From positions 2,666,001-2,730,000 of the forward strand of contig NZ_CP029487.1 in assembly GCF_002441855.2 (NCBI RefSeq): 64,000 nt of DNA. The letters run 5' to 3'. Made by a program: the position numbers and the translations under genes. This DNA comes from Eubacterium maltosivorans (lineage in GTDB: Bacteria > Bacillota > Clostridia > Eubacteriales > Eubacteriaceae). The notes under the pieces are model-generated. The model did not search any database. It was not told the origin of the DNA and saw only the letters and a list, made by a program, of their open reading frames with translations. Positions within the stretch are counted from its first letter, which is position 1, and each line of letters begins with the position of its first letter. Below, one piece after another: positions 1-64,000 of the stretch.

Positions 1-396
1 CCCCTTCCACCCGCCGCCAAACATCCGGCAAATTCCATAAACCATAATCATGGCCACGAGGGCGTAAACAAAATTGACAATCATTTGCACAAAGAGCAGC
101 ATTCCCGGACTTACAGGCGTTACCTCGAAACGTTTAAGTATTTTACGGTGACGGTAATCTGCCAAAGCCAGGGGCAGCCCCATCAGGCCTGTGGCGCAAA
201 TGCCAATGCCTGAGAGCGCCCCGAAGGACTGTGCCATAAATGAGTACCCCGCTCCGTCAAAGGCAGGCTTTGCTCCGTAGATGACACCGATAATCACAGC
301 CACAACAGCCGGCGAAAAAAGGCCGAAAAGCACCAAATTCATAGCTCTGACAGAAAGCTTGAGCTCGACCCAGAATAAACTTTTAAACGCGCGCAT
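1..396 (-). CDS. ABC-2 type transporter permease, partial (3' end outside window)
   Basis: The first 132 codons of an ABC-2 family membrane permease are present; the gene runs off the left edge. The start ATG at 396 follows a GGGAGGAG ribosome site and lies inside the end of the upstream ATPase gene (14-bp overlap), so the two are translationally coupled. The visible part begins MRAFKSLFWVELK, then has hydrophobic helices near residues 20-40 and 60-80 and a third helix (VQMIVNFVYALVAMIMVYG) near 110-128, with the basic cytoplasmic stretch DYRHRKILKRFEVTP between them. This is the layout of the ABC2_membrane family. With the adjacent ATPase it should form an exporter of unknown substrate. Too little is present to choose between drug, bacteriocin or lipid export. 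Confidence 0.85.
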   Translation of the reverse strand, partial: MRAFKSLFWVELKLSVRAMNLVLFGLFSPAVVAVIIGVIYGAKPAFDGAGYSFMAQSFGALSGIGICATGLMGLPLALADYRHRKILKRFEVTPVSPGMLLFVQMIVNFVYALVAMIMVYGICRMFGGGWKG

Positions 397-1111
397 CTTC
401 GTCTCCTCCCGTATACCAGAGATAAGCCTCCTCAAAGCAGCTTCGAGGACTTTTGGCTGTTATCTCCTCAATGGTTCCGCAGATCTGAGTCTCCCCCTTT
501 TTCAAAATTAACGCCCGGTCACACAAAACTTCCACTTCATCCATAAAATGGGAAGTCAGCACAATGGTCAGCCCGCCCTTTTTCAATTCCTTCAGATAAT
601 GCCAGACCTCGCGGCGTGCCCGGGTATCCAGCCCTGTGGTCAGCTCATCCAGAAACACCAGCTCCGGGTTAGGAAGCAGGGCCAGCAGCACAGAGAGACG
701 CTGACGCTCACCGCCGGACAACTGGCTTACCTCCTGCTTTTCAAGTCCCTGTATACCAAATACTTCAAGCAGCCGCCGCCAGTCTGCAGACTGTCTGTAG
801 AGAGCAGCCGTCATCCGGCAGACCTCATCCACCCGGATTTTATCCTGATAGCCTGTCTCCTGAAACTGGACGCCGACCTGTTCAAAAAGTATTTTTCTCC
901 CTTCCGATGGGTTTATCCCCAAAATATCCACAGTTCCGGCACTTGCCTTCTTCACACCCAGCATGCACTCAATACTGGTGCTCTTTCCCGCGCCGTTTGG
1001 ACCCAGAAGTCCAAAGACCTCTCCCCGGGCTACGCTCAGGCTCAGGCCGCTTACTGCCTTTACATTTCCGTAGCTTTTGCTCAGGTTTTCCACCTGTAAA
1101 ACCTTTTCCAT
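383..1111 (-). CDS. ABC transporter ATP-binding protein (ABC-2 exporter)
   Basis: A 242-aa ATPase of the CcmA/DrrA type that would power the permease encoded just downstream. It shows the Walker A motif GPNGAGKST near residue 40, the signature LSGGERQR near 130, and Walker B LVFLDELTTGLD followed by the H-loop in LTSHFMDE. The aspartate-glutamate pair is DE as usual, though the D-loop context is ELTTGLD rather than the commoner EPTxGLD. The start is supported by a strong AAGGAGG ribosome site. A -10 TATAAT and a 20-bp box shared with the neighbouring AraC-type regulator lie upstream, so the pair is probably under that regulator. Confidence 0.93.
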   Translation of the reverse strand: MEKVLQVENLSKSYGNVKAVSGLSLSVARGEVFGLLGPNGAGKSTSIECMLGVKKASAGTVDILGINPSEGRKILFEQVGVQFQETGYQDKIRVDEVCRMTAALYRQSADWRRLLEVFGIQGLEKQEVSQLSGGERQRLSVLLALLPNPELVFLDELTTGLDTRARREVWHYLKELKKGGLTIVLTSHFMDEVEVLCDRALILKKGETQICGTIEEITAKSPRSCFEEAYLWYTGGDEDARV

Positions 1112-1142
1112 TTTTGCACCTCCTTTTTATCTCTGCCAGAAA

Positions 1143-1188
1143 ATTATACATTACAGGCAATGAAAAGGCTTGACCGCGCTTGCGAAAA
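1143..1188 (-). promoter_or_regulatory. Promoter of ABC exporter operon with AraC-type box 1
   Basis: Reading the minus strand, a 20-bp box (1169-1188, TTTTCGCAA-N2-GCGGTCAAG) is followed after 20 bp by TATAAT (1143-1148). The same box, 18 of 20 identical, lies at the same distance from the -10 of the regulator gene at 1284-2198. The box covers the place where a -35 element would be, which is the layout of a class II activator site. The assignment to that regulator is inference. Confidence 0.6.
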
Positions 1189-1244
1189 ACAGATTTATCC
1201 ACAAAAGTGCTGAAAATCCTCCACATATCCACAGCCTTTCCCAA

Positions 1245-1268
1245 TAAAAAAAGCGGCCAAAGCCGCTT
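1245..1268 (-). terminator. Rho-independent terminator after AraC/GyrI gene
   Basis: Minus-strand hairpin AAGCGGC-TTTG-GCCGCTT (1251-1268) followed by a run of T, 16 bp beyond the stop codon of the regulator gene. Confidence 0.85.
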
Positions 1269-1283
1269 AATCTGATCATTTTC

Positions 1284-2198
1284 TCAATTATCCATCGCCT
1301 TTACCGGACGGGCCTCAATATATCCACGGTATCCCTGGGGCTCCATCTGAAAACGCGGGCCATCATTATCTGCCCACTCGAAACCGTAGAGTTCAGGCTC
1401 ATAGCTGTCGATTACTGCCTCAATATCTTTGACAGCCTGATAAAACTTTTCATCCTCGAAAGGCTCCCCCTGAAAGACCATCATTTTGCAGGGAGGCAGC
1501 TCAATCAAATCGAAGCCCTCGGCCACCGGCCCGTCATAATCCACAGGAAGCTCTACCCCCTGTGCATAACGCCCTGTATCTGCAGGACGGAAACGCTCAG
1601 GCACCCACACCCCCACTGGCTCGTACAAAGCCTCCTTAACACTGCACAGCACACCCCAGATATCACAGCCAGCCTCCTCGCAATAGGCAAAGTATTCCCC
1701 TGCCGATTTTGCCCACTTAACCATCAGCTTACGGGCAGGCCTTTCAATGACCTGGACAAAAACCGTATCGATTTGTTTTTCATAAATTTTCATGCGTTCT
1801 TCTCCCTCCTTCATGGTGAGATACCAGTCCTTTACCGGATCTGGCATAAACAGCCTGATCGGCGGAGGATTTTTGCTGTAGCGGCGGGGTGTAATGCCAA
1901 AAGCCCGTGAAAAAGCCCGTGTAAACCCCTCGTGGCTGTCAAAGACAAAATCCAGTGCCACATCCACCACCTTCACCTTTTCCTCATCCCGCAGCTTAAG
2001 GGCTGCCTGGCTCAGGCGCAGGGCCCGGATGTAGTCAAAGGGCGCCTTACCCGTCAGCTCCTTAAAAATTCTGGAGCAGTGGAAGGGCGAGTAACCCGCA
2101 CAATCAGACAGCACTTTCAGTGTGATGGTTTCTGTCATATGATTTTCGATATAATCCTGCATCCTCTGGACTGCCAGCACTTTTTCTTCCCGTTTCAT
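1284..2198 (-). CDS. AraC family transcriptional regulator with GyrI-like effector domain
   Basis: A 304-aa regulator. Residues 1-105 are an AraC/XylS double helix-turn-helix (MQDYIENHMTETITLKVLSD, HCSRIFKELTGKAPFDYIR, ending FGITPRRY). Residues about 130-300 form an AraC_E_bind/GyrI-like small-molecule domain (VIERPARKLMVKWAKSAGEYF through PQGYRGYIEARPVK). Proteins of this layout (Rob/BmrR-like) sense hydrophobic ligands or drugs and control exporters. The start has an ACGGAGGTGAGCTG ribosome site. The shared promoter box indicates autoregulation and control of the ABC-2 exporter at 1-1111. Ligand unknown. Confidence 0.92.
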   Translation of the reverse strand: MKREEKVLAVQRMQDYIENHMTETITLKVLSDCAGYSPFHCSRIFKELTGKAPFDYIRALRLSQAALKLRDEEKVKVVDVALDFVFDSHEGFTRAFSRAFGITPRRYSKNPPPIRLFMPDPVKDWYLTMKEGEERMKIYEKQIDTVFVQVIERPARKLMVKWAKSAGEYFAYCEEAGCDIWGVLCSVKEALYEPVGVWVPERFRPADTGRYAQGVELPVDYDGPVAEGFDLIELPPCKMMVFQGEPFEDEKFYQAVKDIEAVIDSYEPELYGFEWADNDGPRFQMEPQGYRGYIEARPVKAMDN

Positions 2199-2218
2199 CA
2201 GCTCACCTCCGTTTTACC

Positions 2219-2264
2219 AGTATAGCCTTACTCCCCAGGAGATTCTTGACCGCATTTGCGAAAA
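2219..2264 (-). promoter_or_regulatory. Promoter of AraC/GyrI gene with box 2
   Basis: On the minus strand the box TTTTCGCAA-AT-GCGGTCAAG (2245-2264) precedes the -10 TATACT (2219-2224) by 20 bp. A small dyad CTCC-TGG-GGAG sits in the spacer. The box differs from box 1 only in the central two bases, and its distance to the -10 is identical. Confidence 0.6.
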
Positions 2265-2267
2265 TTT

Positions 2268-3131
2268 TTAATCTGCTTTAAGTGTCAGCGGCATACCGAT
2301 CACAATGGCTCTGGAATCCGGGCCGTGGCCGATTTCTCTGGTTTTGACAATGGGCATGGCCTCGTTGCGGACAACCTCCTTTATAATGTCTCCAATCTCA
2401 GGTTTTTCCTCCGCCTCCTCCATCTTTGTGAAGCTTCCCAGAATAATTCCGTTTATCTTGTCAAAAACCCCCATCTGGCGGTACTGGTTGAGCAGGGAGA
2501 CCATCCGGTCTGCGCCACCGCTGTAGCTCTCCAGGAAAAGCAATTTTTCTGAAAAATCCGGCAAATAGGGAGTTCCTGCCAGCTTCAGAAAACAGCGGAT
2601 ATTGCCCCCAACCACTACGCCTTCCATACGGCTGCCCTGCAGAAATTCATAGTCGAAGTCAAACAGGGCTCCTCCTTCCTGAAAAAGGGATTCCTTAAAA
2701 CGGCTGAGCTGCTCGATTCGGAAATCATAGATCAGATTTCTGATCTGGTAAAGATAGCCTGGATGGCCGGTTTCTTTATAGATGGCATTGATCACAGCCG
2801 TCACATCACTATAGCCAAAAAAGGGCTTGGCATTGTCCTTAAGAACCTGGTAGTCCAGATATTCCAGTACCTCATTGGCGAGATCGCCACCCGACAGGTC
2901 AAAAATAGCTCTGATCGTATTGTCATTGTAAAAGTCCATCAATGCTCTGGCCTTTTCCTGCGCCGTTCCGCTGAAAAAACGTGATTTCTCAAAAATGTAA
3001 GGACTGCAGACGGGGTTCAGGCCTGCCTGTCTCAGGGTTTCAAGTAATTTTTCCACATGCGTCCGGTTGGCTGCAGGCTGCGCGTTAGAACAGGCCACGA
3101 TGCCAACTTTATCTCCGGCTTTCAGTTTCAT
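2268..3131 (-). CDS. S66 family peptidase (LD-carboxypeptidase / MccF-like)
   Basis: A 287-aa protein beginning MKLKAGDKVGIVACS; an upstream in-frame ATG would add 15 residues, but AGGGAG sits at the right distance from 3131. The family motifs are present: SGGDLANEVLEYLDY, then GYSDVT whose Ser is the expected nucleophile, LFLESYSGG with the Glu, and EIGHGPDSRAIVIG with the His of the Ser-Glu-His triad. S66 enzymes cut the L,D-bond of tetrapeptide cell-wall fragments during murein recycling or, as MccF, cleave microcin C-type toxins. The sequence does not decide between these. No microcin genes are nearby. Confidence 0.88.
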   Translation of the reverse strand: MKLKAGDKVGIVACSNAQPAANRTHVEKLLETLRQAGLNPVCSPYIFEKSRFFSGTAQEKARALMDFYNDNTIRAIFDLSGGDLANEVLEYLDYQVLKDNAKPFFGYSDVTAVINAIYKETGHPGYLYQIRNLIYDFRIEQLSRFKESLFQEGGALFDFDYEFLQGSRMEGVVVGGNIRCFLKLAGTPYLPDFSEKLLFLESYSGGADRMVSLLNQYRQMGVFDKINGIILGSFTKMEEAEEKPEIGDIIKEVVRNEAMPIVKTREIGHGPDSRAIVIGMPLTLKAD

Positions 3132-3249
3132 TTGTGTTGCTCCCTTCGTCAGTAAATTTGCCCTGCCGTTTGGCACTCTGCCTTTACGAGGACATCTTAT
3201 TTCTATTATAGTATGAACCCCAATCTTTGTCTATTGTTAAGCTTTTGAC

Positions 3250-5289
3250 CTATTTTTTCGGCAATTTCAACAGACGCGCGTTAATGGCGACAATAATGGT
3301 GCTCAGTGACATCAGCACCGCTCCTGCTGCCGGACTGATAACCACTCCCTGGTAATAGAGTACCCCCGCGGCCAGCGGCAGAGCTACCACATTATAAGCT
3401 GTGGCCCAGATCAGATTCTGTACCATTTTTTTAAAGGTTGCCCGCGAGAGCTTTAGGATGCCGACTACATCCAGAGGATCACTCTTGACCAGAATAACGT
3501 CAGCAGTTTCAATGGCCACGCTGGTTCCGGCGCCGATGGCAATACCCAGGTCTGCCTTGGCAAGTGAAGGCGCATCATTGACACCGTCGCCGGTCATGGC
3601 AACCCTGCGCCCATCACGGTGAAGCTCATCAATCTTTGACGCCTTATCGCCCGGGAGCACCTCAGCAAACACCTGATTGATATCCAGCTGCCGAGCCACA
3701 TAGTCCGCGGCCCGCTGGTTATCGCCGGTAAGCATAATGGAGGCGACCTCCATCTGTTTCAGCTCATCCACAGCTTCCTTCGCTGTCGGGCGCGCCACAT
3801 CAGACAATGCAATAAAGCCCAGCAGCTTGTTTTCGCGCAGAATAAATACAACGGTTTTCCCCTCTCCGGCAAGGCTGCTATAGGATTTTTCATCAAAGGC
3901 AATGCCCTCACGCTTCAGATAGCCAGGACTGACAATCTTGACAGGCCGTCCATCTACGCTGGCCCGCAGCCCCTCACCGGTCAGATTCTGATAATCCGTC
4001 ACCCTGAGCATCGCAAGCTCTCTACTTTTTCCTGCTTCCACAATTCCTCTGGCAATAGGGTGCTCAGAATTTTCCTCAACCGAAGCTGCGATAGCCAGGA
4101 GGTCATCTTCCGAAACGCTGTCGGCCTTTATATCTGTCACGCCAAAACTGCCTTCTGTCAATGTACCGGTTTTGTCAAACACCACCGTATCCAGATTCCG
4201 GGCATTTTCAAAGGCGACACGGTTGCGGATCAGCAGTCCGTTTTTTGCTGCGAGGCTGGTCGACACCGAGGTTACCAGCGGCATGGCAAGGCCAAGGGCA
4301 TGGGGACAGCAGATGATAATAACAGTCACTGCACGGGTAACAGCAAAGTTCAGGTTTCCCTCAATCGCCATCCAGGTGATAAAGGTAATGATCCCTGTAG
4401 TCAGCGCGATATAAAACAGCCATTTGGCCGCCCTGTCCGCCAGCCGCTGAGTATTGGATTTGGAGGCCTGGGCATCCCTCACCAAACGGATCACCTGGGA
4501 TAAAAAGGTATCATCCCCAACATGGCTTACCTTAAATTTCAAAATCCCATCGCCGTTTACAGAGCCGCCGATCACCTCATCTCCCTTCCCCTTTTCAACA
4601 GGTACTGCTTCTCCGGTAATCATGGCCTCGTTGACCTCTGAGTCCCCTTCATACACAACGCCGTCAATGGGGATTTTCTCCCCAGGCTTCACGAGCACTG
4701 CCTGCCCTGCTTTCAGACTGCTGACCGGCATTTCCATGGTCTCGCCGTTGTCCATAATCATATGAGCGCTTTCAGGCATGAGCTTGGCAAGTTCCTCTAA
4801 AGCCTTAGACGCACCCATCACCGAACGCATCTCAATCCAATGGCCGAGTAGCATAATGACGATCAGACTCGCCAGCTCCCAGAAAAAATCTGATCCCTGC
4901 ACGCCAAACACCGTTGCTGCACTATAAACATAAGCGACAATGATCGCCAGTGCAATCAGCGTCATCATGGCTGGAGATTTATGTCTCAGCTCGTCCTTCG
5001 CCCCTTTGAGAAAAGGCCATCCACCGTAGAAAAACAAAAACGTTGACAGGGCCAGCAAGATGTAGGAATCCCCCGGGAAACGCCAGTCAACGCCTAAAAA
5101 CATCTGGATCATGGGTGAAAGAACCAGAATGGGAATCATTACAGCCAAGGACACCCAGAACCGTCTTTTAAAATCCTGAACCATCATGGCGTGGTGATCC
5201 ATACCGCTCATTTGCATCGATGAATGGTCCATTTCACCCATTGCCTCCATGCTGTGATTGTGCTCCATTTTATGATGTGTATCGTTCAT
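3250..5289 (-). CDS. copB: Copper-translocating P-type ATPase, CopB type
   Basis: A 679-aa P1B-type ATPase that pumps copper across the membrane. The N-terminus is rich in His and Met (HHKMEHNHSM, MDHSSMQMSGMDHHAMM, residues 5-37) instead of carrying a CxxC heavy-metal domain. The membrane metal site is CPH (IICCPHALGLAMP, near residue 330), the mark of the CopB subgroup. Further motifs are TGEAVPVEKG in the actuator domain, the phosphorylated DKTGTLTEG, the nucleotide-binding SEHPIARGI, and MTGDGVNDAPSL. The ribosome site is AAAAGGAGCGG. No CsoR or CopY gene is next to it, so regulation is not visible. Confidence 0.95.
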   Translation of the reverse strand: MNDTHHKMEHNHSMEAMGEMDHSSMQMSGMDHHAMMVQDFKRRFWVSLAVMIPILVLSPMIQMFLGVDWRFPGDSYILLALSTFLFFYGGWPFLKGAKDELRHKSPAMMTLIALAIIVAYVYSAATVFGVQGSDFFWELASLIVIMLLGHWIEMRSVMGASKALEELAKLMPESAHMIMDNGETMEMPVSSLKAGQAVLVKPGEKIPIDGVVYEGDSEVNEAMITGEAVPVEKGKGDEVIGGSVNGDGILKFKVSHVGDDTFLSQVIRLVRDAQASKSNTQRLADRAAKWLFYIALTTGIITFITWMAIEGNLNFAVTRAVTVIIICCPHALGLAMPLVTSVSTSLAAKNGLLIRNRVAFENARNLDTVVFDKTGTLTEGSFGVTDIKADSVSEDDLLAIAASVEENSEHPIARGIVEAGKSRELAMLRVTDYQNLTGEGLRASVDGRPVKIVSPGYLKREGIAFDEKSYSSLAGEGKTVVFILRENKLLGFIALSDVARPTAKEAVDELKQMEVASIMLTGDNQRAADYVARQLDINQVFAEVLPGDKASKIDELHRDGRRVAMTGDGVNDAPSLAKADLGIAIGAGTSVAIETADVILVKSDPLDVVGILKLSRATFKKMVQNLIWATAYNVVALPLAAGVLYYQGVVISPAAGAVLMSLSTIIVAINARLLKLPKK

Positions 5290-5343
5290 GGTACCGCTCC
5301 TTTTTTAAAAGGTATATACCCTGAATTCTGGTTTCACATCATC

Positions 5344-6027
5344 TCAGACAATCCGCCCGTCCCTCACTACCACCGTCCGGCTGCCACACTCTGCCGAATC
5401 GGCAGAGTGTGTGACCATAAGAATTGTCACACCGTTTTCATGGTTAATGCGCTGCAAAAGCGTCATGATCTCTCCCCCGGTCTTGCTGTCGAGATTGCCG
5501 GTAGGCTCGTCGGCAAACAGAATCTCCGGATCATTGACCAAAGCCCGGGCTATGGCTACACGCTGCTGCTGACCGCCAGAAAGCTCACGCGGCGTGTGCT
5601 TTCTTCGGTTCGTAAGCCCCACGATCTCCAGAAGATTGTCGAGCCGGGGCTGTAGGGCTCGGCGGCTTTTACCGTCCAAAAGCACAGGCAGCAGAATATT
5701 TTCCTCAACGGTCAGATTTGGTATCAAGTTATAAAACTGAAAGACAAAACCAATATTTCTGCGGCGCAACAGGCTTTTCCGTTTATCATCCCACTGCGAA
5801 ATATCCTGTCCCTGCAGGATAACACTGCCGTCTGTGGGCTCATCAAGCCCTCCCAAAATATAGAGCAGCGTGCTTTTCCCAGAGCCCGATGGCCCCATGA
5901 TGGATACAAATTCGCCCTGATATATTTCCAGGGAAATATTTTTCAGAACCGAGGTCGACACTTCACCCATCTGGTAATCTTTAATGATGTGGCGAGCTTC
6001 CACTGCTATTTTTTTCATATGCTTCAT
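5344..6027 (-). CDS. ABC transporter ATP-binding protein, MacB/LolD type
   Basis: A 227-aa ATPase with Walker A MGPSGSGKST, signature LSGGQQQR, Walker B ILFADEPTGNLD and the H-loop in MVTHSADSA. The start is placed at MKHMKKIAVEARH (6027), which AAAGGAG precedes by a good distance; a longer reading from 6060 would overlap the permease gene and has no ribosome site. The permease gene at 6038-8533 is 10 bp upstream, so both form one operon, probably exporting peptides, lipids or antimicrobials. The two-component genes further upstream are the likely controllers. Confidence 0.93.
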   Translation of the reverse strand: MKHMKKIAVEARHIIKDYQMGEVSTSVLKNISLEIYQGEFVSIMGPSGSGKSTLLYILGGLDEPTDGSVILQGQDISQWDDKRKSLLRRRNIGFVFQFYNLIPNLTVEENILLPVLLDGKSRRALQPRLDNLLEIVGLTNRRKHTPRELSGGQQQRVAIARALVNDPEILFADEPTGNLDSKTGGEIMTLLQRINHENGVTILMVTHSADSAECGSRTVVVRDGRIV

Positions 6028-6037
6028 TTTTTCTCCT

Positions 6038-8533
6038 TTACTCACATTTAATTTCTTCAACCAGTTCTATCTTTGACCCTTTGATCACCGGAACCACTGC
6101 CCCTGCCAGATTGATGAGGACTCCTGCAAGTCCGGCGGCCAGAAACACCTTTATATCCAGTGTCGGCGTCATGGCGATCTGCGGTCCCGCCACCAGAAAG
6201 ATGGTCTGAATTAGCAGCCATGAGACCAGCACACCGATAAACGCTCCGATAATACCTGAGGAAAAGCCTTCCAGAAGGGTCATTTTAATATTTTGTCCAT
6301 TACTCATTCCGACAGATTTATACATGGCAATGGCACGCCGCTTCTGCAAATAATTGATGAGCAGATTATTGATCACTCCCACGGCAGCCAGAAAAAGGAT
6401 AAAATATGTCAGCTTGTGCATAGGCGACAGAAAAGCGCTAACCAAACTCATGGCGTCCTTGTTAAACTCCTCAACGGTCCGGCTCCAGTTTTCCTTTTCG
6501 CCGAAAAGATTGCGGATATGGATCATCACCGCATCGGGATCATCGGCTGTGTAGGCCAAAAATCCATATTCTGACTGACCAAAATCCGATGCGGCACAGG
6601 CTGCCGGAATCACTGCCTGTGCGTCATCCGCCCGGGATTCCATGCTGCCAATCACCCTGTAATCAAAAGCTCTGCCATTCGCTGACAGCTCAATGGTATC
6701 ACCGACCCCAAGGCCTCGCTGCTTCATGGTGTCTGCATTTAAGAGGATCACTCTGCCCTGTCCAAAGCCAGATAGCGCGGAATTTTTCGCCGCTGTATCA
6801 GAGTATTTGATGGCAAGCATGGCAGTGTACTGCCCCAGGTCCTCCACAGCCTCCAGACGATCAAAGAGAACACCATCTCCTTCAATCTCGCTATTCATGA
6901 CAAACATGGGCATAACCTCATGGACTCCGTCAATCTCCTGCACCTCTTTAACAAACGCTGGTGTCATCTGCGCGTCGGCAAAACCATCAAGTGCTGCCCC
7001 ATTAAATACATCGCCGATATACTGATTCACAAAGCTCCCCACCACACTGATGGCAATGATGGCCGAAAGGCTGATAAAAAGCAGGACAATATTCTGATGG
7101 ATGCTGTGGTTCTTTCTCAGGTTTCGGGCTGCCAGCATTCCCTCGTTTCCAAAGCAGCAGCCATATAATTTCTCCATAACCCAGGCGGTCCCGTCCACCA
7201 CCGGCGGGATCATCAAAATCGCCGCGGCAAGAATACCCAGCAGCGAGAATCCTCCAACAAGAAACAGCCCATTATTCTCAAGGAGCAGCAGACGCGGCGC
7301 GGCGATGGAGATCATCATCATTAATGTACCCACAACCAGCCGTACCCGTGTTGACGCCCGCTTCTGTGTCACACTGCCGAGCACCACCTCCTTGACTGGC
7401 AGCCCGCTGGCACGGCGCGCGGGAATATATGCGCTGAGCAGCGGCACTAGCACTGCCACAGCGGATGACAGCAGCACATTGAGCGGCGACACCACCATGG
7501 GAATAACGATTCCCTGGGAAAGTGATTCTCCCAGGCCCTGGAGCAGCAGACTCAATACCACTGCCCCAACCGGAACCGCAATGATAACACTAAAAACGCC
7601 ATAAACCAGGCTTTCCATCAGCAATATTCCTGTGACTGCCCGCCTTGTGGCGCCAATACTCCTGAAGGTCCCAATGACTGGAAGCCGTTCCAGTGTGATT
7701 ACCTGATAACTGCTAAAAATAATAAATACACTCATAACCAGGGAGAAAAAGCTGATCAGAAAAAAAGGCATGGATTTTTGCCGGGCATCAGCTTGAACCT
7801 GCGCTTCATTGTACGTTTTTTCAACCGTATACTGTGCATTTGGCAGGGCTTCGGAAAGTGAATTGACCAGCTGCCCTGTCGACACGGTCTCTTCTGGCGC
7901 CACCAGTATCCGGTTATAGCCCTCTGCCACTCCATCCAGCCCTCTCAGACATTCCTCAGAGACAAGCGCGTTAAAGCCCCGCGTATTTCTCAAAAACACC
8001 GTGTCATAAGCCGCGACAGACGCGACTCGAAAATTTCTTTCCGTCCCTCCAAGCTCAAGTCTCAGGGTGTCACCAGCCTTCACCTGATATTTTGAGGTAA
8101 ATTTTTCCGGCAAAATAATCTCATCTTCATTAAGTGGGCTGAACTTTTCGCCTTCCAGCAGCCGCGGTTCATTGATGGCGGACAAATCCCCTAAATCAGC
8201 CGCAAACAGATCAAAATTCTCGTAGTATCCCTCTTCGCTGTAAAGAGCTTTTGCCTCAAGCATTCCCACAGCTTTGCCGATCTCCGGCAAATCAGGAAGC
8301 TCCTCTTTACTTATCTTTCCCGCTCCCCCCTCGCTCGTATGAGCCGTTACAGACACTGAAGCACTTCCAGCCATTCCTTTTGCCATTTTACGCTGGGCGG
8401 CCTCATAAGAATCACCGATGCACAGCGAGACAAAAAGCAGCACAGCAGAGAGTACAATGGACAGCAGCATCACCGCTGTCCGCAGCTTTCGCTCACGAAC
8501 GTTGTTTAAAATATACCTGAATATAATTTTCAA
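6038..8533 (-). CDS. FtsX-family ABC transporter permease
   Basis: An 831-aa permease with two FtsX cores, partner of the ATPase downstream. After the first transmembrane segment (LRTAVMLLSIVLSAVLLFVSLCIG, residues 17-40) comes a large extracellular MacB-like region to about residue 250. FtsX helices follow at about 255-385 (IGTFRSIGATRRAV is the typical cytoplasmic loop). There is a second extracellular region, then the final FtsX block after LTYFILFLAAVGVINNLLI, containing YKSVGMSNGQNIKM. Ten-helix permeases of this size in Firmicutes usually serve bacitracin- or lantibiotic-type resistance or lipoprotein export. The substrate cannot be read from sequence. Confidence 0.9.
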   Translation of the reverse strand: MKIIFRYILNNVRERKLRTAVMLLSIVLSAVLLFVSLCIGDSYEAAQRKMAKGMAGSASVSVTAHTSEGGAGKISKEELPDLPEIGKAVGMLEAKALYSEEGYYENFDLFAADLGDLSAINEPRLLEGEKFSPLNEDEIILPEKFTSKYQVKAGDTLRLELGGTERNFRVASVAAYDTVFLRNTRGFNALVSEECLRGLDGVAEGYNRILVAPEETVSTGQLVNSLSEALPNAQYTVEKTYNEAQVQADARQKSMPFFLISFFSLVMSVFIIFSSYQVITLERLPVIGTFRSIGATRRAVTGILLMESLVYGVFSVIIAVPVGAVVLSLLLQGLGESLSQGIVIPMVVSPLNVLLSSAVAVLVPLLSAYIPARRASGLPVKEVVLGSVTQKRASTRVRLVVGTLMMMISIAAPRLLLLENNGLFLVGGFSLLGILAAAILMIPPVVDGTAWVMEKLYGCCFGNEGMLAARNLRKNHSIHQNIVLLFISLSAIIAISVVGSFVNQYIGDVFNGAALDGFADAQMTPAFVKEVQEIDGVHEVMPMFVMNSEIEGDGVLFDRLEAVEDLGQYTAMLAIKYSDTAAKNSALSGFGQGRVILLNADTMKQRGLGVGDTIELSANGRAFDYRVIGSMESRADDAQAVIPAACAASDFGQSEYGFLAYTADDPDAVMIHIRNLFGEKENWSRTVEEFNKDAMSLVSAFLSPMHKLTYFILFLAAVGVINNLLINYLQKRRAIAMYKSVGMSNGQNIKMTLLEGFSSGIIGAFIGVLVSWLLIQTIFLVAGPQIAMTPTLDIKVFLAAGLAGVLINLAGAVVPVIKGSKIELVEEIKCE

Positions 8534-8565
8534 AATCTCACCTGCTTTCCTGAGTTTTGCCGCAC

Positions 8566-8603
8566 GAAAAAACCGGCGGCTTACTCTAAGAATAAACCGC
8601 CGG
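8566..8603 (-). terminator. Terminator after histidine kinase gene
   Basis: On the minus strand CCGGCGG and CCGCCGG arms (8597-8603 and 8573-8579) enclose a 17-nt loop and are followed by six T. This separates the regulator/kinase transcript from the ABC operon. Confidence 0.75.
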
Positions 8604-8638
8604 CCTTACGTCTGCTTTCAACAAACCTTATTTTAATC

Positions 8639-10036
8639 TTAATTTTGAGGAAGCGTGACTTTAAACGTAGTCCCGGCCCCCAGACAGCTGTCCACCGAAA
8701 TTTTTCCGCCGTGCAGCGAGATGATCTCCCGGGCAATGGCCATGCCAAGGCCCGTCCCTCCGCTGTCTGCGCCGGCCGAGACACCCCGGTAATAACGGTC
8801 AAAAAGCCGGTTTATCTGCGCTTCAGTCATCCCCTCTCCCTCATCCCATATCCGGATTTGACAGGGAACTCCTGAAATAATTTCTACCCCGATCCTCGCA
8901 TCGGCGCCGCTGTACAGAAGTGTATTGATGAGCAGGTTATTAAGGGCCCGCTTCATAAGTCCGGGGTCAATGTTTAAAATCTGACTGCCCTCTGCCTCAA
9001 ATTCTACAGTGCGTCCGGCATGACGGGGATCATTCAGACAGTCAATCACCAGCTCCCGAACAAACCGGATGATGTCCATGGTTTGCAGATTAAGGGGCAT
9101 CATGCCATTTTCAAGCTGATAGGTAAGCTTCAGATCATTGATGAGCGTCTCGGCGCAGGCGGTATTCTTCAAAATCGCGGCGCTGTATTTTTTAAGCTCG
9201 GTGCTGTCCGGCGTATCATCTGAAGCGGCCAGCAGTTCGGCATAGCCCCGTATGGGCGACAGCGGCGTTTTAAGATCATGTGTAATATTGGCGATCCATT
9301 CTTTCCTCAGCTGCTCGTCTTTCCTGCGGGCTTCCTCTGCCATTTGAAGGGTCCTGTCCAATGTATTTAAACTGACATGAATATCCTGAAAGACGCCTTT
9401 TTCCTGTATTGGCATATAACAGCGGCCGGCGATTTCATCCACTGCTTCAGTCATCTTTGAAAGCCTGCGGGTAACGGCAAAGCCATAGGCGAGCCCGAGA
9501 ACAGCGGTCAGGAAAATCACCGCGCCCGCACCAAACAGCGCATAGGACTTCCCGGAGGAAAAACGCCCAGCATTGACATTCATCGTGATTTTTGCAATAT
9601 CCATGGGAAAGCCAATGAGATAAGTCCAGCCCGTACCGCTATCCTCTGCCACACCAGAAAAAACAGCTTTGCTTCCACGACTGTCCAAAGTGTTTAGCAG
9701 CCTGTCCGGGGAATACTCCTCTGGCTGCCCTTCCGGCACAGAGACGCCCTTAACCACGCGGCCAGTACTGTCCAGAATCTGAAGCCAGAGGCCGTTATCC
9801 TTCAGTGCTTCAAACCCCCTCTGGGTGATTACCGGCTCACCCTCTAAAAAAATGATCTCCTCTGAAAAAGCCCTGGTAAACTCAGCAGGCCAGTCGCTGC
9901 GGACAATTTCCCCATCTGACTTCTGGACAGTCACGGCATAGACCACCATGCCCGCCCCGGCGGCCAGAATAAGAATCATGAGGATTAAAAATAACCCGTA
10001 GATGTGAAAAGCCGATTTATAGCCGGACCGTTTCAT
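8639..10036 (-). CDS. Two-component sensor histidine kinase
   Basis: A 465-aa membrane kinase. A helix at residues 14-36 and another near 172-194 enclose an extracellular sensor domain of about 135 residues. A HAMP-like linker follows (RRLSKMTEAVDEIAGR), then HisKA with the phosphorylated His in ITHDLKTPLSPIRGY (near 252), and HATPase_c with N-box RALNNLLINTLLYS, G1 IRIWDEGEGM and G2 GGTGLGMAIAREI. The gene overlaps the response regulator gene by 4 bp. The long extracellular domain differs from the short BceS type, so it senses something outside the membrane rather than flux through the transporter alone. Confidence 0.94.
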   Translation of the reverse strand: MKRSGYKSAFHIYGLFLILMILILAAGAGMVVYAVTVQKSDGEIVRSDWPAEFTRAFSEEIIFLEGEPVITQRGFEALKDNGLWLQILDSTGRVVKGVSVPEGQPEEYSPDRLLNTLDSRGSKAVFSGVAEDSGTGWTYLIGFPMDIAKITMNVNAGRFSSGKSYALFGAGAVIFLTAVLGLAYGFAVTRRLSKMTEAVDEIAGRCYMPIQEKGVFQDIHVSLNTLDRTLQMAEEARRKDEQLRKEWIANITHDLKTPLSPIRGYAELLAASDDTPDSTELKKYSAAILKNTACAETLINDLKLTYQLENGMMPLNLQTMDIIRFVRELVIDCLNDPRHAGRTVEFEAEGSQILNIDPGLMKRALNNLLINTLLYSGADARIGVEIISGVPCQIRIWDEGEGMTEAQINRLFDRYYRGVSAGADSGGTGLGMAIAREIISLHGGKISVDSCLGAGTTFKVTLPQN

Positions 10037-10752
10037 TGCCCTGTCCCCACAGCCAGCCGATAGCCCAGTCCCTTAACGGTCAGGATAAGATCTGGACTTG
10101 AAGGGTCTTTCTCAATCTTTTCCCGAAGATGGTGGATATGGACCATAATGGTATTGTCACACACTGCGCTCAGCTCACCCCATACCTGCTCATAAAGCCG
10201 GTCTTTACTGATAATCTTTCCCGCGTTTTCGGCCAGATATAAAAGAATGCCGAACTCCCGGGCAGTCAGCTCAAGCTCCCGCCCATTCTGGTAAACACGG
10301 CTGCCGTCCACGTCAATCTCCAGCCCGCCAGCGTTTATCCGTCGGCCAGCGGCCGCATCTGCTGTTTTATTGTATTCCATCCGCCGGAGCTGGGCCTTGA
10401 CGCGAAAAACCAGTTCCTTTGGACTGAAGGGCTTGGTGATATAATCGTCTCCTCCGCTGCCGAGCCCGAGAATTTTATCCACATCATCGTTCCTCGCAGA
10501 TAAAAACAGTACTGGACAATAGGAAAATTCACGGATTGCCCGGCAGACCTCGATTCCGTCCATGTCTGGCAGCATGATGTCAAGAATTACCACATCCGGC
10601 GCATTTTTCTCACAAACCGCAAGCGCTTCACTTCCTGTAAACGCCCTGTTAACACAGCGGAAGCCCTCTTTTCTGAGGGCTGTTTCCACTAATTCGGTAA
10701 TATCCGGCTCATCATCGACCAACAAAATTCTTTTGTCATAAACGCTTTCCAT
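10033..10752 (-). CDS. Response regulator, OmpR/PhoB family
   Basis: A 239-aa DNA-binding regulator. The receiver domain has the acidic pair in LLVDDEPDI, the phosphorylated Asp in VVILDIMLPDMDG (about residue 55), the Ser of LFLSARNDD and the Lys of ITKPFSPKE. The C-terminal winged helix runs from about residue 135 (LELTAREFGILLYLAEN ... VHIHHLREKIEKDPSSPDLILTVKGLGYRL). The start is preceded by AAAGGAGGAGCC. It is transcribed with the kinase and is the probable activator of the adjacent ABC genes. Confidence 0.95.
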   Translation of the reverse strand: MESVYDKRILLVDDEPDITELVETALRKEGFRCVNRAFTGSEALAVCEKNAPDVVILDIMLPDMDGIEVCRAIREFSYCPVLFLSARNDDVDKILGLGSGGDDYITKPFSPKELVFRVKAQLRRMEYNKTADAAAGRRINAGGLEIDVDGSRVYQNGRELELTAREFGILLYLAENAGKIISKDRLYEQVWGELSAVCDNTIMVHIHHLREKIEKDPSSPDLILTVKGLGYRLAVGTGQ

Positions 10753-10790
10753 GGCTCCTCCTTTTTATGGCTTTATTTCTATTTTTATTC

Positions 10791-10819
10791 ACTATATGCC
10801 ATTTAGAGCACCCTGTCAA
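10791..10819 (-). promoter_or_regulatory. Sigma-A promoter of the two-component operon
   Basis: On the minus strand TTGACA (10814-10819), 17 bp, TATAGT (10791-10796); the response regulator gene starts 39 bp further on. Confidence 0.8.
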
Positions 10820-10832
10820 GCGCAGGCTCAAT

Positions 10833-11216
10833 TCAGCCTTTCACTTTACGTTCCTTAAAAACTGTTTTTGCTGCAGTTACTGCGTTTAAAACCCTGGGAA
10901 AGCCCACGTACGGGATACACTGGATAAAAACCTCGATGATTTTTTCCCGGGAAAGCCCAACATTTAAGGCGCCGTTGATATGAACCCTCAGCTGGGCCTC
11001 ACAGCCGCCTGATGTCAGCAGACTGGAAATGGTGATGATCTCCCGCTCCTCCAGTGTAAGCCCGGCCCTGGGGTAAATATCCCCAAAAGCAAATTCCACA
11101 ATATAACGCCCCAGATCCGGCGCGATATCCTTCAAAGACTCAATCACACCCTCACCCGCATTGCCGTCAATCTGGCGTAGCATTTCCATGCCTTTATCAA
11201 ATCTTTTGTCATTCAT
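10833..11216 (-). CDS. Carboxymuconolactone decarboxylase family protein
   Basis: A 127-aa CMD/AhpD-like protein. The core is LEEREIITISSLLTSGGCEAQLRVHINGALNVGLSREKI, in which the Cys and the His six residues later correspond to the catalytic pair region of the family. A single Cys (no CxxC) points to the gamma-carboxymuconolactone decarboxylase-like branch rather than to AhpD peroxidase reductants. A strong AGGAGGTAAGATCAA ribosome site fixes the start. It is divergent from a MerR-family gene, and the intervening promoter carries a MerR-style operator. The real substrate is unknown. Confidence 0.85.
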   Translation of the reverse strand: MNDKRFDKGMEMLRQIDGNAGEGVIESLKDIAPDLGRYIVEFAFGDIYPRAGLTLEEREIITISSLLTSGGCEAQLRVHINGALNVGLSREKIIEVFIQCIPYVGFPRVLNAVTAAKTVFKERKVKG

Positions 11217-11240
11217 TTGATCTTACCTCCTGTTTCTTTT

Positions 11241-11273
11241 ATAATAAAAGTGTAGTCCTTAGACTATAGTCAA
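11241..11273 (-). promoter_or_regulatory. MerR-type promoter/operator of the CMD gene
   Basis: The minus strand reads TTGACT (11268-11273), a 20-21 bp spacer, then TTATTA/TATTAT (11241-11247). A perfect dyad TAGTC-N4-GACTA (11253-11266) is centred in the spacer. An overlong spacer holding a dyad is the hallmark of promoters that MerR-family proteins twist into activity. Confidence 0.75.
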
Positions 11274-11302
11274 AGTCAAGCAAAAGGTAAAGGAGTCTTA
11301 AA

Positions 11303-11653
11303 ATGACCATCGGTGAACTTACCAAAAAGACGGGTATCGGCGAGCATACCCTGCGCTTCTACGAAAAAAAGGGCCTTATCCGGGTCCCTCGAGATGGACA
11401 AGGCCGCCGTTTTTACACGGAAAAAGATATCGAATGGGTATGCTTCATCAAACGTCTGAAGGATACCGGCATGCTGCTAAAAGATATTAAAATTTATGCC
11501 GACCTCCGTTACGAAGGCGACCATACCGCCGCCGAGCGCTTGAAAATTCTTAGAAGGCACCGTGAATACGTCGAAGAACAGCGCCGCAAATGGGATGAGT
11601 ATCTCAAAAACCTCGATGCAAAAATCGGTATTTATGAGGAGATGGTAAGGTGA
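11303..11653 (+). CDS. MerR family transcriptional regulator
   Basis: A 116-aa regulator with the N-terminal winged helix MTIGELTKKTGIGEHTLRFYEKKGLI and wing FYTEKDIEWVCFIKRLKDTGM, followed by a coiled-coil dimer helix (residues 75-115). There is no C-terminal metal-binding cysteine cluster, so it resembles the AdhR/NmlR branch that senses aldehydes or other electrophiles. It is transcribed away from the CMD gene and probably controls it. Its stop codon abuts the stop of the convergent next gene with no base between them (TGA|TCA). Confidence 0.92.
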   Translation: MTIGELTKKTGIGEHTLRFYEKKGLIRVPRDGQGRRFYTEKDIEWVCFIKRLKDTGMLLKDIKIYADLRYEGDHTAAERLKILRRHREYVEEQRRKWDEYLKNLDAKIGIYEEMVR

Positions 11654-12127
11654 TCAGTCTCTCTGCGAGCATTTGGCCGCGTCAATGGCCAGGACAATCA
11701 TTAGCGATAAGAGTATGTCCTGCGGGTCTGTGATGTCGATCACATAGGTGTCGGTAAGGTTAAACAGCTGCTTGGACGCCTGCATAATCATACGACCTTG
11801 GCGGTCCACCACCTCGTATTCCCACTCAAAGAGATCTCCTTCTACACTCCAGTCGTTACAGTTTAAGGTGAAGGCCGGCCTGAAGAAAGTAAACTTTTTC
11901 TGAATCTCTCCAATCTCCCGGCCATTCTGGTACAGGGCGAACCGCTGCAGCAGCGTAAGCACTTCCTCTTTTACAGTTCCCACATGCTCGCCGAAGCGGT
12001 CATAAATCTCAAGGCAATGTCCCCAGGACAGGCGGCCCTTAACTGTAAAAACCGTTTCTCCCGCCTCATCATAAATATCATAACTGTCAAACCAGGAGAA
12101 CAGCCGCTGTTTGAATAGTAATTTCAT
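11654..12127 (-). CDS. LURP-one-related (YxjI-like) protein
   Basis: A 157-aa protein of the LOR/Tubby-like beta-barrel family: MKLLFKQRLFSWFDSYDIYDEAGETVFTVKG opens it, and the repeated beta pattern (LEIYDRFGEHVGTVKEE, WEYEVVDRQGRMIMQASKQ) with the end YVIDITDPQDILLSLMIVLAIDA is typical. The start at 12127 is chosen because AAAGGAGGAAAAG lies just before it; an in-frame ATG 36 bp upstream has none. Members are common in Firmicutes, and a membrane-associated or scavenging role is suspected, not shown. Confidence 0.85.
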   Translation of the reverse strand: MKLLFKQRLFSWFDSYDIYDEAGETVFTVKGRLSWGHCLEIYDRFGEHVGTVKEEVLTLLQRFALYQNGREIGEIQKKFTFFRPAFTLNCNDWSVEGDLFEWEYEVVDRQGRMIMQASKQLFNLTDTYVIDITDPQDILLSLMIVLAIDAAKCSQRD

Positions 12128-12181
12128 CTTTTCCTCCTTTAATGTATACTTGCCATAATACAACTATTTCCTTTAATTTTA

Positions 12182-12190
12182 TGCTATAAT
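12182..12190 (+). promoter_or_regulatory. Extended -10 promoter of brnQ
   Basis: TGCTATAAT, an extended -10 (TGnTATAAT), lies 32 bp before the brnQ ATG. No recognisable -35 is present, which is usual for extended -10 promoters. Confidence 0.55.
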
Positions 12191-12221
12191 GCACCTATTA
12201 ATTGTATTTAGGGGAGACATT

Positions 12222-13550
12222 ATGCAGAGATTATCACGAAAAAACACTTTTCTCATCGGGATTACGCTTTTCTCGATGTTTTTTGGCGCGGGAAATTTAA
12301 TATTTCCGCCCTTTCTGGGGGAACAGGCAGGAAGCCTGGCCTGGCTTGCCTTTGCGGGCTTTGCCATCAGTGCCATTGGTCTTCCGATACTGGGGGTTGC
12401 GGCTGTGGCAAAATCCGGTGGATTGAGTGCTCTGGCCGGCCGGGTGCACCCTGTTTTCGCGGCGGTATTTACCTTTTTAATTTACCTGTCCATCGGCCCC
12501 TGCCTTGCCATTCCGCGTACGGCCAGCACGTCCTTTGAAATGGCTGTGCTGCCGTTTTTGCCCGAGGGCAGCGGCGGCAGTCTTATATTGTTTCTTTACT
12601 CCATTGTCTTTTTTGCCGTGGCGCTGCTGCTGGCGCTCAAGCCAGACAAGCTCACAGACCGGCTCGGCAAAAAACTGACGCCCTGCCTGCTGGCTTTGAT
12701 TTTTATTATCTTTGCCGCCTGTGTGCTCTTCCCACCGGGCAGTTATGGTGCTGCTACTGGCAGCTACGCCTCCAATTCCTTTGTCCAGGGCTTTCTGGAC
12801 GGCTACCAGACAATGGACACCATCGCGGCGCTTAACTTCGGCATTATTATTGCTTTAAACATAAGGGCCTTCGGCATCGGTGAGGACAGGCTGGTCGTAC
12901 GTGAAACCATTAAGGCCGGTTGGATTGCCGGCGGGCTTCTGCTGGCTGTCTATGCGGCGCTGACCCATGTAGGCGCTTTATCTGGCGGCAGCTTTGGCGC
13001 TACCGCCAACGGCGCGCAGACATTGACTCAGATTGTCATGCATCTTTTTGGCCCGGCCGGGCTCATCATTCTGGCTTTGATCTTTCTCATTGCCTGTCTG
13101 AACACCTGCGTGGGGCTGATCAGCTGCTGCAGCGAATATTTCAGCGGTCTTTTTCCGCGGTTCTCTTATAAAAAGTGGGCGGTCTTTTTTGCCTTTATCA
13201 GTATGGTTATCTCAAATGCGGGGTTGAACAAAATTCTGGAGGTATCCATTCCAGTGCTCAACTGCCTTTATCCGGTGGCCATTGTGCTCATTCTGCTAGC
13301 TTTTCTGCAAAAATGGGTCGGTGGCTTTTCCTGGGTCTACCCTACGGCCATCCTGTTTACCGGCGTGGTCAGCATTATCTATGCTCTGGATCTGAAAAGC
13401 CTGGTCATACCCTGGCTGACCAGCCTGACGTCCAAAATTCCTCTTTACAGTCTTGGCCTGGGCTGGCTGATTCCCGCGGCCATCGGCATTGCCCTGGGAA
13501 TTCTGCTGTCCCTTGTCTTTAAAAAGAAAAGCCCTCAGGACAATGGCTGA
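12222..13550 (+). CDS. brnQ: Branched-chain amino acid transport system II carrier protein
   Basis: A 442-aa LIVCS-family cation symporter for leucine, isoleucine and valine in the cytoplasmic membrane. About 12 hydrophobic segments are visible. The N-terminal family signature is FLIGITLFSMFFGAGNLIFPPFLGEQAG (residues 10-37), followed by GPCLAIPRTASTSFEMAV near 100. The start at 12222 is chosen over an ATG 33 bp upstream because GGGGAG precedes it. It stands alone as a transcription unit. It converges with the penicillin-binding protein-like gene, which ends 15 bp away. Confidence 0.94.
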   Translation: MQRLSRKNTFLIGITLFSMFFGAGNLIFPPFLGEQAGSLAWLAFAGFAISAIGLPILGVAAVAKSGGLSALAGRVHPVFAAVFTFLIYLSIGPCLAIPRTASTSFEMAVLPFLPEGSGGSLILFLYSIVFFAVALLLALKPDKLTDRLGKKLTPCLLALIFIIFAACVLFPPGSYGAATGSYASNSFVQGFLDGYQTMDTIAALNFGIIIALNIRAFGIGEDRLVVRETIKAGWIAGGLLLAVYAALTHVGALSGGSFGATANGAQTLTQIVMHLFGPAGLIILALIFLIACLNTCVGLISCCSEYFSGLFPRFSYKKWAVFFAFISMVISNAGLNKILEVSIPVLNCLYPVAIVLILLAFLQKWVGGFSWVYPTAILFTGVVSIIYALDLKSLVIPWLTSLTSKIPLYSLGLGWLIPAAIGIALGILLSLVFKKKSPQDNG

Positions 13551-13565
13551 ACAACTCATCTTTTT

Positions 13566-15401
13566 TCAGAAAACCGCGCGTATCTTTTCTGCCAGATATC
13601 CGGCGCCGCCCCGGCCCTCAATATCCACTGCCGCAGCGACTACCAGCAGTGGATTCTCGGCTGCCGGGTCTGTATAAAACATGGCGCACAGAGCCGTATC
13701 CTGATTTTTCGCGGCATCCGCTGAACCTTTCTGTAACGCTGTACCTGTTTTTCCCGCGAGGGCTCTTCCCTTTGAGCTTTTTTCTGCCTGCGCGAGGCTT
13801 TTTCTGATGTTGTCGGCCTTTTCCTGGGAAATCACATTCTTTTTCCAGTACTTCACCATCGGGTTGGCATCATATTTGATATAGGGTTGAACCATATTAC
13901 CGTCATTCACAAGGGCAGAGTAAATTAACGCCAGATGCAGGGGACTGGCGGCCATGCCCGTTGTGCCGTTCCCCGCTGCCGTCAGGTCGCCGTCAATTGT
14001 ACCGTTTTCTGAAATTTTGGAGACTTCCATAGTAAAATCAAAGGGCAGTGCTTCTCCAAAGCCAAGCTTTTTGAGCTGTTCGACGTACTCCTCGCCGGTT
14101 TTCACGCCTGCCTCAAGTGTTGCTGGCTGGATAAGCTCACCCGGCGCATAGACTTTCACAAACCGGTTAAGAAGCGGATTGTCCGGATCGCTGTTCAGGC
14201 TGTCCTTTTCAGCATGACTCATGCCAAGAATAAAAGCATTGGGATTATAGGACGGTGTGCTGACCAAGGCCAGCACCGCGCCGTTTTTCGGATCAATGGC
14301 GGCCGCGGCGCTTTTATCCCTGGCAAGCTGATCGTAAAGGGCTGTCTGAAGCCCGGTATCGATGGTCGTCTGGACATCAAATCCCTTTACTGGTGAGCTT
14401 TCACACAGAACCCGGCTTGTCTTAATCCCGTCACTGCTGGTATCGTTGACGGTGATGGCGCCTCCGTCCTTTCCTCTCAGCTGACGGTCAAAAATCTTTT
14501 CAAGCCCGCTTTTGCCTACAATGCTCGTATCCCGGTAGTCTCCTTCACCCTTACGCGCTTCCAACTCCTCAGCCGTGATCGCGCCGATATAACCTGTCAG
14601 ATGCGCAGCTTTTTCCCCATAGGGATAGCTGCGCACCGCTGCTTCTCCAATCATTACACCCGGCACCTGCAGAAGCGCCGCCTCCAGCCCCGCGTCGATT
14701 TCTGGCAGTGTTTTTACCGGAACATAAATTTCCTCTGTCACCCAGGAAGCGGACAGCGCATCCTCAATATCTTCTGTGGTAATCCCCAGAATTCCGGCCA
14801 CTGCCGCCAGATCTGCCGCCCTGGTCTCTGCGTTTATTTTTCCAGGGACAAAGCCTACCGAGGGGGCTGTGCCGGGTCCTGCCAGCATATTGCCGTCCTT
14901 ATCCAGAATACTTCCCCGCTCTGCTGCCGTTGTGGTAACGCTTACTTTGGTGGTCTCGCTAAGCCCCGGCAAAATGACCGCTGAATTCCAGACAAGCCGG
15001 TACTCTCCGAAGAAGGTGTCCTTCCTCAGCCTCACATTGCCTGGGTTGGCAAGCACCCCGGCCACAGTTTCCATCTTCAGGTTATAATAAGCCTGCTGCT
15101 GTTTTGAATCAATTTTTTCAACACTCATGACCTCCAGCTTCAAATCCCTGGCTTCAATGCCCTCATAGATATTTTTATTCCGCGTGATAAAATCCTCCCG
15201 GCTGATGAGCTTTTTAGAATCATCACTGATGAGCAGATACATTTTGACGTAATCCCGCTCTTCTACTGCCTTGAAGTACCGTTCCAGAGCACGCTCCGGC
15301 GTGTTGACTGAACGATAGGCCGCAAGGGCCAGCGCTGCGACGATGACCACCAGCGCCGCTATACCGACAGCCATCTTGATTTTTTTACCGTCTGCTTTCA
15401 T
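13566..15401 (-). CDS. MecA-like penicillin-binding protein lacking catalytic SxxK and SxN motifs
   Basis: A 611-aa membrane-anchored protein: one N-terminal helix (residues 10-28), an NTF2-like MecA_N domain (about 32-145), a dimerisation domain (TTAAERGSILDKDGNMLAGP onward) and a transpeptidase fold from about 320. In class B PBPs the text after PLLNRF reads PGSTFK-like with the Ser nucleophile and Lys; here it is YAPGELIQPATL, so both are replaced. The following segment that should carry SxN is shortened (GVKTGEEYVEQLKKLGFG). Only the third motif remains, AGKTGTALQ. It therefore cannot acylate in the normal way and may be a scaffold or sensor. The ribosome site is GGAGGTGAAACC. Confidence 0.88.
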   Translation of the reverse strand: MKADGKKIKMAVGIAALVVIVAALALAAYRSVNTPERALERYFKAVEERDYVKMYLLISDDSKKLISREDFITRNKNIYEGIEARDLKLEVMSVEKIDSKQQQAYYNLKMETVAGVLANPGNVRLRKDTFFGEYRLVWNSAVILPGLSETTKVSVTTTAAERGSILDKDGNMLAGPGTAPSVGFVPGKINAETRAADLAAVAGILGITTEDIEDALSASWVTEEIYVPVKTLPEIDAGLEAALLQVPGVMIGEAAVRSYPYGEKAAHLTGYIGAITAEELEARKGEGDYRDTSIVGKSGLEKIFDRQLRGKDGGAITVNDTSSDGIKTSRVLCESSPVKGFDVQTTIDTGLQTALYDQLARDKSAAAAIDPKNGAVLALVSTPSYNPNAFILGMSHAEKDSLNSDPDNPLLNRFVKVYAPGELIQPATLEAGVKTGEEYVEQLKKLGFGEALPFDFTMEVSKISENGTIDGDLTAAGNGTTGMAASPLHLALIYSALVNDGNMVQPYIKYDANPMVKYWKKNVISQEKADNIRKSLAQAEKSSKGRALAGKTGTALQKGSADAAKNQDTALCAMFYTDPAAENPLLVVAAAVDIEGRGGAGYLAEKIRAVF

Positions 15402-15427
15402 GGTTTCACCTCCACTTCTTTAAGCTT

Positions 15428-15456
15428 ATTATATGATGATTATACTTTGACGTAAA
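15428..15456 (-). promoter_or_regulatory. Promoter of PBP-like gene
   Basis: Minus strand TTTACG (15451-15456), 17 bp, TATAAT (15428-15433), 27 bp before the start codon. Confidence 0.7.
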
Positions 15457-15476
15457 GAAGTTTTAAGCGGGGATAT

Positions 15477-15506
15477 TAAAAAAGATGCTCCTTACTGAAG
15501 CATCTT
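15477..15506 (-). terminator. Terminator of the AraC/ASCH/PEBP operon
   Basis: Minus-strand arms AAGATGCT and AGCATCTT (15499-15506, 15482-15489) followed by six T, about 50 bp after the PEBP stop. Confidence 0.8.
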
Positions 15507-15555
15507 AAGTAATACCATGCGAACATCTCATAGCTGCGGCTGTTCCCATAATTTT

Positions 15556-16059
15556 TCAATCTCTGTATGTCCCCTTGATGGTGACCTGATCTAAAACATG
15601 GCCTTCCATCTGGCGGTACAGCTCGTTGTAATAAAAGCCGTTTTCCAATTCCAGCAGCGTATTCAGGGCATACACATGGATTTCGTAGATATGCGGCGCG
15701 TTCGGCGGCGCCATACCTCCGTAAAAGGACGACAACGCTCTGCTCTGTCTGCCTCCCTGGATACTCATGCAGCTGTTCGCACCTTGGACAAAATCCGTGG
15801 CAGTCTGGCTCTCATTTTCCAGAAGCTCATTACGCGTAATGTTTGCCGCCGTCCAGTGAATCCATGAAAAGCCGCCTGTGACAGGGAAAGCGTCCTTATC
15901 CTCCAGAACCAGCGCAAAGGATTTTGTGCCTTCTGGTGCGTCCTCAATTTTCAGCGGTAAGGAATATGTCGGCATACCGTTTTCGTTAAACTGGCTGCCG
16001 CGTTTTCCGTATTTGTCCTCAATAATGCCGTTGACAATTCCAGTGCTTGTTACAATCAT
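15556..16059 (-). CDS. YbhB/YbcL family Raf kinase inhibitor-like protein (PEBP)
   Basis: A 167-aa phosphatidylethanolamine-binding-protein fold. The motif for the anion pocket is visible: SFALVLEDKDAFPVTGGFSWIHWTAANI (D-x-D-A-P-like stretch and xHW), then the loop YGGMAPPNAPHIYEIHVYALN, equivalent to GxxGPxPPxGxHRY. Function in bacteria is unknown; ligand binding is likely. A GGGAGGCAG ribosome site precedes the start. It is the last gene of a three-gene unit with the ASCH-like and AraC genes (gaps of 19 and 15 bp). Confidence 0.9.
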   Translation of the reverse strand: MIVTSTGIVNGIIEDKYGKRGSQFNENGMPTYSLPLKIEDAPEGTKSFALVLEDKDAFPVTGGFSWIHWTAANITRNELLENESQTATDFVQGANSCMSIQGGRQSRALSSFYGGMAPPNAPHIYEIHVYALNTLLELENGFYYNELYRQMEGHVLDQVTIKGTYRD

Positions 16060-16078
16060 TTTTCTGCCTCCCGAATTT

Positions 16079-16534
16079 TTATTTTAATTTTGATTTCTCA
16101 TAGTTGTAGGGAATACTGCTCCCCACCACCACGTCCTCAATCTTTTCAATGATCAGCCAGTCGTCCATATTGCCCTGATGGTCGAAAGCCAGAGGCTCAA
16201 TAGCCTCCACCTTTTCAAATTCTACCAGACAGAGACATTTTTTATGCCAGCGTTTTTTCTGTTTTTCGGATAAATTAAGCCTGTCCTGGTTTGACTCAAG
16301 GGCTTCATCAATGGCTTCCTCTGAAAGCTTGACATAATTTTTCACACTCTTTACCGCCGCCCTGGCCGAGATGGTTTTGCTGCCTTTTGTCATAAAGTAT
16401 AGTTTCTCACCCTCAAACACCCGGCTGTGGGGGATCTTCCTGCCGGCCGCGCCCCTCACGACCATGGTCTTTGTGCCATTCATAATCTTTTCCAATACTT
16501 TTTCTTTGTCATCGCAATAAACCAAATGTTCCAT
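16079..16534 (-). CDS. ASCH-like/PUA-fold hypothetical protein
   Basis: A 151-aa soluble protein. The pattern LEKIMNGTKTMVVRGAAGRKIPHSRVFEGEKLYFMTKGSKTISARAAVKSV resembles ASCH/PUA-type RNA-binding folds, in which a short helix is followed by a beta barrel containing a G.K.~~Rg motif. The middle is strongly charged (LSEEAIDEALESNQDRLNLSEKQKKRWHKK). I do not recognise a specific function. It lies between the AraC-type regulator and the PEBP gene, with GGAGGCAGTA before the start. Confidence 0.75.
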   Translation of the reverse strand: MEHLVYCDDKEKVLEKIMNGTKTMVVRGAAGRKIPHSRVFEGEKLYFMTKGSKTISARAAVKSVKNYVKLSEEAIDEALESNQDRLNLSEKQKKRWHKKCLCLVEFEKVEAIEPLAFDHQGNMDDWLIIEKIEDVVVGSSIPYNYEKSKLK

Positions 16535-16549
16535 TACTGCCTCCAGTCT

Positions 16550-17401
16550 TTATAAAATTGGTATCCATATTTCACTTTTATAATCCTCCGCAAAGCTGTT
16601 ACCCGCCGAATACCACTCTATTTCCGGGCAGTCTGCATGGTCAAAGGGATACTTGATAACCCACTCCTCATTTAAAAATCTCCAGCCCTTCTGGATAGCG
16701 CCCGGCATCGGGCCGACACACTCAAAAACAGCCCAGGCCGCCGGCGGAATCTCAATGGCCTCAAGCCCTCTTCCCGCGGGCCTGTCGGTAACCCCGGCAA
16801 TATAATAGTCCATTCTCCCATCCTGATAATTTCCAAACACGCCAAAAGTGCCCGAGGGCTTATGGGACTCTGTATAAGAAATGATCTGCGCCAGCCTGCC
16901 ATTCTGCATGACCTCATTCCAGAAAGCTGGAATTGCCCTGAAATTCTCACCATTTATGCAGCTGATGGAACGCCTGACACCCAAAAGCCGGAAGCCTTCC
17001 TTATGCTCGACCCGCCATTTAATATCATTATCCTCGACAAAGTTCATCCGTGGGTACACCTTTAAAACAGCGCTCTCCTTTCTGGCCTCTGTGGGCGTCA
17101 TGCCGTGAAAGGACTGAAAGGCCCGGGTAAAAGCTGTCGGCGAATCATAGCCGTATTTTACGCTGGCGTCCAGCACCTTAATCTCTGTGCTTTTAAAATC
17201 ATATCCTGCCAGAGTAAGCTTGCGGCTGCGGATATATTCCGCCAGCGTAATGCTGTTCATGTAGCTGAAAACCCGTTGAAAAAGCGAGTAGGAGCAGCAG
17301 GCCAGCTGCTCAATTTTTTTCTGGTCAAGCTCCTCGTGGCCCAGCTGCAGGCTGCTCTCAATATATTCAATAATTTTGTTTAAGCGTTCTGTCCAATCCA
17401 T
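16550..17401 (-). CDS. AraC family regulator with effector-binding domain
   Basis: A 283-aa protein of the same layout as the regulator at 1284-2198: an N-terminal AraC helix-turn-helix pair (KIIEYIESSLQLGHEELDQKKIEQL, SLFQRVFSYMNSITLAEYIRSRKL, SFHGMTPTEARK) and a C-terminal GyrI-like domain (ENFRAIPAFWNEVMQNGRL, RGLEAIEIPPAAWAVFECVGPMPGAIQ). The box it binds is not the one found near gene 1284-2198; instead a perfect CTTTTTGC/GCAAAAAG palindrome lies upstream. It probably controls the two genes that follow it. Confidence 0.9.
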   Translation of the reverse strand: MDWTERLNKIIEYIESSLQLGHEELDQKKIEQLACCSYSLFQRVFSYMNSITLAEYIRSRKLTLAGYDFKSTEIKVLDASVKYGYDSPTAFTRAFQSFHGMTPTEARKESAVLKVYPRMNFVEDNDIKWRVEHKEGFRLLGVRRSISCINGENFRAIPAFWNEVMQNGRLAQIISYTESHKPSGTFGVFGNYQDGRMDYYIAGVTDRPAGRGLEAIEIPPAAWAVFECVGPMPGAIQKGWRFLNEEWVIKYPFDHADCPEIEWYSAGNSFAEDYKSEIWIPIL

Positions 17402-17421
17402 CCTTACTTCCTTTCTGTTTT

Positions 17422-17471
17422 ATCATAGCACACTTTCTTAAAGCCTTCCTCTCTTTTTGCGCCGCAAAAAG
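17422..17471 (-). promoter_or_regulatory. Promoter and palindrome upstream of second AraC gene
   Basis: TATGAT on the minus strand (17422-17427) forms the -10. Twenty-five bp further upstream lies the perfect inverted repeat CTTTTTGC-N3-GCAAAAAG (17453-17471). Its position fits an operator or activator site, by inference. Confidence 0.45.
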
Positions 17472-17488
17472 CGGACTAAAGACTTTAT

Positions 17489-17514
17489 TAAAAAAGGGCG
17501 GAAAATCCGCCCTT
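17489..17514 (-). terminator. Terminator of GHKL kinase gene
   Basis: Minus-strand hairpin AAGGGCGGA-TTT-TCCGCCCTT (17494-17514) followed by T residues, about 90 bp after the kinase stop codon. Confidence 0.85.
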
Positions 17515-17601
17515 CAAATTTCATTCGATTTTAATATACCAGCCCGCTTCATATCTGCCTCTAAAAAATCCAGCCACACTGCACATCTCCATACGATCGC
17601 C

Positions 17602-18927
17602 TTAAACCACCTTTAGCATGACCTGCACTGTAAAGTCATTTTTATCATAGTGGATTTCCATCACTCCCTTATTTTTTTCCACAATCCTTTTTACCGATGC
17701 GATGCCCATACCCTCGCCCTCGTGCTTTGTGGAATAATACTGCTTATCTCTGAAAATCACTGCTTTCTGATAGGTATTCCGGATGTCCAGTACCAACTGG
17801 CGGCCCTCCACATCCGCCTTGATCTGGATCATTCTGGGATTTTTTTCACAGGCGGCACATGCCTCTACAGCATTTTCCACAAGATTTCCAAAGATAATGC
17901 ACAAATCCGTATCCGGTATATCGAGCGACTCCCGCACGTTGGCTTTTACTGTCACCTCGATTCCTTCTGCCCTGGCCACAGTGTAATAGTGCATTAGTAT
18001 CGCGTTAACCACCGGATTCTGGCAAAAGGAGATATCCTCACCGGCCAAATATTCCGGAGCCAGGGCCTTCATGTAATGCTGCAGCCCCTCCATATCCTTA
18101 TTGTCCAGAAAGCTGTCGATGGACAGCAGATGATGCCGCCAATCATGCCGGAGCCTGGCGTTATTTTCCACATTTTCAATCATCCGCTGATACTGGTCCT
18201 CCTGCATCCGCAGCTGAGATGAAATAAGCTTTGTCTGCTGTGCAGCCGTTATTCCCCTGTAGGTCTGAATCAGCATCAGGAGGGTCACCAGAAAAAAAGT
18301 GTAGGTAGTAACAGCCCAGAGAACCGTAAATGTAATATCCACGCCATTGGTTGGCACATGGGCTTTCCAGTAATCTCCGACAATCTTTACAAAGAAAATC
18401 ATATAAATCAACGCCGGGATCACCCAGATATACTTCCAAAAGCTGAAATCACCCTCAAACTCAACCACCTGTTTATACAGCCGGACCATCAAAATCCAAA
18501 GCAGCGGAAAGCACACAACGAGCACGCCGATCACCACAAGGGCATACACCATCGAAAACGGCAGATTCAGACTCAGGGAATTGACAATCACCTTGGCAAT
18601 GGCGACAATATTGACATACAGGTTTAAAACCATCAAAACAATGAACAATATCTCAAAAAAACTGCCCTTAATAGCGATGTGGAAAATAACCACCGCTGTG
18701 ATAATCCACAGCACAATCCCAAAGCTGCTGTACTCTACTAAAAACTTTCCGGAAGTTAAAAACAAAACAATGACCACGACCGTAATGGCTGTCAATAGCC
18801 CGGCTAAAACCGCTGTCACAAGATTATTGTAACGAAACCGGCTTTTGAAGGGTGTAAACAGGCAGTAGGCGAAGACAATACAACAGACGACAACCCGGAG
18901 CGTTGTGCTTATAATATCAATGAGCAT
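17602..18927 (-). CDS. Orphan GHKL-domain sensor histidine kinase (AgrC/HPK10-like)
   Basis: A 441-aa kinase. The first 225 residues are six to seven membrane helices, as in peptide-sensing AgrC-type kinases. The dimerisation helix carries the phosphorylated His in ARLRHDWRHHLLSIDSFLDN (near 265). The ATPase is of the HATPase_c_5 type with N-box LCIIFGNLVENAVEAC and G-box HEGEGMGIASVKRIVE. No LytTR response regulator, AgrB or AgrD-like peptide gene is adjacent, so the partner is elsewhere. A -10 TATAAT is 54 bp upstream of the start. Confidence 0.9.
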   Translation of the reverse strand: MLIDIISTTLRVVVCCIVFAYCLFTPFKSRFRYNNLVTAVLAGLLTAITVVVIVLFLTSGKFLVEYSSFGIVLWIITAVVIFHIAIKGSFFEILFIVLMVLNLYVNIVAIAKVIVNSLSLNLPFSMVYALVVIGVLVVCFPLLWILMVRLYKQVVEFEGDFSFWKYIWVIPALIYMIFFVKIVGDYWKAHVPTNGVDITFTVLWAVTTYTFFLVTLLMLIQTYRGITAAQQTKLISSQLRMQEDQYQRMIENVENNARLRHDWRHHLLSIDSFLDNKDMEGLQHYMKALAPEYLAGEDISFCQNPVVNAILMHYYTVARAEGIEVTVKANVRESLDIPDTDLCIIFGNLVENAVEACAACEKNPRMIQIKADVEGRQLVLDIRNTYQKAVIFRDKQYYSTKHEGEGMGIASVKRIVEKNKGVMEIHYDKNDFTVQVMLKVV

Positions 18928-19210
18928 ACGTTCCCTCTCTTTTCCAAAATCTGATTTTTATCGTCCTCTCATCTATCTCCATTATAATACATTTTTTTCT
19001 TCTTTTGTAGCAGCATTTCTGTTTTTAATGCATTTTTCGATGACAGTCTCTGATTTCTCCTCTGGACCTCCGGCAAAAACAGCCTGTTCGCCTGTTCGCT
19101 GTATTATAGCCATACCCGGCAGACAGCGGCAGATTCCATGAGGCATGGCAGGATCTGGACGATTATTTTAGCCTGCTTTCAACTTTGCTTAATTCTGACG
19201 CGGCATATAA
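18928..19210. other. Intergenic region between GHKL kinase and TIM-like gene
   Basis: About 280 bp without a convincing gene. It holds the kinase promoter, with minus-strand TATAAT at 18981-18986, and ends at the terminator of the sugar operon. A 54-codon minus-strand reading frame (18982-19146) lacks a ribosome site and its stop overlaps that -10, so I do not call it. Confidence 0.5.
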
Positions 19211-19240
19211 AAAACCGCCGGCCACAGATGCGCCGGCGGT
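19211..19240 (-). terminator. Terminator of the sugar-phosphate operon
   Basis: Minus-strand arms ACCGCCGGC and GCCGGCGGT (19232-19240, 19214-19222) followed by TTTTTT, 13 bp after the TIM-like stop codon. Confidence 0.88.
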
Positions 19241-19252
19241 AAATAATCCTGT

Positions 19253-19951
19253 CTATTCTCTATTCAGTTCATTCTGCGCTTTTTTCAAAGCGTCCAGCAT
19301 TTCTATAATCTTTCCCTTTCGGCTCGGCGCGTTCAGAATACCGCTGGTGCCACCGCTTCCATGGGCGCCTTCCATGACTACTCGGTAAACATCATCGCCG
19401 GTGCTGACTCCGGCAGCCTGAACGATCAGAATTGTATCGTCAATGGACTTCACCGCGTCATTTGTCGCCTTAATATAATCCTCGCTGCTCGTGCTGCCTG
19501 TCCCGATCAGGCTGGTCGGTTCACAGATCATCATATCTGGTTTCAGCTGTGCGACAGCTTTTGATTCCTCCGGAGAATCGGCGCACACAATGGTGGCGAT
19601 CTCAAGCTCATCGGCGCGCTTGATGATTTTGTCAAGCTGCGCGGTGGTTACAGGGTGCTCCGCATGGTTTAAAACAACGGCCTGAGCGCCGGCGGCCTTA
19701 AGCCCTTCGGGTAAAATGTGGCCCATCCCCCGGCCCGGCACAATGCCGTCCATGTGCTGGGCGGTCACGACGATATGCTCTGTGGCGTCGGCGACTTTCT
19801 GAATATCCACATGCTGGGCGGTAAAGAGAATATCCAGATCGTATTCTTCAGAGAGCTGATCGCAGACCCTCGCCAGCTCCACAGATTCTTCTCCATAAAT
19901 GTAAGCCTTGGGATTGACGATTAAAAAAGGCGCGCGTATTTTTCTTTTCAT
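19253..19951 (-). CDS. Triosephosphate isomerase-like protein (possible tetrulose-/triose-phosphate isomerase)
   Basis: A 232-aa TIM-barrel isomerase, shorter than the 250-aa bacterial TpiA and closer in style to archaeal TIM. Catalytic positions are kept although their context differs: N-x-K in IVNPKAYIYG, the His-x-Glu in LNHAEHP (canonical GHSER), and the Glu in ICEPTSLIGTG. The start at 19951 follows GGGGGAATAGAA; a longer start would overlap the gene before it. TIM homologues in kinase/epimerase/aldolase clusters can act on L-erythrulose-1-P or D-erythrulose-4-P instead of triose-P (LerI/EryH type), which is a plausible alternative here. Confidence 0.85.
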   Translation of the reverse strand: MKRKIRAPFLIVNPKAYIYGEESVELARVCDQLSEEYDLDILFTAQHVDIQKVADATEHIVVTAQHMDGIVPGRGMGHILPEGLKAAGAQAVVLNHAEHPVTTAQLDKIIKRADELEIATIVCADSPEESKAVAQLKPDMMICEPTSLIGTGSTSSEDYIKATNDAVKSIDDTILIVQAAGVSTGDDVYRVVMEGAHGSGGTSGILNAPSRKGKIIEMLDALKKAQNELNRE

Positions 19952-19953
19952 TT

Positions 19954-20475
19954 CTATTCCCCCATCACCACAATTTTGCACTGGCGTACCCGCGGGCGGG
20001 CACGGTCAAAATCCGCAAAATAGATATAGCCTGTTTTTCCAACGCCCAGCGCTCCGTCATCCACGTCGAACACCTCGCTTGCGCCGATCAAAGTGGCTTT
20101 AATGTGAGCGTCACAGTTCCAGATTGCGGTCCGGTCACCGCCCGGAAGGTAGGACTCGATGTTCGGCCATTTTTCAACCTCCTCAAAATGCTTTTCTCCG
20201 GGATAGCGGTACTGCTCCCAGCTTACCTGATTTGGAATAATTTTTTCCAGAACATCGTTGAGATCAGCCTGAAGATACTCATCTCCATCCTCAGTATAAT
20301 CGTGCACAAATTCTTCAAAGAAGACCGCACAGGTAGTGTGGGGTGAAATTACAGTGCAAGTGCCGTTTTTAATGCCGCTTTTAGCAATGGCTTCGCGGAC
20401 CTGCGGTGTAATATTGATATAGGTTGGGGTATTTCCATGAGATTCTACGCTAATTTGTTCTTTATATACAGTCAT
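19954..20475 (-). CDS. YjbQ family protein (UPF0047, secondary thiamine-phosphate synthase-like)
   Basis: A 173-aa single-domain protein. The family core is CTVISPHTTCAVFFEE (His and Thr-Thr), then DLNDVLEKIIP, LPGGDRTAIWNCDAHIKATLIGASEVFDVDDGALGVGKTGYIYFADFDRARPRVRQ. The start is taken at 20475 (MTVYKEQIS), with GGAGG six bases upstream; an ATG two codons earlier overlaps that ribosome site. The family has weak thiamine-phosphate synthase activity in E. coli but its true role is unsettled. Its place in a sugar-phosphate operon, two bases before the TIM-like start, argues for a carbohydrate function. Confidence 0.88.
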   Translation of the reverse strand: MTVYKEQISVESHGNTPTYINITPQVREAIAKSGIKNGTCTVISPHTTCAVFFEEFVHDYTEDGDEYLQADLNDVLEKIIPNQVSWEQYRYPGEKHFEEVEKWPNIESYLPGGDRTAIWNCDAHIKATLIGASEVFDVDDGALGVGKTGYIYFADFDRARPRVRQCKIVVMGE

Positions 20476-20497
20476 TTTCATCCTCCAGATTGGTCTG

Positions 20498-21337
20498 TCA
20501 GTCAATTGGTTTAGTCTCAAAGACAGAATAGTAGTGCTCCAGGCAGTCCTGCATGCCCTTCTTTGATAATGCCTTCACATCAAGGTAGGTTTTCGGCGGT
20601 GCTTCTTCCAGTGATTTCATGGCCGCAGCCAGCAGATCCGAGAAAATATTGATCTTGGAAATACCATTTACCGCACATTTGTTGAGGTTTTCGTCCCCTG
20701 AGGAAGAACCTCCGTGCAGCACCAACGGTGTGTCGATGGCCCCGGCGATTTCCTTCAAGCGGTCAAAATTGATTTCCGGAATGCCCTTGTACATACCGTG
20801 GGCTGTCCCGATGGAGATGGCCAGAGAATCGACACCAGTTTCCTCCACAAAACGTCTGGCTTCCTTCACAGTGGTGTACTGCGAATCGGACTCATCGTGA
20901 TTTTCGTAATTCTCACCAGCGCCCACATGGCCGATCTCCGCCTCAACCACCGCGCCCCGCGCGTGGGCATAGGCGATAATTTCCTTTGTTCTGCGGACAT
21001 TTTCCTCAAAGGATTCCATAGACGCATCGATCATTACTGAGGTGAAGCCCATATCCACTGCCTTTTTAATGATCTCGGGATCGGTCCCATGATCCAGGTG
21101 CAGCGCAACCGGCACCTTTGCCGCTGCCGCGTATTTTTTTCCCACAAGCGCTGCATCTTCAAGGGTTATATTTTCCCCGATATGCGCCTCTGCCAGCGGC
21201 AGAATCAACGGTACATTCAGCTTTTCCGCTGTCTCCACATGCCAGCGCAGAGATTCCAGATCAATAAAATTCGGAGCTGGTATAGCGTATCCGCCTTCCC
21301 GCGCTTTTTCAAACATTTCTTTTGATGTGACTAACAT
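20498..21337 (-). CDS. Class II fructose-bisphosphate aldolase family protein (GatY/KbaY-like ketose-bisphosphate aldolase)
   Basis: A 279-aa zinc aldolase that cleaves a ketose bisphosphate or ketose-1-phosphate to DHAP (or glycolaldehyde phosphate-type products) and an aldehyde. Zinc ligands and catalytic residues are in ALHLDHGTD (Asp and His), VEAEIGHVGAGE (Glu), SIGTAHGMYKG (His) and LVLHGGSSSGDE (His). NIFSDLLAA completes the phosphate site. At 279 residues it matches the tagatose/fructose GatY-KbaY size class rather than long FbaA. A strong AGCAGGAGGATGCA ribosome site fixes the start. It sits in the middle of the kinase operon. Confidence 0.92.
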   Translation of the reverse strand: MLVTSKEMFEKAREGGYAIPAPNFIDLESLRWHVETAEKLNVPLILPLAEAHIGENITLEDAALVGKKYAAAAKVPVALHLDHGTDPEIIKKAVDMGFTSVMIDASMESFEENVRRTKEIIAYAHARGAVVEAEIGHVGAGENYENHDESDSQYTTVKEARRFVEETGVDSLAISIGTAHGMYKGIPEINFDRLKEIAGAIDTPLVLHGGSSSGDENLNKCAVNGISKINIFSDLLAAAMKSLEEAPPKTYLDVKALSKKGMQDCLEHYYSVFETKPID

Positions 21338-21352
21338 TGCATCCTCCTGCTG

Positions 21353-22000
21353 TTATAAATTTTTCAGGTTTTGCACCCGCTCTGCCATCGCGTCATCCTG
21401 GAATACATAGCTGCCGGCAATCAGTACGTCAGCCCCAGCCTCGACCAGTTTCTGACCATTGCTGCCATTTACACCGCCGTCCACACTTATGGGGACGCGG
21501 CTTTCTGTTTTTACCATGATTTCCTGAGCCTCCCGCAGCTTTTCATAGATACATGGGTTCAGCGGCTGCCCGCCATAGCCTGGCTCCGCGCTCATCATAA
21601 TCAGCCAGTCAATACAGGGCAAAAGATAGGCAAGCCGCTCTGTGCCGTAGGTTGGCCCAATTCCGATACCGGCTTTTATCCCCCTTTTCCGGATCTCCTG
21701 GATCAGATGCAGTGGGTTGGAGCAGGCATCCAGCTGAAAGGTCACGATATCTGCTCCACAGTCCGCAAAGATTGGAAAAAAAGTTTCCGGGTGGCAGACC
21801 TCAAAATGTACAGATATGGGCAGCCCACTAATCTTTTTTAAATCCCTGATCAGCTGGGGGCCATAGGTCATGTTCTCCACATACACGCCGTCCATGATGT
21901 CGACGTGTATGTAGTCAATGCCGGCCGCCTCAGCCTTGATGATCTGTTCTCCAATCCTTGTCTGGTCACAGGCCAGGATTGAAGCTGATACTAATGCCAT
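21353..22000 (-). CDS. Ribulose-phosphate 3-epimerase family protein
   Basis: A 215-aa TIM-barrel epimerase. Metal and catalytic residues are kept: His and Asp in YIHVDIMDGVYVENMTYGP, His in ISVHFEVCHP, Asp in ISVDGGVNG; MSAEPGYGGQPLNP is the usual flexible loop. In the strand after the first His, canonical TFHxEA is TFQLDA. Members include Rpe, AlsE (D-allulose-6-P) and tetrulose-phosphate epimerases. As it lies between a kinase and an aldolase gene, a substrate from the local pathway is more likely than housekeeping xylulose-5-P. Confidence 0.9.
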   Translation of the reverse strand: MALVSASILACDQTRIGEQIIKAEAAGIDYIHVDIMDGVYVENMTYGPQLIRDLKKISGLPISVHFEVCHPETFFPIFADCGADIVTFQLDACSNPLHLIQEIRKRGIKAGIGIGPTYGTERLAYLLPCIDWLIMMSAEPGYGGQPLNPCIYEKLREAQEIMVKTESRVPISVDGGVNGSNGQKLVEAGADVLIAGSYVFQDDAMAERVQNLKNL

Positions 22001-22027
22001 AGTATCCTCCTTTTTCTGTCAATTATC

Positions 22028-23569
22028 TTATTTGTGTGTGGTGACTGCGTGCATCCAGTCTTTAGCCAGAGCGTAAAATTCCTTATATTTTTCATAATAG
22101 AACATATAAGCGTCATGGCGCTGCTGGTCTGGCTCTACGGTATAATCAACCGTTGTCATGGACTCGGCGGCAGTCTGGATATCTGGATAAACGCCGCCAG
22201 CAACAGCGCCGAGAATCGCTGAGCCAAGGCATGGGCCTTCTGTTACCTTTGTAACAATGATCGGAACATTGCAGACATCCGCATGGGTCTGGAGCCAGAA
22301 CCGGCTCTTGACCGCGCCGCCGGAAACCACAATGCCGTCCGGTGAAAAGCCTGCCTGACGGAAGGAATCAATGATGGTTTCCGTACCGTAGCAAATGCTC
22401 TCAATGACCGCGCGGTACATATGCGCTGGCGTGTGTCCCAAAGACAGTCCGTAAAACATACCGCGGACATCCGGATCAACATGTGGCGTGCGGTTCCCCT
22501 GGAAGAAATCTAACGCGATGATGCCATCTGCGCCAATGGGCAGAGCTTCCGCCTCACGGTTCAGAATATCATAAACGCTGCACCCTTCCTCTGCTGCTTG
22601 TACTTTCAGGTTGCCGCAGAGCTGCTCCTTAAGCCAGTTGACAATGGAACCGGTCGAGGTCTGTCCCCCTTCGACCATCTGAAGTCCCTTGACGATGGCG
22701 TCAGGATAGGAGCCCCAGACACCCTTGCTGTGGATGGCTTCCTTCACCTGGGCAATGTGCAGGTGCGACGAGCCTGTGATGAGCGTAAGCTTTCCAGGCT
22801 GAACCGCATTGAGGCCGATGACACCGACGAAGGCATCCGCACCGCCTTCTCCCACCGGAATGCCAGCCACCAGACCAAGCTCCTCGGCTGCGGCTGCAGT
22901 CAGCCCGCCGACCAGCTCTCCCATTGCCAGAACACGCGGCGGCAGCTTTTCCACCAGATCTTCCAGCCCAATCGTGTTGTAAAAGTCAACAGGATAGCCG
23001 CCCTCCTCCGAATTGTAGTACCAACGGCTGGAGGCACAGTTGATACTGGCGGTATACTCGCCTGTTAAACGGTAGGTGAGCCAGTCTGTACATTCATAGA
23101 AGCGCGTAGCCTTGTGGTACAGCTTCGGCTCGTTTTCCTTCAGCCAGAGAGCTTTTGCCGGCAGACACTCAGCCGAAACCATGCCGTATCCATTATATTT
23201 CAGCGCATCATGACCGGTTTCGTACATGCGCTTTGCCTGCTCTGAAGCACGGATATCCATCCACATAATTGCCGGTCTTAAGGGTACCATATCCTCTCCA
23301 GATAAAAGCACCGTACAGCAGGTGGTATCCACACTCATCCCCTTGATACAGGATGGATCAATACCACTTTCCCTGATGGCCCTGCGTGATGCCTTACAGA
23401 TTGCTGCCCACCATTCATCCGGGTTCTGCTCCGCACGCCCGGATGCCGGCGTATACAGCGGATAAGGCTCCTCACAGAATACAATCGGCGTCCCCTTTAA
23501 ATCAAAGATACCTACACGCGCACCACCGGTGCCCATATCAATCCCTAACACGCAATCCAACTGTTTCAT
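22028..23569 (-). CDS. FGGY-family carbohydrate kinase (ketopentose/tetritol type)
   Basis: A 513-aa sugar kinase, first gene of the operon. FGGY_N spans about residues 5-250: LGIDMGTGGARVGIFD is the phosphate loop, MSVDTTCCTVLL and PAIMWMDIRASEQA follow, and the catalytic Asp is expected in GEGGADAFVG. FGGY_C spans about 260-450, with ITGSSHLHIAQ, MVEGGQTSTGSIVNWL and the ATP motif IVVSGGAVKSRFWLQTHADV. Length and motifs group it with ribulokinase- and erythritol-kinase-like members, not glycerol kinase. It would start the pathway by phosphorylating a sugar or polyol; no transporter gene is adjacent. Confidence 0.92.
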   Translation of the reverse strand: MKQLDCVLGIDMGTGGARVGIFDLKGTPIVFCEEPYPLYTPASGRAEQNPDEWWAAICKASRRAIRESGIDPSCIKGMSVDTTCCTVLLSGEDMVPLRPAIMWMDIRASEQAKRMYETGHDALKYNGYGMVSAECLPAKALWLKENEPKLYHKATRFYECTDWLTYRLTGEYTASINCASSRWYYNSEEGGYPVDFYNTIGLEDLVEKLPPRVLAMGELVGGLTAAAAEELGLVAGIPVGEGGADAFVGVIGLNAVQPGKLTLITGSSHLHIAQVKEAIHSKGVWGSYPDAIVKGLQMVEGGQTSTGSIVNWLKEQLCGNLKVQAAEEGCSVYDILNREAEALPIGADGIIALDFFQGNRTPHVDPDVRGMFYGLSLGHTPAHMYRAVIESICYGTETIIDSFRQAGFSPDGIVVSGGAVKSRFWLQTHADVCNVPIIVTKVTEGPCLGSAILGAVAGGVYPDIQTAAESMTTVDYTVEPDQQRHDAYMFYYEKYKEFYALAKDWMHAVTTHK

Positions 23570-23658
23570 TGTATTACCCCCTTAAATTTTTGTACAACCA
23601 GGATTGTATTCTCCCCCATGAGATACATTCGTTCCTACTTGTAACTTTTGATATCAAC

Positions 23659-23687
23659 ATCATACAACAATAACATATGTGTGTCAA
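23659..23687 (-). promoter_or_regulatory. Promoter of the FGGY kinase operon
   Basis: Minus strand TTGACA (23682-23687), 17 bp, TATGAT (23659-23664). A 10-bp palindrome TTGATATCAA (23648-23657) lies just past the -10, in the expected transcription start region, and is a candidate operator for the divergent SorC-type regulator. Confidence 0.8.
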
Positions 23688-23724
23688 TATTTTTTTGTTT
23701 TTTAAACCAAAACCTTTATATTTC

Positions 23725-23754
23725 TTGACTTTTTAACAATGCTTAACGTATAAT
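23725..23754 (+). promoter_or_regulatory. Promoter of SorC-type regulator gene
   Basis: TTGACT (23725-23730), 18 bp, TATAAT (23749-23754). It is back to back with the kinase promoter, 37 bp between the -35 elements. Confidence 0.8.
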
Positions 23755-23825
23755 CAAACTAGATTTAGTAACAAATGTGCCTCTAGTGTGATAGAGGTCA
23801 AAGCCACCGAGAAAAGGAAGACAAA

Positions 23826-24767
23826 ATGAATAAAATCGAATCATCAGATTCCATGTTTAATAAAATGATCCTCATCGCAAATCTTTACTATAAAGAAAAA
23901 TTGTCACAGCAGGAAATTGCAAAAAAACTGAATATTTCAAGACCGTGGGTTTCAAAACTCCTGGCCCGCGCAGAGGAAAGCGGTATTGTAAAAATTGAAG
24001 TCATGACGCCCTTTACCGAAAACGCAGCCCTGGAAAGCGCGCTCATGCACAAGTATTACATCAAGCATGTCGGCGTCATCAAAAGCGATAATACCACCAG
24101 AGACGATCTGGCCCTCGCCGCCGCCAACTATTTTATTTCAGAGCTGCGCCCAGAAGACATCGTTGGCGTCGGCTGGGGCACCAGCGTCTCAAGGCTCATC
24201 TCAGCCACCGAATCCCTGTGTTTTCCAAAGGTTAAAGTTGTTCCTCTGGCCGGCAGCTTCGGCAATACCATGGATCTTTTCCCCAACCTGAGCAGTATCC
24301 GCCTGGCCAAAACCATCAACGGCGTTGCCGAAGTTATCCACGCTCCGGCTGTGTGCAGCTCGCCGAAGGAATACGAAGCCCTGATGAACAACGACCAGAC
24401 ACAAAAGCTTCTGTACATGGGTGAACACGCCGATATCCTGCTTCTGGGCATGGGTACCTTTGAAGTTTCCTCACAGCCACAGTTCGGAATTTTTACACCC
24501 GGCGATATCACCGAGCTGAAGGCCAAACAGGTCATGGGCGATATTGCCCTTCAATACCTCGACGTCAATGGAAACCCCATCGATACAGATTTCACAAGAA
24601 GACTGATCCGGGCAAATATCTTTAAGGCCAGCGCCAACGCGCGGACCAGCATTGGCATTGCTGAAGGCGCTTATAAAAAGGATATTATCCACGCTGTGCT
24701 CTCCCTAAAGCTGGTAAATGCGTTATTTACCGATGAGGAGACTGCGCTGGCGCTGTTGGGAATATAA
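23826..24767 (+). CDS. SorC/DeoR-type sugar-binding transcriptional regulator
   Basis: A 313-aa regulator. The N-terminal helix-turn-helix is YYKEKLSQQEIAKKLNISRPWVSKLLARAEESGIVKIEV (residues about 17-57). The rest is the SorC sugar-phosphate-binding domain: IVGVGWGTSV, VVPLAGSFGN, APAVCSS, ADILLLGMGTFE, VMGDIALQYLDVNGNPID, ASANARTSIGIAEGAYKKDIIHAVLSLKLVNALFTDEETALALL. Such proteins bind a phosphorylated intermediate, so a product of the divergent kinase is the likely signal. AAAAGGAAG precedes the start codon. Confidence 0.93.
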   Translation: MNKIESSDSMFNKMILIANLYYKEKLSQQEIAKKLNISRPWVSKLLARAEESGIVKIEVMTPFTENAALESALMHKYYIKHVGVIKSDNTTRDDLALAAANYFISELRPEDIVGVGWGTSVSRLISATESLCFPKVKVVPLAGSFGNTMDLFPNLSSIRLAKTINGVAEVIHAPAVCSSPKEYEALMNNDQTQKLLYMGEHADILLLGMGTFEVSSQPQFGIFTPGDITELKAKQVMGDIALQYLDVNGNPIDTDFTRRLIRANIFKASANARTSIGIAEGAYKKDIIHAVLSLKLVNALFTDEETALALLGI

Positions 24768-24797
24768 AAAAAGGGTCGTCACATTAGCGTGACGCCC
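24766..24797 (-). terminator. Terminator for leftward transcription out of the defence island
   Basis: Minus strand GGG-CGTCAC-GCTAAT-GTGACG-A-CCC (24773-24797, one bulged base) followed by seven T. It lies directly after the stop codon of the convergent SorC gene and forms the outer end of the larger palindrome. Confidence 0.75.
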
Positions 24798-25026
24798 GCA
24801 AATACCAGCGCTATTAAAGGAACGGCAGCGTTTTAAGTCAATGAATCGTACAAAAAAGCTGTCCGCGGATTAAAGAACACCCGGTTCAAAATTAAAATGC
24901 ACACCAAAGGTGTCGCATTTTACCAAGAGAGTGTTTTAATCCACGGACAGCGGCAAGGGCAGCTATCTTTCGCAATCCTTTGACGGTGTTTTCTGCTTAG
25001 CTTAGTGCGACGGCCTCTTTTTAGCC
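24766..25026. repeat. Imperfect ~260-bp palindrome (foldback element) at left edge of the island
   Basis: Three nested arm pairs are visible. The outer pair is AAAAAGGGTCGTCACA (24768 on) with the complement of GTGCGACGGCCTCTTTTT (25004-25021). The middle pair is GCTGTCCGCGGATTAAAG-N2-CAC (24858-24880) with GTGTTTTAATCCACGGACAGC (24931-24951). The inner pair is AAAATGC-ACACC with GGTGT-CGCATTTT around a loop at 24906-24908. The stretches between arms pair poorly. It carries no ORF. It could be a miniature inverted-repeat element or a large structured terminator; the sequence alone does not decide. Confidence 0.6.
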
Positions 25027-25230
25027 CTCTTTCCAATCTTCAATGCCATATTTTTTAAGCAGTTCTCTTGCTTTTTCTAGCCCTTCATCGTAAATGTGTA
25101 CATATTTCGACCGATGACTTCTCTGATCAATCAAGTTCCTTTCTTCTAGTACATCCAATATTTGAAAAAAATATCCTTTCCATGAACTGTTTTCGTCAAA
25201 TTTACCGTGAATTGTTCTGCTATACTCCAA
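25021..25230 (-). CDS. Small hypothetical protein, TTG start
   Basis: A 69-aa reading frame that begins at a TTG three bases after the stop of the pRiA4b-ORF3 family gene, so it may be translated by coupling; only a weak AGG precedes it. The product is charged with an amphipathic end (SWKGYFFQILDVLEERNLIDQRSHRSKYVHIYDEGLEKARELLKKYGIEDW), resembling a winged-helix or dimer helix. I recognise no family. It could be a real small partner or the remaining tail of a larger gene; its stop lies in the arm of the foldback element. Confidence 0.4.
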   Translation of the reverse strand: MEYSRTIHGKFDENSSWKGYFFQILDVLEERNLIDQRSHRSKYVHIYDEGLEKARELLKKYGIEDWKEG

Positions 25231-25233
25231 AAC

Positions 25234-25983
25234 CTATTTTTTATATTTTCTCACAAGCAAATCCATGGACTGCTTTGTGGGTTCCAGACCGTATTCATAG
25301 GCATCTTTATAAATTCGTGGCACCTTCTTTAGGCGGTAATTCATGTCTTCGAGATCAAATGAGGATAGATCCAGCTCATCAACACCGAGCCACTCCGTGT
25401 ATCGCTGATACTGCGGCCCTTTTTTCTCCTTAAACGCTTTTGCAAGCTCCTCAAGACCGCCGGGCCCCCCACAATCCTCGATAATACCGTAGCCCTCACC
25501 CTCAAGCACGCGCGGCAGCTCATTTCCGGACAGTTCCTTCTCCGCATCTATTTCCTCCAGCACGAGCTCTATTTCCCAGCCATCACCGTAATCGTAGGAA
25601 AAAGTCATGGTCTCCATTTTCTCAGTAAGAATATGCTTAACTTTTGTTTCTGCGGCGTCTGAAACGCGGCCTTCAAATCCGAAAAAACTTTCCTCATCAA
25701 TCAATTCAACACGCAGCTCGGAATGTTTAGGATTTTTCCGAAACATGTCAACCATAAGATCAATTGACACTTTTGTGTCTCTGCCCTCTATGCTTTTGCG
25801 CAGATTATCGATTACATGAACATCGAAACAAAACAGATGACTCGCCTGCATTTCAAACAGCGTCATCAGGATATAACCCAGGCGCGCCATTGTGATATTG
25901 TTCATCAACTGAAAGCGACGCCATATCTTTGGTTCATAATCCTTCAGTTCAGCGTAAAATTGATAAATTGGTTGTGAGGCCAT
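25234..25983 (-). CDS. Plasmid pRiA4b ORF-3 family protein
   Basis: A 249-aa protein of the PRiA4_ORF3 family. The N-terminal signature is YQFYAELKDYEPKIWRRFQLMNNITMARLGYILMTLFEMQASHLFCFDV; the second block has FSYDYGDGWEIELVLEEI and PRVLEGEGYGIIEDCGGPGGLEELAKAF. The family is common near mobile DNA and in defence islands, with no established activity. A KKGPQYQRYTEWLG linker and a basic end (MDLLVRKYKK) follow. AGGAGTGAAGAAA precedes the start. It lies 79 bp beyond the DUF3841 fusion gene on the same strand, so it may share its transcript. Confidence 0.85.
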   Translation of the reverse strand: MASQPIYQFYAELKDYEPKIWRRFQLMNNITMARLGYILMTLFEMQASHLFCFDVHVIDNLRKSIEGRDTKVSIDLMVDMFRKNPKHSELRVELIDEESFFGFEGRVSDAAETKVKHILTEKMETMTFSYDYGDGWEIELVLEEIDAEKELSGNELPRVLEGEGYGIIEDCGGPGGLEELAKAFKEKKGPQYQRYTEWLGVDELDLSSFDLEDMNYRLKKVPRIYKDAYEYGLEPTKQSMDLLVRKYKK

Positions 25984-26062
25984 TTTTCTTCACTCCTTTT
26001 TCGTTTACTGTTATCTGTATACCAAGTGGCCTTTTCCAAAATGGAAACAACCACTTTTCAGA

Positions 26063-28231
26063 CTAATCTAAATCCTCCTCATCGCACTTCTTCATAATAT
26101 GCTTTGTTTTCCCGATGGGAAAGGGCGCCGCATCTTTTGAAAAGTATTCAATCTCCACCACCTCAACAATCGCTGTGTGATCTTCTTTTCCGGCAGGAAC
26201 TACGACCCAGTCACCGATCTCAATGGTATCATCCTCAGTGAGGTAGTAGTATGTTTTACCTCCATCTGCAAATGCGACACTGCAAAAAATATAATCACTG
26301 GCGCGCCGCTTTTCTTTATAATAAACAGACGGCCTAAAAATTTCTCCGAAGTCATAATGCCGCATAACCCATGAGAGCTCCTCGATGAACTCCGGCCAGT
26401 CTTCGGGAAGGCCGTTTTTATCGTAACTTCCTCGAATAATGCGCCGAGCCTTTTTTCTGAAGTCAATCGTTATAGTGTACTCTCTGCTTTCATTTGGGTC
26501 TTCAACAGCATCGGCCGGATTGCCTTCAATAGATTCAAACAGCGTATCCGAGTCGAAATAATCCAGAAAATCCAGCACAGCTTTTTTAATTTGATATTTA
26601 TGGCTGACCGCGTATTCCGAATTTATGCGCTGTGTGTGTTCGATGCTTTCAGATTCCCGGTCAATTGTCAATTGCTCTGTGTAATCTTCTGTTTCCGTGT
26701 GGGAATTTTCGTCTTGAAGCCCTTTGGGGTTTGATTTTGTGATTCTATGGTAGTTTACTGCTATCCGTTCTATTTTATCCCAGTTTTTGTTGCCGTCAAA
26801 AACAAAAAGATCTTTAATTTTCAGGGCGTCACGGAGCATCTCTGAGAGGTACAATCCCTCAGCCTTGTAATCTACGCACAAAGAACTTTTAAAGAAAAAT
26901 TCCCGCCCCTCGGTATTGGTCATTGTCATCTCCCAAGACCCGATGTCTTTAATAAGAATATCGTCAAATACTTCAGTAAAATAATTAAAAAGGACTGAAA
27001 AAATCTGGTTGATTTTTGCCTTTTCCAGATAAACCTGCTGCATACGAATGCATTCAAACTTTCCAAATCCTTTTCCATATTTAAAACCAGAAAACCACGC
27101 ATATCCATCCGCCGTCATGGTCAGATACTGCTCCACCTCGTCTTCTGGTTCAGGACAGCGCCAAATATTATTTGTAACAATTCTGATTTTCTGTACCGGT
27201 TCCCGTAACATATCCAACTCTGTTTTATCTTCAAACGTCAAAGCTGCCAAACGCGAGAAAGCGATGATAAACCAAGGCCTGTGCATGTTCGAGAGCAGGC
27301 TTTCCCCCACACTCCAGTGGGTAATATAACGCCATTCCGAAAATATGGCTGACCCCAGCAATTGAACATCTGTCACATCATCAATGATGTATTCCAGATG
27401 CGCATAATCACAAAAAACATTTGCTTCCGGATATGCCGCTGTGAATGACCGACCACAATCCACCACAAAATTCAGGGCAAAGCACTCCTCCGCAAAGCCT
27501 TCTTCGACTTCGTGATCGGAGGTGGTGTTTTTGCAGTATTTATTCAGGTATTTGACGGCGAATTCGTGGATCTGTTTATTGGTAGGCATGACGTCTCCGT
27601 CTCCTTTCATTACTTTGCAGAAAAAAAATTCTACCTTCTTGATCTGTTCCTTCCTTAATTCCCAGAAAGTGGCCTGTATCGATTTCTGAGCCGGGGGACA
27701 ATCCCAATCTAGTGTGTATCGATCCAAGTCAAATATTCTATCCCAACTCATTCTAATTTTATCTCTGCATTTCTCCAGCAAAGCGTCTTTCTTTTCAAAA
27801 TTTATAATATCACAATGGGTAAATCCACCAGACTCTAACTTCTCATAGAAGCTGTTAAAATCCTGTTCATCAACGGCCAGATAACTATTACTCAGTACAA
27901 AATGCCAACCATCAAAATCTGAAAGCACAACCTGGCTGTCATCAATTTCAAAAGCAACCTGTACCATCTGAGTTCCTCGTTTAGCATATCCTCCACAACG
28001 TAAATCACAGCGTTTTCGCTCACCTTCCCATTGATACCAGGCCCACATTGGATACTTCACACCTTCAGGCCGACTTCCGATGCGCATATCCATCTGAGAC
28101 GCCAACCAATCGTAAGCGTCACGAAATTCTTCATCAAATATTGAGTATGAAGGATCGGCTCTCCATATTCCGGTTTGAATAAATTTATGATATGCTTTTT
28201 CATGTTGAATGGTCCATAGCTTGATTTTCAT
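26063..28231 (-). CDS. Large multidomain protein with N-terminal DUF3841
   Basis: A 722-aa protein. Residues 1-190 match DUF3841 (MKIKLWTIQHEKAYHKFIQTGIWR, YPMWAWYQWEGERKRCDLRCGGYAKRGTQMVQVAFEID), normally a stand-alone ~190-aa protein, so this is a fusion. The middle (about 200-540) has an unnamed repeat-poor domain with IGSWEMTMTNTEGREFFFKSSL and LFVFDGNKNWDKIERIAVNYHRIT. An acidic linker follows. The C-terminus (SDYIFCSVAFADGGKTYYYLTEDDTIEIGDWVVVPAG...) resembles a PriA DNA-binding-domain-like barrel. The ATG at 28231 gives the family N-terminus; a TTG at 28258 is an alternative. It follows the SF1 helicase-HEPN gene by 31 bp in one unit. Function unknown. Confidence 0.75.
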   Translation of the reverse strand: MKIKLWTIQHEKAYHKFIQTGIWRADPSYSIFDEEFRDAYDWLASQMDMRIGSRPEGVKYPMWAWYQWEGERKRCDLRCGGYAKRGTQMVQVAFEIDDSQVVLSDFDGWHFVLSNSYLAVDEQDFNSFYEKLESGGFTHCDIINFEKKDALLEKCRDKIRMSWDRIFDLDRYTLDWDCPPAQKSIQATFWELRKEQIKKVEFFFCKVMKGDGDVMPTNKQIHEFAVKYLNKYCKNTTSDHEVEEGFAEECFALNFVVDCGRSFTAAYPEANVFCDYAHLEYIIDDVTDVQLLGSAIFSEWRYITHWSVGESLLSNMHRPWFIIAFSRLAALTFEDKTELDMLREPVQKIRIVTNNIWRCPEPEDEVEQYLTMTADGYAWFSGFKYGKGFGKFECIRMQQVYLEKAKINQIFSVLFNYFTEVFDDILIKDIGSWEMTMTNTEGREFFFKSSLCVDYKAEGLYLSEMLRDALKIKDLFVFDGNKNWDKIERIAVNYHRITKSNPKGLQDENSHTETEDYTEQLTIDRESESIEHTQRINSEYAVSHKYQIKKAVLDFLDYFDSDTLFESIEGNPADAVEDPNESREYTITIDFRKKARRIIRGSYDKNGLPEDWPEFIEELSWVMRHYDFGEIFRPSVYYKEKRRASDYIFCSVAFADGGKTYYYLTEDDTIEIGDWVVVPAGKEDHTAIVEVVEIEYFSKDAAPFPIGKTKHIMKKCDEEDLD

Positions 28232-28262
28232 ATTCCTTTTTGGTATATTAACCTCCAATATG

Positions 28263-31200
28263 TTACCGCAATCTTTTCAATTCTTTACCTACTTGACTTT
28301 CAAACAAAAGTCCATCAATTTTTCTATCTCTATTTTTCTCTTTTTCATCTTTTCTAAATATATCACTTAACAGTGATTCATGATCTCTCCAAGTAAAAAG
28401 TCCAGCGTGGCAACACCTATTTCTTTTATTCGCACAGTCCTTCACTTTTTCCTGGAAGGAGCTCCACCAAAGCGCATCATGCACATTCTTTCCCCGCATT
28501 TTCATCATGTCTCCAAGCTTCGAGTTATTCTGCTTTAAAATTTGGGCAAATGTTCCTAGCGTAAGTTCTTTACTCCGAGCATCTTTAAGCGGTATCTCTC
28601 GTCTTCCTTTCCCCATTCCGTTGATCATGTCATTCGGGAAAAGCTCTTTTAAACTATCGGTAAAGCAATCCTTCATCTGCAATTCTATTGCTTTGCAGAA
28701 AAGAATCGAGCAACAAGAAGCATCCAATTGTTTGTTTGCGTTATTGTATACTGGCTTAAGCAGAAAATAAAGTTTCATTCCAAGGTATATATTTTTTTTG
28801 ACGTCCACCGCCAATTTCTCCAAATCTTTTTTGCCTTTAAATCCAAAGTTTTCTAATTGTTCTGTTGTCAATTCTGAATTCAAAAACTCTTTATATAACC
28901 CTTGAATCAAGGTTGATGTATCAGCACTATCTTCGGATTTAGGGTCTATAAAGGAAGTCACCGGCGGCAATGCTTTTGATGCTTTTGCTAACGCCTCCAG
29001 TTTTTCCTGCTCTGTAAGATTTGATTCAAAAATAACCTTGATTTCCTTTATAGCAAATGTATCGATTATTTGTTTTGCTTTATGAATATAGGTTGACGCC
29101 TTCCATGCTTCTTCATCTCCAATGACATACAGCCTGTATTTAGCTCGTGTCACTGCAACATTTACAATGTTTTTGTTGACCCAACGAATTGCACCTTTTG
29201 CGTCTTCACTTGTATCACATCCCAGTAAAAAGATAACCTCATCAGCTTCTTTACCTTGGAAGGTGTGAACGGTTCCAATTTTTTTCTGATTGTTATCAAG
29301 AATATACTTTATATTTATCTTTGTTGTGCCGCTGCATTCTTGACAATATTTATCTATATACTCTTTTATTCCCGAAACAACGCTTGTGAATGGGCTGATA
29401 ATGTATACACTAGGTTCTGGATTCTTAGAAAAAGCGATCTCCAACAATTCACAAACTTTTTGCCCCTGAGCATCTACAAAATGGTTTGTATTTCCTTTCT
29501 CTTTCCCTTTTACATTTATCCACTGTGATCTATCACAAATAAACTTCTCAACTTTTTCAGGTTTTGGTAGACTTGTCTGCTGTTTCATAATACCACTATA
29601 AGAAATCTCATTTGAAATCTCATACATCGGAGAAATACAACGCCTATGAACCAGTAATGGACAACCGACCCAGTCTGGATAATCCGATTCATTATCCAAA
29701 TATGTCCCAAAAACATTTAACTGATCCGCGAATTCCTGTACAGAAAGTGTTTTTCTCTTATACGGCTTTAATTCATCATCTTTATATGCTTTTTTCAATA
29801 AAACCAAATCATCTGTGACAACAGGTTCAACTTGTTTAGGATCTCCTACAATCACAGCTCTACGGCTCCTGTACAGTGCTCCTAGAGCTATTTGAGGCTG
29901 GGCCTGGCCTGCCTCGTCAACGACAAGCATTCCAATTTTACCAGATTCTTTCACATCTTTTAGCAAACTTCCAACAGAGGCAAAAGTCGAAGAAATCACT
30001 GGCACTAATAAAAATAGCGTTTGGAAAAGAGCAGAAACCATTTTTTCCCTATCTTCTTTATGAAAAACAATTCTTTCATTCTCATCACCCAGCCTTAATC
30101 CCCAATATTGAGCTAAGGTTACAAAATTATCTCTACAATGATTTGATGAAATGACAAATTCTTTGTTCATTCTCATTGCATAGCCGAATAATTTTTCTCT
30201 TTCTCGGTTATATCTCTGTGTAAACCAAGGATTGTCTACCTGGGCAGCAGTTGACACATTTACATCATCAGAAAACAATTGTTCCATAAATTTTTTATCT
30301 AAAATAACATTTTGATCGACAACGTCTAAGCTTGAAAGCCTTGCTATCTCTGCTGCATACATTTTTTCAGCAGCTTCCAGTCTACTGCATGCTTGCTGTT
30401 TCTCGTTTTCATATTCTGCAATCTTTTGATTTTCACTTTCAACTTTCTTTGTCAATCTTTTAAGCTGCTCCTCCGTTTCAAGACACTCTCTTTTTGTAAA
30501 ATTGCTTATCTCTTCTATTTGCCTCATGCTCTCCTTTATTTGGTTTATCTCCGCTTCCAATAAAGATACAATATTTTTTTGTTCATCAGCATCTTTTTTG
30601 TGTTCATCAGCAAGATTCATAGCCGCTCTATACTTGGATTTATTAAATATTTTAGAAATAACACCAACTGAATTTCTTGCTGAAATCTCTTTTTCCAAAA
30701 AGTTTTTAATCTTCGCTTTTTCATTTTTAAGCTCTGTTTCTTTTGTCTGCAGATTCTTTTCCACTTGATAAAGATCAGCTTCATATACTGTTGCTTTTTC
30801 TTGCTGTTCTCTCTCCCGATTACTTAGTTCGAAGATATTCTTTTGATCTTTCTCGATTTCATACTTGTTTGCTGCAATAACAGCTTTACATTGCTCACAT
30901 GTTTTAGACACCGCTTTTTCTAGGGTTATCTTTTTAACCAATAAATTTCCGACTCTCCTCAAATCATTTTGCATATCTTTTACAATTTCCAGCTGTTCCT
31001 GGAATTTCTTTTTAGCAGTTTGAAAGGATTCAACCCGTTTTAGAGCTGTATCCTTTGTTTTATAGAAATCGCGTCCCAATGGATAGAGGACATTATAATA
31101 GAAATCATTTAAATTCGATTTTTTTCCCAAGGGTGCAGCTATTAATCCCCATACTTCGTCGTCGCCTAAAAGCATCTTTGCGTATTGAGTAAAATACACA

Positions 31201-32789
31201 TCTTTATACGTCGCTCCCTGATGAGTCGTTTCTTCCACACCCGACTCATCTGCATCAAAAAGCTTTCTAACCTCTAACAACAGGGCTTTTAGTTCATCAG
31301 TATCATTTTCTAGAGGACGTAAATCTTTCAGCATACTCTTCGGGAGTTCTTTTGAAATGTTTTCAACCGCCGCATTGTTACAAGAGGTTACCAGTATACT
31401 ATAATCATTGATTTTGTCGTTCTTTAAGCTATACCAATGACGTGTATATTTGGAATATGCATTCTCCGGACCATCTCCTTGTAGAAAATCATTTTTTTCA
31501 AATGCTTCTTTGTCAGGATCATCATATTTAGCTAATAAAACAGCCCTTTCAATGACATTATTTACCACAATCTCTTTGAGCAGAGTCGTTTTTCCTGTAC
31601 CTGGCGGACCATTTACAGAAAATATCTTACTATTTTCTTTAAAAAGATTCGTTATGCCCGTACTTCTTGCTAAATTTATAGCTATTTGCTGCATAAACAC
31701 TGGCATAAATCTTGATGGCCATTTTCCTAATGGCGCATTTTCAATATCTAAAATTTTATTTACTTGTTTTAATAATTCGTCTTTACCGTGCAATTTGGGA
31801 TTAACCAAATCAAACCTTTTATTTATTCGGGAATCTTCCTCCTTCAATGCTGTGATGTAATTTAAGATGTCTTGTCTCATATAGGAAGATTTGTCTAAAT
31901 CACCATCTTTTACTTTTCCAAGAATATATTTCAAATCATCCAAGTAATAATTACGACTTAATCCAAGATAATTATCATCTTCTTTTTTATTTTTTGTTTT
32001 TTCATCTGCAAACAGCTGAAAACTTATTCCATATACTTCCTCATATGCATTTTCTGTATTTTCAATATTTCCCTTTATATACATTACTTCTACAGCTTTA
32101 TACAGTTTATGTAGAAGCTCTATTGATATAGCGGTCTCAGAAAATTCCTGTAATTCTTTCTCTCTAGCTGTTTCATGTTCCGCAAAATAATCTACTATTG
32201 TTTCCTTTGCTTGTTCATCAGCCAAAGTGCTCTCAATATTCTTATCAAAAAATTTTTTCTCAATTTCTTGTACTGCATTATCGTATAGTTTGCTGTCTAG
32301 AGAACTGGAAAAATCTTTTTTGCCAGATTTTATCTGGTTAAGTGCCCAGATAATTGTCGATAAAGACAGGGAGCCCCTTACATAGTTTCCTTCCGGCGAA
32401 AGCTGCAGACTCATCCATGCTATTGTATCATTATTTTTCTCAGGTCGCTTTTCGTCCTTTTGATCAAATGGTAGAATTTTGGAAATACATTCAATACACT
32501 TTTCTCTTTTAACTTTACCTATGTAAATAGTTAAGTTCCCCCACTTTTTCATGTCACAGTCAAATGCTTCATTAGCTACTATTTCGTAAAGATTTTTTTT
32601 AATGTCTTTGTTTGTCAGTAAAATAAAATCCCCAATCGATTTATTCTTTGCCGTTTTATTTATAACCTTTTTCTTATGTTTGTCTATTTTATTCTTTGTG
32701 TTCCTATAATCTGGATACTTGTCTTGTGACAAAAATTCTAGTGCAAACCAATATTCTAAAATTTTTTCTGCTGATTGCGTTCTGCTCAT
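28263..32789 (-). CDS. SF1 (UPF1-like) helicase with coiled coil and C-terminal HEPN-like domain
   Basis: A 1508-aa protein. Residues 1-360 are an unassigned domain opening AEKILEYWFALEFLSQDKYP. The split AAA_11/AAA_12 helicase has Walker A GPPGTGKTT (394-402), motif II LVVDEAGQAQPQ (near 957), GDPKQVEPV, motif V GTVHTFQGKEADEVIF and motif VI VNVAVTRAKYRLYV (near 1210). A long coiled coil (about 640-850) with a CxxC (CEQC) is inserted between motifs I and II. From about 1330 comes an all-helical HEPN-like domain ending in KRNRCCHAG, an Rx4H motif typical of HEPN ribonucleases. The ribosome site is GAGGAGGG. Helicase plus a possible toxic RNase suggests abortive defence. Confidence 0.82.
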   Translation of the reverse strand: MSRTQSAEKILEYWFALEFLSQDKYPDYRNTKNKIDKHKKKVINKTAKNKSIGDFILLTNKDIKKNLYEIVANEAFDCDMKKWGNLTIYIGKVKREKCIECISKILPFDQKDEKRPEKNNDTIAWMSLQLSPEGNYVRGSLSLSTIIWALNQIKSGKKDFSSSLDSKLYDNAVQEIEKKFFDKNIESTLADEQAKETIVDYFAEHETAREKELQEFSETAISIELLHKLYKAVEVMYIKGNIENTENAYEEVYGISFQLFADEKTKNKKEDDNYLGLSRNYYLDDLKYILGKVKDGDLDKSSYMRQDILNYITALKEEDSRINKRFDLVNPKLHGKDELLKQVNKILDIENAPLGKWPSRFMPVFMQQIAINLARSTGITNLFKENSKIFSVNGPPGTGKTTLLKEIVVNNVIERAVLLAKYDDPDKEAFEKNDFLQGDGPENAYSKYTRHWYSLKNDKINDYSILVTSCNNAAVENISKELPKSMLKDLRPLENDTDELKALLLEVRKLFDADESGVEETTHQGATYKDVYFTQYAKMLLGDDEVWGLIAAPLGKKSNLNDFYYNVLYPLGRDFYKTKDTALKRVESFQTAKKKFQEQLEIVKDMQNDLRRVGNLLVKKITLEKAVSKTCEQCKAVIAANKYEIEKDQKNIFELSNREREQQEKATVYEADLYQVEKNLQTKETELKNEKAKIKNFLEKEISARNSVGVISKIFNKSKYRAAMNLADEHKKDADEQKNIVSLLEAEINQIKESMRQIEEISNFTKRECLETEEQLKRLTKKVESENQKIAEYENEKQQACSRLEAAEKMYAAEIARLSSLDVVDQNVILDKKFMEQLFSDDVNVSTAAQVDNPWFTQRYNREREKLFGYAMRMNKEFVISSNHCRDNFVTLAQYWGLRLGDENERIVFHKEDREKMVSALFQTLFLLVPVISSTFASVGSLLKDVKESGKIGMLVVDEAGQAQPQIALGALYRSRRAVIVGDPKQVEPVVTDDLVLLKKAYKDDELKPYKRKTLSVQEFADQLNVFGTYLDNESDYPDWVGCPLLVHRRCISPMYEISNEISYSGIMKQQTSLPKPEKVEKFICDRSQWINVKGKEKGNTNHFVDAQGQKVCELLEIAFSKNPEPSVYIISPFTSVVSGIKEYIDKYCQECSGTTKINIKYILDNNQKKIGTVHTFQGKEADEVIFLLGCDTSEDAKGAIRWVNKNIVNVAVTRAKYRLYVIGDEEAWKASTYIHKAKQIIDTFAIKEIKVIFESNLTEQEKLEALAKASKALPPVTSFIDPKSEDSADTSTLIQGLYKEFLNSELTTEQLENFGFKGKKDLEKLAVDVKKNIYLGMKLYFLLKPVYNNANKQLDASCCSILFCKAIELQMKDCFTDSLKELFPNDMINGMGKGRREIPLKDARSKELTLGTFAQILKQNNSKLGDMMKMRGKNVHDALWWSSFQEKVKDCANKRNRCCHAGLFTWRDHESLLSDIFRKDEKEKNRDRKIDGLLFESQVGKELKRLR

Positions 32790-32882
32790 AAGCCCTCCTC
32801 ATTTATTTATATGCGTGTAATGACTATAAGCGCGGATTTAGTATTCTCAGTTTGAATAAACCATATTAACAAGATACTTTGT

Positions 32883-33070
32883 TTAATCTTCCAACGTCAT
32901 AGAGATTTCACGTTCAACTTTTGTTTCCATAAAAATCAAATATCTAGAAACCAACTTCCCATTGCTCTCAGTTTTTCATCCGAATAATTTGGGCCACACT
33001 TTGTTTCCTCAATGTTGGTTGTTCTCCTGAAAATGATATTGATTCCTTTACTGTCCGTTATCCCTTTTAA
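32883..33070 (-). pseudogene. Frameshifted small gene remnant between helicase genes
   Basis: In this 277-bp gap one frame reads GINIIFRRTTNIEETKCGPNYSDEK and a second frame continues TESNGKLVSRYLIFMETKVERE to a stop at 32883. Adding one A in the run of five A at the junction joins them into a single ~60-codon product. This looks like the end of an inactivated gene or a phase-variable homopolymer. No family recognised, and no clear start or ribosome site. Confidence 0.3.
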
Positions 33071-35016
33071 TCATCCAAACAATAACAATTTATTAGACCA
33101 AATAAATTTCGAGCACTTTCGATAACTTCTTGTGTGGGAGATGGATAATACACCACTAAATTTTCCTTTGTCCTTGTACAACAGACATAAAATAACTTCT
33201 TCGTCCGGTTAAGAATCGTATTAAAGCTTTTCTTTTTTCCCGCCTTTAATGTATCCTTTATTCCCTCATTCAGCAAATATTCAAAATTATATTTTGCCCA
33301 ATCGCCGTTATGAAGAATGACAAGTACGTTTTTAAACTCCTGTCCTTTAATTTTGTGCTGTGTCGATAGAACGGTTTTTCCTTCAATGTAATGATAACAT
33401 TTTGCGAATCGTTCAAAAGGAATATCTAAAACGCGCCAATACTCATATTCATGTTCCTGAATATACATATTAAATGCATCATCTTTAACACAAAGTTTTG
33501 TGCTGTCAGCATAATCAATCATTTCTTTGATAGTCATTTCATTTGATTGGCTTGTGCATTGATCGACGATTTTTTTTAGCGCTTGCTTATCTTTTGTACT
33601 ATAAACACGAAATGATGTTTTGCGTATCAGATCATGAAAATCTTTTGTCTGGTACAATAATAATATTTCCTGAATTTTGACAAGATGTCTGATAATTGCG
33701 CTTTTGCGCGGTTTATGCGTATTTTTTGCATCTATGCGGACTGCATCGTCAAGAAGCATCTCTTTATCAAGATATATTTTTTTTACTTTCAAATAAGGCC
33801 AGTCCTTCACATAATTAAAACATTCTTTTCTTTTTATATCTTGAAGAAATACATCCAGATGACTTTTTCTGCAATGCGTTTTACTGTTATAGTTCCATAC
33901 CATACCTTTTAAAACCGTTTCAAATCCTGCGTCTTTGTCAAATTCATATTTTTGATTTCTTGCCTCTTTCTCAAACTCTCTTCTGAATTTTGTAATCGGA
34001 TCTTTATCATAAACAGACAGCAAGTCAAGGAATCCCGCATCATCAGCGATCAAATTGTGTGTAAGCCTCAGCTCTTTCGTCTCTTTCGGGTTACTAAAAT
34101 CCCATCCTGCACAAAATCTTGACTCGCGTACTTTGTCGATATCTAAACTCTTAGAATGCAAAAACGTGATACTGCCCTCAACCGGAATGCCATTTTGCAT
34201 ATTTGGCGCATTTTCATCATCTGAAGGGGTTTGTGTTAATCCGTCTGTTCGAATTGTGTTCGCCAAATTAATGACAGCTATAGGATTGCGGCGGTTTTGA
34301 TTTTTCTGTACTTCAACAACATTGTTCTCAAACCATTCAGCCCTATCATTATCGGACTCTTTATAAACAGATTGCATGGTGTCGCCAAAAAAGCCAATCA
34401 TATTCTTCTTAGTTATATTTTGTCCACTCAAATGTGAAAGAAGAAGTTCCATCACCAGTTCGTCTGTATCCTGATATTCATCCACAAAAATAAATGAATA
34501 GCTGTCTATGAGAATATCACAAAGCTTTGGGTAGTCTCGAAACATTCGATTCGCCAGCAATAACACTTCATCGTGGGAGATTGTTCCACTCCCAAGTTTT
34601 GTGTACTCCTGGTAGGTAATGTCTGAAGGAAAATCATTCATATCAACAGTAGCTTTGTCTGGATACCAAAGTCTTTCTTCGGAGTTATTCACCAGATGAA
34701 TGAGTGTCTCTTTCATTTCCCTCTGAAATGATGAGATCACGCGCCAAAGAAAATCGTGAATCGTTGATACCCACAATTTTTCATTACTCACCCGGTTGCG
34801 TATTTCAATCGCTGCGGCATTTGTGTAAGTGATACACGCAATTCTGGCCCATGGTTTTTCTGCTTGAATCCGGCTCAATATCTGCACAAGCGAGTAGGTC
34901 TTTCCGCTTCCCGCACCACCTTTAAGAACAAAATTATGCCCTTCCCGAATAAGCTTCATGACCTTATCTTCTTCAGATAACCATCCTTTATCGGTCAGTT
35001 GTCCTTTCGCAGCCAT
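33067..35016 (-). CDS. UvrD/PcrA-like helicase (GajB-like), partner of OLD nuclease
   Basis: A 649-aa SF1A helicase: Walker A LKGGAGSGKTYSLVQIL (about residue 42), motif II FIFVDEYQDTDELV, motif III GFFGDTMQSVY, motif V TQHKIKGQEFKNVLVI and motif VI YVCCTRTKENLVV. The start at MAAKGQL (35016) follows GAGGAGGGAC and lies 22 bp inside the end of the OLD gene, a coupled arrangement. An OLD ATPase-nuclease next to a UvrD helicase is the architecture of Gabija (GajA-GajB) and class 2 OLD systems. This protein is longer than the ~500-aa GajB prototype. Confidence 0.88.
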   Translation of the reverse strand: MAAKGQLTDKGWLSEEDKVMKLIREGHNFVLKGGAGSGKTYSLVQILSRIQAEKPWARIACITYTNAAAIEIRNRVSNEKLWVSTIHDFLWRVISSFQREMKETLIHLVNNSEERLWYPDKATVDMNDFPSDITYQEYTKLGSGTISHDEVLLLANRMFRDYPKLCDILIDSYSFIFVDEYQDTDELVMELLLSHLSGQNITKKNMIGFFGDTMQSVYKESDNDRAEWFENNVVEVQKNQNRRNPIAVINLANTIRTDGLTQTPSDDENAPNMQNGIPVEGSITFLHSKSLDIDKVRESRFCAGWDFSNPKETKELRLTHNLIADDAGFLDLLSVYDKDPITKFRREFEKEARNQKYEFDKDAGFETVLKGMVWNYNSKTHCRKSHLDVFLQDIKRKECFNYVKDWPYLKVKKIYLDKEMLLDDAVRIDAKNTHKPRKSAIIRHLVKIQEILLLYQTKDFHDLIRKTSFRVYSTKDKQALKKIVDQCTSQSNEMTIKEMIDYADSTKLCVKDDAFNMYIQEHEYEYWRVLDIPFERFAKCYHYIEGKTVLSTQHKIKGQEFKNVLVILHNGDWAKYNFEYLLNEGIKDTLKAGKKKSFNTILNRTKKLFYVCCTRTKENLVVYYPSPTQEVIESARNLFGLINCYCLDD

Positions 35017-37142
35017 AATAGTCCCTCCTCGATATACTGCGGTATCTGCCAGTTTGTGTAATCCCATCCTTTTCCTGAATCACTTGTACTGTTGATTAGT
35101 ATATCCATTGCAAAAGAAGTTTTACTGTTAATACATTTTTCCGCCAGATCGTACGCATCATAATCGTCCTTTTTACTGATATATGGTTTGTTTTTCAATC
35201 CCTGAAATTTATCTTGATTCTCAATCAGCATATCGCGGTTAAGTTCTATAAAGGCGTCCTCGAAGCTCCGCGGATAATATGCTCCTTCCTCTGTTTGAAA
35301 TGCGACTCTCAGTATACCCTCAGGATCCGCAACCCACTTTTCATTCTCATTCTTAAATATTTTTTGTTTACTTGTAAGTTTGTACAAATGCTCCAGCCCC
35401 TGCGCTTTTGTGATTGCTCCACCATTAAGAAAGAAATGGTTTAACGCCGCATTGCTTGTGTATTCTCCTTCTCTGGTACGAACCTTGCACTCACTTTTTT
35501 TAAATCTTCCGTTCTTGTCCTCAATAATTTTTTCTTTAACGGCATCGATGTCTGTGATAATCAAAGTCTTTATGCCTAAGAAAGCGATGAATTTATCAAA
35601 CAGATGCGCAGAGGCTCCTGCCGCTACGAGCGTTATATTCTGAGACAAAAGATCCACATTGCCCTCATTATGCCGTTCTTGATCAATCTTTTTCATCATA
35701 GCGGGCAGCAGGATTCTTTCAGTATCTCCTTCGTACATGATAATCTTATTGGCAAAAAAGATCTCCGAATAATTTAAAGTCAGATACTGTTTCAGGAATT
35801 TATAAGTGGTATTATTCTTCTCGTTTTTATATGCGATCTCAAGTCCTTCAAGATTTTTTGAAATCACACTTGTCGGGGTCTCTCTGTAAAAATAGATGAT
35901 ATCCTCAAAATCGCTCTGTGAGACAATATGTGACGAATGAGTTGATATAATCGTCTGTAAATGAATGCCATTCTTATCCTCACTGTCACTGACTCCTTCA
36001 AACAGAAGATTTTTGATATTATTAATGAATATATATTGCATTTGCGGATGTGTATGCGCTTCCGGTTCTTCGATAAATAACAGATTGATATCCGCAGGTG
36101 TTGTGCCAGGATCACTGTCACCGCGCATATCACAAAGAATTGTCTCAATTTCAAATATCATGCTGATGAGATTCATGTATCCAAGGCCGTTGTAGCTTTC
36201 CGGCAGATTGTGCTTCTCAGCCTCATACATGACCTTTGTATTTCCCTTGAGAAATTCTTTCTGGCTGAGCGTTGAAACAATTTTTATAATTGTATCGTTT
36301 TTTCTAACTCCTCCAAACTTTTTAACTTTGCCAATCACATTGCCAAAAAGTTCGTCGTAAATTTCTGTAAAAGATGCATCTGTGCTGCTCAGAGCATCCT
36401 CAAAGCTATCGATGACTGGATTTTCCATGTCATTTTTCATTCTTTCATAATATTTTCCAGACAATGTGGAGAGCGAGGTGTCATTCTCCTTATTGTCACT
36501 GTCTCTGCGGGCGCTGATATAGTTAAAACAAACAATTTTGTCAATTTTTACAGACCTGTCGAGTATTTTATAGTCCTCCTCATCGACATCTCCTTTTTCT
36601 ACATCATAGCGCACTGCTTTTTTCTGTGTTTTAAAATATCTGCTGAGCCGGGACTGCACGAACGCCTCAAAGCATATTTCCTTAGAAGGTTCAGAATCTT
36701 TATTTTTCTTCACAGTTTTCTGCCAATACTCTTGCCAGTCCTGCTGGAGCTTTTCTATTTGGTCATCTGGAAGGATGTATTCAAATTTGAGCACAACAAT
36801 ATTATTTTCCGGATCAAGATCCATCATTAAATCACAGATATTCGCATATGAATCATTGTCGTCGTATTGTATAAAAAGGTATAGCTCAATCCCTTTGTGA
36901 TCTTCGGTTTCCCATCGTCCATCCTTCTCAATAGCCTGATACAGCTTTGACTGAAACTCAAAATTGAAGTCATTATAACCAAATGATGCCGAACTACAAT
37001 TAATAAATTTGTTCAAGACCGTCAGCAGTGATGTCTTACCTGTGTTATTCTTTCCCACGACCAGTGATAGAAAGTCCTTTAAACTTACATTTATTTCTTT
37101 AAAAACACGATAATTGTGTACTCGCAACTGAGTTAGCTTCAT
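34995..37142 (-). CDS. OLD-family ATP-dependent endonuclease with TOPRIM domain (GajA-like)
   Basis: A 715-aa protein. The N-terminal ABC-type ATPase has Walker A VVGKNNTGKTSLLTVL (near residue 30) and Walker B LLFIEEPEAHTHPQMQ (near 350). The C-terminal TOPRIM nuclease has its Glu in IIMYEGDTERILLPAMM (near 470) and the DxD in LIITDIDAVKE (near 527). Together these would nick or cut DNA when nucleotide is depleted, as described for Gabija. It is longer than GajA (~580 aa), mostly in the region between the ATPase motifs. GAGGGATTGAGATT precedes the start. It is cotranscribed with the helicase gene. Confidence 0.88.
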   Translation of the reverse strand: MKLTQLRVHNYRVFKEINVSLKDFLSLVVGKNNTGKTSLLTVLNKFINCSSASFGYNDFNFEFQSKLYQAIEKDGRWETEDHKGIELYLFIQYDDNDSYANICDLMMDLDPENNIVVLKFEYILPDDQIEKLQQDWQEYWQKTVKKNKDSEPSKEICFEAFVQSRLSRYFKTQKKAVRYDVEKGDVDEEDYKILDRSVKIDKIVCFNYISARRDSDNKENDTSLSTLSGKYYERMKNDMENPVIDSFEDALSSTDASFTEIYDELFGNVIGKVKKFGGVRKNDTIIKIVSTLSQKEFLKGNTKVMYEAEKHNLPESYNGLGYMNLISMIFEIETILCDMRGDSDPGTTPADINLLFIEEPEAHTHPQMQYIFINNIKNLLFEGVSDSEDKNGIHLQTIISTHSSHIVSQSDFEDIIYFYRETPTSVISKNLEGLEIAYKNEKNNTTYKFLKQYLTLNYSEIFFANKIIMYEGDTERILLPAMMKKIDQERHNEGNVDLLSQNITLVAAGASAHLFDKFIAFLGIKTLIITDIDAVKEKIIEDKNGRFKKSECKVRTREGEYTSNAALNHFFLNGGAITKAQGLEHLYKLTSKQKIFKNENEKWVADPEGILRVAFQTEEGAYYPRSFEDAFIELNRDMLIENQDKFQGLKNKPYISKKDDYDAYDLAEKCINSKTSFAMDILINSTSDSGKGWDYTNWQIPQYIEEGLLWLRKDN

Positions 37143-37294
37143 AATCTCAATCCCTCTCCCCTATCCCTTAATCTAACTTTCTACCAGCACAGCGGCGCTT
37201 AATAGTCTATGCGTAGTAAAAGCGTCGGCGGAACGCCTGCCTTCTTTAAAACTTTGCTGTTTAATCTTCATCTTTTTTCGGGCAAAATCAATTT

Positions 37295-38896
37295 CTAAAC
37301 ATCAACCCCCAAGATCTTCAGCTGCTCTTTAATTTCGGCCTCTAACGTAGCGATTTCTTTATTATCTTCCTCCAACTGTTTAATCACAACATTTAAATCA
37401 ATGGGTTCTTCTTCCTCAAATGTATCAACATAGCGCGGAATATTTAGGTTGTATTCATTTTCCTTAATCTCCTCAATCGAGGCCACATGGGCGTATTTGT
37501 CCACATCTTTGCGTTCTTTGAAGGTTCTGATAATCTTATTGATGTTTTCACTGTTCAGGATATTTTGATTTTTACCTTTCTCAAACTCCCTGCTTGCGTC
37601 AATAAACAGAACATCCTTGGTTTTTCGATTTTTTTTAAACACCAAAATGGTCGTCGGAATGCTCGTTCCATAAAACAAATTGGCTGGCAGACCGATGACT
37701 GTATCGAGGTAATTTTTCTCAAGCAACGTCTTTCGTATTTTCCCCTCGGCGGCTCCGCGGAACAGAACGCCATGCGGCAGTACTATGGCCATTGTCCCCG
37801 TACTGTTCAAATGATACAGGCTGTGCAGAATAAAGGCAAAATCAGCTTTTGAGGCCGGCGCTAATTTTCCATAATCTTTAAATCGCGGGTCCTTTAATTT
37901 TGTCTCAGCATTGTCCCACCTGGCTGAATACGGCGGATTCGCGACCACGGCATCGAATGACCTCGGCTGATCAACGCCCTTGCTGTCTGGCCCGTCCGGC
38001 CAGTCGTTTTCCAGGGTATCGGCATTGTTCAGGGTCATGTTGCTGTATGACACATCGTGCATCATAAGGTTCATGCGGGCCAGGTTGTAAGTCGTCGTAT
38101 TTAATTCCTGTCCATAAAACTTAATGGCGCCCGGCTGGTTGCCGCCAGGCAATTCTTCCCGGACTGTTAAGAGCAACGATCCTGAGCCCATCGTGGGGTC
38201 ATATAAGGTAAATGTATCCTTCAGTTGTTTTACATCGCTGGTTACAATTTTAGCCAAAACCTGACTGACCTGATGCGGCGTATAAAACTCACCGCCCTTT
38301 TTACCAGCGCTTGCCGCAAATTGCCCAATAAGATATTCATAAATCTCACCGAGAATATCCCGGCCATCATCGCTTTTATATTCAATATCATCCACCAGTT
38401 TTACAATATTATTCAAGGATTTTGCCCGCGCCGTTGTGGAATTGCCAAGGCGGGAATCACCTAAGTTAATATCGTTAAATACGCCTCTGAAATCTTTGGC
38501 TGCCTCTTTGTTGAGTTCGGCGTTTTTGTTAAAATTGTCAAATATTGTCTGATAATCGCTCGGGATAATCTGGGCATCGTTTATCTTTTCATTGAGCGAC
38601 ACCCAGGTATCCTCAGGGGCGATCGCATACCCCAGGCTGGAGGAAATATCTTCCAGATAGTCTGTTAAATCTTCCCCTGCTGCCTGTTCTCTGTAGGCCT
38701 CGTTGACGGATTGGCCTTCGGCTACGTCAATGACATTGTAATCGACCAGGTAGGCTTCCTGATGTTCGGACAGATAGCGGTAGAACATAAAAGCCAGAAT
38801 GTAGTTTTTAAATTCCGCCGCGTCCATATTTCCACGCAGCTCGTTGGCCATGGCCCACAGCTTGCTGGTGATTGTCTGTAAATTACTATTTGACAT
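37295..38896 (-). CDS. hsdM: Type I restriction-modification system methyltransferase subunit
   Basis: A 533-aa N6-adenine methyltransferase. The helical HsdM_N domain comes first (LWAMANELRGNMDAAEFKNYILAFMFYRYLS), then the Rossmann methylase with GEFYTPHQVSQVL, SAM motif TLYDPTMGSGSLLLTV (near 230) and catalytic motif IV VANPPYSARW (near 320). C-terminal helices contact the S subunit (EEEEPIDLNVVIKQLEEDNKEI). It is the last gene of the operon S-like, R, rhuM, S, M and methylates the host site recognised by HsdS. AAAGGAAATTAAACC precedes the start. Confidence 0.96.
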   Translation of the reverse strand: MSNSNLQTITSKLWAMANELRGNMDAAEFKNYILAFMFYRYLSEHQEAYLVDYNVIDVAEGQSVNEAYREQAAGEDLTDYLEDISSSLGYAIAPEDTWVSLNEKINDAQIIPSDYQTIFDNFNKNAELNKEAAKDFRGVFNDINLGDSRLGNSTTARAKSLNNIVKLVDDIEYKSDDGRDILGEIYEYLIGQFAASAGKKGGEFYTPHQVSQVLAKIVTSDVKQLKDTFTLYDPTMGSGSLLLTVREELPGGNQPGAIKFYGQELNTTTYNLARMNLMMHDVSYSNMTLNNADTLENDWPDGPDSKGVDQPRSFDAVVANPPYSARWDNAETKLKDPRFKDYGKLAPASKADFAFILHSLYHLNSTGTMAIVLPHGVLFRGAAEGKIRKTLLEKNYLDTVIGLPANLFYGTSIPTTILVFKKNRKTKDVLFIDASREFEKGKNQNILNSENINKIIRTFKERKDVDKYAHVASIEEIKENEYNLNIPRYVDTFEEEEPIDLNVVIKQLEEDNKEIATLEAEIKEQLKILGVDV

Positions 38897-38922
38897 GGTT
38901 TAATTTCCTTTCGATTTTTTGG

Positions 38923-40158
38923 TTATACAAACATTGATTGTAGTAATGCTTTTTTTAGATCTTGCAGATGGTCTAACTTACGTTGATGAAGGGTGATGAG
39001 GGTGTCGAGGTTTCTGAAAAAGCATCCAATTTGGACTTGTTCATTTTTCGTTGGTACTGAAACCATCTTCGCAATAAGTTCGCCTTTTGTAATTCCTTTA
39101 ATTGATGTTCCTTGAACTGAATTTAATTCCCTTTGCAGTTTTCTATAAATCAAATAGGCCGTAAACCATATATCAGTTTTAATCCTACTCAAAGACAAAA
39201 AATCTTGACTTGTAGTATATGAAAACGGCATAACTGCAAGCTTTCCGACACCTACACGAGTAATTATTGCAATGGAATTTTCGGGAACTAATTTCGTCGC
39301 AGAATTCATTAACCCACTTTGAGAAATATACTTCCGTGGCTTTACTCCAAATATCCGGTGTTCCTTTAAATCAGAAGATTGTATCCAAGGAATTTCACCG
39401 TTCCAGTAAGTATCATTTGATGTATTTGGCGTTCCCCCACCATAGGTATTATCAGCCAATTCTCCCAACTTCCGCTGTTCCCAAGCGTCAGTGAATCCCG
39501 GAAAACGAAGTTCTGGAAAATCTTCACCTTTTTTCGGAAACATTTTTTGAAGCAAACTTTTCTTTTCGTCTTTTAAGTGGTCTAACTTACGCTGATGAAG
39601 GGTGATGAGGTGGTCAAAAGATTCAAAATATGTAGATATTTGTCTTTGTTCTTCTAATTTAGGAAAAATCACCAGTCCTTTTAATGCATTTTCATTTGAT
39701 ACCTTCATATCATTTTTGGCGCCTTTATTTACAAGCGGACGCATATAATTATTCATTCTTGTATCTTGTTCAAAATACACTTGGACAAATTTGGGATCTG
39801 CAATGTCTCTAGGCTTGTAAACTGCATATAAAGTTGATACAATACCTGCTTTTCCTTTATTTGTCTTAATTATTCCATATGGATTAGCTTTCAATGGCGA
39901 CTTTGTGTAAACAACATCTTCATTTTCCACCACACCATAATTAGCAACCGAAACTCCTGCAAATGATCTACCTTGAAATTCAATCTGATTTACTATGCCT
40001 ACATCACCAGATACAGATAAAACATCTGTTTTATCGTATGTCTCTTCCTTATTTTTTTTTGGTGATACTTCTAAATATTCTCCCAACTTCCGCTGTTCCC
40101 AATCATCCGTAAACCTCGGAAACCTCAGCTTAGGCGCCATTCTCTTCTTCTCACTCAC
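38923..40158 (-). CDS. hsdS: Type I restriction-modification specificity subunit
   Basis: A 411-aa S subunit with two target recognition domains. Each begins with an F(P)RFT/GFTDxWEQRKLGE entry (residues about 13 and 215) and ends with a conserved coiled-coil spacer LITLHQRKLDHLxD that fixes the distance between half-sites. The second half opens ADNTYGGGTPNTSNDTYW. The DNA of both conserved blocks is nearly identical, giving two direct repeats. Its start overlaps the rhuM stop by 4 bp, and hsdM follows after 26 bp. The recognised sequence should be bipartite but cannot be read from the protein. Confidence 0.94.
   Translation of the reverse strand: MSEKKRMAPKLRFPRFTDDWEQRKLGEYLEVSPKKNKEETYDKTDVLSVSGDVGIVNQIEFQGRSFAGVSVANYGVVENEDVVYTKSPLKANPYGIIKTNKGKAGIVSTLYAVYKPRDIADPKFVQVYFEQDTRMNNYMRPLVNKGAKNDMKVSNENALKGLVIFPKLEEQRQISTYFESFDHLITLHQRKLDHLKDEKKSLLQKMFPKKGEDFPELRFPGFTDAWEQRKLGELADNTYGGGTPNTSNDTYWNGEIPWIQSSDLKEHRIFGVKPRKYISQSGLMNSATKLVPENSIAIITRVGVGKLAVMPFSYTTSQDFLSLSRIKTDIWFTAYLIYRKLQRELNSVQGTSIKGITKGELIAKMVSVPTKNEQVQIGCFFRNLDTLITLHQRKLDHLQDLKKALLQSMFV
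38969..39001. repeat. Direct repeat in hsdS spacer region, copy 1
   Basis: A 33-bp stretch that matches 39578-39610 at 32 of 33 positions and encodes the LITLHQRKLDHL spacer at the end of the second target domain. Confidence 0.85.
39578..39610. repeat. Direct repeat in hsdS spacer region, copy 2
   Basis: Second copy, in the same orientation, at the end of the first target domain. A similar shorter pair (39461-39483 and 40079-40101) encodes the WEQRKLGE entry. Such repeats let target domains be exchanged by recombination. Confidence 0.85.
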
Positions 40159-41156
40159 TTCTTCTCTCCCTGAATCTGCCTGATTTCTCTGTCAAAATCT
40201 GAAATGATTTTTTGATGTTTATTAAATTCTCTGTATTCTCCGATGGCTTTTTCCTTGGCGGTGCCATGGGAAACGTGTCCATGCCCTTCCAGGATTTCAT
40301 ACCGATTAAATTTCAGGAATTCATCGATGCTTGCCACAAAATCCTTCATCCCCAGCAAGGTCTCATCTTCGAGCAAGCGTTCAACATAATCAAAGTAAGC
40401 GGAAATGTTTCTCTCAAGGCGGCGGATTTCCTTCTCGGACAAATAGTTTTTCGCAACCACCACATCAGACTTAAGTATCCGGCCATCCGGTGAATTTTTC
40501 CACGATGTCAGTCCCATGTGCTCTTTATTTCGATCTGCACTGTCGTAGACAATCTCTGCCGCTGTTTTTCCTGTTATCGCGTAATGAAATTTGTTTTGAA
40601 CCGTCGCGTAAAATTGCTTTGTGATCTCGGAATTCTTATCATAGTCATAGGATACTTCGGCAAATACATCGGTAATCTGCTGCCAGATTCTTCGCTCACT
40701 TGCCCGAATAGAGCGGACCGTTTCGAATAACTCACGAAAATAATCTTTGCCAAGCACAGCCTCCCCCTGTTTCATACGCTCTACGTCAATCTTAAACCCT
40801 TTTTGGATATACTCTTTTAAGATATCGGTCGCCCAGATACGAAACTTTGTCGCTTTTTTGGAATTCACACGGTAACCGACTGAGATGATCGCATCCAAAT
40901 TATAAAATTTGACATCTTTCGTCTGCGTTTTCCCCTCAAGAGCCCCATGCCGAGTGGTGTTTTCCAAAATGGAAACAACCACTTTCTCATCAAGCTCCTC
41001 AGATTCAAAAATATTTTTTAAATGCTTGCTGATCGCAGGAACACCGACATCAAATAGTCCTGCGATGGCCTTCTGTGTTGCCCAGATTGTTTCATCTTTG
41101 ACGACAACTTCTATTTTTTCGCCTGCGTCATACATTAAAAACTGTATTTCATTCAT
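40155..41156 (-). CDS. RhuM family protein within the type I R-M operon
   Basis: A 333-aa protein of the Virulence_RhuM family: MNEIQFLMYDAGEKIEVVVKDETIWATQKAIAGLFDVGVPAISKHLKNIF is a DNA-binding-like N-terminus, followed by NLDAIISVGYRVNSKKATKFRIWATDILKEYIQKGF and a helical C-terminus (FDYVERLLEDETLLGMKDFVASIDEFLKFNRYEIL). Homologues sit inside many hsd operons; the role is unproven, perhaps control of restriction. The start at 41156 has GAGGTGG upstream, while an in-frame GTG four codons earlier overlaps it. It ends in a 4-bp overlap with hsdS. Confidence 0.88.
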   Translation of the reverse strand: MNEIQFLMYDAGEKIEVVVKDETIWATQKAIAGLFDVGVPAISKHLKNIFESEELDEKVVVSILENTTRHGALEGKTQTKDVKFYNLDAIISVGYRVNSKKATKFRIWATDILKEYIQKGFKIDVERMKQGEAVLGKDYFRELFETVRSIRASERRIWQQITDVFAEVSYDYDKNSEITKQFYATVQNKFHYAITGKTAAEIVYDSADRNKEHMGLTSWKNSPDGRILKSDVVVAKNYLSEKEIRRLERNISAYFDYVERLLEDETLLGMKDFVASIDEFLKFNRYEILEGHGHVSHGTAKEKAIGEYREFNKHQKIISDFDREIRQIQGEKK

Positions 41157-41169
41157 ATTTTCTTCCACC

Positions 41170-44100
41170 TCAATTTTCCACCAGATTATCCGCTAATTGA
41201 TGGATTGCTTCACGCAGACCATTGCGATACTTAATCTTTGACAGCGTCTGAACTTCCTCATCATGCGCTAAATTTTTGTAATCAACACTGGCCTTCGCAA
41301 TGATATCACGAATCTGACCTGTATCATCTAAATCCTGCACGCCGTATCGATGATGGCTGAACAACGCCCGCATCCCGGCGCTTGTGATAATATCCACAAT
41401 CCCCCATTTGATTCTGAAATCCAGGAGTGTTCGATCCAGACTGATACAGCTGGCTGCCTGTATCGTTTCCTCACTGCTGTTTAATCTTGCCGGATATCTG
41501 TAGCCAGAGCCTTTTGGAGGATAATATCCTTTTATAATGGCCGTTGCAGCGTTCATGATCTTCGCAGCATAATTTCGATCCTCCAGGCCATTAGCAAACT
41601 GATTGATTTTTTCTCTGGTCTCTCTGGCTTCTTCTGTCTGCTGCTCATGCACCTGATTTAACAGATCTTCAACCAGTTTTGTCAGATAATCATAATCTAT
41701 TTTTACGTCTTTTACATGTGTCATTTTAAGTTCTATTTGGTACAACGGGACTTTTTTTTCTTTTGCGATATGCTGTTTCAGTTCATTGGTTAATACGGTT
41801 GTCAGCATTACTTCCTGCTCGCCCGTCATCCCAAGGGCCTCGACTAACTCATCCGGATCATCATAATTAAAGCCCACTTTAATTCCATCCACTTCCCCGG
41901 GATCATACTGTTTTAGTTTGGCCATACCAATGTTGTATTCTTTAAGCAATTCCATCATTTCTTCTTTACTTTTTTCAGATGGCGGCAGCTGCTGAAACGC
42001 GTTTGTCAAACCGCTTAACTGGTTCACCACCTTTTTCACTTCGGCAAAAACATCTTCAAAAGGCTTTGCGATAACGCCGTCTTTTTCGTTGGCTTTACGC
42101 TGTTCATCCTCAGATAAATTCGCCGATTCTTTATTGGCATAGACCGCCAGAGCCGCATTCATCAGTTTTTCATTCTGCGCGGGCCACCGATAATTTACAA
42201 CACGTCCCCAGGGTTTTTCCTGCATATCCGCAATACGATTGGTTCTGGAATACGCTTGGATAAGTGATGCTCCCTTGAGTGTTCTGTCGACATAAAGCGT
42301 GTTGAGCTCCGGCGCGTCAAAGCCCGTCAACAGCTGATCGACAACGATGACGAGATCGAGAAAATTTTTATCCGCTGCCGTCTTGTTTAAACGGCTGATA
42401 ATATCCTGCGTGTAACCTGACACATTATCCATTCCAAAGCTCGTATCAAACGCTTTATTGTAGGTTTGAATGGCCTCAAACAGTCCTTTGTTAGTTGAAA
42501 GCATGCTGTTATTATTGGAGTTGTTTTGACTGAAGGTCACTGCAACTTTTAAGGTTTGGCCGCCATTCTGTCTGTTTTGAGCATTCACACGTTGGAATTC
42601 ATTGTAGTACATCATTGCCATCGGCGTACTCGCTTCTCCTCCCCCGACATGGGTTGTAAAAAGAGCATTGTACTTTCCTTCATTCGAGCGATTGCGCCAG
42701 TTCTTAAAGATGTCTTCAACGACCAAACGAATGTGTTCGGGGTTTTCATCATAAAAACTCGGTTCAACCGCATCATCCATATCCTCTCCGGTAAGATTTG
42801 CAATTTTTTCCTGTATCTGTTCATCAGACCACTTTGGGTGTCGGTTTTTATAGAACCTTGGTAAGTAGTCTGTCTTCATTTTTTCTTCGTCAATCGTTGT
42901 TTCAAAATCGACTTTAAATCCCAAAACATTTCGATCTGCAATGGCCTCACGAATTGTGTAAGCGTGAAGTAAAGGGCCAAAAATATCTTCTGTGCGCAAT
43001 CCCATCTTTATCTCATCAAACTTTGGCGTTCCCGTATATCCCACCCAGGCAGATTTTCTAAAAGCCTTTTGAATTTTTGCAAAGCTCTCGCCCCCGGTTG
43101 AGCGGTGGGCTTCATCGACGATAAACACAATATTTTTGTCCGGCGCTTTAAAGTTTTTTCTTTTAACTAAATTTTCCAGTTTCTGCACAGAGGTGACAAT
43201 GATATTGTTATCCTTTCTTTTTAACTTACGGCTCAACTCATTGGTATTCTTTGTATCTTCGATGCTTCCTATTTTATCGTCGTTGTCGATATCGCTGTCC
43301 GGATCATAGGCTCTGTAGTTCTCATTTGTCTGTGTCGTCAGGGCGATTCTGTCCACTAAAAAAACGACTTTATCAATTTTAGGCATACGGCTCGCCAGCC
43401 ATGCAGTTTTAAAACTGGTAATGGTCTTACCAGAACCGGTCGTATGCCAGATATATCCTACCTTATTTGTTCCGAGTTCAAAATCAACCTTTTTCAGACT
43501 TTCAATCACTTTTTGTGTGGCAAATACCTGATAAGGGCGCATCACCTTAAGCATTTGCTTATTTTTTGTGCCGTCCAGAATCATGTAGTTTGTCGCCATT
43601 TGATGCGCCATTGGAATACTCAGCACCCCATCCGCAAACTCTTTCCAATGATGTACAATTCCATTGTCTTCTTTACGCTGCCAGTGAAAGGCGAAATCCT
43701 TGTTAAATTTCTCGGACGTTGTATTTGCCATGTATTTCACATTATTGGGCGTCATTGCGACCAAAATTTGTAACGTCGAGAAAATATCGCGGTATTGATT
43801 CTCATCAATGTACTGGTGCATTTGATTTAATGCTTCGTTGATGTCATGGGTATCGCTTTTTTCTTCTATTTGAATGATAGGCAACCCATTGATGAGCAGT
43901 GTGGTATCGAAACGGCGGGGCTTTTTTCCTGCAATCACTGCGGGACGATAGATTTGATTAACGACTTGATAAACCGTATCCCCCGCTCCAATCTGTTTTT
44001 GGTCAAACACTGTCAAAAACACATGGCGGCCGTCATCTAAATCAATTTCGATTTGTGATACGCCGTTGAGTCCATATAAAAACTGTCCTGCCTCATAGGG

Positions 44101-44373
44101 TGTCTTAATATCCGATATAATTTTCTTAACCTGATTAAATTCAACGCTGCTGAGAGGATGATCCAAGGTGTTATGGTTGTGTTGTTCCAAAATATCCTTG
44201 AAATTGTTCCAAAGTGCCTCTGTGGTTTTAATTGTCGGTTCATATTTCCATTGCTTGATTTTCACACCATAGCTCTCAACCGTTTCACGAACAAGTGTAT
44301 TATCCTCCGATTGTGTTCCTACACCGCCTGTTAGATGCTGAATTAGCTGTGTTTCAAACTGATTTTCATTCAT
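41170..44373 (-). CDS. hsdR: Type I restriction-modification system restriction subunit
   Basis: A 1067-aa endonuclease-translocase. The N-terminal PD-(D/E)xK nuclease has TTLLINGLPIIQIEEKSDT (near 170). The SF2 motor has Walker A IWHTTGSGKTITSFKTAW (near 318), motif II VFIVDEAHRSTGG, motif III GYTGTPKFD, and motif VI YSRTNRI near LIQAYSRTNRIADM. The C-terminal helical part binds the methylase core. It starts directly after the stop of the small S-like gene (TAAATG) with GGAGGCAACC as ribosome site. All motor motifs look intact, so the system should be functional. Confidence 0.96.
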   Translation of the reverse strand: MNENQFETQLIQHLTGGVGTQSEDNTLVRETVESYGVKIKQWKYEPTIKTTEALWNNFKDILEQHNHNTLDHPLSSVEFNQVKKIISDIKTPYEAGQFLYGLNGVSQIEIDLDDGRHVFLTVFDQKQIGAGDTVYQVVNQIYRPAVIAGKKPRRFDTTLLINGLPIIQIEEKSDTHDINEALNQMHQYIDENQYRDIFSTLQILVAMTPNNVKYMANTTSEKFNKDFAFHWQRKEDNGIVHHWKEFADGVLSIPMAHQMATNYMILDGTKNKQMLKVMRPYQVFATQKVIESLKKVDFELGTNKVGYIWHTTGSGKTITSFKTAWLASRMPKIDKVVFLVDRIALTTQTNENYRAYDPDSDIDNDDKIGSIEDTKNTNELSRKLKRKDNNIIVTSVQKLENLVKRKNFKAPDKNIVFIVDEAHRSTGGESFAKIQKAFRKSAWVGYTGTPKFDEIKMGLRTEDIFGPLLHAYTIREAIADRNVLGFKVDFETTIDEEKMKTDYLPRFYKNRHPKWSDEQIQEKIANLTGEDMDDAVEPSFYDENPEHIRLVVEDIFKNWRNRSNEGKYNALFTTHVGGGEASTPMAMMYYNEFQRVNAQNRQNGGQTLKVAVTFSQNNSNNNSMLSTNKGLFEAIQTYNKAFDTSFGMDNVSGYTQDIISRLNKTAADKNFLDLVIVVDQLLTGFDAPELNTLYVDRTLKGASLIQAYSRTNRIADMQEKPWGRVVNYRWPAQNEKLMNAALAVYANKESANLSEDEQRKANEKDGVIAKPFEDVFAEVKKVVNQLSGLTNAFQQLPPSEKSKEEMMELLKEYNIGMAKLKQYDPGEVDGIKVGFNYDDPDELVEALGMTGEQEVMLTTVLTNELKQHIAKEKKVPLYQIELKMTHVKDVKIDYDYLTKLVEDLLNQVHEQQTEEARETREKINQFANGLEDRNYAAKIMNAATAIIKGYYPPKGSGYRYPARLNSSEETIQAASCISLDRTLLDFRIKWGIVDIITSAGMRALFSHHRYGVQDLDDTGQIRDIIAKASVDYKNLAHDEEVQTLSKIKYRNGLREAIHQLADNLVEN

Positions 44374-44940
44374 TTAGGTTGCCTCCTCCAATTTTTGCAA
44401 TGTAATGGCTTTTTCAAATCTAATTGCACGCTCTTTGATCGCCGCCAGACGTAATTGTTTAAAGTAAATATCCCCAATAATTTTTTGTCTGTCGAGTGAT
44501 GGGAAAGCTGGTATCTCAAGTTCTTTTACTTGTTTTACAGTGTATTTTAAAACCTGAGATCCCTGCATCCCTCGCGCAAATTGTTTTCTGACCGCTTTAT
44601 TTTCGTTCAATAAATAAACCAAATATTGGGGATCGATATCTTCACCAGGAACTAGCTTGACATAATTTTGTGTGTACAGGTATCCTTCATGTTCTTCTCT
44701 AACTATTGAAGCTTCACCCGATATTAAACTGAACAGCACGTCTGAAGCCATAAGCGTATTGACTTCATCCCATGTACGTATCATTTTATTATCATTACCG
44801 TCCGAACGAATACCAGTTAAATCCTCTGATAAATTCACCTGACTATAAACCAGGTACATAGGTGTACGTTCATCAAAACTCTCATTAATCCTGAATTGTG
44901 GCGTGCCGCTTACGAATCGAACAATTTTATGCATCATCAT
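44374..44940 (-). CDS. Single-TRD restriction S subunit-like protein
   Basis: A 188-aa protein, about half an HsdS, first gene of the R-M operon. It reads as one target recognition domain (IVRFVSGTPQFRINESFDERTPMYLVYSQ, DVLFSLISGEASIVREEHEGYLYTQNYVKLVPGEDIDPQYLVYLL, MQGSQVLKYTVKQVKELEIPAFPSLDRQKIIGDIYFKQLRLAAIKERA) with one terminal helix. It is not a duplicate of either half of the 411-aa HsdS. The start at 44940 has GGAAGG before it. It might dimerise as a second specificity module or regulate the complex. Confidence 0.82.
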   Translation of the reverse strand: MMMHKIVRFVSGTPQFRINESFDERTPMYLVYSQVNLSEDLTGIRSDGNDNKMIRTWDEVNTLMASDVLFSLISGEASIVREEHEGYLYTQNYVKLVPGEDIDPQYLVYLLNENKAVRKQFARGMQGSQVLKYTVKQVKELEIPAFPSLDRQKIIGDIYFKQLRLAAIKERAIRFEKAITLQKLEEAT

Positions 44941-45036
44941 TTTAGTGCCTTCCAAAAATTACATTTTATCTTAGTTCTATTCTATCATCTCACTTTCAAT
45001 TCGTCAATCTTTTTGTGCTTTTTTCAAATTACAATA

Positions 45037-45077
45037 AAAAAATGACAGGTTTCAATGGTTGAACACCTATCATTTTT
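45037..45077. terminator. Bidirectional terminator between small ORF and R-M operon
   Basis: Arms AAAAATGACAGGT and ACCTATCATTTTT (one mismatch) with an inner TTCAA/TTGAA pair and a short loop. T runs are present on both strands. It follows the 45152-45400 gene and isolates the R-M operon. Confidence 0.8.
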
Positions 45078-45151
45078 AATCATCGACTTAACCATATATC
45101 GAAAGTTAAAACCAATATATGCAATATCGCTCTAAACTCTATATACTTATT

Positions 45152-45400
45152 TTAAGACCTATTATTAATTTTCCATATGCCACGTGAGCTAACTTTTGCT
45201 GACTCCATCTTCCCTAATTTCCGTAACTCCGTTGCAGCCCATCTAATGTCATACTGCCATGTATAAAATAAATTTTCAGAATGTTCTAACTGTGTTTGGT
45301 AGTGTTCCCAAATATATTTACATACACTTACAATATCAGCCTTTCCTCCTAATTGATCCAAGGTATCGTACAATATATTTGGCAAATCATTTCTATTCAT
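45152..45400 (-). CDS. Small winged-helix-like hypothetical protein (Mrr N-terminal-like)
   Basis: An 82-aa protein: MNRNDLPNILYDTLDQLGGKADIVSVCKYIWEHYQTQL, then FYTWQYDIRWAATELRKLGKMESAKVSSRGIWKI. The pattern (helix, QLGGKA, helix, then a tail ending G-x-W-x-I) is that of the Mrr_N winged helix found at the front of Mrr-type restriction enzymes and as free small proteins. The start at 45400 follows GAGGTGAAAGTA. It sits at the right edge of the defence island as its own unit and could be a regulator. Confidence 0.6.
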   Translation of the reverse strand: MNRNDLPNILYDTLDQLGGKADIVSVCKYIWEHYQTQLEHSENLFYTWQYDIRWAATELRKLGKMESAKVSSRGIWKINNRS

Positions 45401-45499
45401 TACTTTCACCTCATTAATACTATATTTCTAAAACTTCTGCATAACATATTGCCAGCCTCTCTCCTGTTGATAGCAAAAACATCATCACCGTAAGAACAC

Positions 45500-46867
45500 T
45501 TATTTTTGTTTGAGATAACAGACCGTCTCCACATGCCCCCCATGAGGAAACATATCCACACAGCAGACCTTCTTCACCGCATACCCTGCTTCTTTAAAAA
45601 ACGGCAGATCCCGCGCCAGGGAGGTGGCTTTGCAGGACACGTAGATAAAGGTGTCCGGTTTAAAGTCGATAATTTTAAAGATCGCTTTGGGGTGGATGCC
45701 ATCCCTCGGGGGGTCGAGGATGATGATATCGGGATTGTCAGGAAGCTCGGCGACTTTTTCCATGACATCGCCGGCGATAAACTCGCAGTTGCGCAGGCCG
45801 TTGGCTTCGGCGTTGACCCTGGCGGCTTCGACGGCTTCCTCAATGAGCTCGATACCGATGACTTTTTTCGCCACCGGGGCCAGTACCTGGGCAATGGTGC
45901 CGGTACCGCAGTACAAATCAAAAATGATTTTATCCTGGCGGTCACCGACGTAATCGCGGACAACAGAATACAGCTTTTCTGCGCCCAATGTATTTGTCTG
46001 GAAAAAAGAGAAGGTCCAGATTTCAAATTCCAGACCTAAAATTTTATCATGGATACAGTCCTCACCGTACAGGATATGCAGGTCATCTTTTTTCACCACA
46101 TCGGCCACGCCGTCGTTGATGGTATGGAGGATACCCTTAATTTCGCCGGACAACCCGAGCTTCAGGAGCAGCTCGATAAAAGCTGCATTGTCCAGTTCTG
46201 CCTGAGTGGTTGTGACCAGATTGATGAGGATTTCTCCAGTCTGCTTGCCTTTGCGGATAACTAGATGGCGCAGGAATCCTTCATGGCTGCGCTTGTGAAA
46301 ATAGGTCACGTCCTTTTCTTCAAAATAACTGAGGACAGCTTTCTGGATAATGTTAAAGTCCTCATCGGTCAGGCGGCAGCAGTTGGTTTTGACAATGTTG
46401 TAAAAGCTGCCGCGCTCGTGCATGCCCAGAAGCAGTGGACCATCCTTCACATCGTCGCCGAAAGAATACTCCATTTTATTGCGATACTCAAACACCTCCG
46501 GGCTGGGGATAATCCCTCCAAACTCAAAGCCGTCGATTCCAGCTTTATCCAGCAGGTTTAAAACGTAATCGGCCTTTAGATTGAGCTGTTTTTCGTAGGG
46601 CAGGCTCTGGTAGGTACAGCCACCGCATTTGCCAAAGGCCGGGCACCTCGCCGGAATCTCTAAAGGAGACGCCTCCAGAATTTCCAGAGGCTGTCCTTCA
46701 ATTTTCTTACTGCGTTTTTTGGTAATTCGGGTTTTAATGAGCTGCCCGGGAATGCCATTTTTGACCACAACCTTTTTTGCGCCGCTCTCTTCCTCCACCA
46801 TTCCCCAGGATTTTCCTGGAAATTCAATGCCTTCTATTCTAATATCGATAATATCGCCTTTTTTCAT
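45500..46867 (-). CDS. rlmD: 23S rRNA (uracil(1939)-C5)-methyltransferase RlmD family
   Basis: A 455-aa RNA methyltransferase. The TRAM domain (residues 1-60) is followed by the iron-sulfur cysteines CPAFGKCGGCTYQSLPYEKQL (the fourth Cys, of NCCRL, is near 160). The SAM domain has FDLYCGTGTIAQVLAP, GIELIEEAVEAARVNAEANGL and the catalytic region IILDPPRDGIHP and IYVSCKATSLARDL, whose Cys is the nucleophile. It modifies a uridine of 23S rRNA; Firmicutes paralogues (RlmCD) can also modify U747, so the exact base is uncertain. AGAGGAACCA precedes the start. It marks the return to core genome. Confidence 0.92.
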   Translation of the reverse strand: MKKGDIIDIRIEGIEFPGKSWGMVEEESGAKKVVVKNGIPGQLIKTRITKKRSKKIEGQPLEILEASPLEIPARCPAFGKCGGCTYQSLPYEKQLNLKADYVLNLLDKAGIDGFEFGGIIPSPEVFEYRNKMEYSFGDDVKDGPLLLGMHERGSFYNIVKTNCCRLTDEDFNIIQKAVLSYFEEKDVTYFHKRSHEGFLRHLVIRKGKQTGEILINLVTTTQAELDNAAFIELLLKLGLSGEIKGILHTINDGVADVVKKDDLHILYGEDCIHDKILGLEFEIWTFSFFQTNTLGAEKLYSVVRDYVGDRQDKIIFDLYCGTGTIAQVLAPVAKKVIGIELIEEAVEAARVNAEANGLRNCEFIAGDVMEKVAELPDNPDIIILDPPRDGIHPKAIFKIIDFKPDTFIYVSCKATSLARDLPFFKEAGYAVKKVCCVDMFPHGGHVETVCYLKQK

Positions 46868-46984
46868 TGGTTCCTCTTTCTCGTGTTTAAATATATTGAT
46901 AATTTATTGTATCATCTTTGGTTAAAAAAAGAAACGCCACGGCTATATTAAGACAGACAAAACAGATAATATGGTGTTAAGATA

Positions 46985-47022
46985 AAAAACCCGGAGGATA
47001 TCAATGTACCCTCCGGGTTTTT
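46985..47022. terminator. Bidirectional terminator overlapping the GNAT stop codon
   Basis: Arms AAAAACCCGGAGG (46985-46997) and CCTCCGGGTTTTT (47010-47022) around a 12-nt loop, T-rich on both sides. It serves the GNAT gene. Confidence 0.88.
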
Positions 47023-47618
47023 TATTCGTATAATTCCTTCTTCATAATCAACAGTTTACGGATACCTGCTATGCGCAGCAGAAGATTGGCCTGTATTTCA
47101 GTGGTCTTAAAGCCCAGATGACGGTACAGGCGGATGGCATTTCCGTTGTCGCCGATCACGTCCAGGCTCAAGCTGGTAACACCGATATTTTCAGCCACAT
47201 AATTGATCATTTTTGTGGCAATGCCCTGTCCTCTGCAGACCGGGTCGGTGGCCAGAAAGTCGATGTAGCCCTCGTCATCCCTTTTTACAGCGGGCTTTCC
47301 AATGATAAACATAAGCTGCGTCTTGATGACTCGGCTCTTTACAGGCCCGAATAACCGGGATGCCCCGCTTCTTTTTATATCGAAGGCACGGCGTTTGTTA
47401 TCGGAGTAGGCCAGCAGGCCCACGACTTTTTCGCCGTCAAGACAGACATAGGCCATATCATTTCGCAGCGCCGGCTCAAAGAGCTGAAACAGCACTTCCT
47501 TATCGGCCGAAATAGATTTGATCATATCGTAAAAGCCCTCGACAAACAAATGGACCGCCTGGTGCCGGAAGTCAGACTCCAGTGTATTGAGTTTGGTAAT
47601 TTTATAATCCTTCTTCAT
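47022..47618 (-). CDS. GNAT family N-acetyltransferase
   Basis: A 198-aa acyl-CoA-dependent acetyltransferase. The C-terminal GNAT core is visible: YIDFLATDPVCRGQGIATKMINYVAENIG carries the acetyl-CoA loop R-G-Q-G-I-A, and SLSLDVIGDNGNAIRLYRHLGFKTTEIQ is the closing beta-bulge region. The N-terminal part (HQAVHLFVEGFYDMIKSISADKE) is less typical. The substrate is unknown. GGGAGGAAATC precedes the start. It appears monocistronic. Confidence 0.9.
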   Translation of the reverse strand: MKKDYKITKLNTLESDFRHQAVHLFVEGFYDMIKSISADKEVLFQLFEPALRNDMAYVCLDGEKVVGLLAYSDNKRRAFDIKRSGASRLFGPVKSRVIKTQLMFIIGKPAVKRDDEGYIDFLATDPVCRGQGIATKMINYVAENIGVTSLSLDVIGDNGNAIRLYRHLGFKTTEIQANLLLRIAGIRKLLIMKKELYE

Positions 47619-47681
47619 GATTTCCTCCCAGTGTTATTACAATGATTATACCCCGCTTCGCTTAAAGAAAAATCAGGACGT

Positions 47682-47706
47682 TAAAAAAGACCTGCTCTCG
47701 CAGATC
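47682..47706 (-). terminator. Terminator of the TrpXYZ-like ABC operon
   Basis: Minus strand GATCTGC-GAGA-GCAGGTC (47689-47706, one G-T pair) followed by six T, 10 bp after the ATPase stop codon. Confidence 0.75.
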
Positions 47707-47715
47707 CTTTTCCTT

Positions 47716-48513
47716 TTATAACGAATTGCCGTCTTCAATACTGATTTCATTAAATTTATCGGTCAGGTCTCTGACCACCAGGGCGTCCTTCACGTCGTCA
47801 GATTTATCAATCACGATATTACCGCGGTGCATCATGACCAGCCGGTCGCCGTAGTTGATGGCAAACTTGAGATTATGCGTAACCATGAGGGTGGTCAGGT
47901 TTTTTTCGCGTATCAGCTTTTCGGTGAGCTCCATGACGTTTTCGCTGGATTTTGGGTCAAGAGCAGCGGTATGCTCGTCAAGAATGAGCAGATCGATGGG
48001 CGTCATGGTGGAGATGAGCAGCGCCAGGGCCTGACGCTGGCCGCCGGACAGACTGCCAACCTGCAGATCAATTTTATCCTCAAGCCCCAGCTTTAAAAGC
48101 TCCAGCTGGCTTTTATAAAAATCAATGCGCTTTTTATTAACGCCAATGCCCAGTCCATAGGGCTTGCCTTTCCGGTCTGCCAGGGCCATGTTTTCAAGGA
48201 TAGTCATACTGGGACAGGTACCTAGAGAAGGATCCTGGAACACACGGCCGATAAAGGCTGAGTGCTGGTATTCCTTGAGCCCGGTAATATCCTTGCCGCC
48301 GACATAAACCTTTCCCTGATCTACAGGCAGGCTGCCGCAGAGCAGGTTTAAAATGGTCGTTTTTCCAGAGCCGTTACTCCCGATGACAGAAACGAAGCGT
48401 CCCTTTTCAATATTCAGATTAAAGTCCTGAAACAACACCACCTCATTGACAGAATCCGGATTGAAGGTTTTATAAATATGTTCCATACGGACAAGGGGTT
48501 CATTATTCTGCAT
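47716..48513 (-). CDS. ABC transporter ATP-binding protein (TrpZ-like)
   Basis: A 265-aa ATPase with Walker A IGSNGSGKTTIL, Q-loop region FIGRVFQDPSLGTCPSMT, signature LSGGQRQALALL (shortened at its end, as in this family), Walker B LLILDEHTAALD and H-loop MVTHNLKF. It overlaps the permease gene by 11 bp. With the permease and lipoprotein it forms an importer of the family with PF04392 binding proteins, for which tryptophan is the proposed substrate when a Trp T-box precedes the operon. Confidence 0.92.
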   Translation of the reverse strand: MQNNEPLVRMEHIYKTFNPDSVNEVVLFQDFNLNIEKGRFVSVIGSNGSGKTTILNLLCGSLPVDQGKVYVGGKDITGLKEYQHSAFIGRVFQDPSLGTCPSMTILENMALADRKGKPYGLGIGVNKKRIDFYKSQLELLKLGLEDKIDLQVGSLSGGQRQALALLISTMTPIDLLILDEHTAALDPKSSENVMELTEKLIREKNLTTLMVTHNLKFAINYGDRLVMMHRGNIVIDKSDDVKDALVVRDLTDKFNEISIEDGNSL

Positions 48514-49396
48514 GGTTTTTCTTTCTCCTTTCCGGGAAAAGCTTGCCGCCTACCAGAGCAATCGTGAATATAATGGCCATGAGCAGCTTGAGGTAGTTTG
48601 TCGGCAGGCCGATCTGCATGGCGATGGCCAGGCAGGCCTTGTAGATGATGGCTCCGAAGATCACTGCAAGGGTCGGTTTTACAAAGGATACCCGCTTGAA
48701 CAGGTTCATCCCAATGATGACTGAAGCCAGCGCCATAACGACCATCCCTGTCCCTACCGCCACGTTGGCGGATTCGGTCTGCTGTGCCAGAATACAGCCA
48801 GACAGGGCGGTACATCCGTTGCCGATGGCCAGACCGATGATTTTCATCTTTCCGGGATCACGCCCCTGTGAGACAACATACTGCGGGTTATCCCCGGACG
48901 CGCGGAGCAGCATGCCGGACTGGGTTTTTAAATACAGATCGATGAGCAGCTTGACCACAATACAGATCACTGCCACCATGATCACAAGACCGTAGCCTGG
49001 GGGCAGAATGGTCGCCAGCCCGGTGTTAAAAATGGTGGGCATGTTGTAAAAGGGCAGCACTGCGCTGCCGCCGGTCAGGGCCAGGTTAATACTGTACAGC
49101 CCCGTCATCACAAGAATCCCGGAGAGCAGGTCGGTGATACCGAGCTTCACATGGAGAAATCCGGTAATACAGCCAGCGGCCGCCCCCACGATAAAGGCCG
49201 CGACGCACGCGAGCCATGGATTAACCCCGGCGGTAATCAGCATAGCGGTGAGACACATCCCAAGCGGGAAGGTTCCGTCGACTGAAAGATCGGGAAAATC
49301 CAGAACAGAATAGGTAATATACACCCCGACGGCCATAATCCCATAGATAAAGCCTTCCTCGAGGACGTTGATTACCAAGCCACCTATAATATCCAT
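48503..49396 (-). CDS. ABC transporter permease (TrpY-like, BPD_transp_2)
   Basis: A 297-aa membrane protein with eight to nine helices. Typical segments are YSVLDFPDLSVDGTFPLGMCLTAML (residues 29-53), which opens the LivH-like fold, and LRASGDNPQYVVSQGRDPGKMKIIGLAIGNGCTALSGCILAQQTESANVAVGTGMVVMALASVIIG, the family signature region. The end KLFPERRKKN is cytoplasmic. It is the channel for the substrate bound by the lipoprotein at 49498-50505. Confidence 0.93.
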   Translation of the reverse strand: MDIIGGLVINVLEEGFIYGIMAVGVYITYSVLDFPDLSVDGTFPLGMCLTAMLITAGVNPWLACVAAFIVGAAAGCITGFLHVKLGITDLLSGILVMTGLYSINLALTGGSAVLPFYNMPTIFNTGLATILPPGYGLVIMVAVICIVVKLLIDLYLKTQSGMLLRASGDNPQYVVSQGRDPGKMKIIGLAIGNGCTALSGCILAQQTESANVAVGTGMVVMALASVIIGMNLFKRVSFVKPTLAVIFGAIIYKACLAIAMQIGLPTNYLKLLMAIIFTIALVGGKLFPERRKKNHAE

Positions 49397-49497
49397 TTAA
49401 CATAGTCCTTTCATTGATTAACTGAAACGTACAAAACAGAGGCCGCCGCCCGGGCGCCTCTGCCTGATTTTATCTGGGAACCGGATTCGATTCTTCC

Positions 49498-50505
49498 TTA
49501 TTTGGAAACTGCGGTCGCTGTGCTTAAATCCTGCGGCAGTGTTAAGCCCAGGGTTTCCATGACTTCCTTATTATAAACCGGTGAGCTTTCAGTCACTTCC
49601 TGAACGGCCATATCCGCGGCCTTTTCTTCACCCTTTAAGATTTTAGCGGCCATTTCGCCGGTCTGTTTTCCAAGGGCGACATAGTCGATGCTCTGAGATG
49701 CCAGACAGCCGTTTTTAACCTGTTCCTCCTCTGAACCAAACACTGGAATTTTCGCGTCGTTAGCGGCTTTTAACACTGTGCTCAGATTATCCACGACGTT
49801 ATTGTCGGTAAAGTTGTTAATGCAGTTGACACCCTTTGATACCAGTGTCTGCGCGCCTGCGGCAACCTCTGAAGCGTTGGTCACGCCCACAGCCTCTACC
49901 TCAAAGCCATAGTTTGGAGCAATCTGTTTGAACTTTTCCAGATGCGATACGGAGTTCGGCTCACTGGTGGTGTACAGGATACCGATTTTCTTAGCGTCTG
50001 GCAGGAAGGAACGGATCATTTTAATCTGGGCTTCCAGAGGCAGCACATCGGCTGTACCGGTGCAATTGTCGCCTGGTTTTTCCATGGACTGAACGATCTT
50101 AGCAGATACCGGGTCGGATACTGCGGTAAAGACCACAGGAATATCGCCGCCTTTCGTGGCTGCATAGGCAGACATCGCTGCTGGTGTGGCGATACCGGCG
50201 ATCAGGTTGTATTTTTTTGACACCATGTTTTTTGCGGCCATATCGGCATTGGCGACATCGCCCTGGGCGTTCTGGAACTCGATGGTCAGATTCTCGCCTT
50301 CCTTAAAGCCGCCGGCTTCCAATCCCTGTTTAAAGCCCTCGTAGCAATTATCAAGAGACGGATGTGTCGCGTACTGAATGACTCCGACCGTGACCTTGCC
50401 GTCGTCTGACGCGCTGCCGCCGTTACTGCTGCATCCCGCTGTAAAACCTGCTACCATCGCGACACTTACCACACCAACCAATACTCTTTTAAATAATTTA
50501 TTCAT
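49498..50505 (-). CDS. ABC transporter substrate-binding lipoprotein (TrpX-like)
   Basis: A 335-aa protein with a lipoprotein signal peptide; the lipobox is AGFTAGC with the modified Cys at residue 25. The mature part is the ABC_sub_bind fold: TVGVIQYATHPSLDNCYEGFKQGLEAGGFKEGENLTIEFQNAQGD, then PVVFTAVSDPVSAKIVQSMEKPG, IGILYTTSEPNS, TDNNVVDNLSTVLKAANDAKIPVFGSEEEQVKNGCLASQSIDYVALGKQTGEMAAKIL. This family binds amino acids, tryptophan among them. It is the first gene after the T-box leader, with AGAGGAAAATGAA before the start. Confidence 0.93.
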   Translation of the reverse strand: MNKLFKRVLVGVVSVAMVAGFTAGCSSNGGSASDDGKVTVGVIQYATHPSLDNCYEGFKQGLEAGGFKEGENLTIEFQNAQGDVANADMAAKNMVSKKYNLIAGIATPAAMSAYAATKGGDIPVVFTAVSDPVSAKIVQSMEKPGDNCTGTADVLPLEAQIKMIRSFLPDAKKIGILYTTSEPNSVSHLEKFKQIAPNYGFEVEAVGVTNASEVAAGAQTLVSKGVNCINNFTDNNVVDNLSTVLKAANDAKIPVFGSEEEQVKNGCLASQSIDYVALGKQTGEMAAKILKGEEKAADMAVQEVTESSPVYNKEVMETLGLTLPQDLSTATAVSK

Positions 50506-50688
50506 TTCATTTTCCTCTTTCTGTTTTAATATTTAAATGCTGAATTTCCGTTTCTCATTTTATCTATATTATCGTTCCACCAGCCAATCATATGACATCA
50601 ACTCCTTTTTATGGATCATATTTTGCTACCGTTCGTCCGCGAACGCGCACTACTCACTGCCAATTCCATAGAACTTGGACAAAACATC

Positions 50689-50967
50689 AAAAAAAGCCTG
50701 CCCCTTACACAAGGGACAAGCTTCATAAGCCTGCGGTACCACCCAAATTGACGATAAATCGCCCACTCAAGTTCGTATACTAACATACACGCTCCCTTTA
50801 TAACGGGTGGAGATCCCGTCAGAGATACTTGGCAATCTGCCTTTTGCTCTGCCCTCATAAGCCCATTCAACCGACCGCATCTCACCGCTTTTCCACCGTC
50901 CGCGGCTCTCTATCCAGATGACATGCCTGTTTACTTACTCTTAATCACAGGTTTAATTTATATTATG
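50689..50967 (-). ncRNA. T-box riboswitch leader, probable tryptophan specifier
   Basis: On the minus strand the conserved T-box TGGGTGGTACCGCAG (50731-50745) is followed by a terminator, GCTTGTCCC...GGGGCAGGC with seven T (50689-50721). Upstream lie stem III (ACGGG-N7-CCCGT, around 50804-50822) and stem I with the AGAGAG element. A UGG triplet in GTTGAATGGGC (near 50860-50870), just before a short closing stem (TCAT/ATGA), is in the right place for the specifier codon. Uncharged tRNA-Trp would favour the antiterminator and switch on the importer genes. The specifier reading is inference from position and gene context. Confidence 0.88.
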
Positions 50968-50973
50968 TTTCGT

Positions 50974-51002
50974 ATTATAAGCTTGCCTGTGTCTTTTGTC
51001 AA
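50974..51002 (-). promoter_or_regulatory. Promoter of the T-box/ABC importer operon
   Basis: Minus strand TTGACA (50997-51002), 17 bp, TATAAT (50974-50979): a consensus sigma-A promoter. The leader begins near 50967. Confidence 0.9.
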
Positions 51003-51055
51003 GCCTTAAATTTTTTACCCTTCCAGAATAATAATAAACATCCCGGCCCCAAAAC

Positions 51056-51084
51056 TTGCGCTTCGCTGCACTTGCCTCTATAAT
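51056..51084 (+). promoter_or_regulatory. Promoter of nagA
   Basis: TTGCGC (51056-51061), 17 bp, TATAAT (51079-51084), 24 bp before the nagA start codon. Confidence 0.6.
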
Positions 51085-51108
51085 AAAATCAGAAAGGCAG
51101 AACCTCAA

Positions 51109-52221
51109 ATGATTATTCGAAACGCATGGGTTTACACTCCCGACCATCACTTTACACAAAAAGACCTTATTTTTGACGGCCCCTATATCCGCACACAGAC
51201 CGCTAACCCGGCCGAAATAGACGCCTCTGGCCTATACGCCATTCCCGGCCTCATCGATATTCATCTACACGGCTGTATGGGCCATGACTTCTGTGACGCT
51301 GCCGCGGATACCCTTAATGCCATGGCCGCTTATCAGGCACGCAACGGCGTAACAGGCTTTATCCCCGCCTCTATGGCCTTTTCTGAGAAAAAGCTGTCCG
51401 GCATTTTCAAAAACGCCGCCCGCCGGCCACAGGAGACCGGCGCCATGCTTTTGGGCGTCAATATGGAAGGGCCTTTTCTTTCCGAAGCAAAGAAAGGCGC
51501 GCAAAACGGGCGCTACCTTGTCCCACCAGACATTTCGATGTTCCGTCGGCTGAACGCTGTTTCAGACGGCCTTATCAAGCTGGTTACCCTGGCGCCTGAA
51601 CTCGCCGGCGCCGCTGAGTTCATCACTGCCCTGAAAGATGAAACCGTCATCTCGCTCGGCCACACCGAAGCCTGTTTTGAGACTGCCGCCCAGGCTTTTA
51701 CGCTGGGCGCTTCCCATGTGACGCACCTGTTCAATGCCATGCCGCCCTTTAACCACCGGGAGCCAGGGCTCATCGGCGCTGCCTTTGACCATCCCAGCGT
51801 CACAGCTGAGCTCATCTGCGACGGTGTCCACGTCGCTCCGGCCATGATCCGCGCGGCTTTTAAACTTTTCTCAGCCGGGCGCATTGTTTTCATCAGCGAC
51901 AGTATGCGGGCTGCAGGACTGGGAGACGGCGAGTATACCCTTGGCGGCCAGACTGTGCAGGTCTGCGGAAACCGGGCAACTCTCGCGGACGGCACTTTGG
52001 CGGGCTCAGTCACCAATCTGATGGACTGCCTGAGAAATGCCGTAGCTTTTGGCATTCCCCTGACGGACGCAGTTCAGGCTGCTGCTGTCAATCCGGCGCG
52101 GGTCATCGGCGAGTCTGACCGCCTGGGCAGTCTGGAACCCGGCAAGCTTGCCAATGTGGTACTGCTTGATAAGCGCCTGAATGTTGTGAAAATTTTTATT
52201 AAAGGAATTGCCGTTTCCTGA
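51109..52221 (+). CDS. nagA: N-acetylglucosamine-6-phosphate deacetylase
   Basis: A 370-aa amidohydrolase that removes acetate from GlcNAc-6-P during amino-sugar use and wall recycling. Motifs in order: metal HxH in LIDIHLHGCMGHDF (residues about 47-60), GVNMEGPFLSEAKKGAQ with the metal-binding Glu, ISLGHTEA with His, THLFNAMPPFNHREPGL with His, LICDGVHVAP, and the catalytic Asp in FISDSMRAAGL. The ribosome site is weak (AAAGG, 11 bases upstream). No nagB or PTS genes adjoin, so it stands alone behind its own promoter. Confidence 0.94.
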   Translation: MIIRNAWVYTPDHHFTQKDLIFDGPYIRTQTANPAEIDASGLYAIPGLIDIHLHGCMGHDFCDAAADTLNAMAAYQARNGVTGFIPASMAFSEKKLSGIFKNAARRPQETGAMLLGVNMEGPFLSEAKKGAQNGRYLVPPDISMFRRLNAVSDGLIKLVTLAPELAGAAEFITALKDETVISLGHTEACFETAAQAFTLGASHVTHLFNAMPPFNHREPGLIGAAFDHPSVTAELICDGVHVAPAMIRAAFKLFSAGRIVFISDSMRAAGLGDGEYTLGGQTVQVCGNRATLADGTLAGSVTNLMDCLRNAVAFGIPLTDAVQAAAVNPARVIGESDRLGSLEPGKLANVVLLDKRLNVVKIFIKGIAVS

Positions 52222-52223
52222 AA

Positions 52224-52272
52224 AAGCCCCGGTCAAAACTGCCTAAGCAGCATTGACCGGGGCTTCTGTTTT
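52224..52272. terminator. Terminator between convergent nagA and trxA
   Basis: Perfect 13-bp arms AAGCCCCGGTCAA (52224-52236) and TTGACCGGGGCTT (52253-52265) followed by a T-rich tail on the plus strand; the minus side has AAAAA mirrored to T and also suits trxA. Confidence 0.88.
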
Positions 52273-52279
52273 TATCCCT

Positions 52280-52603
52280 TTATTCCGCTGAATAATAATT
52301 CAGTTTATCCCTGAGCTCGGACTCTGGTCTCAAACCAACCAGAGTTTCCACAACCTCGCCATCCTTGAACAGCTTCATGGTCGGGACGCTCATCACACGG
52401 TATTCTGTGGCTAAAGCGCTGTTTTCATCGATATCGACCTTGACGATCTTCACCTTGCCGCTCATTTCTTCAGACAGCTTGTCCACAATGGGTGTTAAAG
52501 CCTTGCAGGGGCCGCACCAGGTCGCGAAAAAGTCGACCAGGACAACACCCTTATGATCTAAAACTTCACTTTTAAACTCACTTGAATTTACTTTCTTTGC
52601 CAT
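52280..52603 (-). CDS. trxA: Thioredoxin
   Basis: A 107-aa thioredoxin with the redox motif WCGPCKALTP (Cys near 32 and 35), the buried Asp in VVLVDFFATWCG, and the cis-Pro in MSVPTMKLFKDGEVV. It reduces protein disulfides in the cytoplasm. A strong TAGGAGGCATTAAA ribosome site precedes it. The flavoprotein gene is 11 bp upstream, so both share a transcript. No thioredoxin reductase gene is adjacent; the flavoprotein is a possible but unproven functional partner. Confidence 0.96.
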   Translation of the reverse strand: MAKKVNSSEFKSEVLDHKGVVLVDFFATWCGPCKALTPIVDKLSEEMSGKVKIVKVDIDENSALATEYRVMSVPTMKLFKDGEVVETLVGLRPESELRDKLNYYSAE

Positions 52604-52614
52604 TTTAATGCCTC

Positions 52615-53172
52615 CTATAAATTTTTAATCTGCTGTGCCAGCGCATCCAGCTCTGCGACAGCTTTTTTATTTTCAAGTGCCGGTGTCTCATCGGTGTGGG
52701 AAATCTCCACAAAGCCCATGGGTACGGCGTTCAGATTTTTCAAATACCATTCCAGCGTGTACTCCATGCCCTTGAACTGGTGTCCGTAGGCAGGGGCGCC
52801 GCCCACTCCGATAAAAATGATTTTCTTATTCGGAATATGAGAATGATCCTCCAGATTGTAAATCATCTGGGTACGGTCAATAACGGTTTTCAGTTTGGAA
52901 GGAAACGCGGTAAAGTACACAGGGCTCGCAATGACCAGAAGGTCGCAGTCCATAAAATCCTCATAGATCCATGTCATATCATCGTCCCTGATCACGCACT
53001 CTCCCTGATGAGGAATACAGTAGTCACAGCCCTTGCAGTGCTCCACGTGCACCTTGTTTACGTTGATGAGGCGCAGCTCATTATCCTCCCGGATCTGTTC
53101 CAGAAAATAATTCAGTATTTTATTGGTATGGCCATTATTCCGATGGCTTCCCATAATTGCGGTAATTTTCAT
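52615..53172 (-). CDS. NADPH-dependent FMN reductase / iron-sulfur flavoprotein-like
   Basis: A 185-aa flavodoxin-fold protein: ITAIMGSHRNNGHTNKILNYFLE is the FMN phosphate loop, then LVIASPVYFTAFPSKLKTVIDRTQ, typical of FMN_red. A cysteine cluster CKGCDYCIPHQGECVIRDDD (C-x2-C-x2-C-x6-C, near residue 48-58) resembles the compact motif that binds a 4Fe-4S cluster in archaeal and clostridial iron-sulfur flavoproteins. It probably moves electrons from NAD(P)H or ferredoxin to small acceptors. It is the first gene of a two-gene unit with thioredoxin. Confidence 0.88.
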   Translation of the reverse strand: MKITAIMGSHRNNGHTNKILNYFLEQIREDNELRLINVNKVHVEHCKGCDYCIPHQGECVIRDDDMTWIYEDFMDCDLLVIASPVYFTAFPSKLKTVIDRTQMIYNLEDHSHIPNKKIIFIGVGGAPAYGHQFKGMEYTLEWYLKNLNAVPMGFVEISHTDETPALENKKAVAELDALAQQIKNL

Positions 53173-53213
53173 CCTTCTCTCCTCGTCCTGTTGGTAACTC
53201 TATCCTAAACCCT

Positions 53214-56200
53214 TTAACAGAAAATGTCAATATGACTTCCCGCTTCGGTTTTTTCCACAATAATCTTAGTATCAATGCGGTCCTTCAGCTCCTCAACGTG
53301 AGAGATGATGCCCACTGTGCGGCCGTCATTTTTGATGGCCAGCAGACAGCTGATGGCATTATCAAGGGCTTCTGGATCCAGGGTCGCAAAACCTTCATCA
53401 ATAAAAATGGTATCCAGTGAAATGCCGCCCGCGTAGGACTGGACAATATCTGAAAGTCCGAGAGCCATGGAAAGCGCCGCCATAAAGGTTTCTCCGCCCG
53501 ACAGGGTGTTCGCACTGCGGCGCAGCCCTGTATAGGCGTCAACCACCTCGATCTCCAGGCCGCGGTTGCCGGATTGTCTGAAGTCACCCATGACCTCCAG
53601 CCGATAACGTCCTGAGGACATTCTTTCCAGAAAAACATTGGCGCTTTCCAGAATATCCTGTAAATATGCGGACAGGATATACCGCTCAAAGCTGATCTTT
53701 GGCTTTCCGGCCAGGGTACCCTTGATGGTCTGGTCCAGATGGGTGTAAATTCCCTGAAGGCGCTCGACCTCTTTTAATTCCTGTACCAGCCCTTCGATTT
53801 TCCCGATCTGCTGGCGGTTCTGGGCGATCTTTTCATTCAGAAGCGTTATCTCCCGGCGGTAGCCTTCGATCTGCGCTTCCAGTGTCTGCTGGCTTTCACG
53901 GTAACGCGTAAGCTCAACAGGGTTCTTATCCCTGAGCCCGTCCTCAAGCTCCCGCACCCTTTCGGCCGTGCTTTTGAGGTTAAACCGGTATTGCGTGAGC
54001 TCCTCTTCCATGGTCTGGATCGCTTCATCGCTCATGCTATGGCAGCCTGCATAGGTTTCCGGCGTAAGTCCTGCATCTCTGAGGGCTCTGCTGTAATCTT
54101 CGTTCAGCTTGCTTTCTTCCTCGGCTGCCTTTTCCAAAACCTGACTGCCGCTTTTATAGTTGGCTGCCTGTACGGCCTCCTCCTGCAGCAGTTTCTGGTG
54201 CTTTGCCTGAATGTTATCTTTATACCCCTTCTTTTCAGCGATTAACGCGCTGGTATTGCGCTCAAAGCTTTCAACTTTTTTTAAAAAAGCCTTTGGGTTC
54301 TCCATTTCTGGCGGAAATTTTAAAATCTCTGCCAGGTTCTTGATCTGTTCCTCCATCTGGGAGAGCTGCCCGCGCAGCAGTCCGGCTTCTTCTCTGGCTT
54401 CTTTCAGCTGTCCCTCCAATGCCCCGTAGCTTTCCAGCTGAGTTTTCAGCTTTTTTGCCACGGATTCCAATCCTCCTTTTTCCTTCTGCTTAGCCTTCAG
54501 CTGCTTTTCAGCGCTCTGGCACCTGGCGTGCAGGACTTCAAAGCTCTCTTCCAGATTTTTTTGCAGGGCGCTCACTGCCGCTTTGTCTGGAAGTACATTA
54601 TCCGCGGTATCCATCATTTCCGCAAGGCGTCCTGAGAGCTCTGTCTGGCGCGTTTCGATTTCTCTGCGCTGCAGGGTGCCTTCATTCTTCAGGGAGCCGC
54701 TTTTAATCTTCAGGGCATTCAAAGCCTCTGTCGTCTCTGCCAGGGATGACTCCTCCACAGGCTCATGGGCCTCGGCCTTCTGGGGATGGTGAACGCTGCC
54801 GCACACCGGGCAGGGCTGACCCTCCTCAAGCCCTGCGGCCAGTCCCGCGGCTGTTTGCTGCTGCTGTTTCTCAATTAAAGCCTGATACGCAGCCTCCTCC
54901 GCCTTGATACGGTTCTGGTTTTCTTTCCATTCTTTTCTCAGAGCTGTAATCCGGCGCTCGCGATTTTCAATAACACCATAAATTTCCAGCGCCTCCTCCA
55001 CCCGCTTCTGCCGGCTTGTCAGGTTTTCAAGCTCATGGCCGCTTCGCTGAAAGGCTTTTTCCAGCTCGAATATTTCCTTATCCAGAGTGTAGCTCTCGTG
55101 CTCCAGCTTTTTCAAAGACTCACTGTCCTCCTGCTGGCGTTTTCCCTTTTCCTCAAGCTGCGAAAGCTCTCCGCTTCGCTTTTGCAATCCCGCATGCTTT
55201 TCCTCAAAGACACGCAAACTTTCAGACAGCCTTTTTTCAATATCCAACTTTTCCTGAAGCTGCTCAATAACCGTGATGTATGATGGCGCGCTGACAGCCT
55301 CGTATTCTGCTTGCGACTTTTCAAGGGCTTTCTGGCAATCCTCCAGCTGCTTTTTAATAATGGTCAGCTCTGCGGCAGCCCCTTCTTTTTTACGGTAGGC
55401 CCGGGCCCAGGCTTCCTCATAGGGCTTGACCAAAAGCGCTTTCTTCGACAGAGCCAGCATCTCCTCTTTTTCCCGGACTGCTTGCCGCTCATTCTCCAGT
55501 TTCACCAGCCTTTTTTTCTGGTTTTCCAGCTGCTCAAACTGGATGTTAATCTGTTCACCAGCGGCAAGAGTAATGCGCAGCTGCTCCAGCGACTGGACCG
55601 CCTCTTTCTCCTGTCCTGTCAGAACACCAATTTCAGACGCATCGGCCTCGATTTCCTTCCGGGTTAAATCCAGTACATAATCCATGGTTTTATCATTCTG
55701 CGTCAAGGTATCCGCCAGCGCGGAGCCCCCACTGCATTTGATGTGCTGGCGCTCTGTCTCCATCTCAACACTCAGGTCATTATGGCGTCCTCTTATTTCG
55801 CGCAGTCCTGAGGCTACCTTATCCTTGAGGGTGTTGTACAAATCCATTCGGAAAATACTTTTTAAGAGCTCAACCCGCTCTTCTTCTCTGGCTTTCAGAA
55901 GACGGCTGAACTCTCCCTGGGGCAGCATGACGATCTGGCGGAACTGGTTGGCGTTAATACCGAGGATCTCCTGAACCTTTTCTCCCACCTCTGCCACTGA
56001 AGCGGAGATCAGTTTTTCCTCACCGCCTGCTATCTCGTACAGCACAGCCTCGTGCTTTTGCCGGGCCGTACCCTGGCCGCGTTCTTTTTTCCGATCCTGT
56101 TCAGGGATTCGCTTAATGCGGTAGGTCTTTTCCCGCAGCTCAAAGGTAAAATCCACCCACATCATCTCCAGCGGGTCGCCAAACTGGCTTTTCATCTCTC

Positions 56201-56384
56201 TTGACTGGCGAAAGGTGTTGCTGCCCTCGCCGTACAGTGCGTAGCACAGCCCGTCAAAAATAGTGGTTTTTCCGCTGCCGGTGGGGCCGGTAATCAGGAA
56301 AAGCTCTTTGTCCAGCCTCGTGAAATCAATTTGCTCCTCCATAAAAGGACCAAAATGGTGCATATAAAGGGCAATGGGTTTCAT
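53214..56384 (-). CDS. sbcC: Exonuclease subunit SbcC
   Basis: A 1056-aa SMC-like ATPase of the SbcCD (Mre11-Rad50-type) nuclease that opens hairpins and DNA ends blocked by protein. Walker A is ITGPTGSGKTTIFDGLCYALYG (near residue 35). Two long coiled coils flank the zinc hook QPCPVCGSVHHPQ (near 525). The C-terminal head has signature NTLSGGETFMAALSMALGLSD and Walker B DTIFIDEGFATLD. Q-loop IVMLPQGEFSRLL is also present. It overlaps sbcD by 4 bp. Confidence 0.96.
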   Translation of the reverse strand: MKPIALYMHHFGPFMEEQIDFTRLDKELFLITGPTGSGKTTIFDGLCYALYGEGSNTFRQSREMKSQFGDPLEMMWVDFTFELREKTYRIKRIPEQDRKKERGQGTARQKHEAVLYEIAGGEEKLISASVAEVGEKVQEILGINANQFRQIVMLPQGEFSRLLKAREEERVELLKSIFRMDLYNTLKDKVASGLREIRGRHNDLSVEMETERQHIKCSGGSALADTLTQNDKTMDYVLDLTRKEIEADASEIGVLTGQEKEAVQSLEQLRITLAAGEQINIQFEQLENQKKRLVKLENERQAVREKEEMLALSKKALLVKPYEEAWARAYRKKEGAAAELTIIKKQLEDCQKALEKSQAEYEAVSAPSYITVIEQLQEKLDIEKRLSESLRVFEEKHAGLQKRSGELSQLEEKGKRQQEDSESLKKLEHESYTLDKEIFELEKAFQRSGHELENLTSRQKRVEEALEIYGVIENRERRITALRKEWKENQNRIKAEEAAYQALIEKQQQQTAAGLAAGLEEGQPCPVCGSVHHPQKAEAHEPVEESSLAETTEALNALKIKSGSLKNEGTLQRREIETRQTELSGRLAEMMDTADNVLPDKAAVSALQKNLEESFEVLHARCQSAEKQLKAKQKEKGGLESVAKKLKTQLESYGALEGQLKEAREEAGLLRGQLSQMEEQIKNLAEILKFPPEMENPKAFLKKVESFERNTSALIAEKKGYKDNIQAKHQKLLQEEAVQAANYKSGSQVLEKAAEEESKLNEDYSRALRDAGLTPETYAGCHSMSDEAIQTMEEELTQYRFNLKSTAERVRELEDGLRDKNPVELTRYRESQQTLEAQIEGYRREITLLNEKIAQNRQQIGKIEGLVQELKEVERLQGIYTHLDQTIKGTLAGKPKISFERYILSAYLQDILESANVFLERMSSGRYRLEVMGDFRQSGNRGLEIEVVDAYTGLRRSANTLSGGETFMAALSMALGLSDIVQSYAGGISLDTIFIDEGFATLDPEALDNAISCLLAIKNDGRTVGIISHVEELKDRIDTKIIVEKTEAGSHIDIFC

Positions 56385-57544
56385 TTCTCTTCCTCCATAG
56401 TGGTTTCAAGCAGCTCCGTTATCACTGCCTGCTCATCTGCCTGCATAGCCTCGCCGTTGACAAAGGTATAAAAATCCTCAAACAGCTTCAGCGGGTCCTG
56501 TATCCGCTCCTTGATACGGCGGCTGCTTTTCTGTGCTTCGGTTTTCTCCCGTTTTTCGTAAGCCATCTCCAGCACATTCGGGTAAACCCTGCGAAGCTTG
56601 TCCATGGGATTTACCAGCCGCTCCTGATCCTCCAGAATTACCTTCAGATAATCCTCTCTGCCCTCAGCCTCGTAAGCCTCAAGAGCGGTCAGCCCTTCAA
56701 GCTCCCCATGGATAACGCGCAGGTCGCGCAGCGGTTTAAAGCTTACCGGTTCCAAAGCCAGAGCACCCTTTTCACCAAGCTCCACCAGTGTCACAGATTT
56801 TTTCTGATTCCATTCCGAAAAAGAATATTTTAGCAGAGAGCCGGAATAGCGCACCTTATCCCACAGCACCTTCTGCGGCCTGTGCAGATGGCCCAGTGCC
56901 ACGTAGTCAAAGGCTTCAAAATGCTCGGCACAGGCGTACTCAATGCCCCCGATCTCAATGGGTCTGACCGAATCATCAATGGTCTGAATATCTGCCATAT
57001 TGCCTAAAATCAAGCCGTGAGAGACCAAAACGTTGCGTCTGGACATATCCATCCGCTCTGTGATCTCATCGGTAATCTCCCGGTACATCTCATCATAGCT
57101 TATGGTCTTTTCAAGCTTCATCAGGCTCCGGTATTCCACAGGCTTAATAAAAGGCACTGTCCAGAAGCAGACCTCGCCCCATTCATCGTTTAGTATCACA
57201 GGTTCCTGCCCTGGCAGGTAATTGCCCGCGATATGAAGGCCCTGCTTTTCAAGAATGCCGCCATTCATGGCCAGCCGCTCCCGGCCGTCGTGGTTACCGC
57301 CGATGAGCAGCACAGGGATTTTCAGATTGAGAATAATTTCCGAGAGCACTGTATCCACCAGCCCCAGAGCTTCCTTGGAAGGAACCGACCGGTCATAGAT
57401 ATCGCCGGCGACTAAAAGGATATCCGGCCGCTCCCGGTCAAGCCAGGCAAGCAGCTGTGTGAGTACAGCCTCCTGATCCTCCAGCAGGCTTTTTTCATTA
57501 AGTGTCCGGCCTATATGCCAGTCTGAGGTGTGTAATATTTTCAT
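56381..57544 (-). CDS. sbcD: Exonuclease subunit SbcD
   Basis: A 387-aa calcineurin-type metallophosphoesterase. Metal ligands are in LHTSDWHIGRTL, LLVAGDIYDRSVPS, LLIGGNHDGRERL, VLVSHGLIL and VALGHLHRPQ, which are the Mre11 motifs in order. The C-terminal part (about 280-387) is the SbcD capping and SbcC-binding region. It cuts DNA with Mn2+ when driven by SbcC. TAAAGGAGAACGATC precedes the start. Confidence 0.96.
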   Translation of the reverse strand: MKILHTSDWHIGRTLNEKSLLEDQEAVLTQLLAWLDRERPDILLVAGDIYDRSVPSKEALGLVDTVLSEIILNLKIPVLLIGGNHDGRERLAMNGGILEKQGLHIAGNYLPGQEPVILNDEWGEVCFWTVPFIKPVEYRSLMKLEKTISYDEMYREITDEITERMDMSRRNVLVSHGLILGNMADIQTIDDSVRPIEIGGIEYACAEHFEAFDYVALGHLHRPQKVLWDKVRYSGSLLKYSFSEWNQKKSVTLVELGEKGALALEPVSFKPLRDLRVIHGELEGLTALEAYEAEGREDYLKVILEDQERLVNPMDKLRRVYPNVLEMAYEKREKTEAQKSSRRIKERIQDPLKLFEDFYTFVNGEAMQADEQAVITELLETTMEEEK

Positions 57545-57586
57545 GATCGTTCTCCTTTATGACAAGTATAGCGGATTCTTACAAAA

Positions 57587-57618
57587 AACACAAAAGCCGG
57601 AGTACGAATACTCCGGCT
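57587..57618 (-). terminator. Terminator of the membrane protein gene, TTCG tetraloop
   Basis: Minus strand AGCCGGAGTA-TTCG-TACTCCGGCT (57595-57618) followed by a T-rich tail. It sits between the 57690 gene end and the sbcD promoter region. Confidence 0.88.
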
Positions 57619-57689
57619 GATTTGTAAAAATTTTGAAAGAGGGTAACTTGTTTACAGTGTTATCATACTGCTTTTTGCTTAATTGCCCC

Positions 57690-58202
57690 TTAAGCTTTTG
57701 GGGCGTTTTTATTCTGGCTTACCACGCTTTTTAATGCCTTGTGAAACTTTGAGGAGCACTGAATCTTGGCGCCGCATACCCGATCGCCCTCACGGTAAAG
57801 CACGACGTATTTAGCCTTATTCTCGATCCGGGCCACGGTATAATTCTTAACCTTGCCGTTAATCCCCTTAAAGGCCTCCTCCGGTATCACATCGAACATT
57901 GCCTTTACTGGAATATCTGCAACTTCTTTGCGCCAGAAAAAGATTTTCCGCTCGATGTTCAGGCTTTGATGCGTCAGCAGCATAAAAAACCCTGTGGTGA
58001 TAAACCGAAGAATTACAACAAACACCACAATCATCACAATCAGAGCTGCGATGCCGATCCCTGTTTTTAAAGCGTAGTCATCCATTTGACTGATGGAACG
58101 GTTATAAATAAATACATAGGCCACGACAAACAACCCGATCAGTATCATGCCAACGGCGCTGAACTCCCGGCTGCGGACCTCTTCTCTTGCCTTTACTGCC
58201 AT
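57690..58202 (-). CDS. Two-helix membrane protein of unknown function
   Basis: A 170-aa protein. After a short basic N-terminus (MAVKAREEVRSREF) there are two hydrophobic helices, residues about 15-33 and 47-75, then a soluble tail of 95 residues (FFWRKEVADIPVKAMFDVIPEEAFKGINGKVKNYTVARIENKAKYVVLYREGDRVCGAKIQCSSKFHKALKSVV) resembling PH-like bPH_ domains of small Firmicutes membrane proteins. The start at 58202 follows GGGAGATTATA; a longer frame up to 58304 has no ribosome site. No defined family. Confidence 0.7.
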   Translation of the reverse strand: MAVKAREEVRSREFSAVGMILIGLFVVAYVFIYNRSISQMDDYALKTGIGIAALIVMIVVFVVILRFITTGFFMLLTHQSLNIERKIFFWRKEVADIPVKAMFDVIPEEAFKGINGKVKNYTVARIENKAKYVVLYREGDRVCGAKIQCSSKFHKALKSVVSQNKNAPKA

Positions 58203-58287
58203 TATAATCTCCCTTGATAATCGATTCTTTTCAATTATCATACCCGATTTGGAGAAGTTTTGCAAGGCTGCCCACTGTCTCAAAAAA

Positions 58288-58312
58288 CAAAAAATCCCTG
58301 GCACTCCAGGGA
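58288..58312 (-). terminator. Terminator of rubredoxin gene
   Basis: Minus strand TCCCTGG-AGTG-CCAGGGA (58295-58312) followed by six T, 19 bp after the rubredoxin stop. Confidence 0.88.
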
Positions 58313-58330
58313 CTTATTCAAAAGCCTTAA

Positions 58331-58492
58331 TTAAGCTTCCGGTGAAAATTCATCTTTGCTGACGCCGCATTCCGGGCAAACCCAATCTTCCGGCAGATCA
58401 GCAAAAGCTGTTCCAGGAGCTACACCATTATCAGGATCACCTACAGCGGGATCATAAACATAACCACAGATATCACATACATATTTTTGCAT
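58331..58492 (-). CDS. Rubredoxin
   Basis: A 53-aa iron protein. The four Cys ligands are in [11 protein letters not shown] (C-x2-C) and [14 protein letters not shown] (C-x2-C); the linker [18 protein letters not shown] is the standard rubredoxin core. Length is normal for the family. GAAGGAGGAGAAAAA is an excellent ribosome site. It carries one electron in the cytoplasm, in anaerobes usually to oxygen- or peroxide-reducing proteins; no such partner is adjacent. Confidence 0.96.
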
Positions 58493-58632
58493 TTTTTCTC
58501 CTCCTTCGAAGGTCTAGAATTTGTTTGTCTTGTATATACCCCGGAGCCTTTAACTTTAAACTCCGTTACCGCAATTATAACGAAATTTTCTCTATTTTTC
58601 AATGAAAACTTAAACATTTCGGGATTTTAAGG

Positions 58633-58638
58633 TATAAT
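58633..58638 (+). promoter_or_regulatory. -10 element of EamA transporter gene
   Basis: TATAAT 31 bp before the ATG; the -35 (TTAAAC, 17 bp upstream) is poor. Confidence 0.45.
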
Positions 58639-58668
58639 AGTTTTCGACATCTGTCATTGGAGGCGCTT

Positions 58669-59568
58669 ATGCAAAAAATAAAACCCTATCTGGCTATTTC
58701 CTATACTCTTGTTTTCTGGGGTATTTCTTTTATCAGCACAAAAATCTGTCTTCAGGCTTTTTCAGTATACGCTTTAATTTTCGGGCGCTTCGCCATCGCG
58801 GCGATTATTCTGATGCTGGTCAAGCGAAAGCTTGAGCCCGAACAGCGGCTTCTGAAACATGATCTTCCCCGTGTTTTAATCGCAGGCCTCATCGGCTTTA
58901 CGGGCTATTATGTTTTCGAAGCTGTGGGCGTAGACCTGACCGGAGCTTCCATGGCTTCCATTTTATTGAGCCTTGTGCCGATTTTCTGCATGCTCATTGA
59001 CACAATCATTTTAAAACAGCGTTTTACGCTCATAAAAGCTGCCGCCGTAGCCTTTTCCGTAGTGGGCGTTGTTATGATTGTGGGCCTTTCTGAAATTCAG
59101 CTCAATCCCTGGGGCTGTGGCGCCATGATTCTTTCGGGCCTTGGCTGGCTTTTATATAACTATCAGGCCAAGCCCCTTTACAGCCGTTATACCGGTCTGG
59201 ATATCACCACCTATCTCTCGGCCTGTATTGCGGGGGTTACACTGCCACTTGCCCTTATTTTCCCGCCAGATTTCAGCCTTTTTACTGGAGAGATCATCAT
59301 CAATTTTCTGTTTTTGGCAGTATTGGTCTCCGCAACGGCAAACCTCACCTATATGTATGCCCTGAAGAGCATCCCCATTCTTACTGTGACCATCCTCGTC
59401 AATTTTGTACCGGTCGTCACCATTATCTTCAGTGCGCTTGTGCTCGGCGAGACCTTCACAGCGCTTCAGCTGCTCGGCGCGGCCCTGGTTATCGCATCGG
59501 TATGTCTAACCGCGCTGCCAGAGAAACCAGCGGATGCTTCTAAAAATAAAATGAAACCTGAAGGTTGA
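58669..59568 (+). CDS. EamA family (DMT) transporter
   Basis: A 299-aa inner membrane protein with ten predicted helices in two EamA repeats. The first repeat opens AISYTLVFWGISFISTKICLQAFSVYALIFGRFAIAAIIL, the second LGWLLYNYQAKPLYSRYTGLDITTYLSA and closes VPVVTIIFSALVLGETFTALQLLGAALVIASV. These carriers export metabolites such as amino acids; the substrate is unknown. The start is the ATG at 58669 after GGAGGCGCTT rather than the in-frame TTG four codons earlier. Confidence 0.9.
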   Translation: MQKIKPYLAISYTLVFWGISFISTKICLQAFSVYALIFGRFAIAAIILMLVKRKLEPEQRLLKHDLPRVLIAGLIGFTGYYVFEAVGVDLTGASMASILLSLVPIFCMLIDTIILKQRFTLIKAAAVAFSVVGVVMIVGLSEIQLNPWGCGAMILSGLGWLLYNYQAKPLYSRYTGLDITTYLSACIAGVTLPLALIFPPDFSLFTGEIIINFLFLAVLVSATANLTYMYALKSIPILTVTILVNFVPVVTIIFSALVLGETFTALQLLGAALVIASVCLTALPEKPADASKNKMKPEG

Positions 59569-59578
59569 TTTCATTTTT
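59548..59578 (+). terminator. Terminator overlapping the EamA stop codon
   Basis: AAATGAAACCT-GA-AGGTTGATTTCATTT forms an 11-pair hairpin (one bulge) with a T-rich tail. The stop TGA lies in its loop-side arm. Confidence 0.65.
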
Positions 59579-59866
59579 GAATTTTTACTTAACTTTAAAT
59601 TTTCCGTCACCGGAGAGCGCGCTGCGTTTTCCGGCTTTTTATTTTGCCTGCCGCATCCTGTAAACACCTCTATGCTTCCTTATTATATATACGCCAAACT
59701 ATTTCCTTCAAAAATATTTTTCTATTTTTTTCGTAAAATATTATAAATTTTAAAATAGAAATTTGAAAACACGGATAAAAATCTTCATATTTCATCTTTG
59801 AAATCCTTTAATGGTTTTTTTTACAAAAAACGGCTGTTTTTAGCCATTCCTTTGCTTTCGACTTTT
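59579..59866. other. A+T-rich upstream region of the methyltransferase gene
   Basis: About 290 bp without a gene. It contains candidate activator sites for the sigma-54 promoter: TTTCA-N4-TGAAA (59790-59803), and a second inverted pair AATATTTT/AAAATATT around 59720-59750. Sites 60-150 bp upstream of -24 fit an enhancer-binding protein. Confidence 0.4.
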
Positions 59867-59881
59867 TGGCACGAGACTTGC
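59867..59881 (+). promoter_or_regulatory. Sigma-54 (-24/-12) promoter of the MttB-family gene
   Basis: TGGCACG-AGAC-TTGC matches the consensus TGGCACG-N4-TTGCW at every fixed position, with the GG and GC separated by 10 bp. Transcription should start near 59893, 41 bp before the chosen start codon. It requires a bound activator ATPase, which is not encoded in this window. Confidence 0.9.
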
Positions 59882-59933
59882 GTTATATAAAGGCATAAGA
59901 AAAAACACATAATGATCATGGAGGGTAATGATT

Positions 59934-61343
59934 ATGACACGTAACTTTTATTCCAATTTATTCACTCGCAAAGAGGACATTGAACTGATTCACGACAAAA
60001 GCTTGTATCTGCTCGCAAATAAGGGGATTTTATTTGATAACGAAGAAGCTCGCGATATTTTAGCAAAAGCAGGCTGTAAGGTAGACGGCAAGATTGTCTA
60101 TATCGACAAAGACCTGGTTGAAAAATGTGTGGCTCTGGTTCCAAAGACCTTTGATATGTATTCAAGAGGTATGAAATTCACAACAGGCGTCGGACAGGAA
60201 ATGATGGTCCAGTCTTCACTGGGTCCGGTCAATGTTCTGGATAACGGCGAATACCGTAAGGCTAACGCAGAAGATTATATCAATTTCATTAAAATTCATC
60301 AGGACAGTGATATCATGCACCTGATCGACGCCGACATCGTCGTACCAAATGATATTCCGACAAAAATCCATACTGAATGGACAACTCTGGCAAACTTAAA
60401 ATATTCCGATAAATTAATCGGCGGTCACAATGGTACCAAGGAACGCTGCGAAAAATTCATCAAACTGGTTCAGGATTTCAATGATGACCACGAACACTGC
60501 CAGACCATTACTCTGGCCACTAACTCCGCACCATTTGCATGGAACAAGGAAATGTGCGATACCATCATCACTTACGCCAGAATGGGCCAGGCTCTGGTTA
60601 TCACAGGCGTTGGCTTAGCCGGCATGACTTCTCCACCGACCCTGGCTTCCACCACGGTTCAGAACAACACCGAACTGCTGGCCGGTCTTGTTTTATCTCA
60701 GCTCGTTCAGCCGGGCGCACCGGTTATCTACCAGCTAAGCTCACTGGAATGTGACTTGAGATACTCCCTGTGCGTATGCGGCGGACCAGAAACCTTCCAG
60801 TCCTTCTGCACCATGCGTGAACTGGCAGACTTCTACGGACTGCCCTGCCGCGCCAACGGCTGTCTCGCAGACGCCAAACAGGATGACTACCAGAGCGGCG
60901 CTGAATCCATGCTGATCTGTCTGTCCGGCTATATGGTAGAACCTGAACAGTTATACATGCTCGGCGGCATCCTGGATTCTTACGGCGCCTTAGGCTATGA
61001 AAAATATATGCTTGACGAACAAACCGCCCGCATTGTCAAACATCTCTTAAAGGGAACCACCATCAATGACCAGACACTCATGATGGATAAAATGGAAAAA
61101 GTCGAACACAAAACCAACTACATCGCCCGTACCAACAAGCTGTACAAGGCAGATTTCTTCCTGCCGCCACTGTACAACCGTCAATCCATTGGTAACTGGG
61201 AAGCTGCCGGCAGCCCGACCGTACAGGAACTTGCACGCAAGGCTTGGCAGGACCGCGTAGCCAACTACGAACTGCCGACCAAACTCGAAGCGTTCCAGGA
61301 AAAAATAATCAAAGACTTGATTCCTGAAGAATTCATGTTCTAA
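59934..61343 (+). CDS. MttB superfamily (non-pyrrolysine) quaternary amine:corrinoid methyltransferase
   Basis: A 469-aa TIM-barrel methyltransferase of the trimethylamine methyltransferase family: NKGILFDNEEARDILAKAGCKVDGKIVYI, VQSSLGPVNVLDNGEYRKANAEDYINFIKI, and ITGVGLAGMTSPPTLASTTVQNNTELLAGLVLSQLVQPGAPVIY. There is no in-frame amber codon, so it lacks pyrrolysine and belongs with MtgB, MtpB, MtcB and MtyB-type enzymes that demethylate glycine betaine, proline betaine, carnitine or butyrobetaine. Methyl transfer to a corrinoid protein feeds tetrahydrofolate. ATG 59934 is preferred; the ATG at 59928 lies too close to GGAGGG. Its corrinoid partner is not in view. Confidence 0.9.
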   Translation: MTRNFYSNLFTRKEDIELIHDKSLYLLANKGILFDNEEARDILAKAGCKVDGKIVYIDKDLVEKCVALVPKTFDMYSRGMKFTTGVGQEMMVQSSLGPVNVLDNGEYRKANAEDYINFIKIHQDSDIMHLIDADIVVPNDIPTKIHTEWTTLANLKYSDKLIGGHNGTKERCEKFIKLVQDFNDDHEHCQTITLATNSAPFAWNKEMCDTIITYARMGQALVITGVGLAGMTSPPTLASTTVQNNTELLAGLVLSQLVQPGAPVIYQLSSLECDLRYSLCVCGGPETFQSFCTMRELADFYGLPCRANGCLADAKQDDYQSGAESMLICLSGYMVEPEQLYMLGGILDSYGALGYEKYMLDEQTARIVKHLLKGTTINDQTLMMDKMEKVEHKTNYIARTNKLYKADFFLPPLYNRQSIGNWEAAGSPTVQELARKAWQDRVANYELPTKLEAFQEKIIKDLIPEEFMF

Positions 61344-61370
61344 ATTCCTTAACAATAACTAACCCATTTC

Positions 61371-61425
61371 ATTAGTGCAAAATAGGGATTCGGCAATACC
61401 AGAACTTATTTTGCACTAATTTTTT
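61371..61425 (+). terminator. Strong terminator after the methyltransferase gene
   Basis: Perfect 14-bp arms ATTAGTGCAAAATA (61371-61384) and TATTTTGCACTAAT (61407-61420) followed by seven T. It probably reduces read-through into the transporter genes, allowing high methyltransferase expression. Confidence 0.9.
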
Positions 61426-61446
61426 TATCAAGGAGAGAGGAGACCT

Positions 61447-62727
61447 ATGATGAATAACAGTGTTACCAACAAGGACAACTTAAGCAAATTCAGGACAATG
61501 CTGATCATTTTCCTGGTCAGCTTTGGTTCAGCAGTGCTTTTTCAGATTATTTACTTCCGTTTTTCGTTTTATGACACCATGATGACCAGCCTGAACATCA
61601 ACAACGCCCAGCTTGGCGCCACCGGTGGTATCTACGGCCTTGTCGCCACCATCTGCTATCTTCCGGGCGGGATTATCGCAGACAAGATCCGGGCAAAATA
61701 CCTTGCTTCGATCGGCTTCTTCACCACTGCTGCCGTTATCTGCTGGTTTGCGACACTTCCGTCTTACACCAGCATCATGATTATTTTTGGCCTTCTCGGC
61801 GTTACCAGCACCCTTATTTTCTGGGGTATTCGTTATAAGCTGATCCGTCTGGTCAGCGATGACACCACTTATTCGCGAAATATTGGCCTGAGTTACGGAA
61901 TCTACGGCGTCGGCGGCCTGCTTCTGGGTTTTGTCTCGCAGCAGATTTTTAACGCTTTCGTGTCAGACTCTGCCGCTGGTTTTGTGGTTGTCTTAATTGT
62001 CAGCGCTATTTTAAATGTTATTTTTGGTATCGCCACCTTGTTTTTTGTTCCAAAATTTGACGATGAAATCAAGGAGGGACAGGGCTTTAACCTCAATGAA
62101 TTTAAAGAAGCCATCAAGCATCCTGGCGTTTGGCTGACCACAGCGTCCATGTTCTTTGTCTACTGCGCCTATGCCGCCATGGCTTATACAACACCTTACC
62201 TGACCGATGTTTTTGGGGCTTCCATGGGCATTACCTCTACTGTCGGTATGATCCGTACTTACGGTATCGCTCTGCTTTCTGCGCCGATCATCGGCAGCAT
62301 TGCCACCAGAATCAACTCACCAGCTAAGGTGCTCATTCTGATCATGGCTTTAACAGCAGTCTGCTCGGCAATCCTGATCTTCCTGCCGACAACGGCCGCG
62401 CTTTTAATGGTTGCCATCGTATTAATTCTGGCCATTGGTTTTTTCCTGACAGGCGCATACGGCGTTGCTTCCTCCCAGTTTACCGAATCCGCTGTGCCGA
62501 CCACAATCTTCGGTGCCGCTACCGGTATCCTGTCGGTCATCGCCTTTATTCCAGATATGTTTGTACCGGTTATCACTGGTAACTGGCTGGATCAACATCC
62601 AGGTATGATTGGCTATCAGATGAGCTTTGGCTGCTTCCTGATCGCAGCTTCCATCATCGCGGTACTCTGCTCTGTGGCTATCCGTATCTATGTTAAGAAA
62701 AAGAATATTCAACCTGAAGATAAATAA
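61447..62727 (+). CDS. MFS transporter
   Basis: A 426-aa carrier with twelve predicted helices. The cytoplasmic loop between helices 2 and 3 reads GGIIADKIRAKY, the MFS motif A equivalent, and the second half repeats it as GSIATRINSPAKV. The N-terminal start is LIIFLVSFGSAVLFQIIYFRFSFYDTMM. Related carriers lie near methyltransferase genes of methylotrophic acetogens, but the substrate is not readable. GGAGAGAGGAGACC precedes the start, and the terminator hairpin of the upstream gene ends just before it. Confidence 0.9.
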   Translation: MMNNSVTNKDNLSKFRTMLIIFLVSFGSAVLFQIIYFRFSFYDTMMTSLNINNAQLGATGGIYGLVATICYLPGGIIADKIRAKYLASIGFFTTAAVICWFATLPSYTSIMIIFGLLGVTSTLIFWGIRYKLIRLVSDDTTYSRNIGLSYGIYGVGGLLLGFVSQQIFNAFVSDSAAGFVVVLIVSAILNVIFGIATLFFVPKFDDEIKEGQGFNLNEFKEAIKHPGVWLTTASMFFVYCAYAAMAYTTPYLTDVFGASMGITSTVGMIRTYGIALLSAPIIGSIATRINSPAKVLILIMALTAVCSAILIFLPTTAALLMVAIVLILAIGFFLTGAYGVASSQFTESAVPTTIFGAATGILSVIAFIPDMFVPVITGNWLDQHPGMIGYQMSFGCFLIAASIIAVLCSVAIRIYVKKKNIQPEDK

Positions 62728-62737
62728 TAAACACCTG

Positions 62738-62762
62738 AGCGGGGACGGCCTGGCTTTCCCCG
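62738..62762. other. Hairpin between MFS and BCCT genes
   Basis: GCGGGGA and TCCCCGC arms (62738-62744 and 62756-62762) without a T tail; it may act as an mRNA stabiliser or a weak processing site. The 166-bp gap contains no gene. Confidence 0.5.
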
Positions 62763-62893
62763 CAAAATATAAAATAGCCTGTTTACCATAATTTATCCGT
62801 TAAATCATTGGACTAAACCATCAAAACGTAGTAAGATAAAACCATCTTACGAATACAAATGTGTGATTGTGAAAGACAGAAGGGGGCGGACTT

Positions 62894-64000
62894 ATGAAAA
62901 AATTTAAAATCGACAAATGGGCTATTATTATCACGCTGGTCATTGTACTGGCGCTCAGCATCTACATTGTACTCCTGCCGGAACAGGCAACTGCAACGCT
63001 CAATAATCTGCGCGTTTTTACAACATCCAAAATGGGTTTTTACTTTGTTTTGATTACCATCGGCATTTTTGCTGTGAACATCAGTCTTGCCTTCTCTAAA
63101 TATGGAAACATTAAACTCGGCAAGGGCGATCCGAACTACAAAACCTTCAGTTGGATTGCCATGATTTTTTGTGCCACCATGGGAACCAGTATCCTGTACT
63201 GGGCTACACTGGAATGGGTTTATTACTATACAGGGCCGCCGATGGGGCTGGCCCCGCAGAGTATAGCAGCCGCGGAGGTCGCCGTATCCTACAGTTTTTT
63301 CCACTGGGGTATTCCGGCCTGGGGCATCTATGCCATCGGTACAGTCCCCATTGCCTACCGCTACTATATCCGTCAGAAAGACGGTCTTTCTCTGGCCGGC
63401 GGCTGTGAAGGGGTTACCGGCGGAAAGCCTGTCTGGAATAAGATCATCAATATCATTTTTATTTTTGGTATTGTATCCGGTATTATCATCAGCTTTGGAA
63501 CAGGGATTCCTATGCTGGTCAATAATCTGCACAACAGCATCGGAACGCCAGATACCTTCATCATGCAGGTAATTATGGTTGTAATCGTTACTTTTATTTT
63601 TACCCTTAGCTCTTATGCCGGGCTCGACAAAGGGATGAAGTTCTGTTCAGATTCTACAACCTACCTCTTTTTCATCTTGCTGGCTTTTGTATTTATTTTT
63701 GGGAATCCTTTATTCCAGATTGAAAACACCATTAAAAGCCTTGGGCTCATGATCAATAACTTTGTCCCGATGATCTTTGAGACAGAACCGATTGTCAAAA
63801 CCGGCTTTACCGCAGACTGGACGGTTTTTTACTGGGCCTGGTGGATTACCCTGGCACCTTGGATGTGGATTTTTATTGCAAAGATTTCCAAAGGGCGTAC
63901 TATCAAACAGGTCGTGCTCACCATTTCTCTGGCTGGCCTCATCAGCACAGTACTGTTCTTCGGTATACTTTCAAACTACGGCCTTAACTTACAACTGACC
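62894..64000 (+). CDS. BCCT family betaine/carnitine/choline transporter, partial
   Basis: 369 codons are present and the gene continues past the right edge (family length about 500-530). After MKKFKIDKWAIIITL come helices with GTSILYWATLEWVYYYTGPP, SYSFFHWGIPAWGIYAIGTVPIAYRYYI and LAGGCEGVTG. The signature Trp-rich box is FYWAWWITLAPWMWIFIAKISKGRTI (near 314-338), close in form to CaiT. BCCT carriers import glycine betaine, choline or carnitine, or exchange carnitine for butyrobetaine. Next to the methyltransferase, uptake of its methylated substrate or exchange for the demethylated product is likely. AAGGGGGCGGACTT precedes the start. Confidence 0.93.
   Translation, partial: MKKFKIDKWAIIITLVIVLALSIYIVLLPEQATATLNNLRVFTTSKMGFYFVLITIGIFAVNISLAFSKYGNIKLGKGDPNYKTFSWIAMIFCATMGTSILYWATLEWVYYYTGPPMGLAPQSIAAAEVAVSYSFFHWGIPAWGIYAIGTVPIAYRYYIRQKDGLSLAGGCEGVTGGKPVWNKIINIIFIFGIVSGIIISFGTGIPMLVNNLHNSIGTPDTFIMQVIMVVIVTFIFTLSSYAGLDKGMKFCSDSTTYLFFILLAFVFIFGNPLFQIENTIKSLGLMINNFVPMIFETEPIVKTGFTADWTVFYWAWWITLAPWMWIFIAKISKGRTIKQVVLTISLAGLISTVLFFGILSNYGLNLQLT

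Follow-up and report, generated by a model that had tools for sequence, protein, structure and literature searches.

S. aureus PBP2a (MecA) and enterococcal PBP5/PBP4 are active low-affinity transpeptidases that combine a MecA_N domain, a pedestal and a transpeptidase (TP) fold. The division of a class B penicillin-binding protein's (PBP's) job between structure and catalysis has so far been approached through active-site mutants. In B. subtilis, PBP 2B is reported to have a structural role in division that is independent of catalysis, seen with the S309A mutant, whilst PBP3 supplies the activity (PMC5656894). PBP3 of C. difficile acts on septum synthesis without needing its catalytic activity (PMC12539705, PMC12713402) and forms a complex with PBP1 (PMC12713402). 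In the path of activation the FtsI pedestal contacts an outer loop of FtsW, and the pedestal-SEDS interface drives activation (PMC8078798).

Here we describe psi, a gene in a 64,000-nucleotide stretch of the Eubacterium maltosivorans genome (the window; this genome is G000 below). It encodes a pseudoenzyme, conserved in a group of gut bacteria, of this well-known family, the source of methicillin resistance; it is new as far as our searches reach. No natural catalytically inactive PBP homologue was found described in the open literature searched, E. limosum included, although we do not claim absence from print.

Domains and active site of psi

The earlier note had reported an intact frame of 611 codons encoding a MecA-like protein that keeps the MecA_N domain, the transpeptidase fold and KTGT. 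All of this was found again; the frame starts at ATG and lies on the minus strand, which had been left unstated (Table 1). Pfam models for MecA_N (PF05223, 62.4 bits against a cut-off of 22), PBP_dimer (PF03717, 119 bits) and the transpeptidase (PF00905, 106.7 bits, best stretch 438-604) all score above cut-off, and the predicted structure matches 7bn9 over residues 40-611. By descent and fold, psi is a MecA/PBP3-type class B PBP. Its pedestal domain may bind a SEDS protein, two of which are encoded in its own genome. The domains are those of PBP2a and PBP5/PBP4, but psi falls far below the cut-offs of the NCBIfam models for these proteins (best 355 of 700 bits). It scores 280 of 750 bits for the equivalog MECA_PBP2A and does not qualify as a PBP2a-type resistance protein. 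A MecA-like annotation need not imply resistance or transpeptidase activity.

Table 1. Features of psi and its upstream region, in window coordinates.
Feature	Position	Strand	Basis or remark
psi gene, 611 aa	13566..15401	-	MecA/PBP3-type class B PBP pseudoenzyme
Promoter TTTACG-17-TATAAT	15428..15456	-	both hexamers kept in 4/4 orthologues
Ribosome-binding site GGAGGTGA	15406..15413	-	sequence; exact GGAGG in G000 and G002; sites of G001 and G003 differ from it by one base
Terminator-like stem-loop between psi and upstream gene	15482..15506	-	largely conserved in orthologue alignment
N-terminal membrane-anchor helix, residues 5-32	15306..15389	-	secondary structure of model
MecA_N (NTF2-like) domain, residues 34-150	14952..15302	-	Pfam
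PBP_dimer / pedestal domain, residues 158-321	14439..14930	-	Pfam
Shortened TP domain, residues 362-611	13569..14318	-	Pfam, alignment, model
APGELIQP replacing SxxK motif, residues 419-426	14124..14147	-	invariant 4/4; 5/8 codons differ synonymously
Junction of 59-residue deletion removing SxN, residues 436/437	14093..14094	-	alignment
Retained KTGT, residues 551-554	13740..13751	-	alignment

The active site has been lost at several points, including the two that the earlier note had singled out. At the PGSxxKP position, where intact relatives read PGSSFKP, psi reads PGELIQP (residues 420-426), and both the serine and the lysine of SxxK are replaced by ELIQ in all four psi orthologues. The SxN motif is deleted in all four: 59 residues of the intact paralogue A (443-501, YSDN included) have no counterpart in psi. 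Alignment with intact relatives also revealed that a further 9 residues are absent just before KTGT and that the GQG loop is lost, with NGTTGM in its place. KTGT, kept in 4/4, is the sole surviving motif of an active DD-transpeptidase. The invariance of APGELIQP across the four orthologues was matched in a fraction of 0.023 of shuffles of invariant TP columns, and that of KTGT in 0.157.

The AlphaFold2 model of psi (49 sequences) has a mean pLDDT of 89.2 and a pTM of 0.82. In it the first residues of a helix (421-427) fall within the replaced motif, and KTGT is part of a strand (547-557). The closest solved protein, by sequence (E 1.5e-90) and by fold, is B. subtilis PBP3 (PbpC, PDB 7bn9), which has the same domain order. 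Foldseek gave 7bn9_A as the best PDB match (TM 0.80/0.78), and VIA-align gave Z 43.1 against 7bn9_B (502 aligned, rmsd 4.2) and Z of about 38-41 against PBP2a and PBP5 entries. Unlike psi, B. subtilis PBP3 keeps SxxK in the alignment and supplies transpeptidase activity (PMC5656894). The model supports a TP domain that is predicted to fold, although AlphaFold can be confident on unstable variants of a well-known fold.

Orthologues, selection and origin

psi was found in four of five genus genomes, its own included. The other three orthologues are 83-84% identical to it over residues 1-611; that of G003 belongs to Eubacterium callanderi FD (contig NZ_FRBP01000015.1). It was not found in the fifth, G004, which is 80% complete. 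The earlier note had suggested looking for the substitution in orthologues, since intact motifs in close relatives would point to a local lesion. All four syntenic orthologues carry the lesion: PGELIQP is present, the SxN stretch absent, KTGT kept and the frame intact, with one indel after KTGT among them. Because the same lesion is shared by four separate genomes, neither a sequencing or assembly error nor a recent local lesion accounts for it.

Outside the genus no orthologue was found in 67 genomes of the order, 391 of the class, 398 of the phylum and 398 of another class (overlapping sets, at the E limits used). A contig scan with two narrow peptide patterns returned only E. callanderi and a weak Paenibacillus match.

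The locus is syntenic in 4/4: psi is flanked by a branched-chain amino acid transporter gene and, at its other end, by a shared series of conserved genes. G002 and G003 carry an inserted MerR-ABC gene set towards the transporter. The gene is monocistronic, adjoins no wall-synthesis gene and evolves faster than its neighbours. At 15556-16059 the window encodes a YbhB-like phosphatidylethanolamine-binding protein, which Pfam also calls 'PBP' but which is unrelated to penicillin-binding proteins and was not found beside psi in G002. It is followed at 16079-16534 by a protein of 151 aa that no Pfam model matches, although three related genomes have it at 88-95% identity.

Selection was measured by Nei-Gojobori dN/dS pooled over six pairs of orthologues (the pairs are not independent), with codon bootstrap intervals. 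Whole-protein dN/dS of psi was 0.136 [0.112-0.166]. In the N half (34-361) psi and paralogue A were alike, at 0.074 [0.052-0.102] and 0.082 [0.061-0.106], whereas in the TP domain (362-611) psi reached 0.215 [0.163-0.279] against 0.051 [0.033-0.072] for A. The TP/N ratio was thus 2.9 [1.8-4.6] in psi and 0.63 [0.38-1.01] in A, the ratios of A being approximate because some of its dS values are near saturation. The anchor segment (residues 1-33) was the least constrained part of psi, at 0.31. Conserved columns gave a similar picture: of those conserved at ≥90% in 45 intact homologues, all four psi proteins keep 35/38 in the N half and 30/62 in the TP domain. Purifying selection therefore acts on psi, mainly on the MecA_N and pedestal half, where it equals that on the active-looking paralogue, whilst the TP domain is relaxed but kept under constraint. 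Since its dN/dS is still near 0.2, the TP domain may be doing something of its own.

Pairwise dS among the four psi genes ranges from 0.2 to 0.86 with no stop or frameshift in any, whereas sequences randomly substituted to dS 0.2, 0.5 and 0.86 gained a stop in 300/300 runs at each level. The orthologues share their lesion and are under purifying selection, as a conserved pseudoenzyme should be. Together with unbroken frames, a dN/dS far under 1 in each region and a kept promoter and synteny, this bears out the earlier view of psi as a pseudoenzyme rather than a decayed gene. As to the promoter and ribosome site, which had been judged good, the hexamers are unchanged in all four genomes, and GGAGG is exact in two and one base off in two.

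A 49-protein tree unites the four psi in a single clade (100/100) on a stem of 0.66 changes per column. This clade adjoins the group of paralogue A and two sister-genus proteins (99/98), with weak order inside the group (82/57). psi and A are 54% identical over the N half and 47% over the TP domain, against 57% and 72% between A and its sister-genus homologue. psi would descend from an active PBP3/PBP2a-type lineage through a duplication that preceded the split of the four species.

Rarity of motif loss and a second case

Motifs were checked in non-psi homologues, mostly the best-scoring rows of the homologue searches. SxxK is kept in 118/119 of them, and in 8 other genus paralogues, all intact. 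In the first set, the serine and lysine were present in 47/47 non-psi rows; L021 and L022, which are PBP2-like and not MecA-type, were then left out. A wider set, which re-uses L010-L020 and L066-L091 of the first, kept SxxK in 90/91 distinct sequences after removal of 5 duplicates, and an additional 28/28 homologues were intact, completing the 118/119. Homologues from G1138 and G843 had at first seemed odd, but their motifs are intact on reading.

The exception, L131:19-1641, comes from a genome of the same phylum (G537), in which it is the sole MecA-type match at E 1e-30. It is a MecA-type protein with a complete 540-aa frame and a model pLDDT of 86.1. At the SxxK position it reads YPLDSVLPET, with a serine but no lysine, and it lacks the SxN and KTG segments. 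Against five full-length intact relatives (a sixth, L141, was read as a fragment and left out), its N half is 48-53% identical and its TP domain 38-45%. Intact control pairs show the opposite, the TP domain being more similar than the N half. L131 thus resembles psi in its intact frame, its loss of SxxK and SxN and its better conserved N half. It differs in its independent origin, in having lost KTG too, and in being confined to a single genome, with five full-length members of its family intact. No orthologue with the same loss was found in its family, so decay is harder to exclude for L131 than for psi. L131, from a distant genome, is an independent second loss.

We tentatively propose, rating it a little below an even chance, that MecA/PBP3-type class B PBPs have at least twice, independently, become non-catalytic subunits dedicated to regulating peptidoglycan synthesis. 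If true, nature has separated the structural from the catalytic role, which so far have been split only by mutagenesis in model bacteria.

Candidate roles of psi

Because catalysis is lost whilst the N-terminal/pedestal half is fully constrained, psi is expected to act by binding. The constraint pattern and the analogy with dead class B PBPs suggest that it is probably a membrane-anchored, non-catalytic scaffold or regulator of a peptidoglycan synthase complex. It would bind this complex through its N-terminal/pedestal half, the candidate partners being a SEDS polymerase, the FtsI-type PBP, an intact MecA-type paralogue or a class A PBP. Once bound, it would scaffold, activate or tune the complex, with active PBPs doing the cross-linking. 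The dead B. subtilis PBP 2B S309A and C. difficile PBP3 S299A are likewise class B PBPs working without catalysis. These are however laboratory mutants of active enzymes, whereas the loss in psi is natural, multi-site and fixed; C. difficile PBP3 is likened to psi only as a class B PBP, whether or not it is MecA-type. Against the scaffold stand the anchor, where contact with a SEDS partner would be made but constraint is lowest, the constraint left on the TP domain, and the restriction of the gene to four genomes of one genus with no wall-synthesis neighbour. Naturally dead, conserved and constrained in its N-terminal/pedestal half, psi offers a clean system for the structural role.

The other PBPs of the genome give this reading a setting. 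Transpeptidase-domain proteins found in G000 are one of 800 aa with a PASTA-like tail, which we take to be the FtsI-type PBP; A (692 aa), B (686 aa) and psi (611 aa); two of 939 and 723 aa, presumably class A-like judging from sequence; and one of 588 aa (L095), which we assume to be BlaR1-like from its peptidase-like region and C-terminal STYK domain. MreC gave no match in G000 (control positive in 8/14 genomes), and all proteins of the five genus genomes fall short of the MrdA/PBP2 cut-off, the best scores being those of paralogues of groups A, B and C. These homology searches suggest that MecA-type paralogues serve as housekeeping class B PBPs, and they may be the only ones in G000 besides the FtsI type. 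If so, a structural division of labour among them is plausible.

The leading alternative, itself unlikely, is that psi senses peptidoglycan or the state of the wall: its MecA_N/pedestal half would bind peptidoglycan, like the allosteric domain of PBP2a, and pass on the signal through a conformational change in the TP domain or a partner. The fully constrained N half fits this, as do a structure of PBP2a with a peptidoglycan analogue at the allosteric site (3zg5) and the binding of peptidoglycan by an NTF2 domain in Campylobacter Pgp2 (PMC8038945). Yet Pfam finds no signalling domain in psi, there is no linked regulator, and the two-component and ABC genes of the window lie 3-8 kb off, not in one operon with it. 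Of the functions guessed at in the earlier note, scaffolding fits the constraint pattern best. Wall-stress sensing through the retained N-terminal half is possible. Sensing of beta-lactams has been weakened, the acylated serine and SxN being gone and a separate BlaR1-like protein with intact STYK being present. Covalent beta-lactam sensing by psi appears unlikely, and psi is not a BlaR1/MecR1-type sensor: it has no SxxK, and Pfam yields only MecA_N, PBP_dimer and Transpeptidase, with no M56 peptidase domain.

Alternatively, psi might dimerise or compete with A or B and so damp or place their activity. Modulation of paralogues is a common route for duplicated enzymes, both intact paralogues coexist with psi in the genome and the psi pedestal is conserved. 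G003, however, has psi and A but no B-type copy among the matches listed, and we regard this role as quite unlikely.

It is improbable that psi is a slowly decaying remnant, under weak selection and on its way out. A TP dN/dS four times that of A, the indel after KTGT, evolution faster than that of the neighbours and the failure to find psi in G004 (80% complete) would all suit such a remnant, but a dN/dS of 0.14 overall and 0.07 in the N half, the kept promoter and the frames that stayed open in four species, where every random run gained a stop, do not. Least probable of all is a non-covalent binder of beta-lactams or D-Ala-D-Ala that uses the kept KTGT strand, invariant in 4/4, for four invariant residues are not unusual in the TP domain (shuffle fraction 0.157), SxN and the serine are missing, and a BlaR1-like protein whose motifs are intact is encoded in the genome.

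That protein, L095:388-2154 (G000:C1 near 2391586-2392215), had drawn attention as a possible second degenerate protein by its short PF00905 match, but its STYK, SVN and KTGS motifs proved intact; it adjoins a putative lipoprotein gene. Elsewhere in the window, positions 5344-10752 encode an ABC ATPase, an FtsX-like permease, a histidine kinase and a response regulator, a module that resembles antibiotic-sensing transporters. All three relatives have kept its kinase and regulator genes, and the permease too where the stretch reaches it. A T-box leader (RF00230, 94.4 bits, just above the cut-off of 93) lies on the minus strand at 50709-50957.

Follow-up and report, generated by a model that had tools for sequence, protein, structure and literature searches.

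Two long, co-directional genes occupy the reverse strand of the window (the whole 64,000-nucleotide stretch of DNA analysed here). They are listed below with their domains and motifs; identities refer to L082, the sole full-length orthologue of the helicase, which is carried by a provirus of an isolate genome and is 63% identical to it.

28263 to 32789, reverse strand: SF1 UPF1-like helicase with a C-terminal HEPN-like tail, 1508 aa; intact ORF, assigned from domain searches
31710 to 32789, reverse strand: N-terminal region of the helicase, aa 1-360; 61% identity to L082, without a Pfam match, kept in a family of stand-alone helicases
31584 to 31610, reverse strand: Walker A sequence motif GPPGTGKTT, aa 394-402 (K400)
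30270 to 30992, reverse strand: coiled-coil-like insert, aa ~600-840; LmuB match (PADLOC) over this stretch, 41% identity to L082
29070 to 30272, reverse strand: end of RecA1, and RecA2, aa ~840-1240; DEAGQ, VGDPKQ, HRRC, GTVHTFQGKEA and NVAVTRAK; 82% identical to L082
28266 to 28802, reverse strand: C-terminal helical tail, aa 1330-1508, with a HEPN_Swt1-like segment at aa 1375-1476 (28362-28667)
28407 to 28424, reverse strand: RNRCCH (Rx4H), aa 1456-1461; RNKCCR in L082
28232 to 28262, reverse strand: intergenic gap of 31 bp with GGAGG and AAGGA ribosome-binding-like sequences
26063 to 28231, reverse strand: DUF3841 fusion protein, 722 aa; intact ORF, ATG at 28231
27614 to 28231, reverse strand: DUF3841 domain, aa 1-206; encoded as a separate ~205-aa protein by many genomes of the class
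27209 to 27595, reverse strand: helical domain (aa 213-341), which Butyrivibrio pCY186 also carries, there joined to a restriction endonuclease (H30)
26312 to 27208, reverse strand: alpha/beta domain at aa 342-484, followed by another at aa 485-640 that is Mago nashi-like (Z 9.3)
26066 to 26293, reverse strand: PriA 3'-DNA-binding-domain-like barrel, aa 647-722; from structure comparison, weak in Pfam

Both ORFs are intact, in keeping with the preliminary description of two long genes separated by 31 bp. The ORF listing starts the second gene (the partner) at a TTG, giving 731 aa; a start at the ATG at 28231 yields a 722-aa product, whose first residues agree with the beginnings of DUF3841 homologues, and the 31-bp gap. 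The pair lies in an island of approximately 20 kb (window 26000-46000, ~26-46 kb) with a GC content of 33-42% versus ~50% in the flanks, and the proposed defence-island setting was borne out, as the same low-GC stretch holds Gabija (GajA, E 4e-264; GajB, E 3e-197; PADLOC) and a type I R-M operon in which a RhuM gene is inserted between HsdS and HsdR. GajA and GajB are separate genes upstream (33067-37142), 277 bp from the helicase, and are not parts of the pair. A PRiA4_ORF3 gene (window 25234-25983, same strand) is located 79 bp downstream of the partner and may belong to the operon as its third gene. The GC3 of the helicase is 0.30 versus 0.43 for the partner, so the two genes may have been acquired separately.

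The helicase matches the Pfam families AAA_11 and AAA_12, interrupted by a long insert, and all of its SF1 motifs are intact (GPPGTGKTT at 394, DEAGQ at 958, VGDPKQ at 981, GTVHTFQGKEA at 1172 and NVAVTRAK at 1210), which agrees with the UPF1-like helicase split by a coiled coil that had been described. The coiled-coil-like insert is the part of the protein evolving fastest relative to L082. The N-terminal 360 residues, previously noted as unassigned, indeed have no Pfam match, but they are not private to the window helicase, since the region recurs in a family of stand-alone helicases. The integrase gene of L082 is ~88-90% identical at the DNA level to those of phages SpaA1 and TS-12, and the L082 helicase is found at the extreme end of its contig, which stops at the helicase stop codon and leaves the next gene off the contig.

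When 32 helicase cores were placed in a tree, the window helicase and L082 formed a pair with 100/100 support that adjoins a Niallia plasmid helicase, within a clade of ~25 proteins of which most end no more than ~20 residues after the helicase core. Relatives of the window helicase are solitary, on plasmids and proviruses. The PLD-bearing MkoC proteins L050 and L091 fall outside this clade with strong support, a placement to be read with caution given a long branch. The window helicase thus belongs with UPF1-like SF1 helicases that mostly stand alone, a family related to Mokosh type II but distinct from it. The plasmid helicases of Niallia (WP_249937971.1) and Parabacteroides (WP_154395880.1) belong to the same clade, and that of Niallia has the N-terminal region in common with the window helicase; however, both have short or different C-termini, with no HEPN-like tail and no DUF3841 or accessory neighbour. 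The Niallia helicase (L059:8740-12192), the sister of the window lineage, has a weak match to a Topo I zinc ribbon at its end, and the C-termini of the family are therefore variable.

Comparison with named systems gave no exact match beyond the helicase core in PADLOC, NCBIfam, Pfam or PHROGs, in line with the earlier remark that no established system with this pair could be named. The best PADLOC match of the helicase is MkoC of Mokosh type II (E 3e-59), confined to aa 380-1264 and scoring 199 bits versus 535 bits for a genuine MkoC (L050). MkoC ends in a PLD nuclease (L050), whereas the window helicase has no PLD and carries the HEPN-like tail instead. Mokosh type I consists of MkoA and the PLD-bearing MkoB; the window partner has neither a PADLOC match nor a PLD. 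In CoCoNuT systems (CnuH/CnuE), a UPF1-like SF1 helicase with coiled coils is coupled to HEPN ribonucleases (PMC11090510), and the window helicase resembles these in being a UPF1-like SF1 protein with a coiled-coil-like insert and a HEPN-like domain. However, CoCoNuT loci encode homologues of McrB/McrC and, as a protein of its own, the wHTH-HEPN effector CnuE (PMC11090510), neither of which was seen at the window locus, where helicase and HEPN-like domain form one protein; the neighbours of the pair are Gabija, type I R-M and PRiA4_ORF3, with no McrB GTPase or McrC beside the helicase. A Swt1/Abi2-type HEPN fused to an SF-I helicase in R-M-like loci was described in 2013 (Anantharaman 2013, PMC3710099), and the HEPN-SF-I helicase fusion is in principle already known from that work. 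The giant proteins of that study also contain transglutaminase-like, Vsr and wHTH domains, none of which was found in the window pair.

The tail region (aa 1240-1508, ~270 aa) is common only to the window helicase and L082, with 57-61% identity; it is as well conserved between the two as the N-terminus, which argues that it is under constraint. No tail homologue was found in the plasmid collection, no convincing one in 391 genomes of the class, and IMG/VR returned L082 only. The Pfam HEPN_Swt1 model matches the tail over nearly its whole length at 13.8 bits, below the cut-off of 27.5. A profile of the tail compared with a profile built from 13 Swt1-type HEPN sequences gathered for this comparison scored 20.5, higher than every one of 200 column shuffles, and placed the RN..cH segments opposite each other; a separate HMM comparison with the same Swt1 set paired the LDxxxC helix of the tail as well; the hhalign E value for tail against Swt1-HEPN is 0.02-0.1, which is statistically weak. 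A sequence search of solved structures with the tail gave nothing significant, and the AlphaFold model of the tail was unusable (pLDDT 37). Taken from sequence, a HEPN fold of the tail is plausible, and we lean towards it. The preliminary description had proposed a HEPN-like C-terminus ending in Rx4H: RNRCCH is present and the likeness to Swt1 was recovered, but such a string arises by chance in ~14-19% of shuffles of the window tail, and L082 has no Rx4-6H in its tail, the His being replaced (RNKCCR). Because this His is not conserved in L082, the tail is no more than a candidate RNase. The Rx4-6H catalytic motif is only partly conserved in Swt1-like HEPN families (PMC3710099). Six Cys residues in the two main helices of the tail (aa ~1359-1461; window 28407-28716; CC, C, C, CC) are conserved between the window helicase and L082, and a metal or disulphide role for them is possible.

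The DUF3841 match of the partner (PF12952, aa 5-198) is well above threshold (E 1.5e-35; 122.9 bits versus a cut-off of 27), and the proposed fusion of DUF3841 to an unnamed middle domain was recovered. A literature search on DUF3841 found no paper in the library searched. Of the structure predictions, the AlphaFold model of the partner is usable for aa 342-722 (pLDDT mostly 60-92); pLDDT is mostly below 50 for the DUF3841 part, whose homologues were only partly aligned. The barrel at aa 647-722 superimposes on the 3' DNA-binding domain of E. coli PriA with Z 9.5 and rmsd 2.9 over 71 residues (24% identity), so that the PriA-like barrel proposed earlier is clear by structure, while the Foldseek match to PriA has a probability of 1.00 but an E value of 0.15 and the Pfam PriA-3'BD match is below cut-off. 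The barrel shares the fold of this PriA domain but comes without the PriA helicase, and is attached to the alpha/beta domains and DUF3841 instead. Foldseek against the PDB with the partner model gave no match at E < 0.001. A likeness to Mago nashi at residues 486-629 (Z 9.3, with 5-8% identity) may reflect shared topology only, which is how we take it. An origin of the two alpha/beta domains by duplication was considered and dropped, having no sequence support.

Residues 213-722 of the partner occur elsewhere as a stand-alone protein of ~510 aa (the accessory protein), and its fusion to DUF3841 was seen only in the window. This protein has no name in PADLOC, NCBIfam, Pfam or PHROGs, and a sequence search of solved structures with it returned nothing significant. 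Rearranged forms were also observed: L079:986-2593 has DUF6508 fused to the alpha/beta and PriA-like core where the N-terminal domain normally stands, and L137:4521-5291 is a 256-aa viral protein with an unassigned N-terminus followed by the helical domain of aa 213-341. On a viral contig (L112:3499-5555), a DUF3841 gene overlaps a nicotinamide phosphoribosyltransferase gene by 4 bp, which hints at a possible link between DUF3841 and NAD metabolism.

The accessory gene was located at 13 distinct loci, of which all but L078 and L079 were checked for neighbouring restriction genes. Restriction genes were located upstream in 7 of the 13, a plain count rather than a significance, as no random background was drawn: GmrSD at L039, L071/L072 and L074, McrBC at L073, L076 and L077, and LlaJI in the phage group L064/L069. 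RhuM lies directly upstream of the accessory gene at L040, and no restriction gene was found beside it at L041, L042 or L043. The gap between restriction and accessory genes is 27 bp at L071, 33 bp at L074 and 14 bp at L076; at L064 there are 28 bp between the accessory gene and a preceding gene with no Pfam match, and at L039, L073 and L077 other short genes intervene. The short gaps at L071, L074 and L076, together with the 31 bp that separate the partner from the window helicase, indicate that the accessory gene is often a downstream cistron of different defence operons. In the Oscillospiraceae/Heliusvirales gut phages L064, L069 and L070 (PV036431, PV036425 and PV036449), the accessory protein is encoded near one end of the genome beside DNA methyltransferases, with a LlaJI-type restriction gene in two of the three.

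Searches for a second copy of the pair covered several collections. The partner query matched in 53 of the 391 class genomes and the helicase query in 5, and the two were side by side in none except the source genome. No second pair turned up in the plasmid collection (both queries), the phage collection (partner query), IMG/VR (both) or, with the helicase query, a phylum sample of ~400 genomes, whose short helicase loci were read without their neighbours. The helicase is absent from four other genomes of the genus, and a scan of the genome contig collection gave only a weak helicase match. The preliminary description had put forward a dedicated two-gene unit and named co-occurrence of the homologues in other genomes as one of its tests; the outcome went against it, with no second adjacency in the collections searched.

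The explanation that we prefer, and to which we give an even chance, is that the pair is a horizontally acquired, modular and probably anti-phage operon whose second gene encodes a partner-swapping, DNA-binding accessory. We infer the anti-phage function and the joint action of the two proteins from the anatomy and the company of the genes. The helicase would be a member of the solitary-type family that gained a C-terminal Swt1-like, HEPN-like tail in the lineage of the window and L082, and the partner a fusion of DUF3841 to a swappable accessory that elsewhere follows GmrSD, McrBC or LlaJI genes. The accessory part may bind DNA with exposed 3' ends or forks arising from phage replication; the helicase would then load and translocate on nucleic acid, and a conformational change would free the tail, which might cut RNA if it is an active HEPN, or merely bind it, so that the infected cell is stopped. 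More tentatively, and on balance doubtfully, the ~510-aa protein may be an undescribed accessory common to GmrSD, McrBC and LlaJI restriction systems that reads DNA 3' ends, fused here to DUF3841 and serving a new helicase-HEPN-like anti-phage system.

A serious competitor, although we would not bet on it, holds that the helicase makes up a whole defence system by itself and that the partner, an independent gene, just happens to follow it in the island. The solitary helicase relatives on plasmids and proviruses, the association of the accessory protein with other genes and the differing GC3 values are all consistent with this; however, the helicase and partner are on the same strand with a 31-bp gap, and at three other loci the accessory gene sits 14-33 bp behind a restriction gene, much as it does here. 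A dedicated, conserved abortive-infection system, in which a helicase sensor with an active HEPN RNase has the DUF3841 protein as its fixed partner, would account for the adjacency, the island setting, the intact helicase and the Rx4H string of the tail, but we regard it as improbable, given that the two genes co-occur nowhere else in the collections searched, that the motif His is missing from the L082 tail and that chance yields such a string in ~14-19% of shuffles. A divergent Mokosh type II (MkoC) system, suggested by the best PADLOC match, is very improbable, and membership was ruled out by the lack of a PLD, the low bit score and the well-supported separate branch in the tree.

The locus cautions that adjacency within one island does not make a system. 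It shows defence operons assembled by the swapping of parts: one unnamed accessory module follows restriction enzymes of several unrelated kinds and, in the window, a helicase. Should the module turn out to read DNA 3' ends, different effectors would have a sensor in common. Of the pair, this recurrent module has the greater novelty and is the part most worth following.
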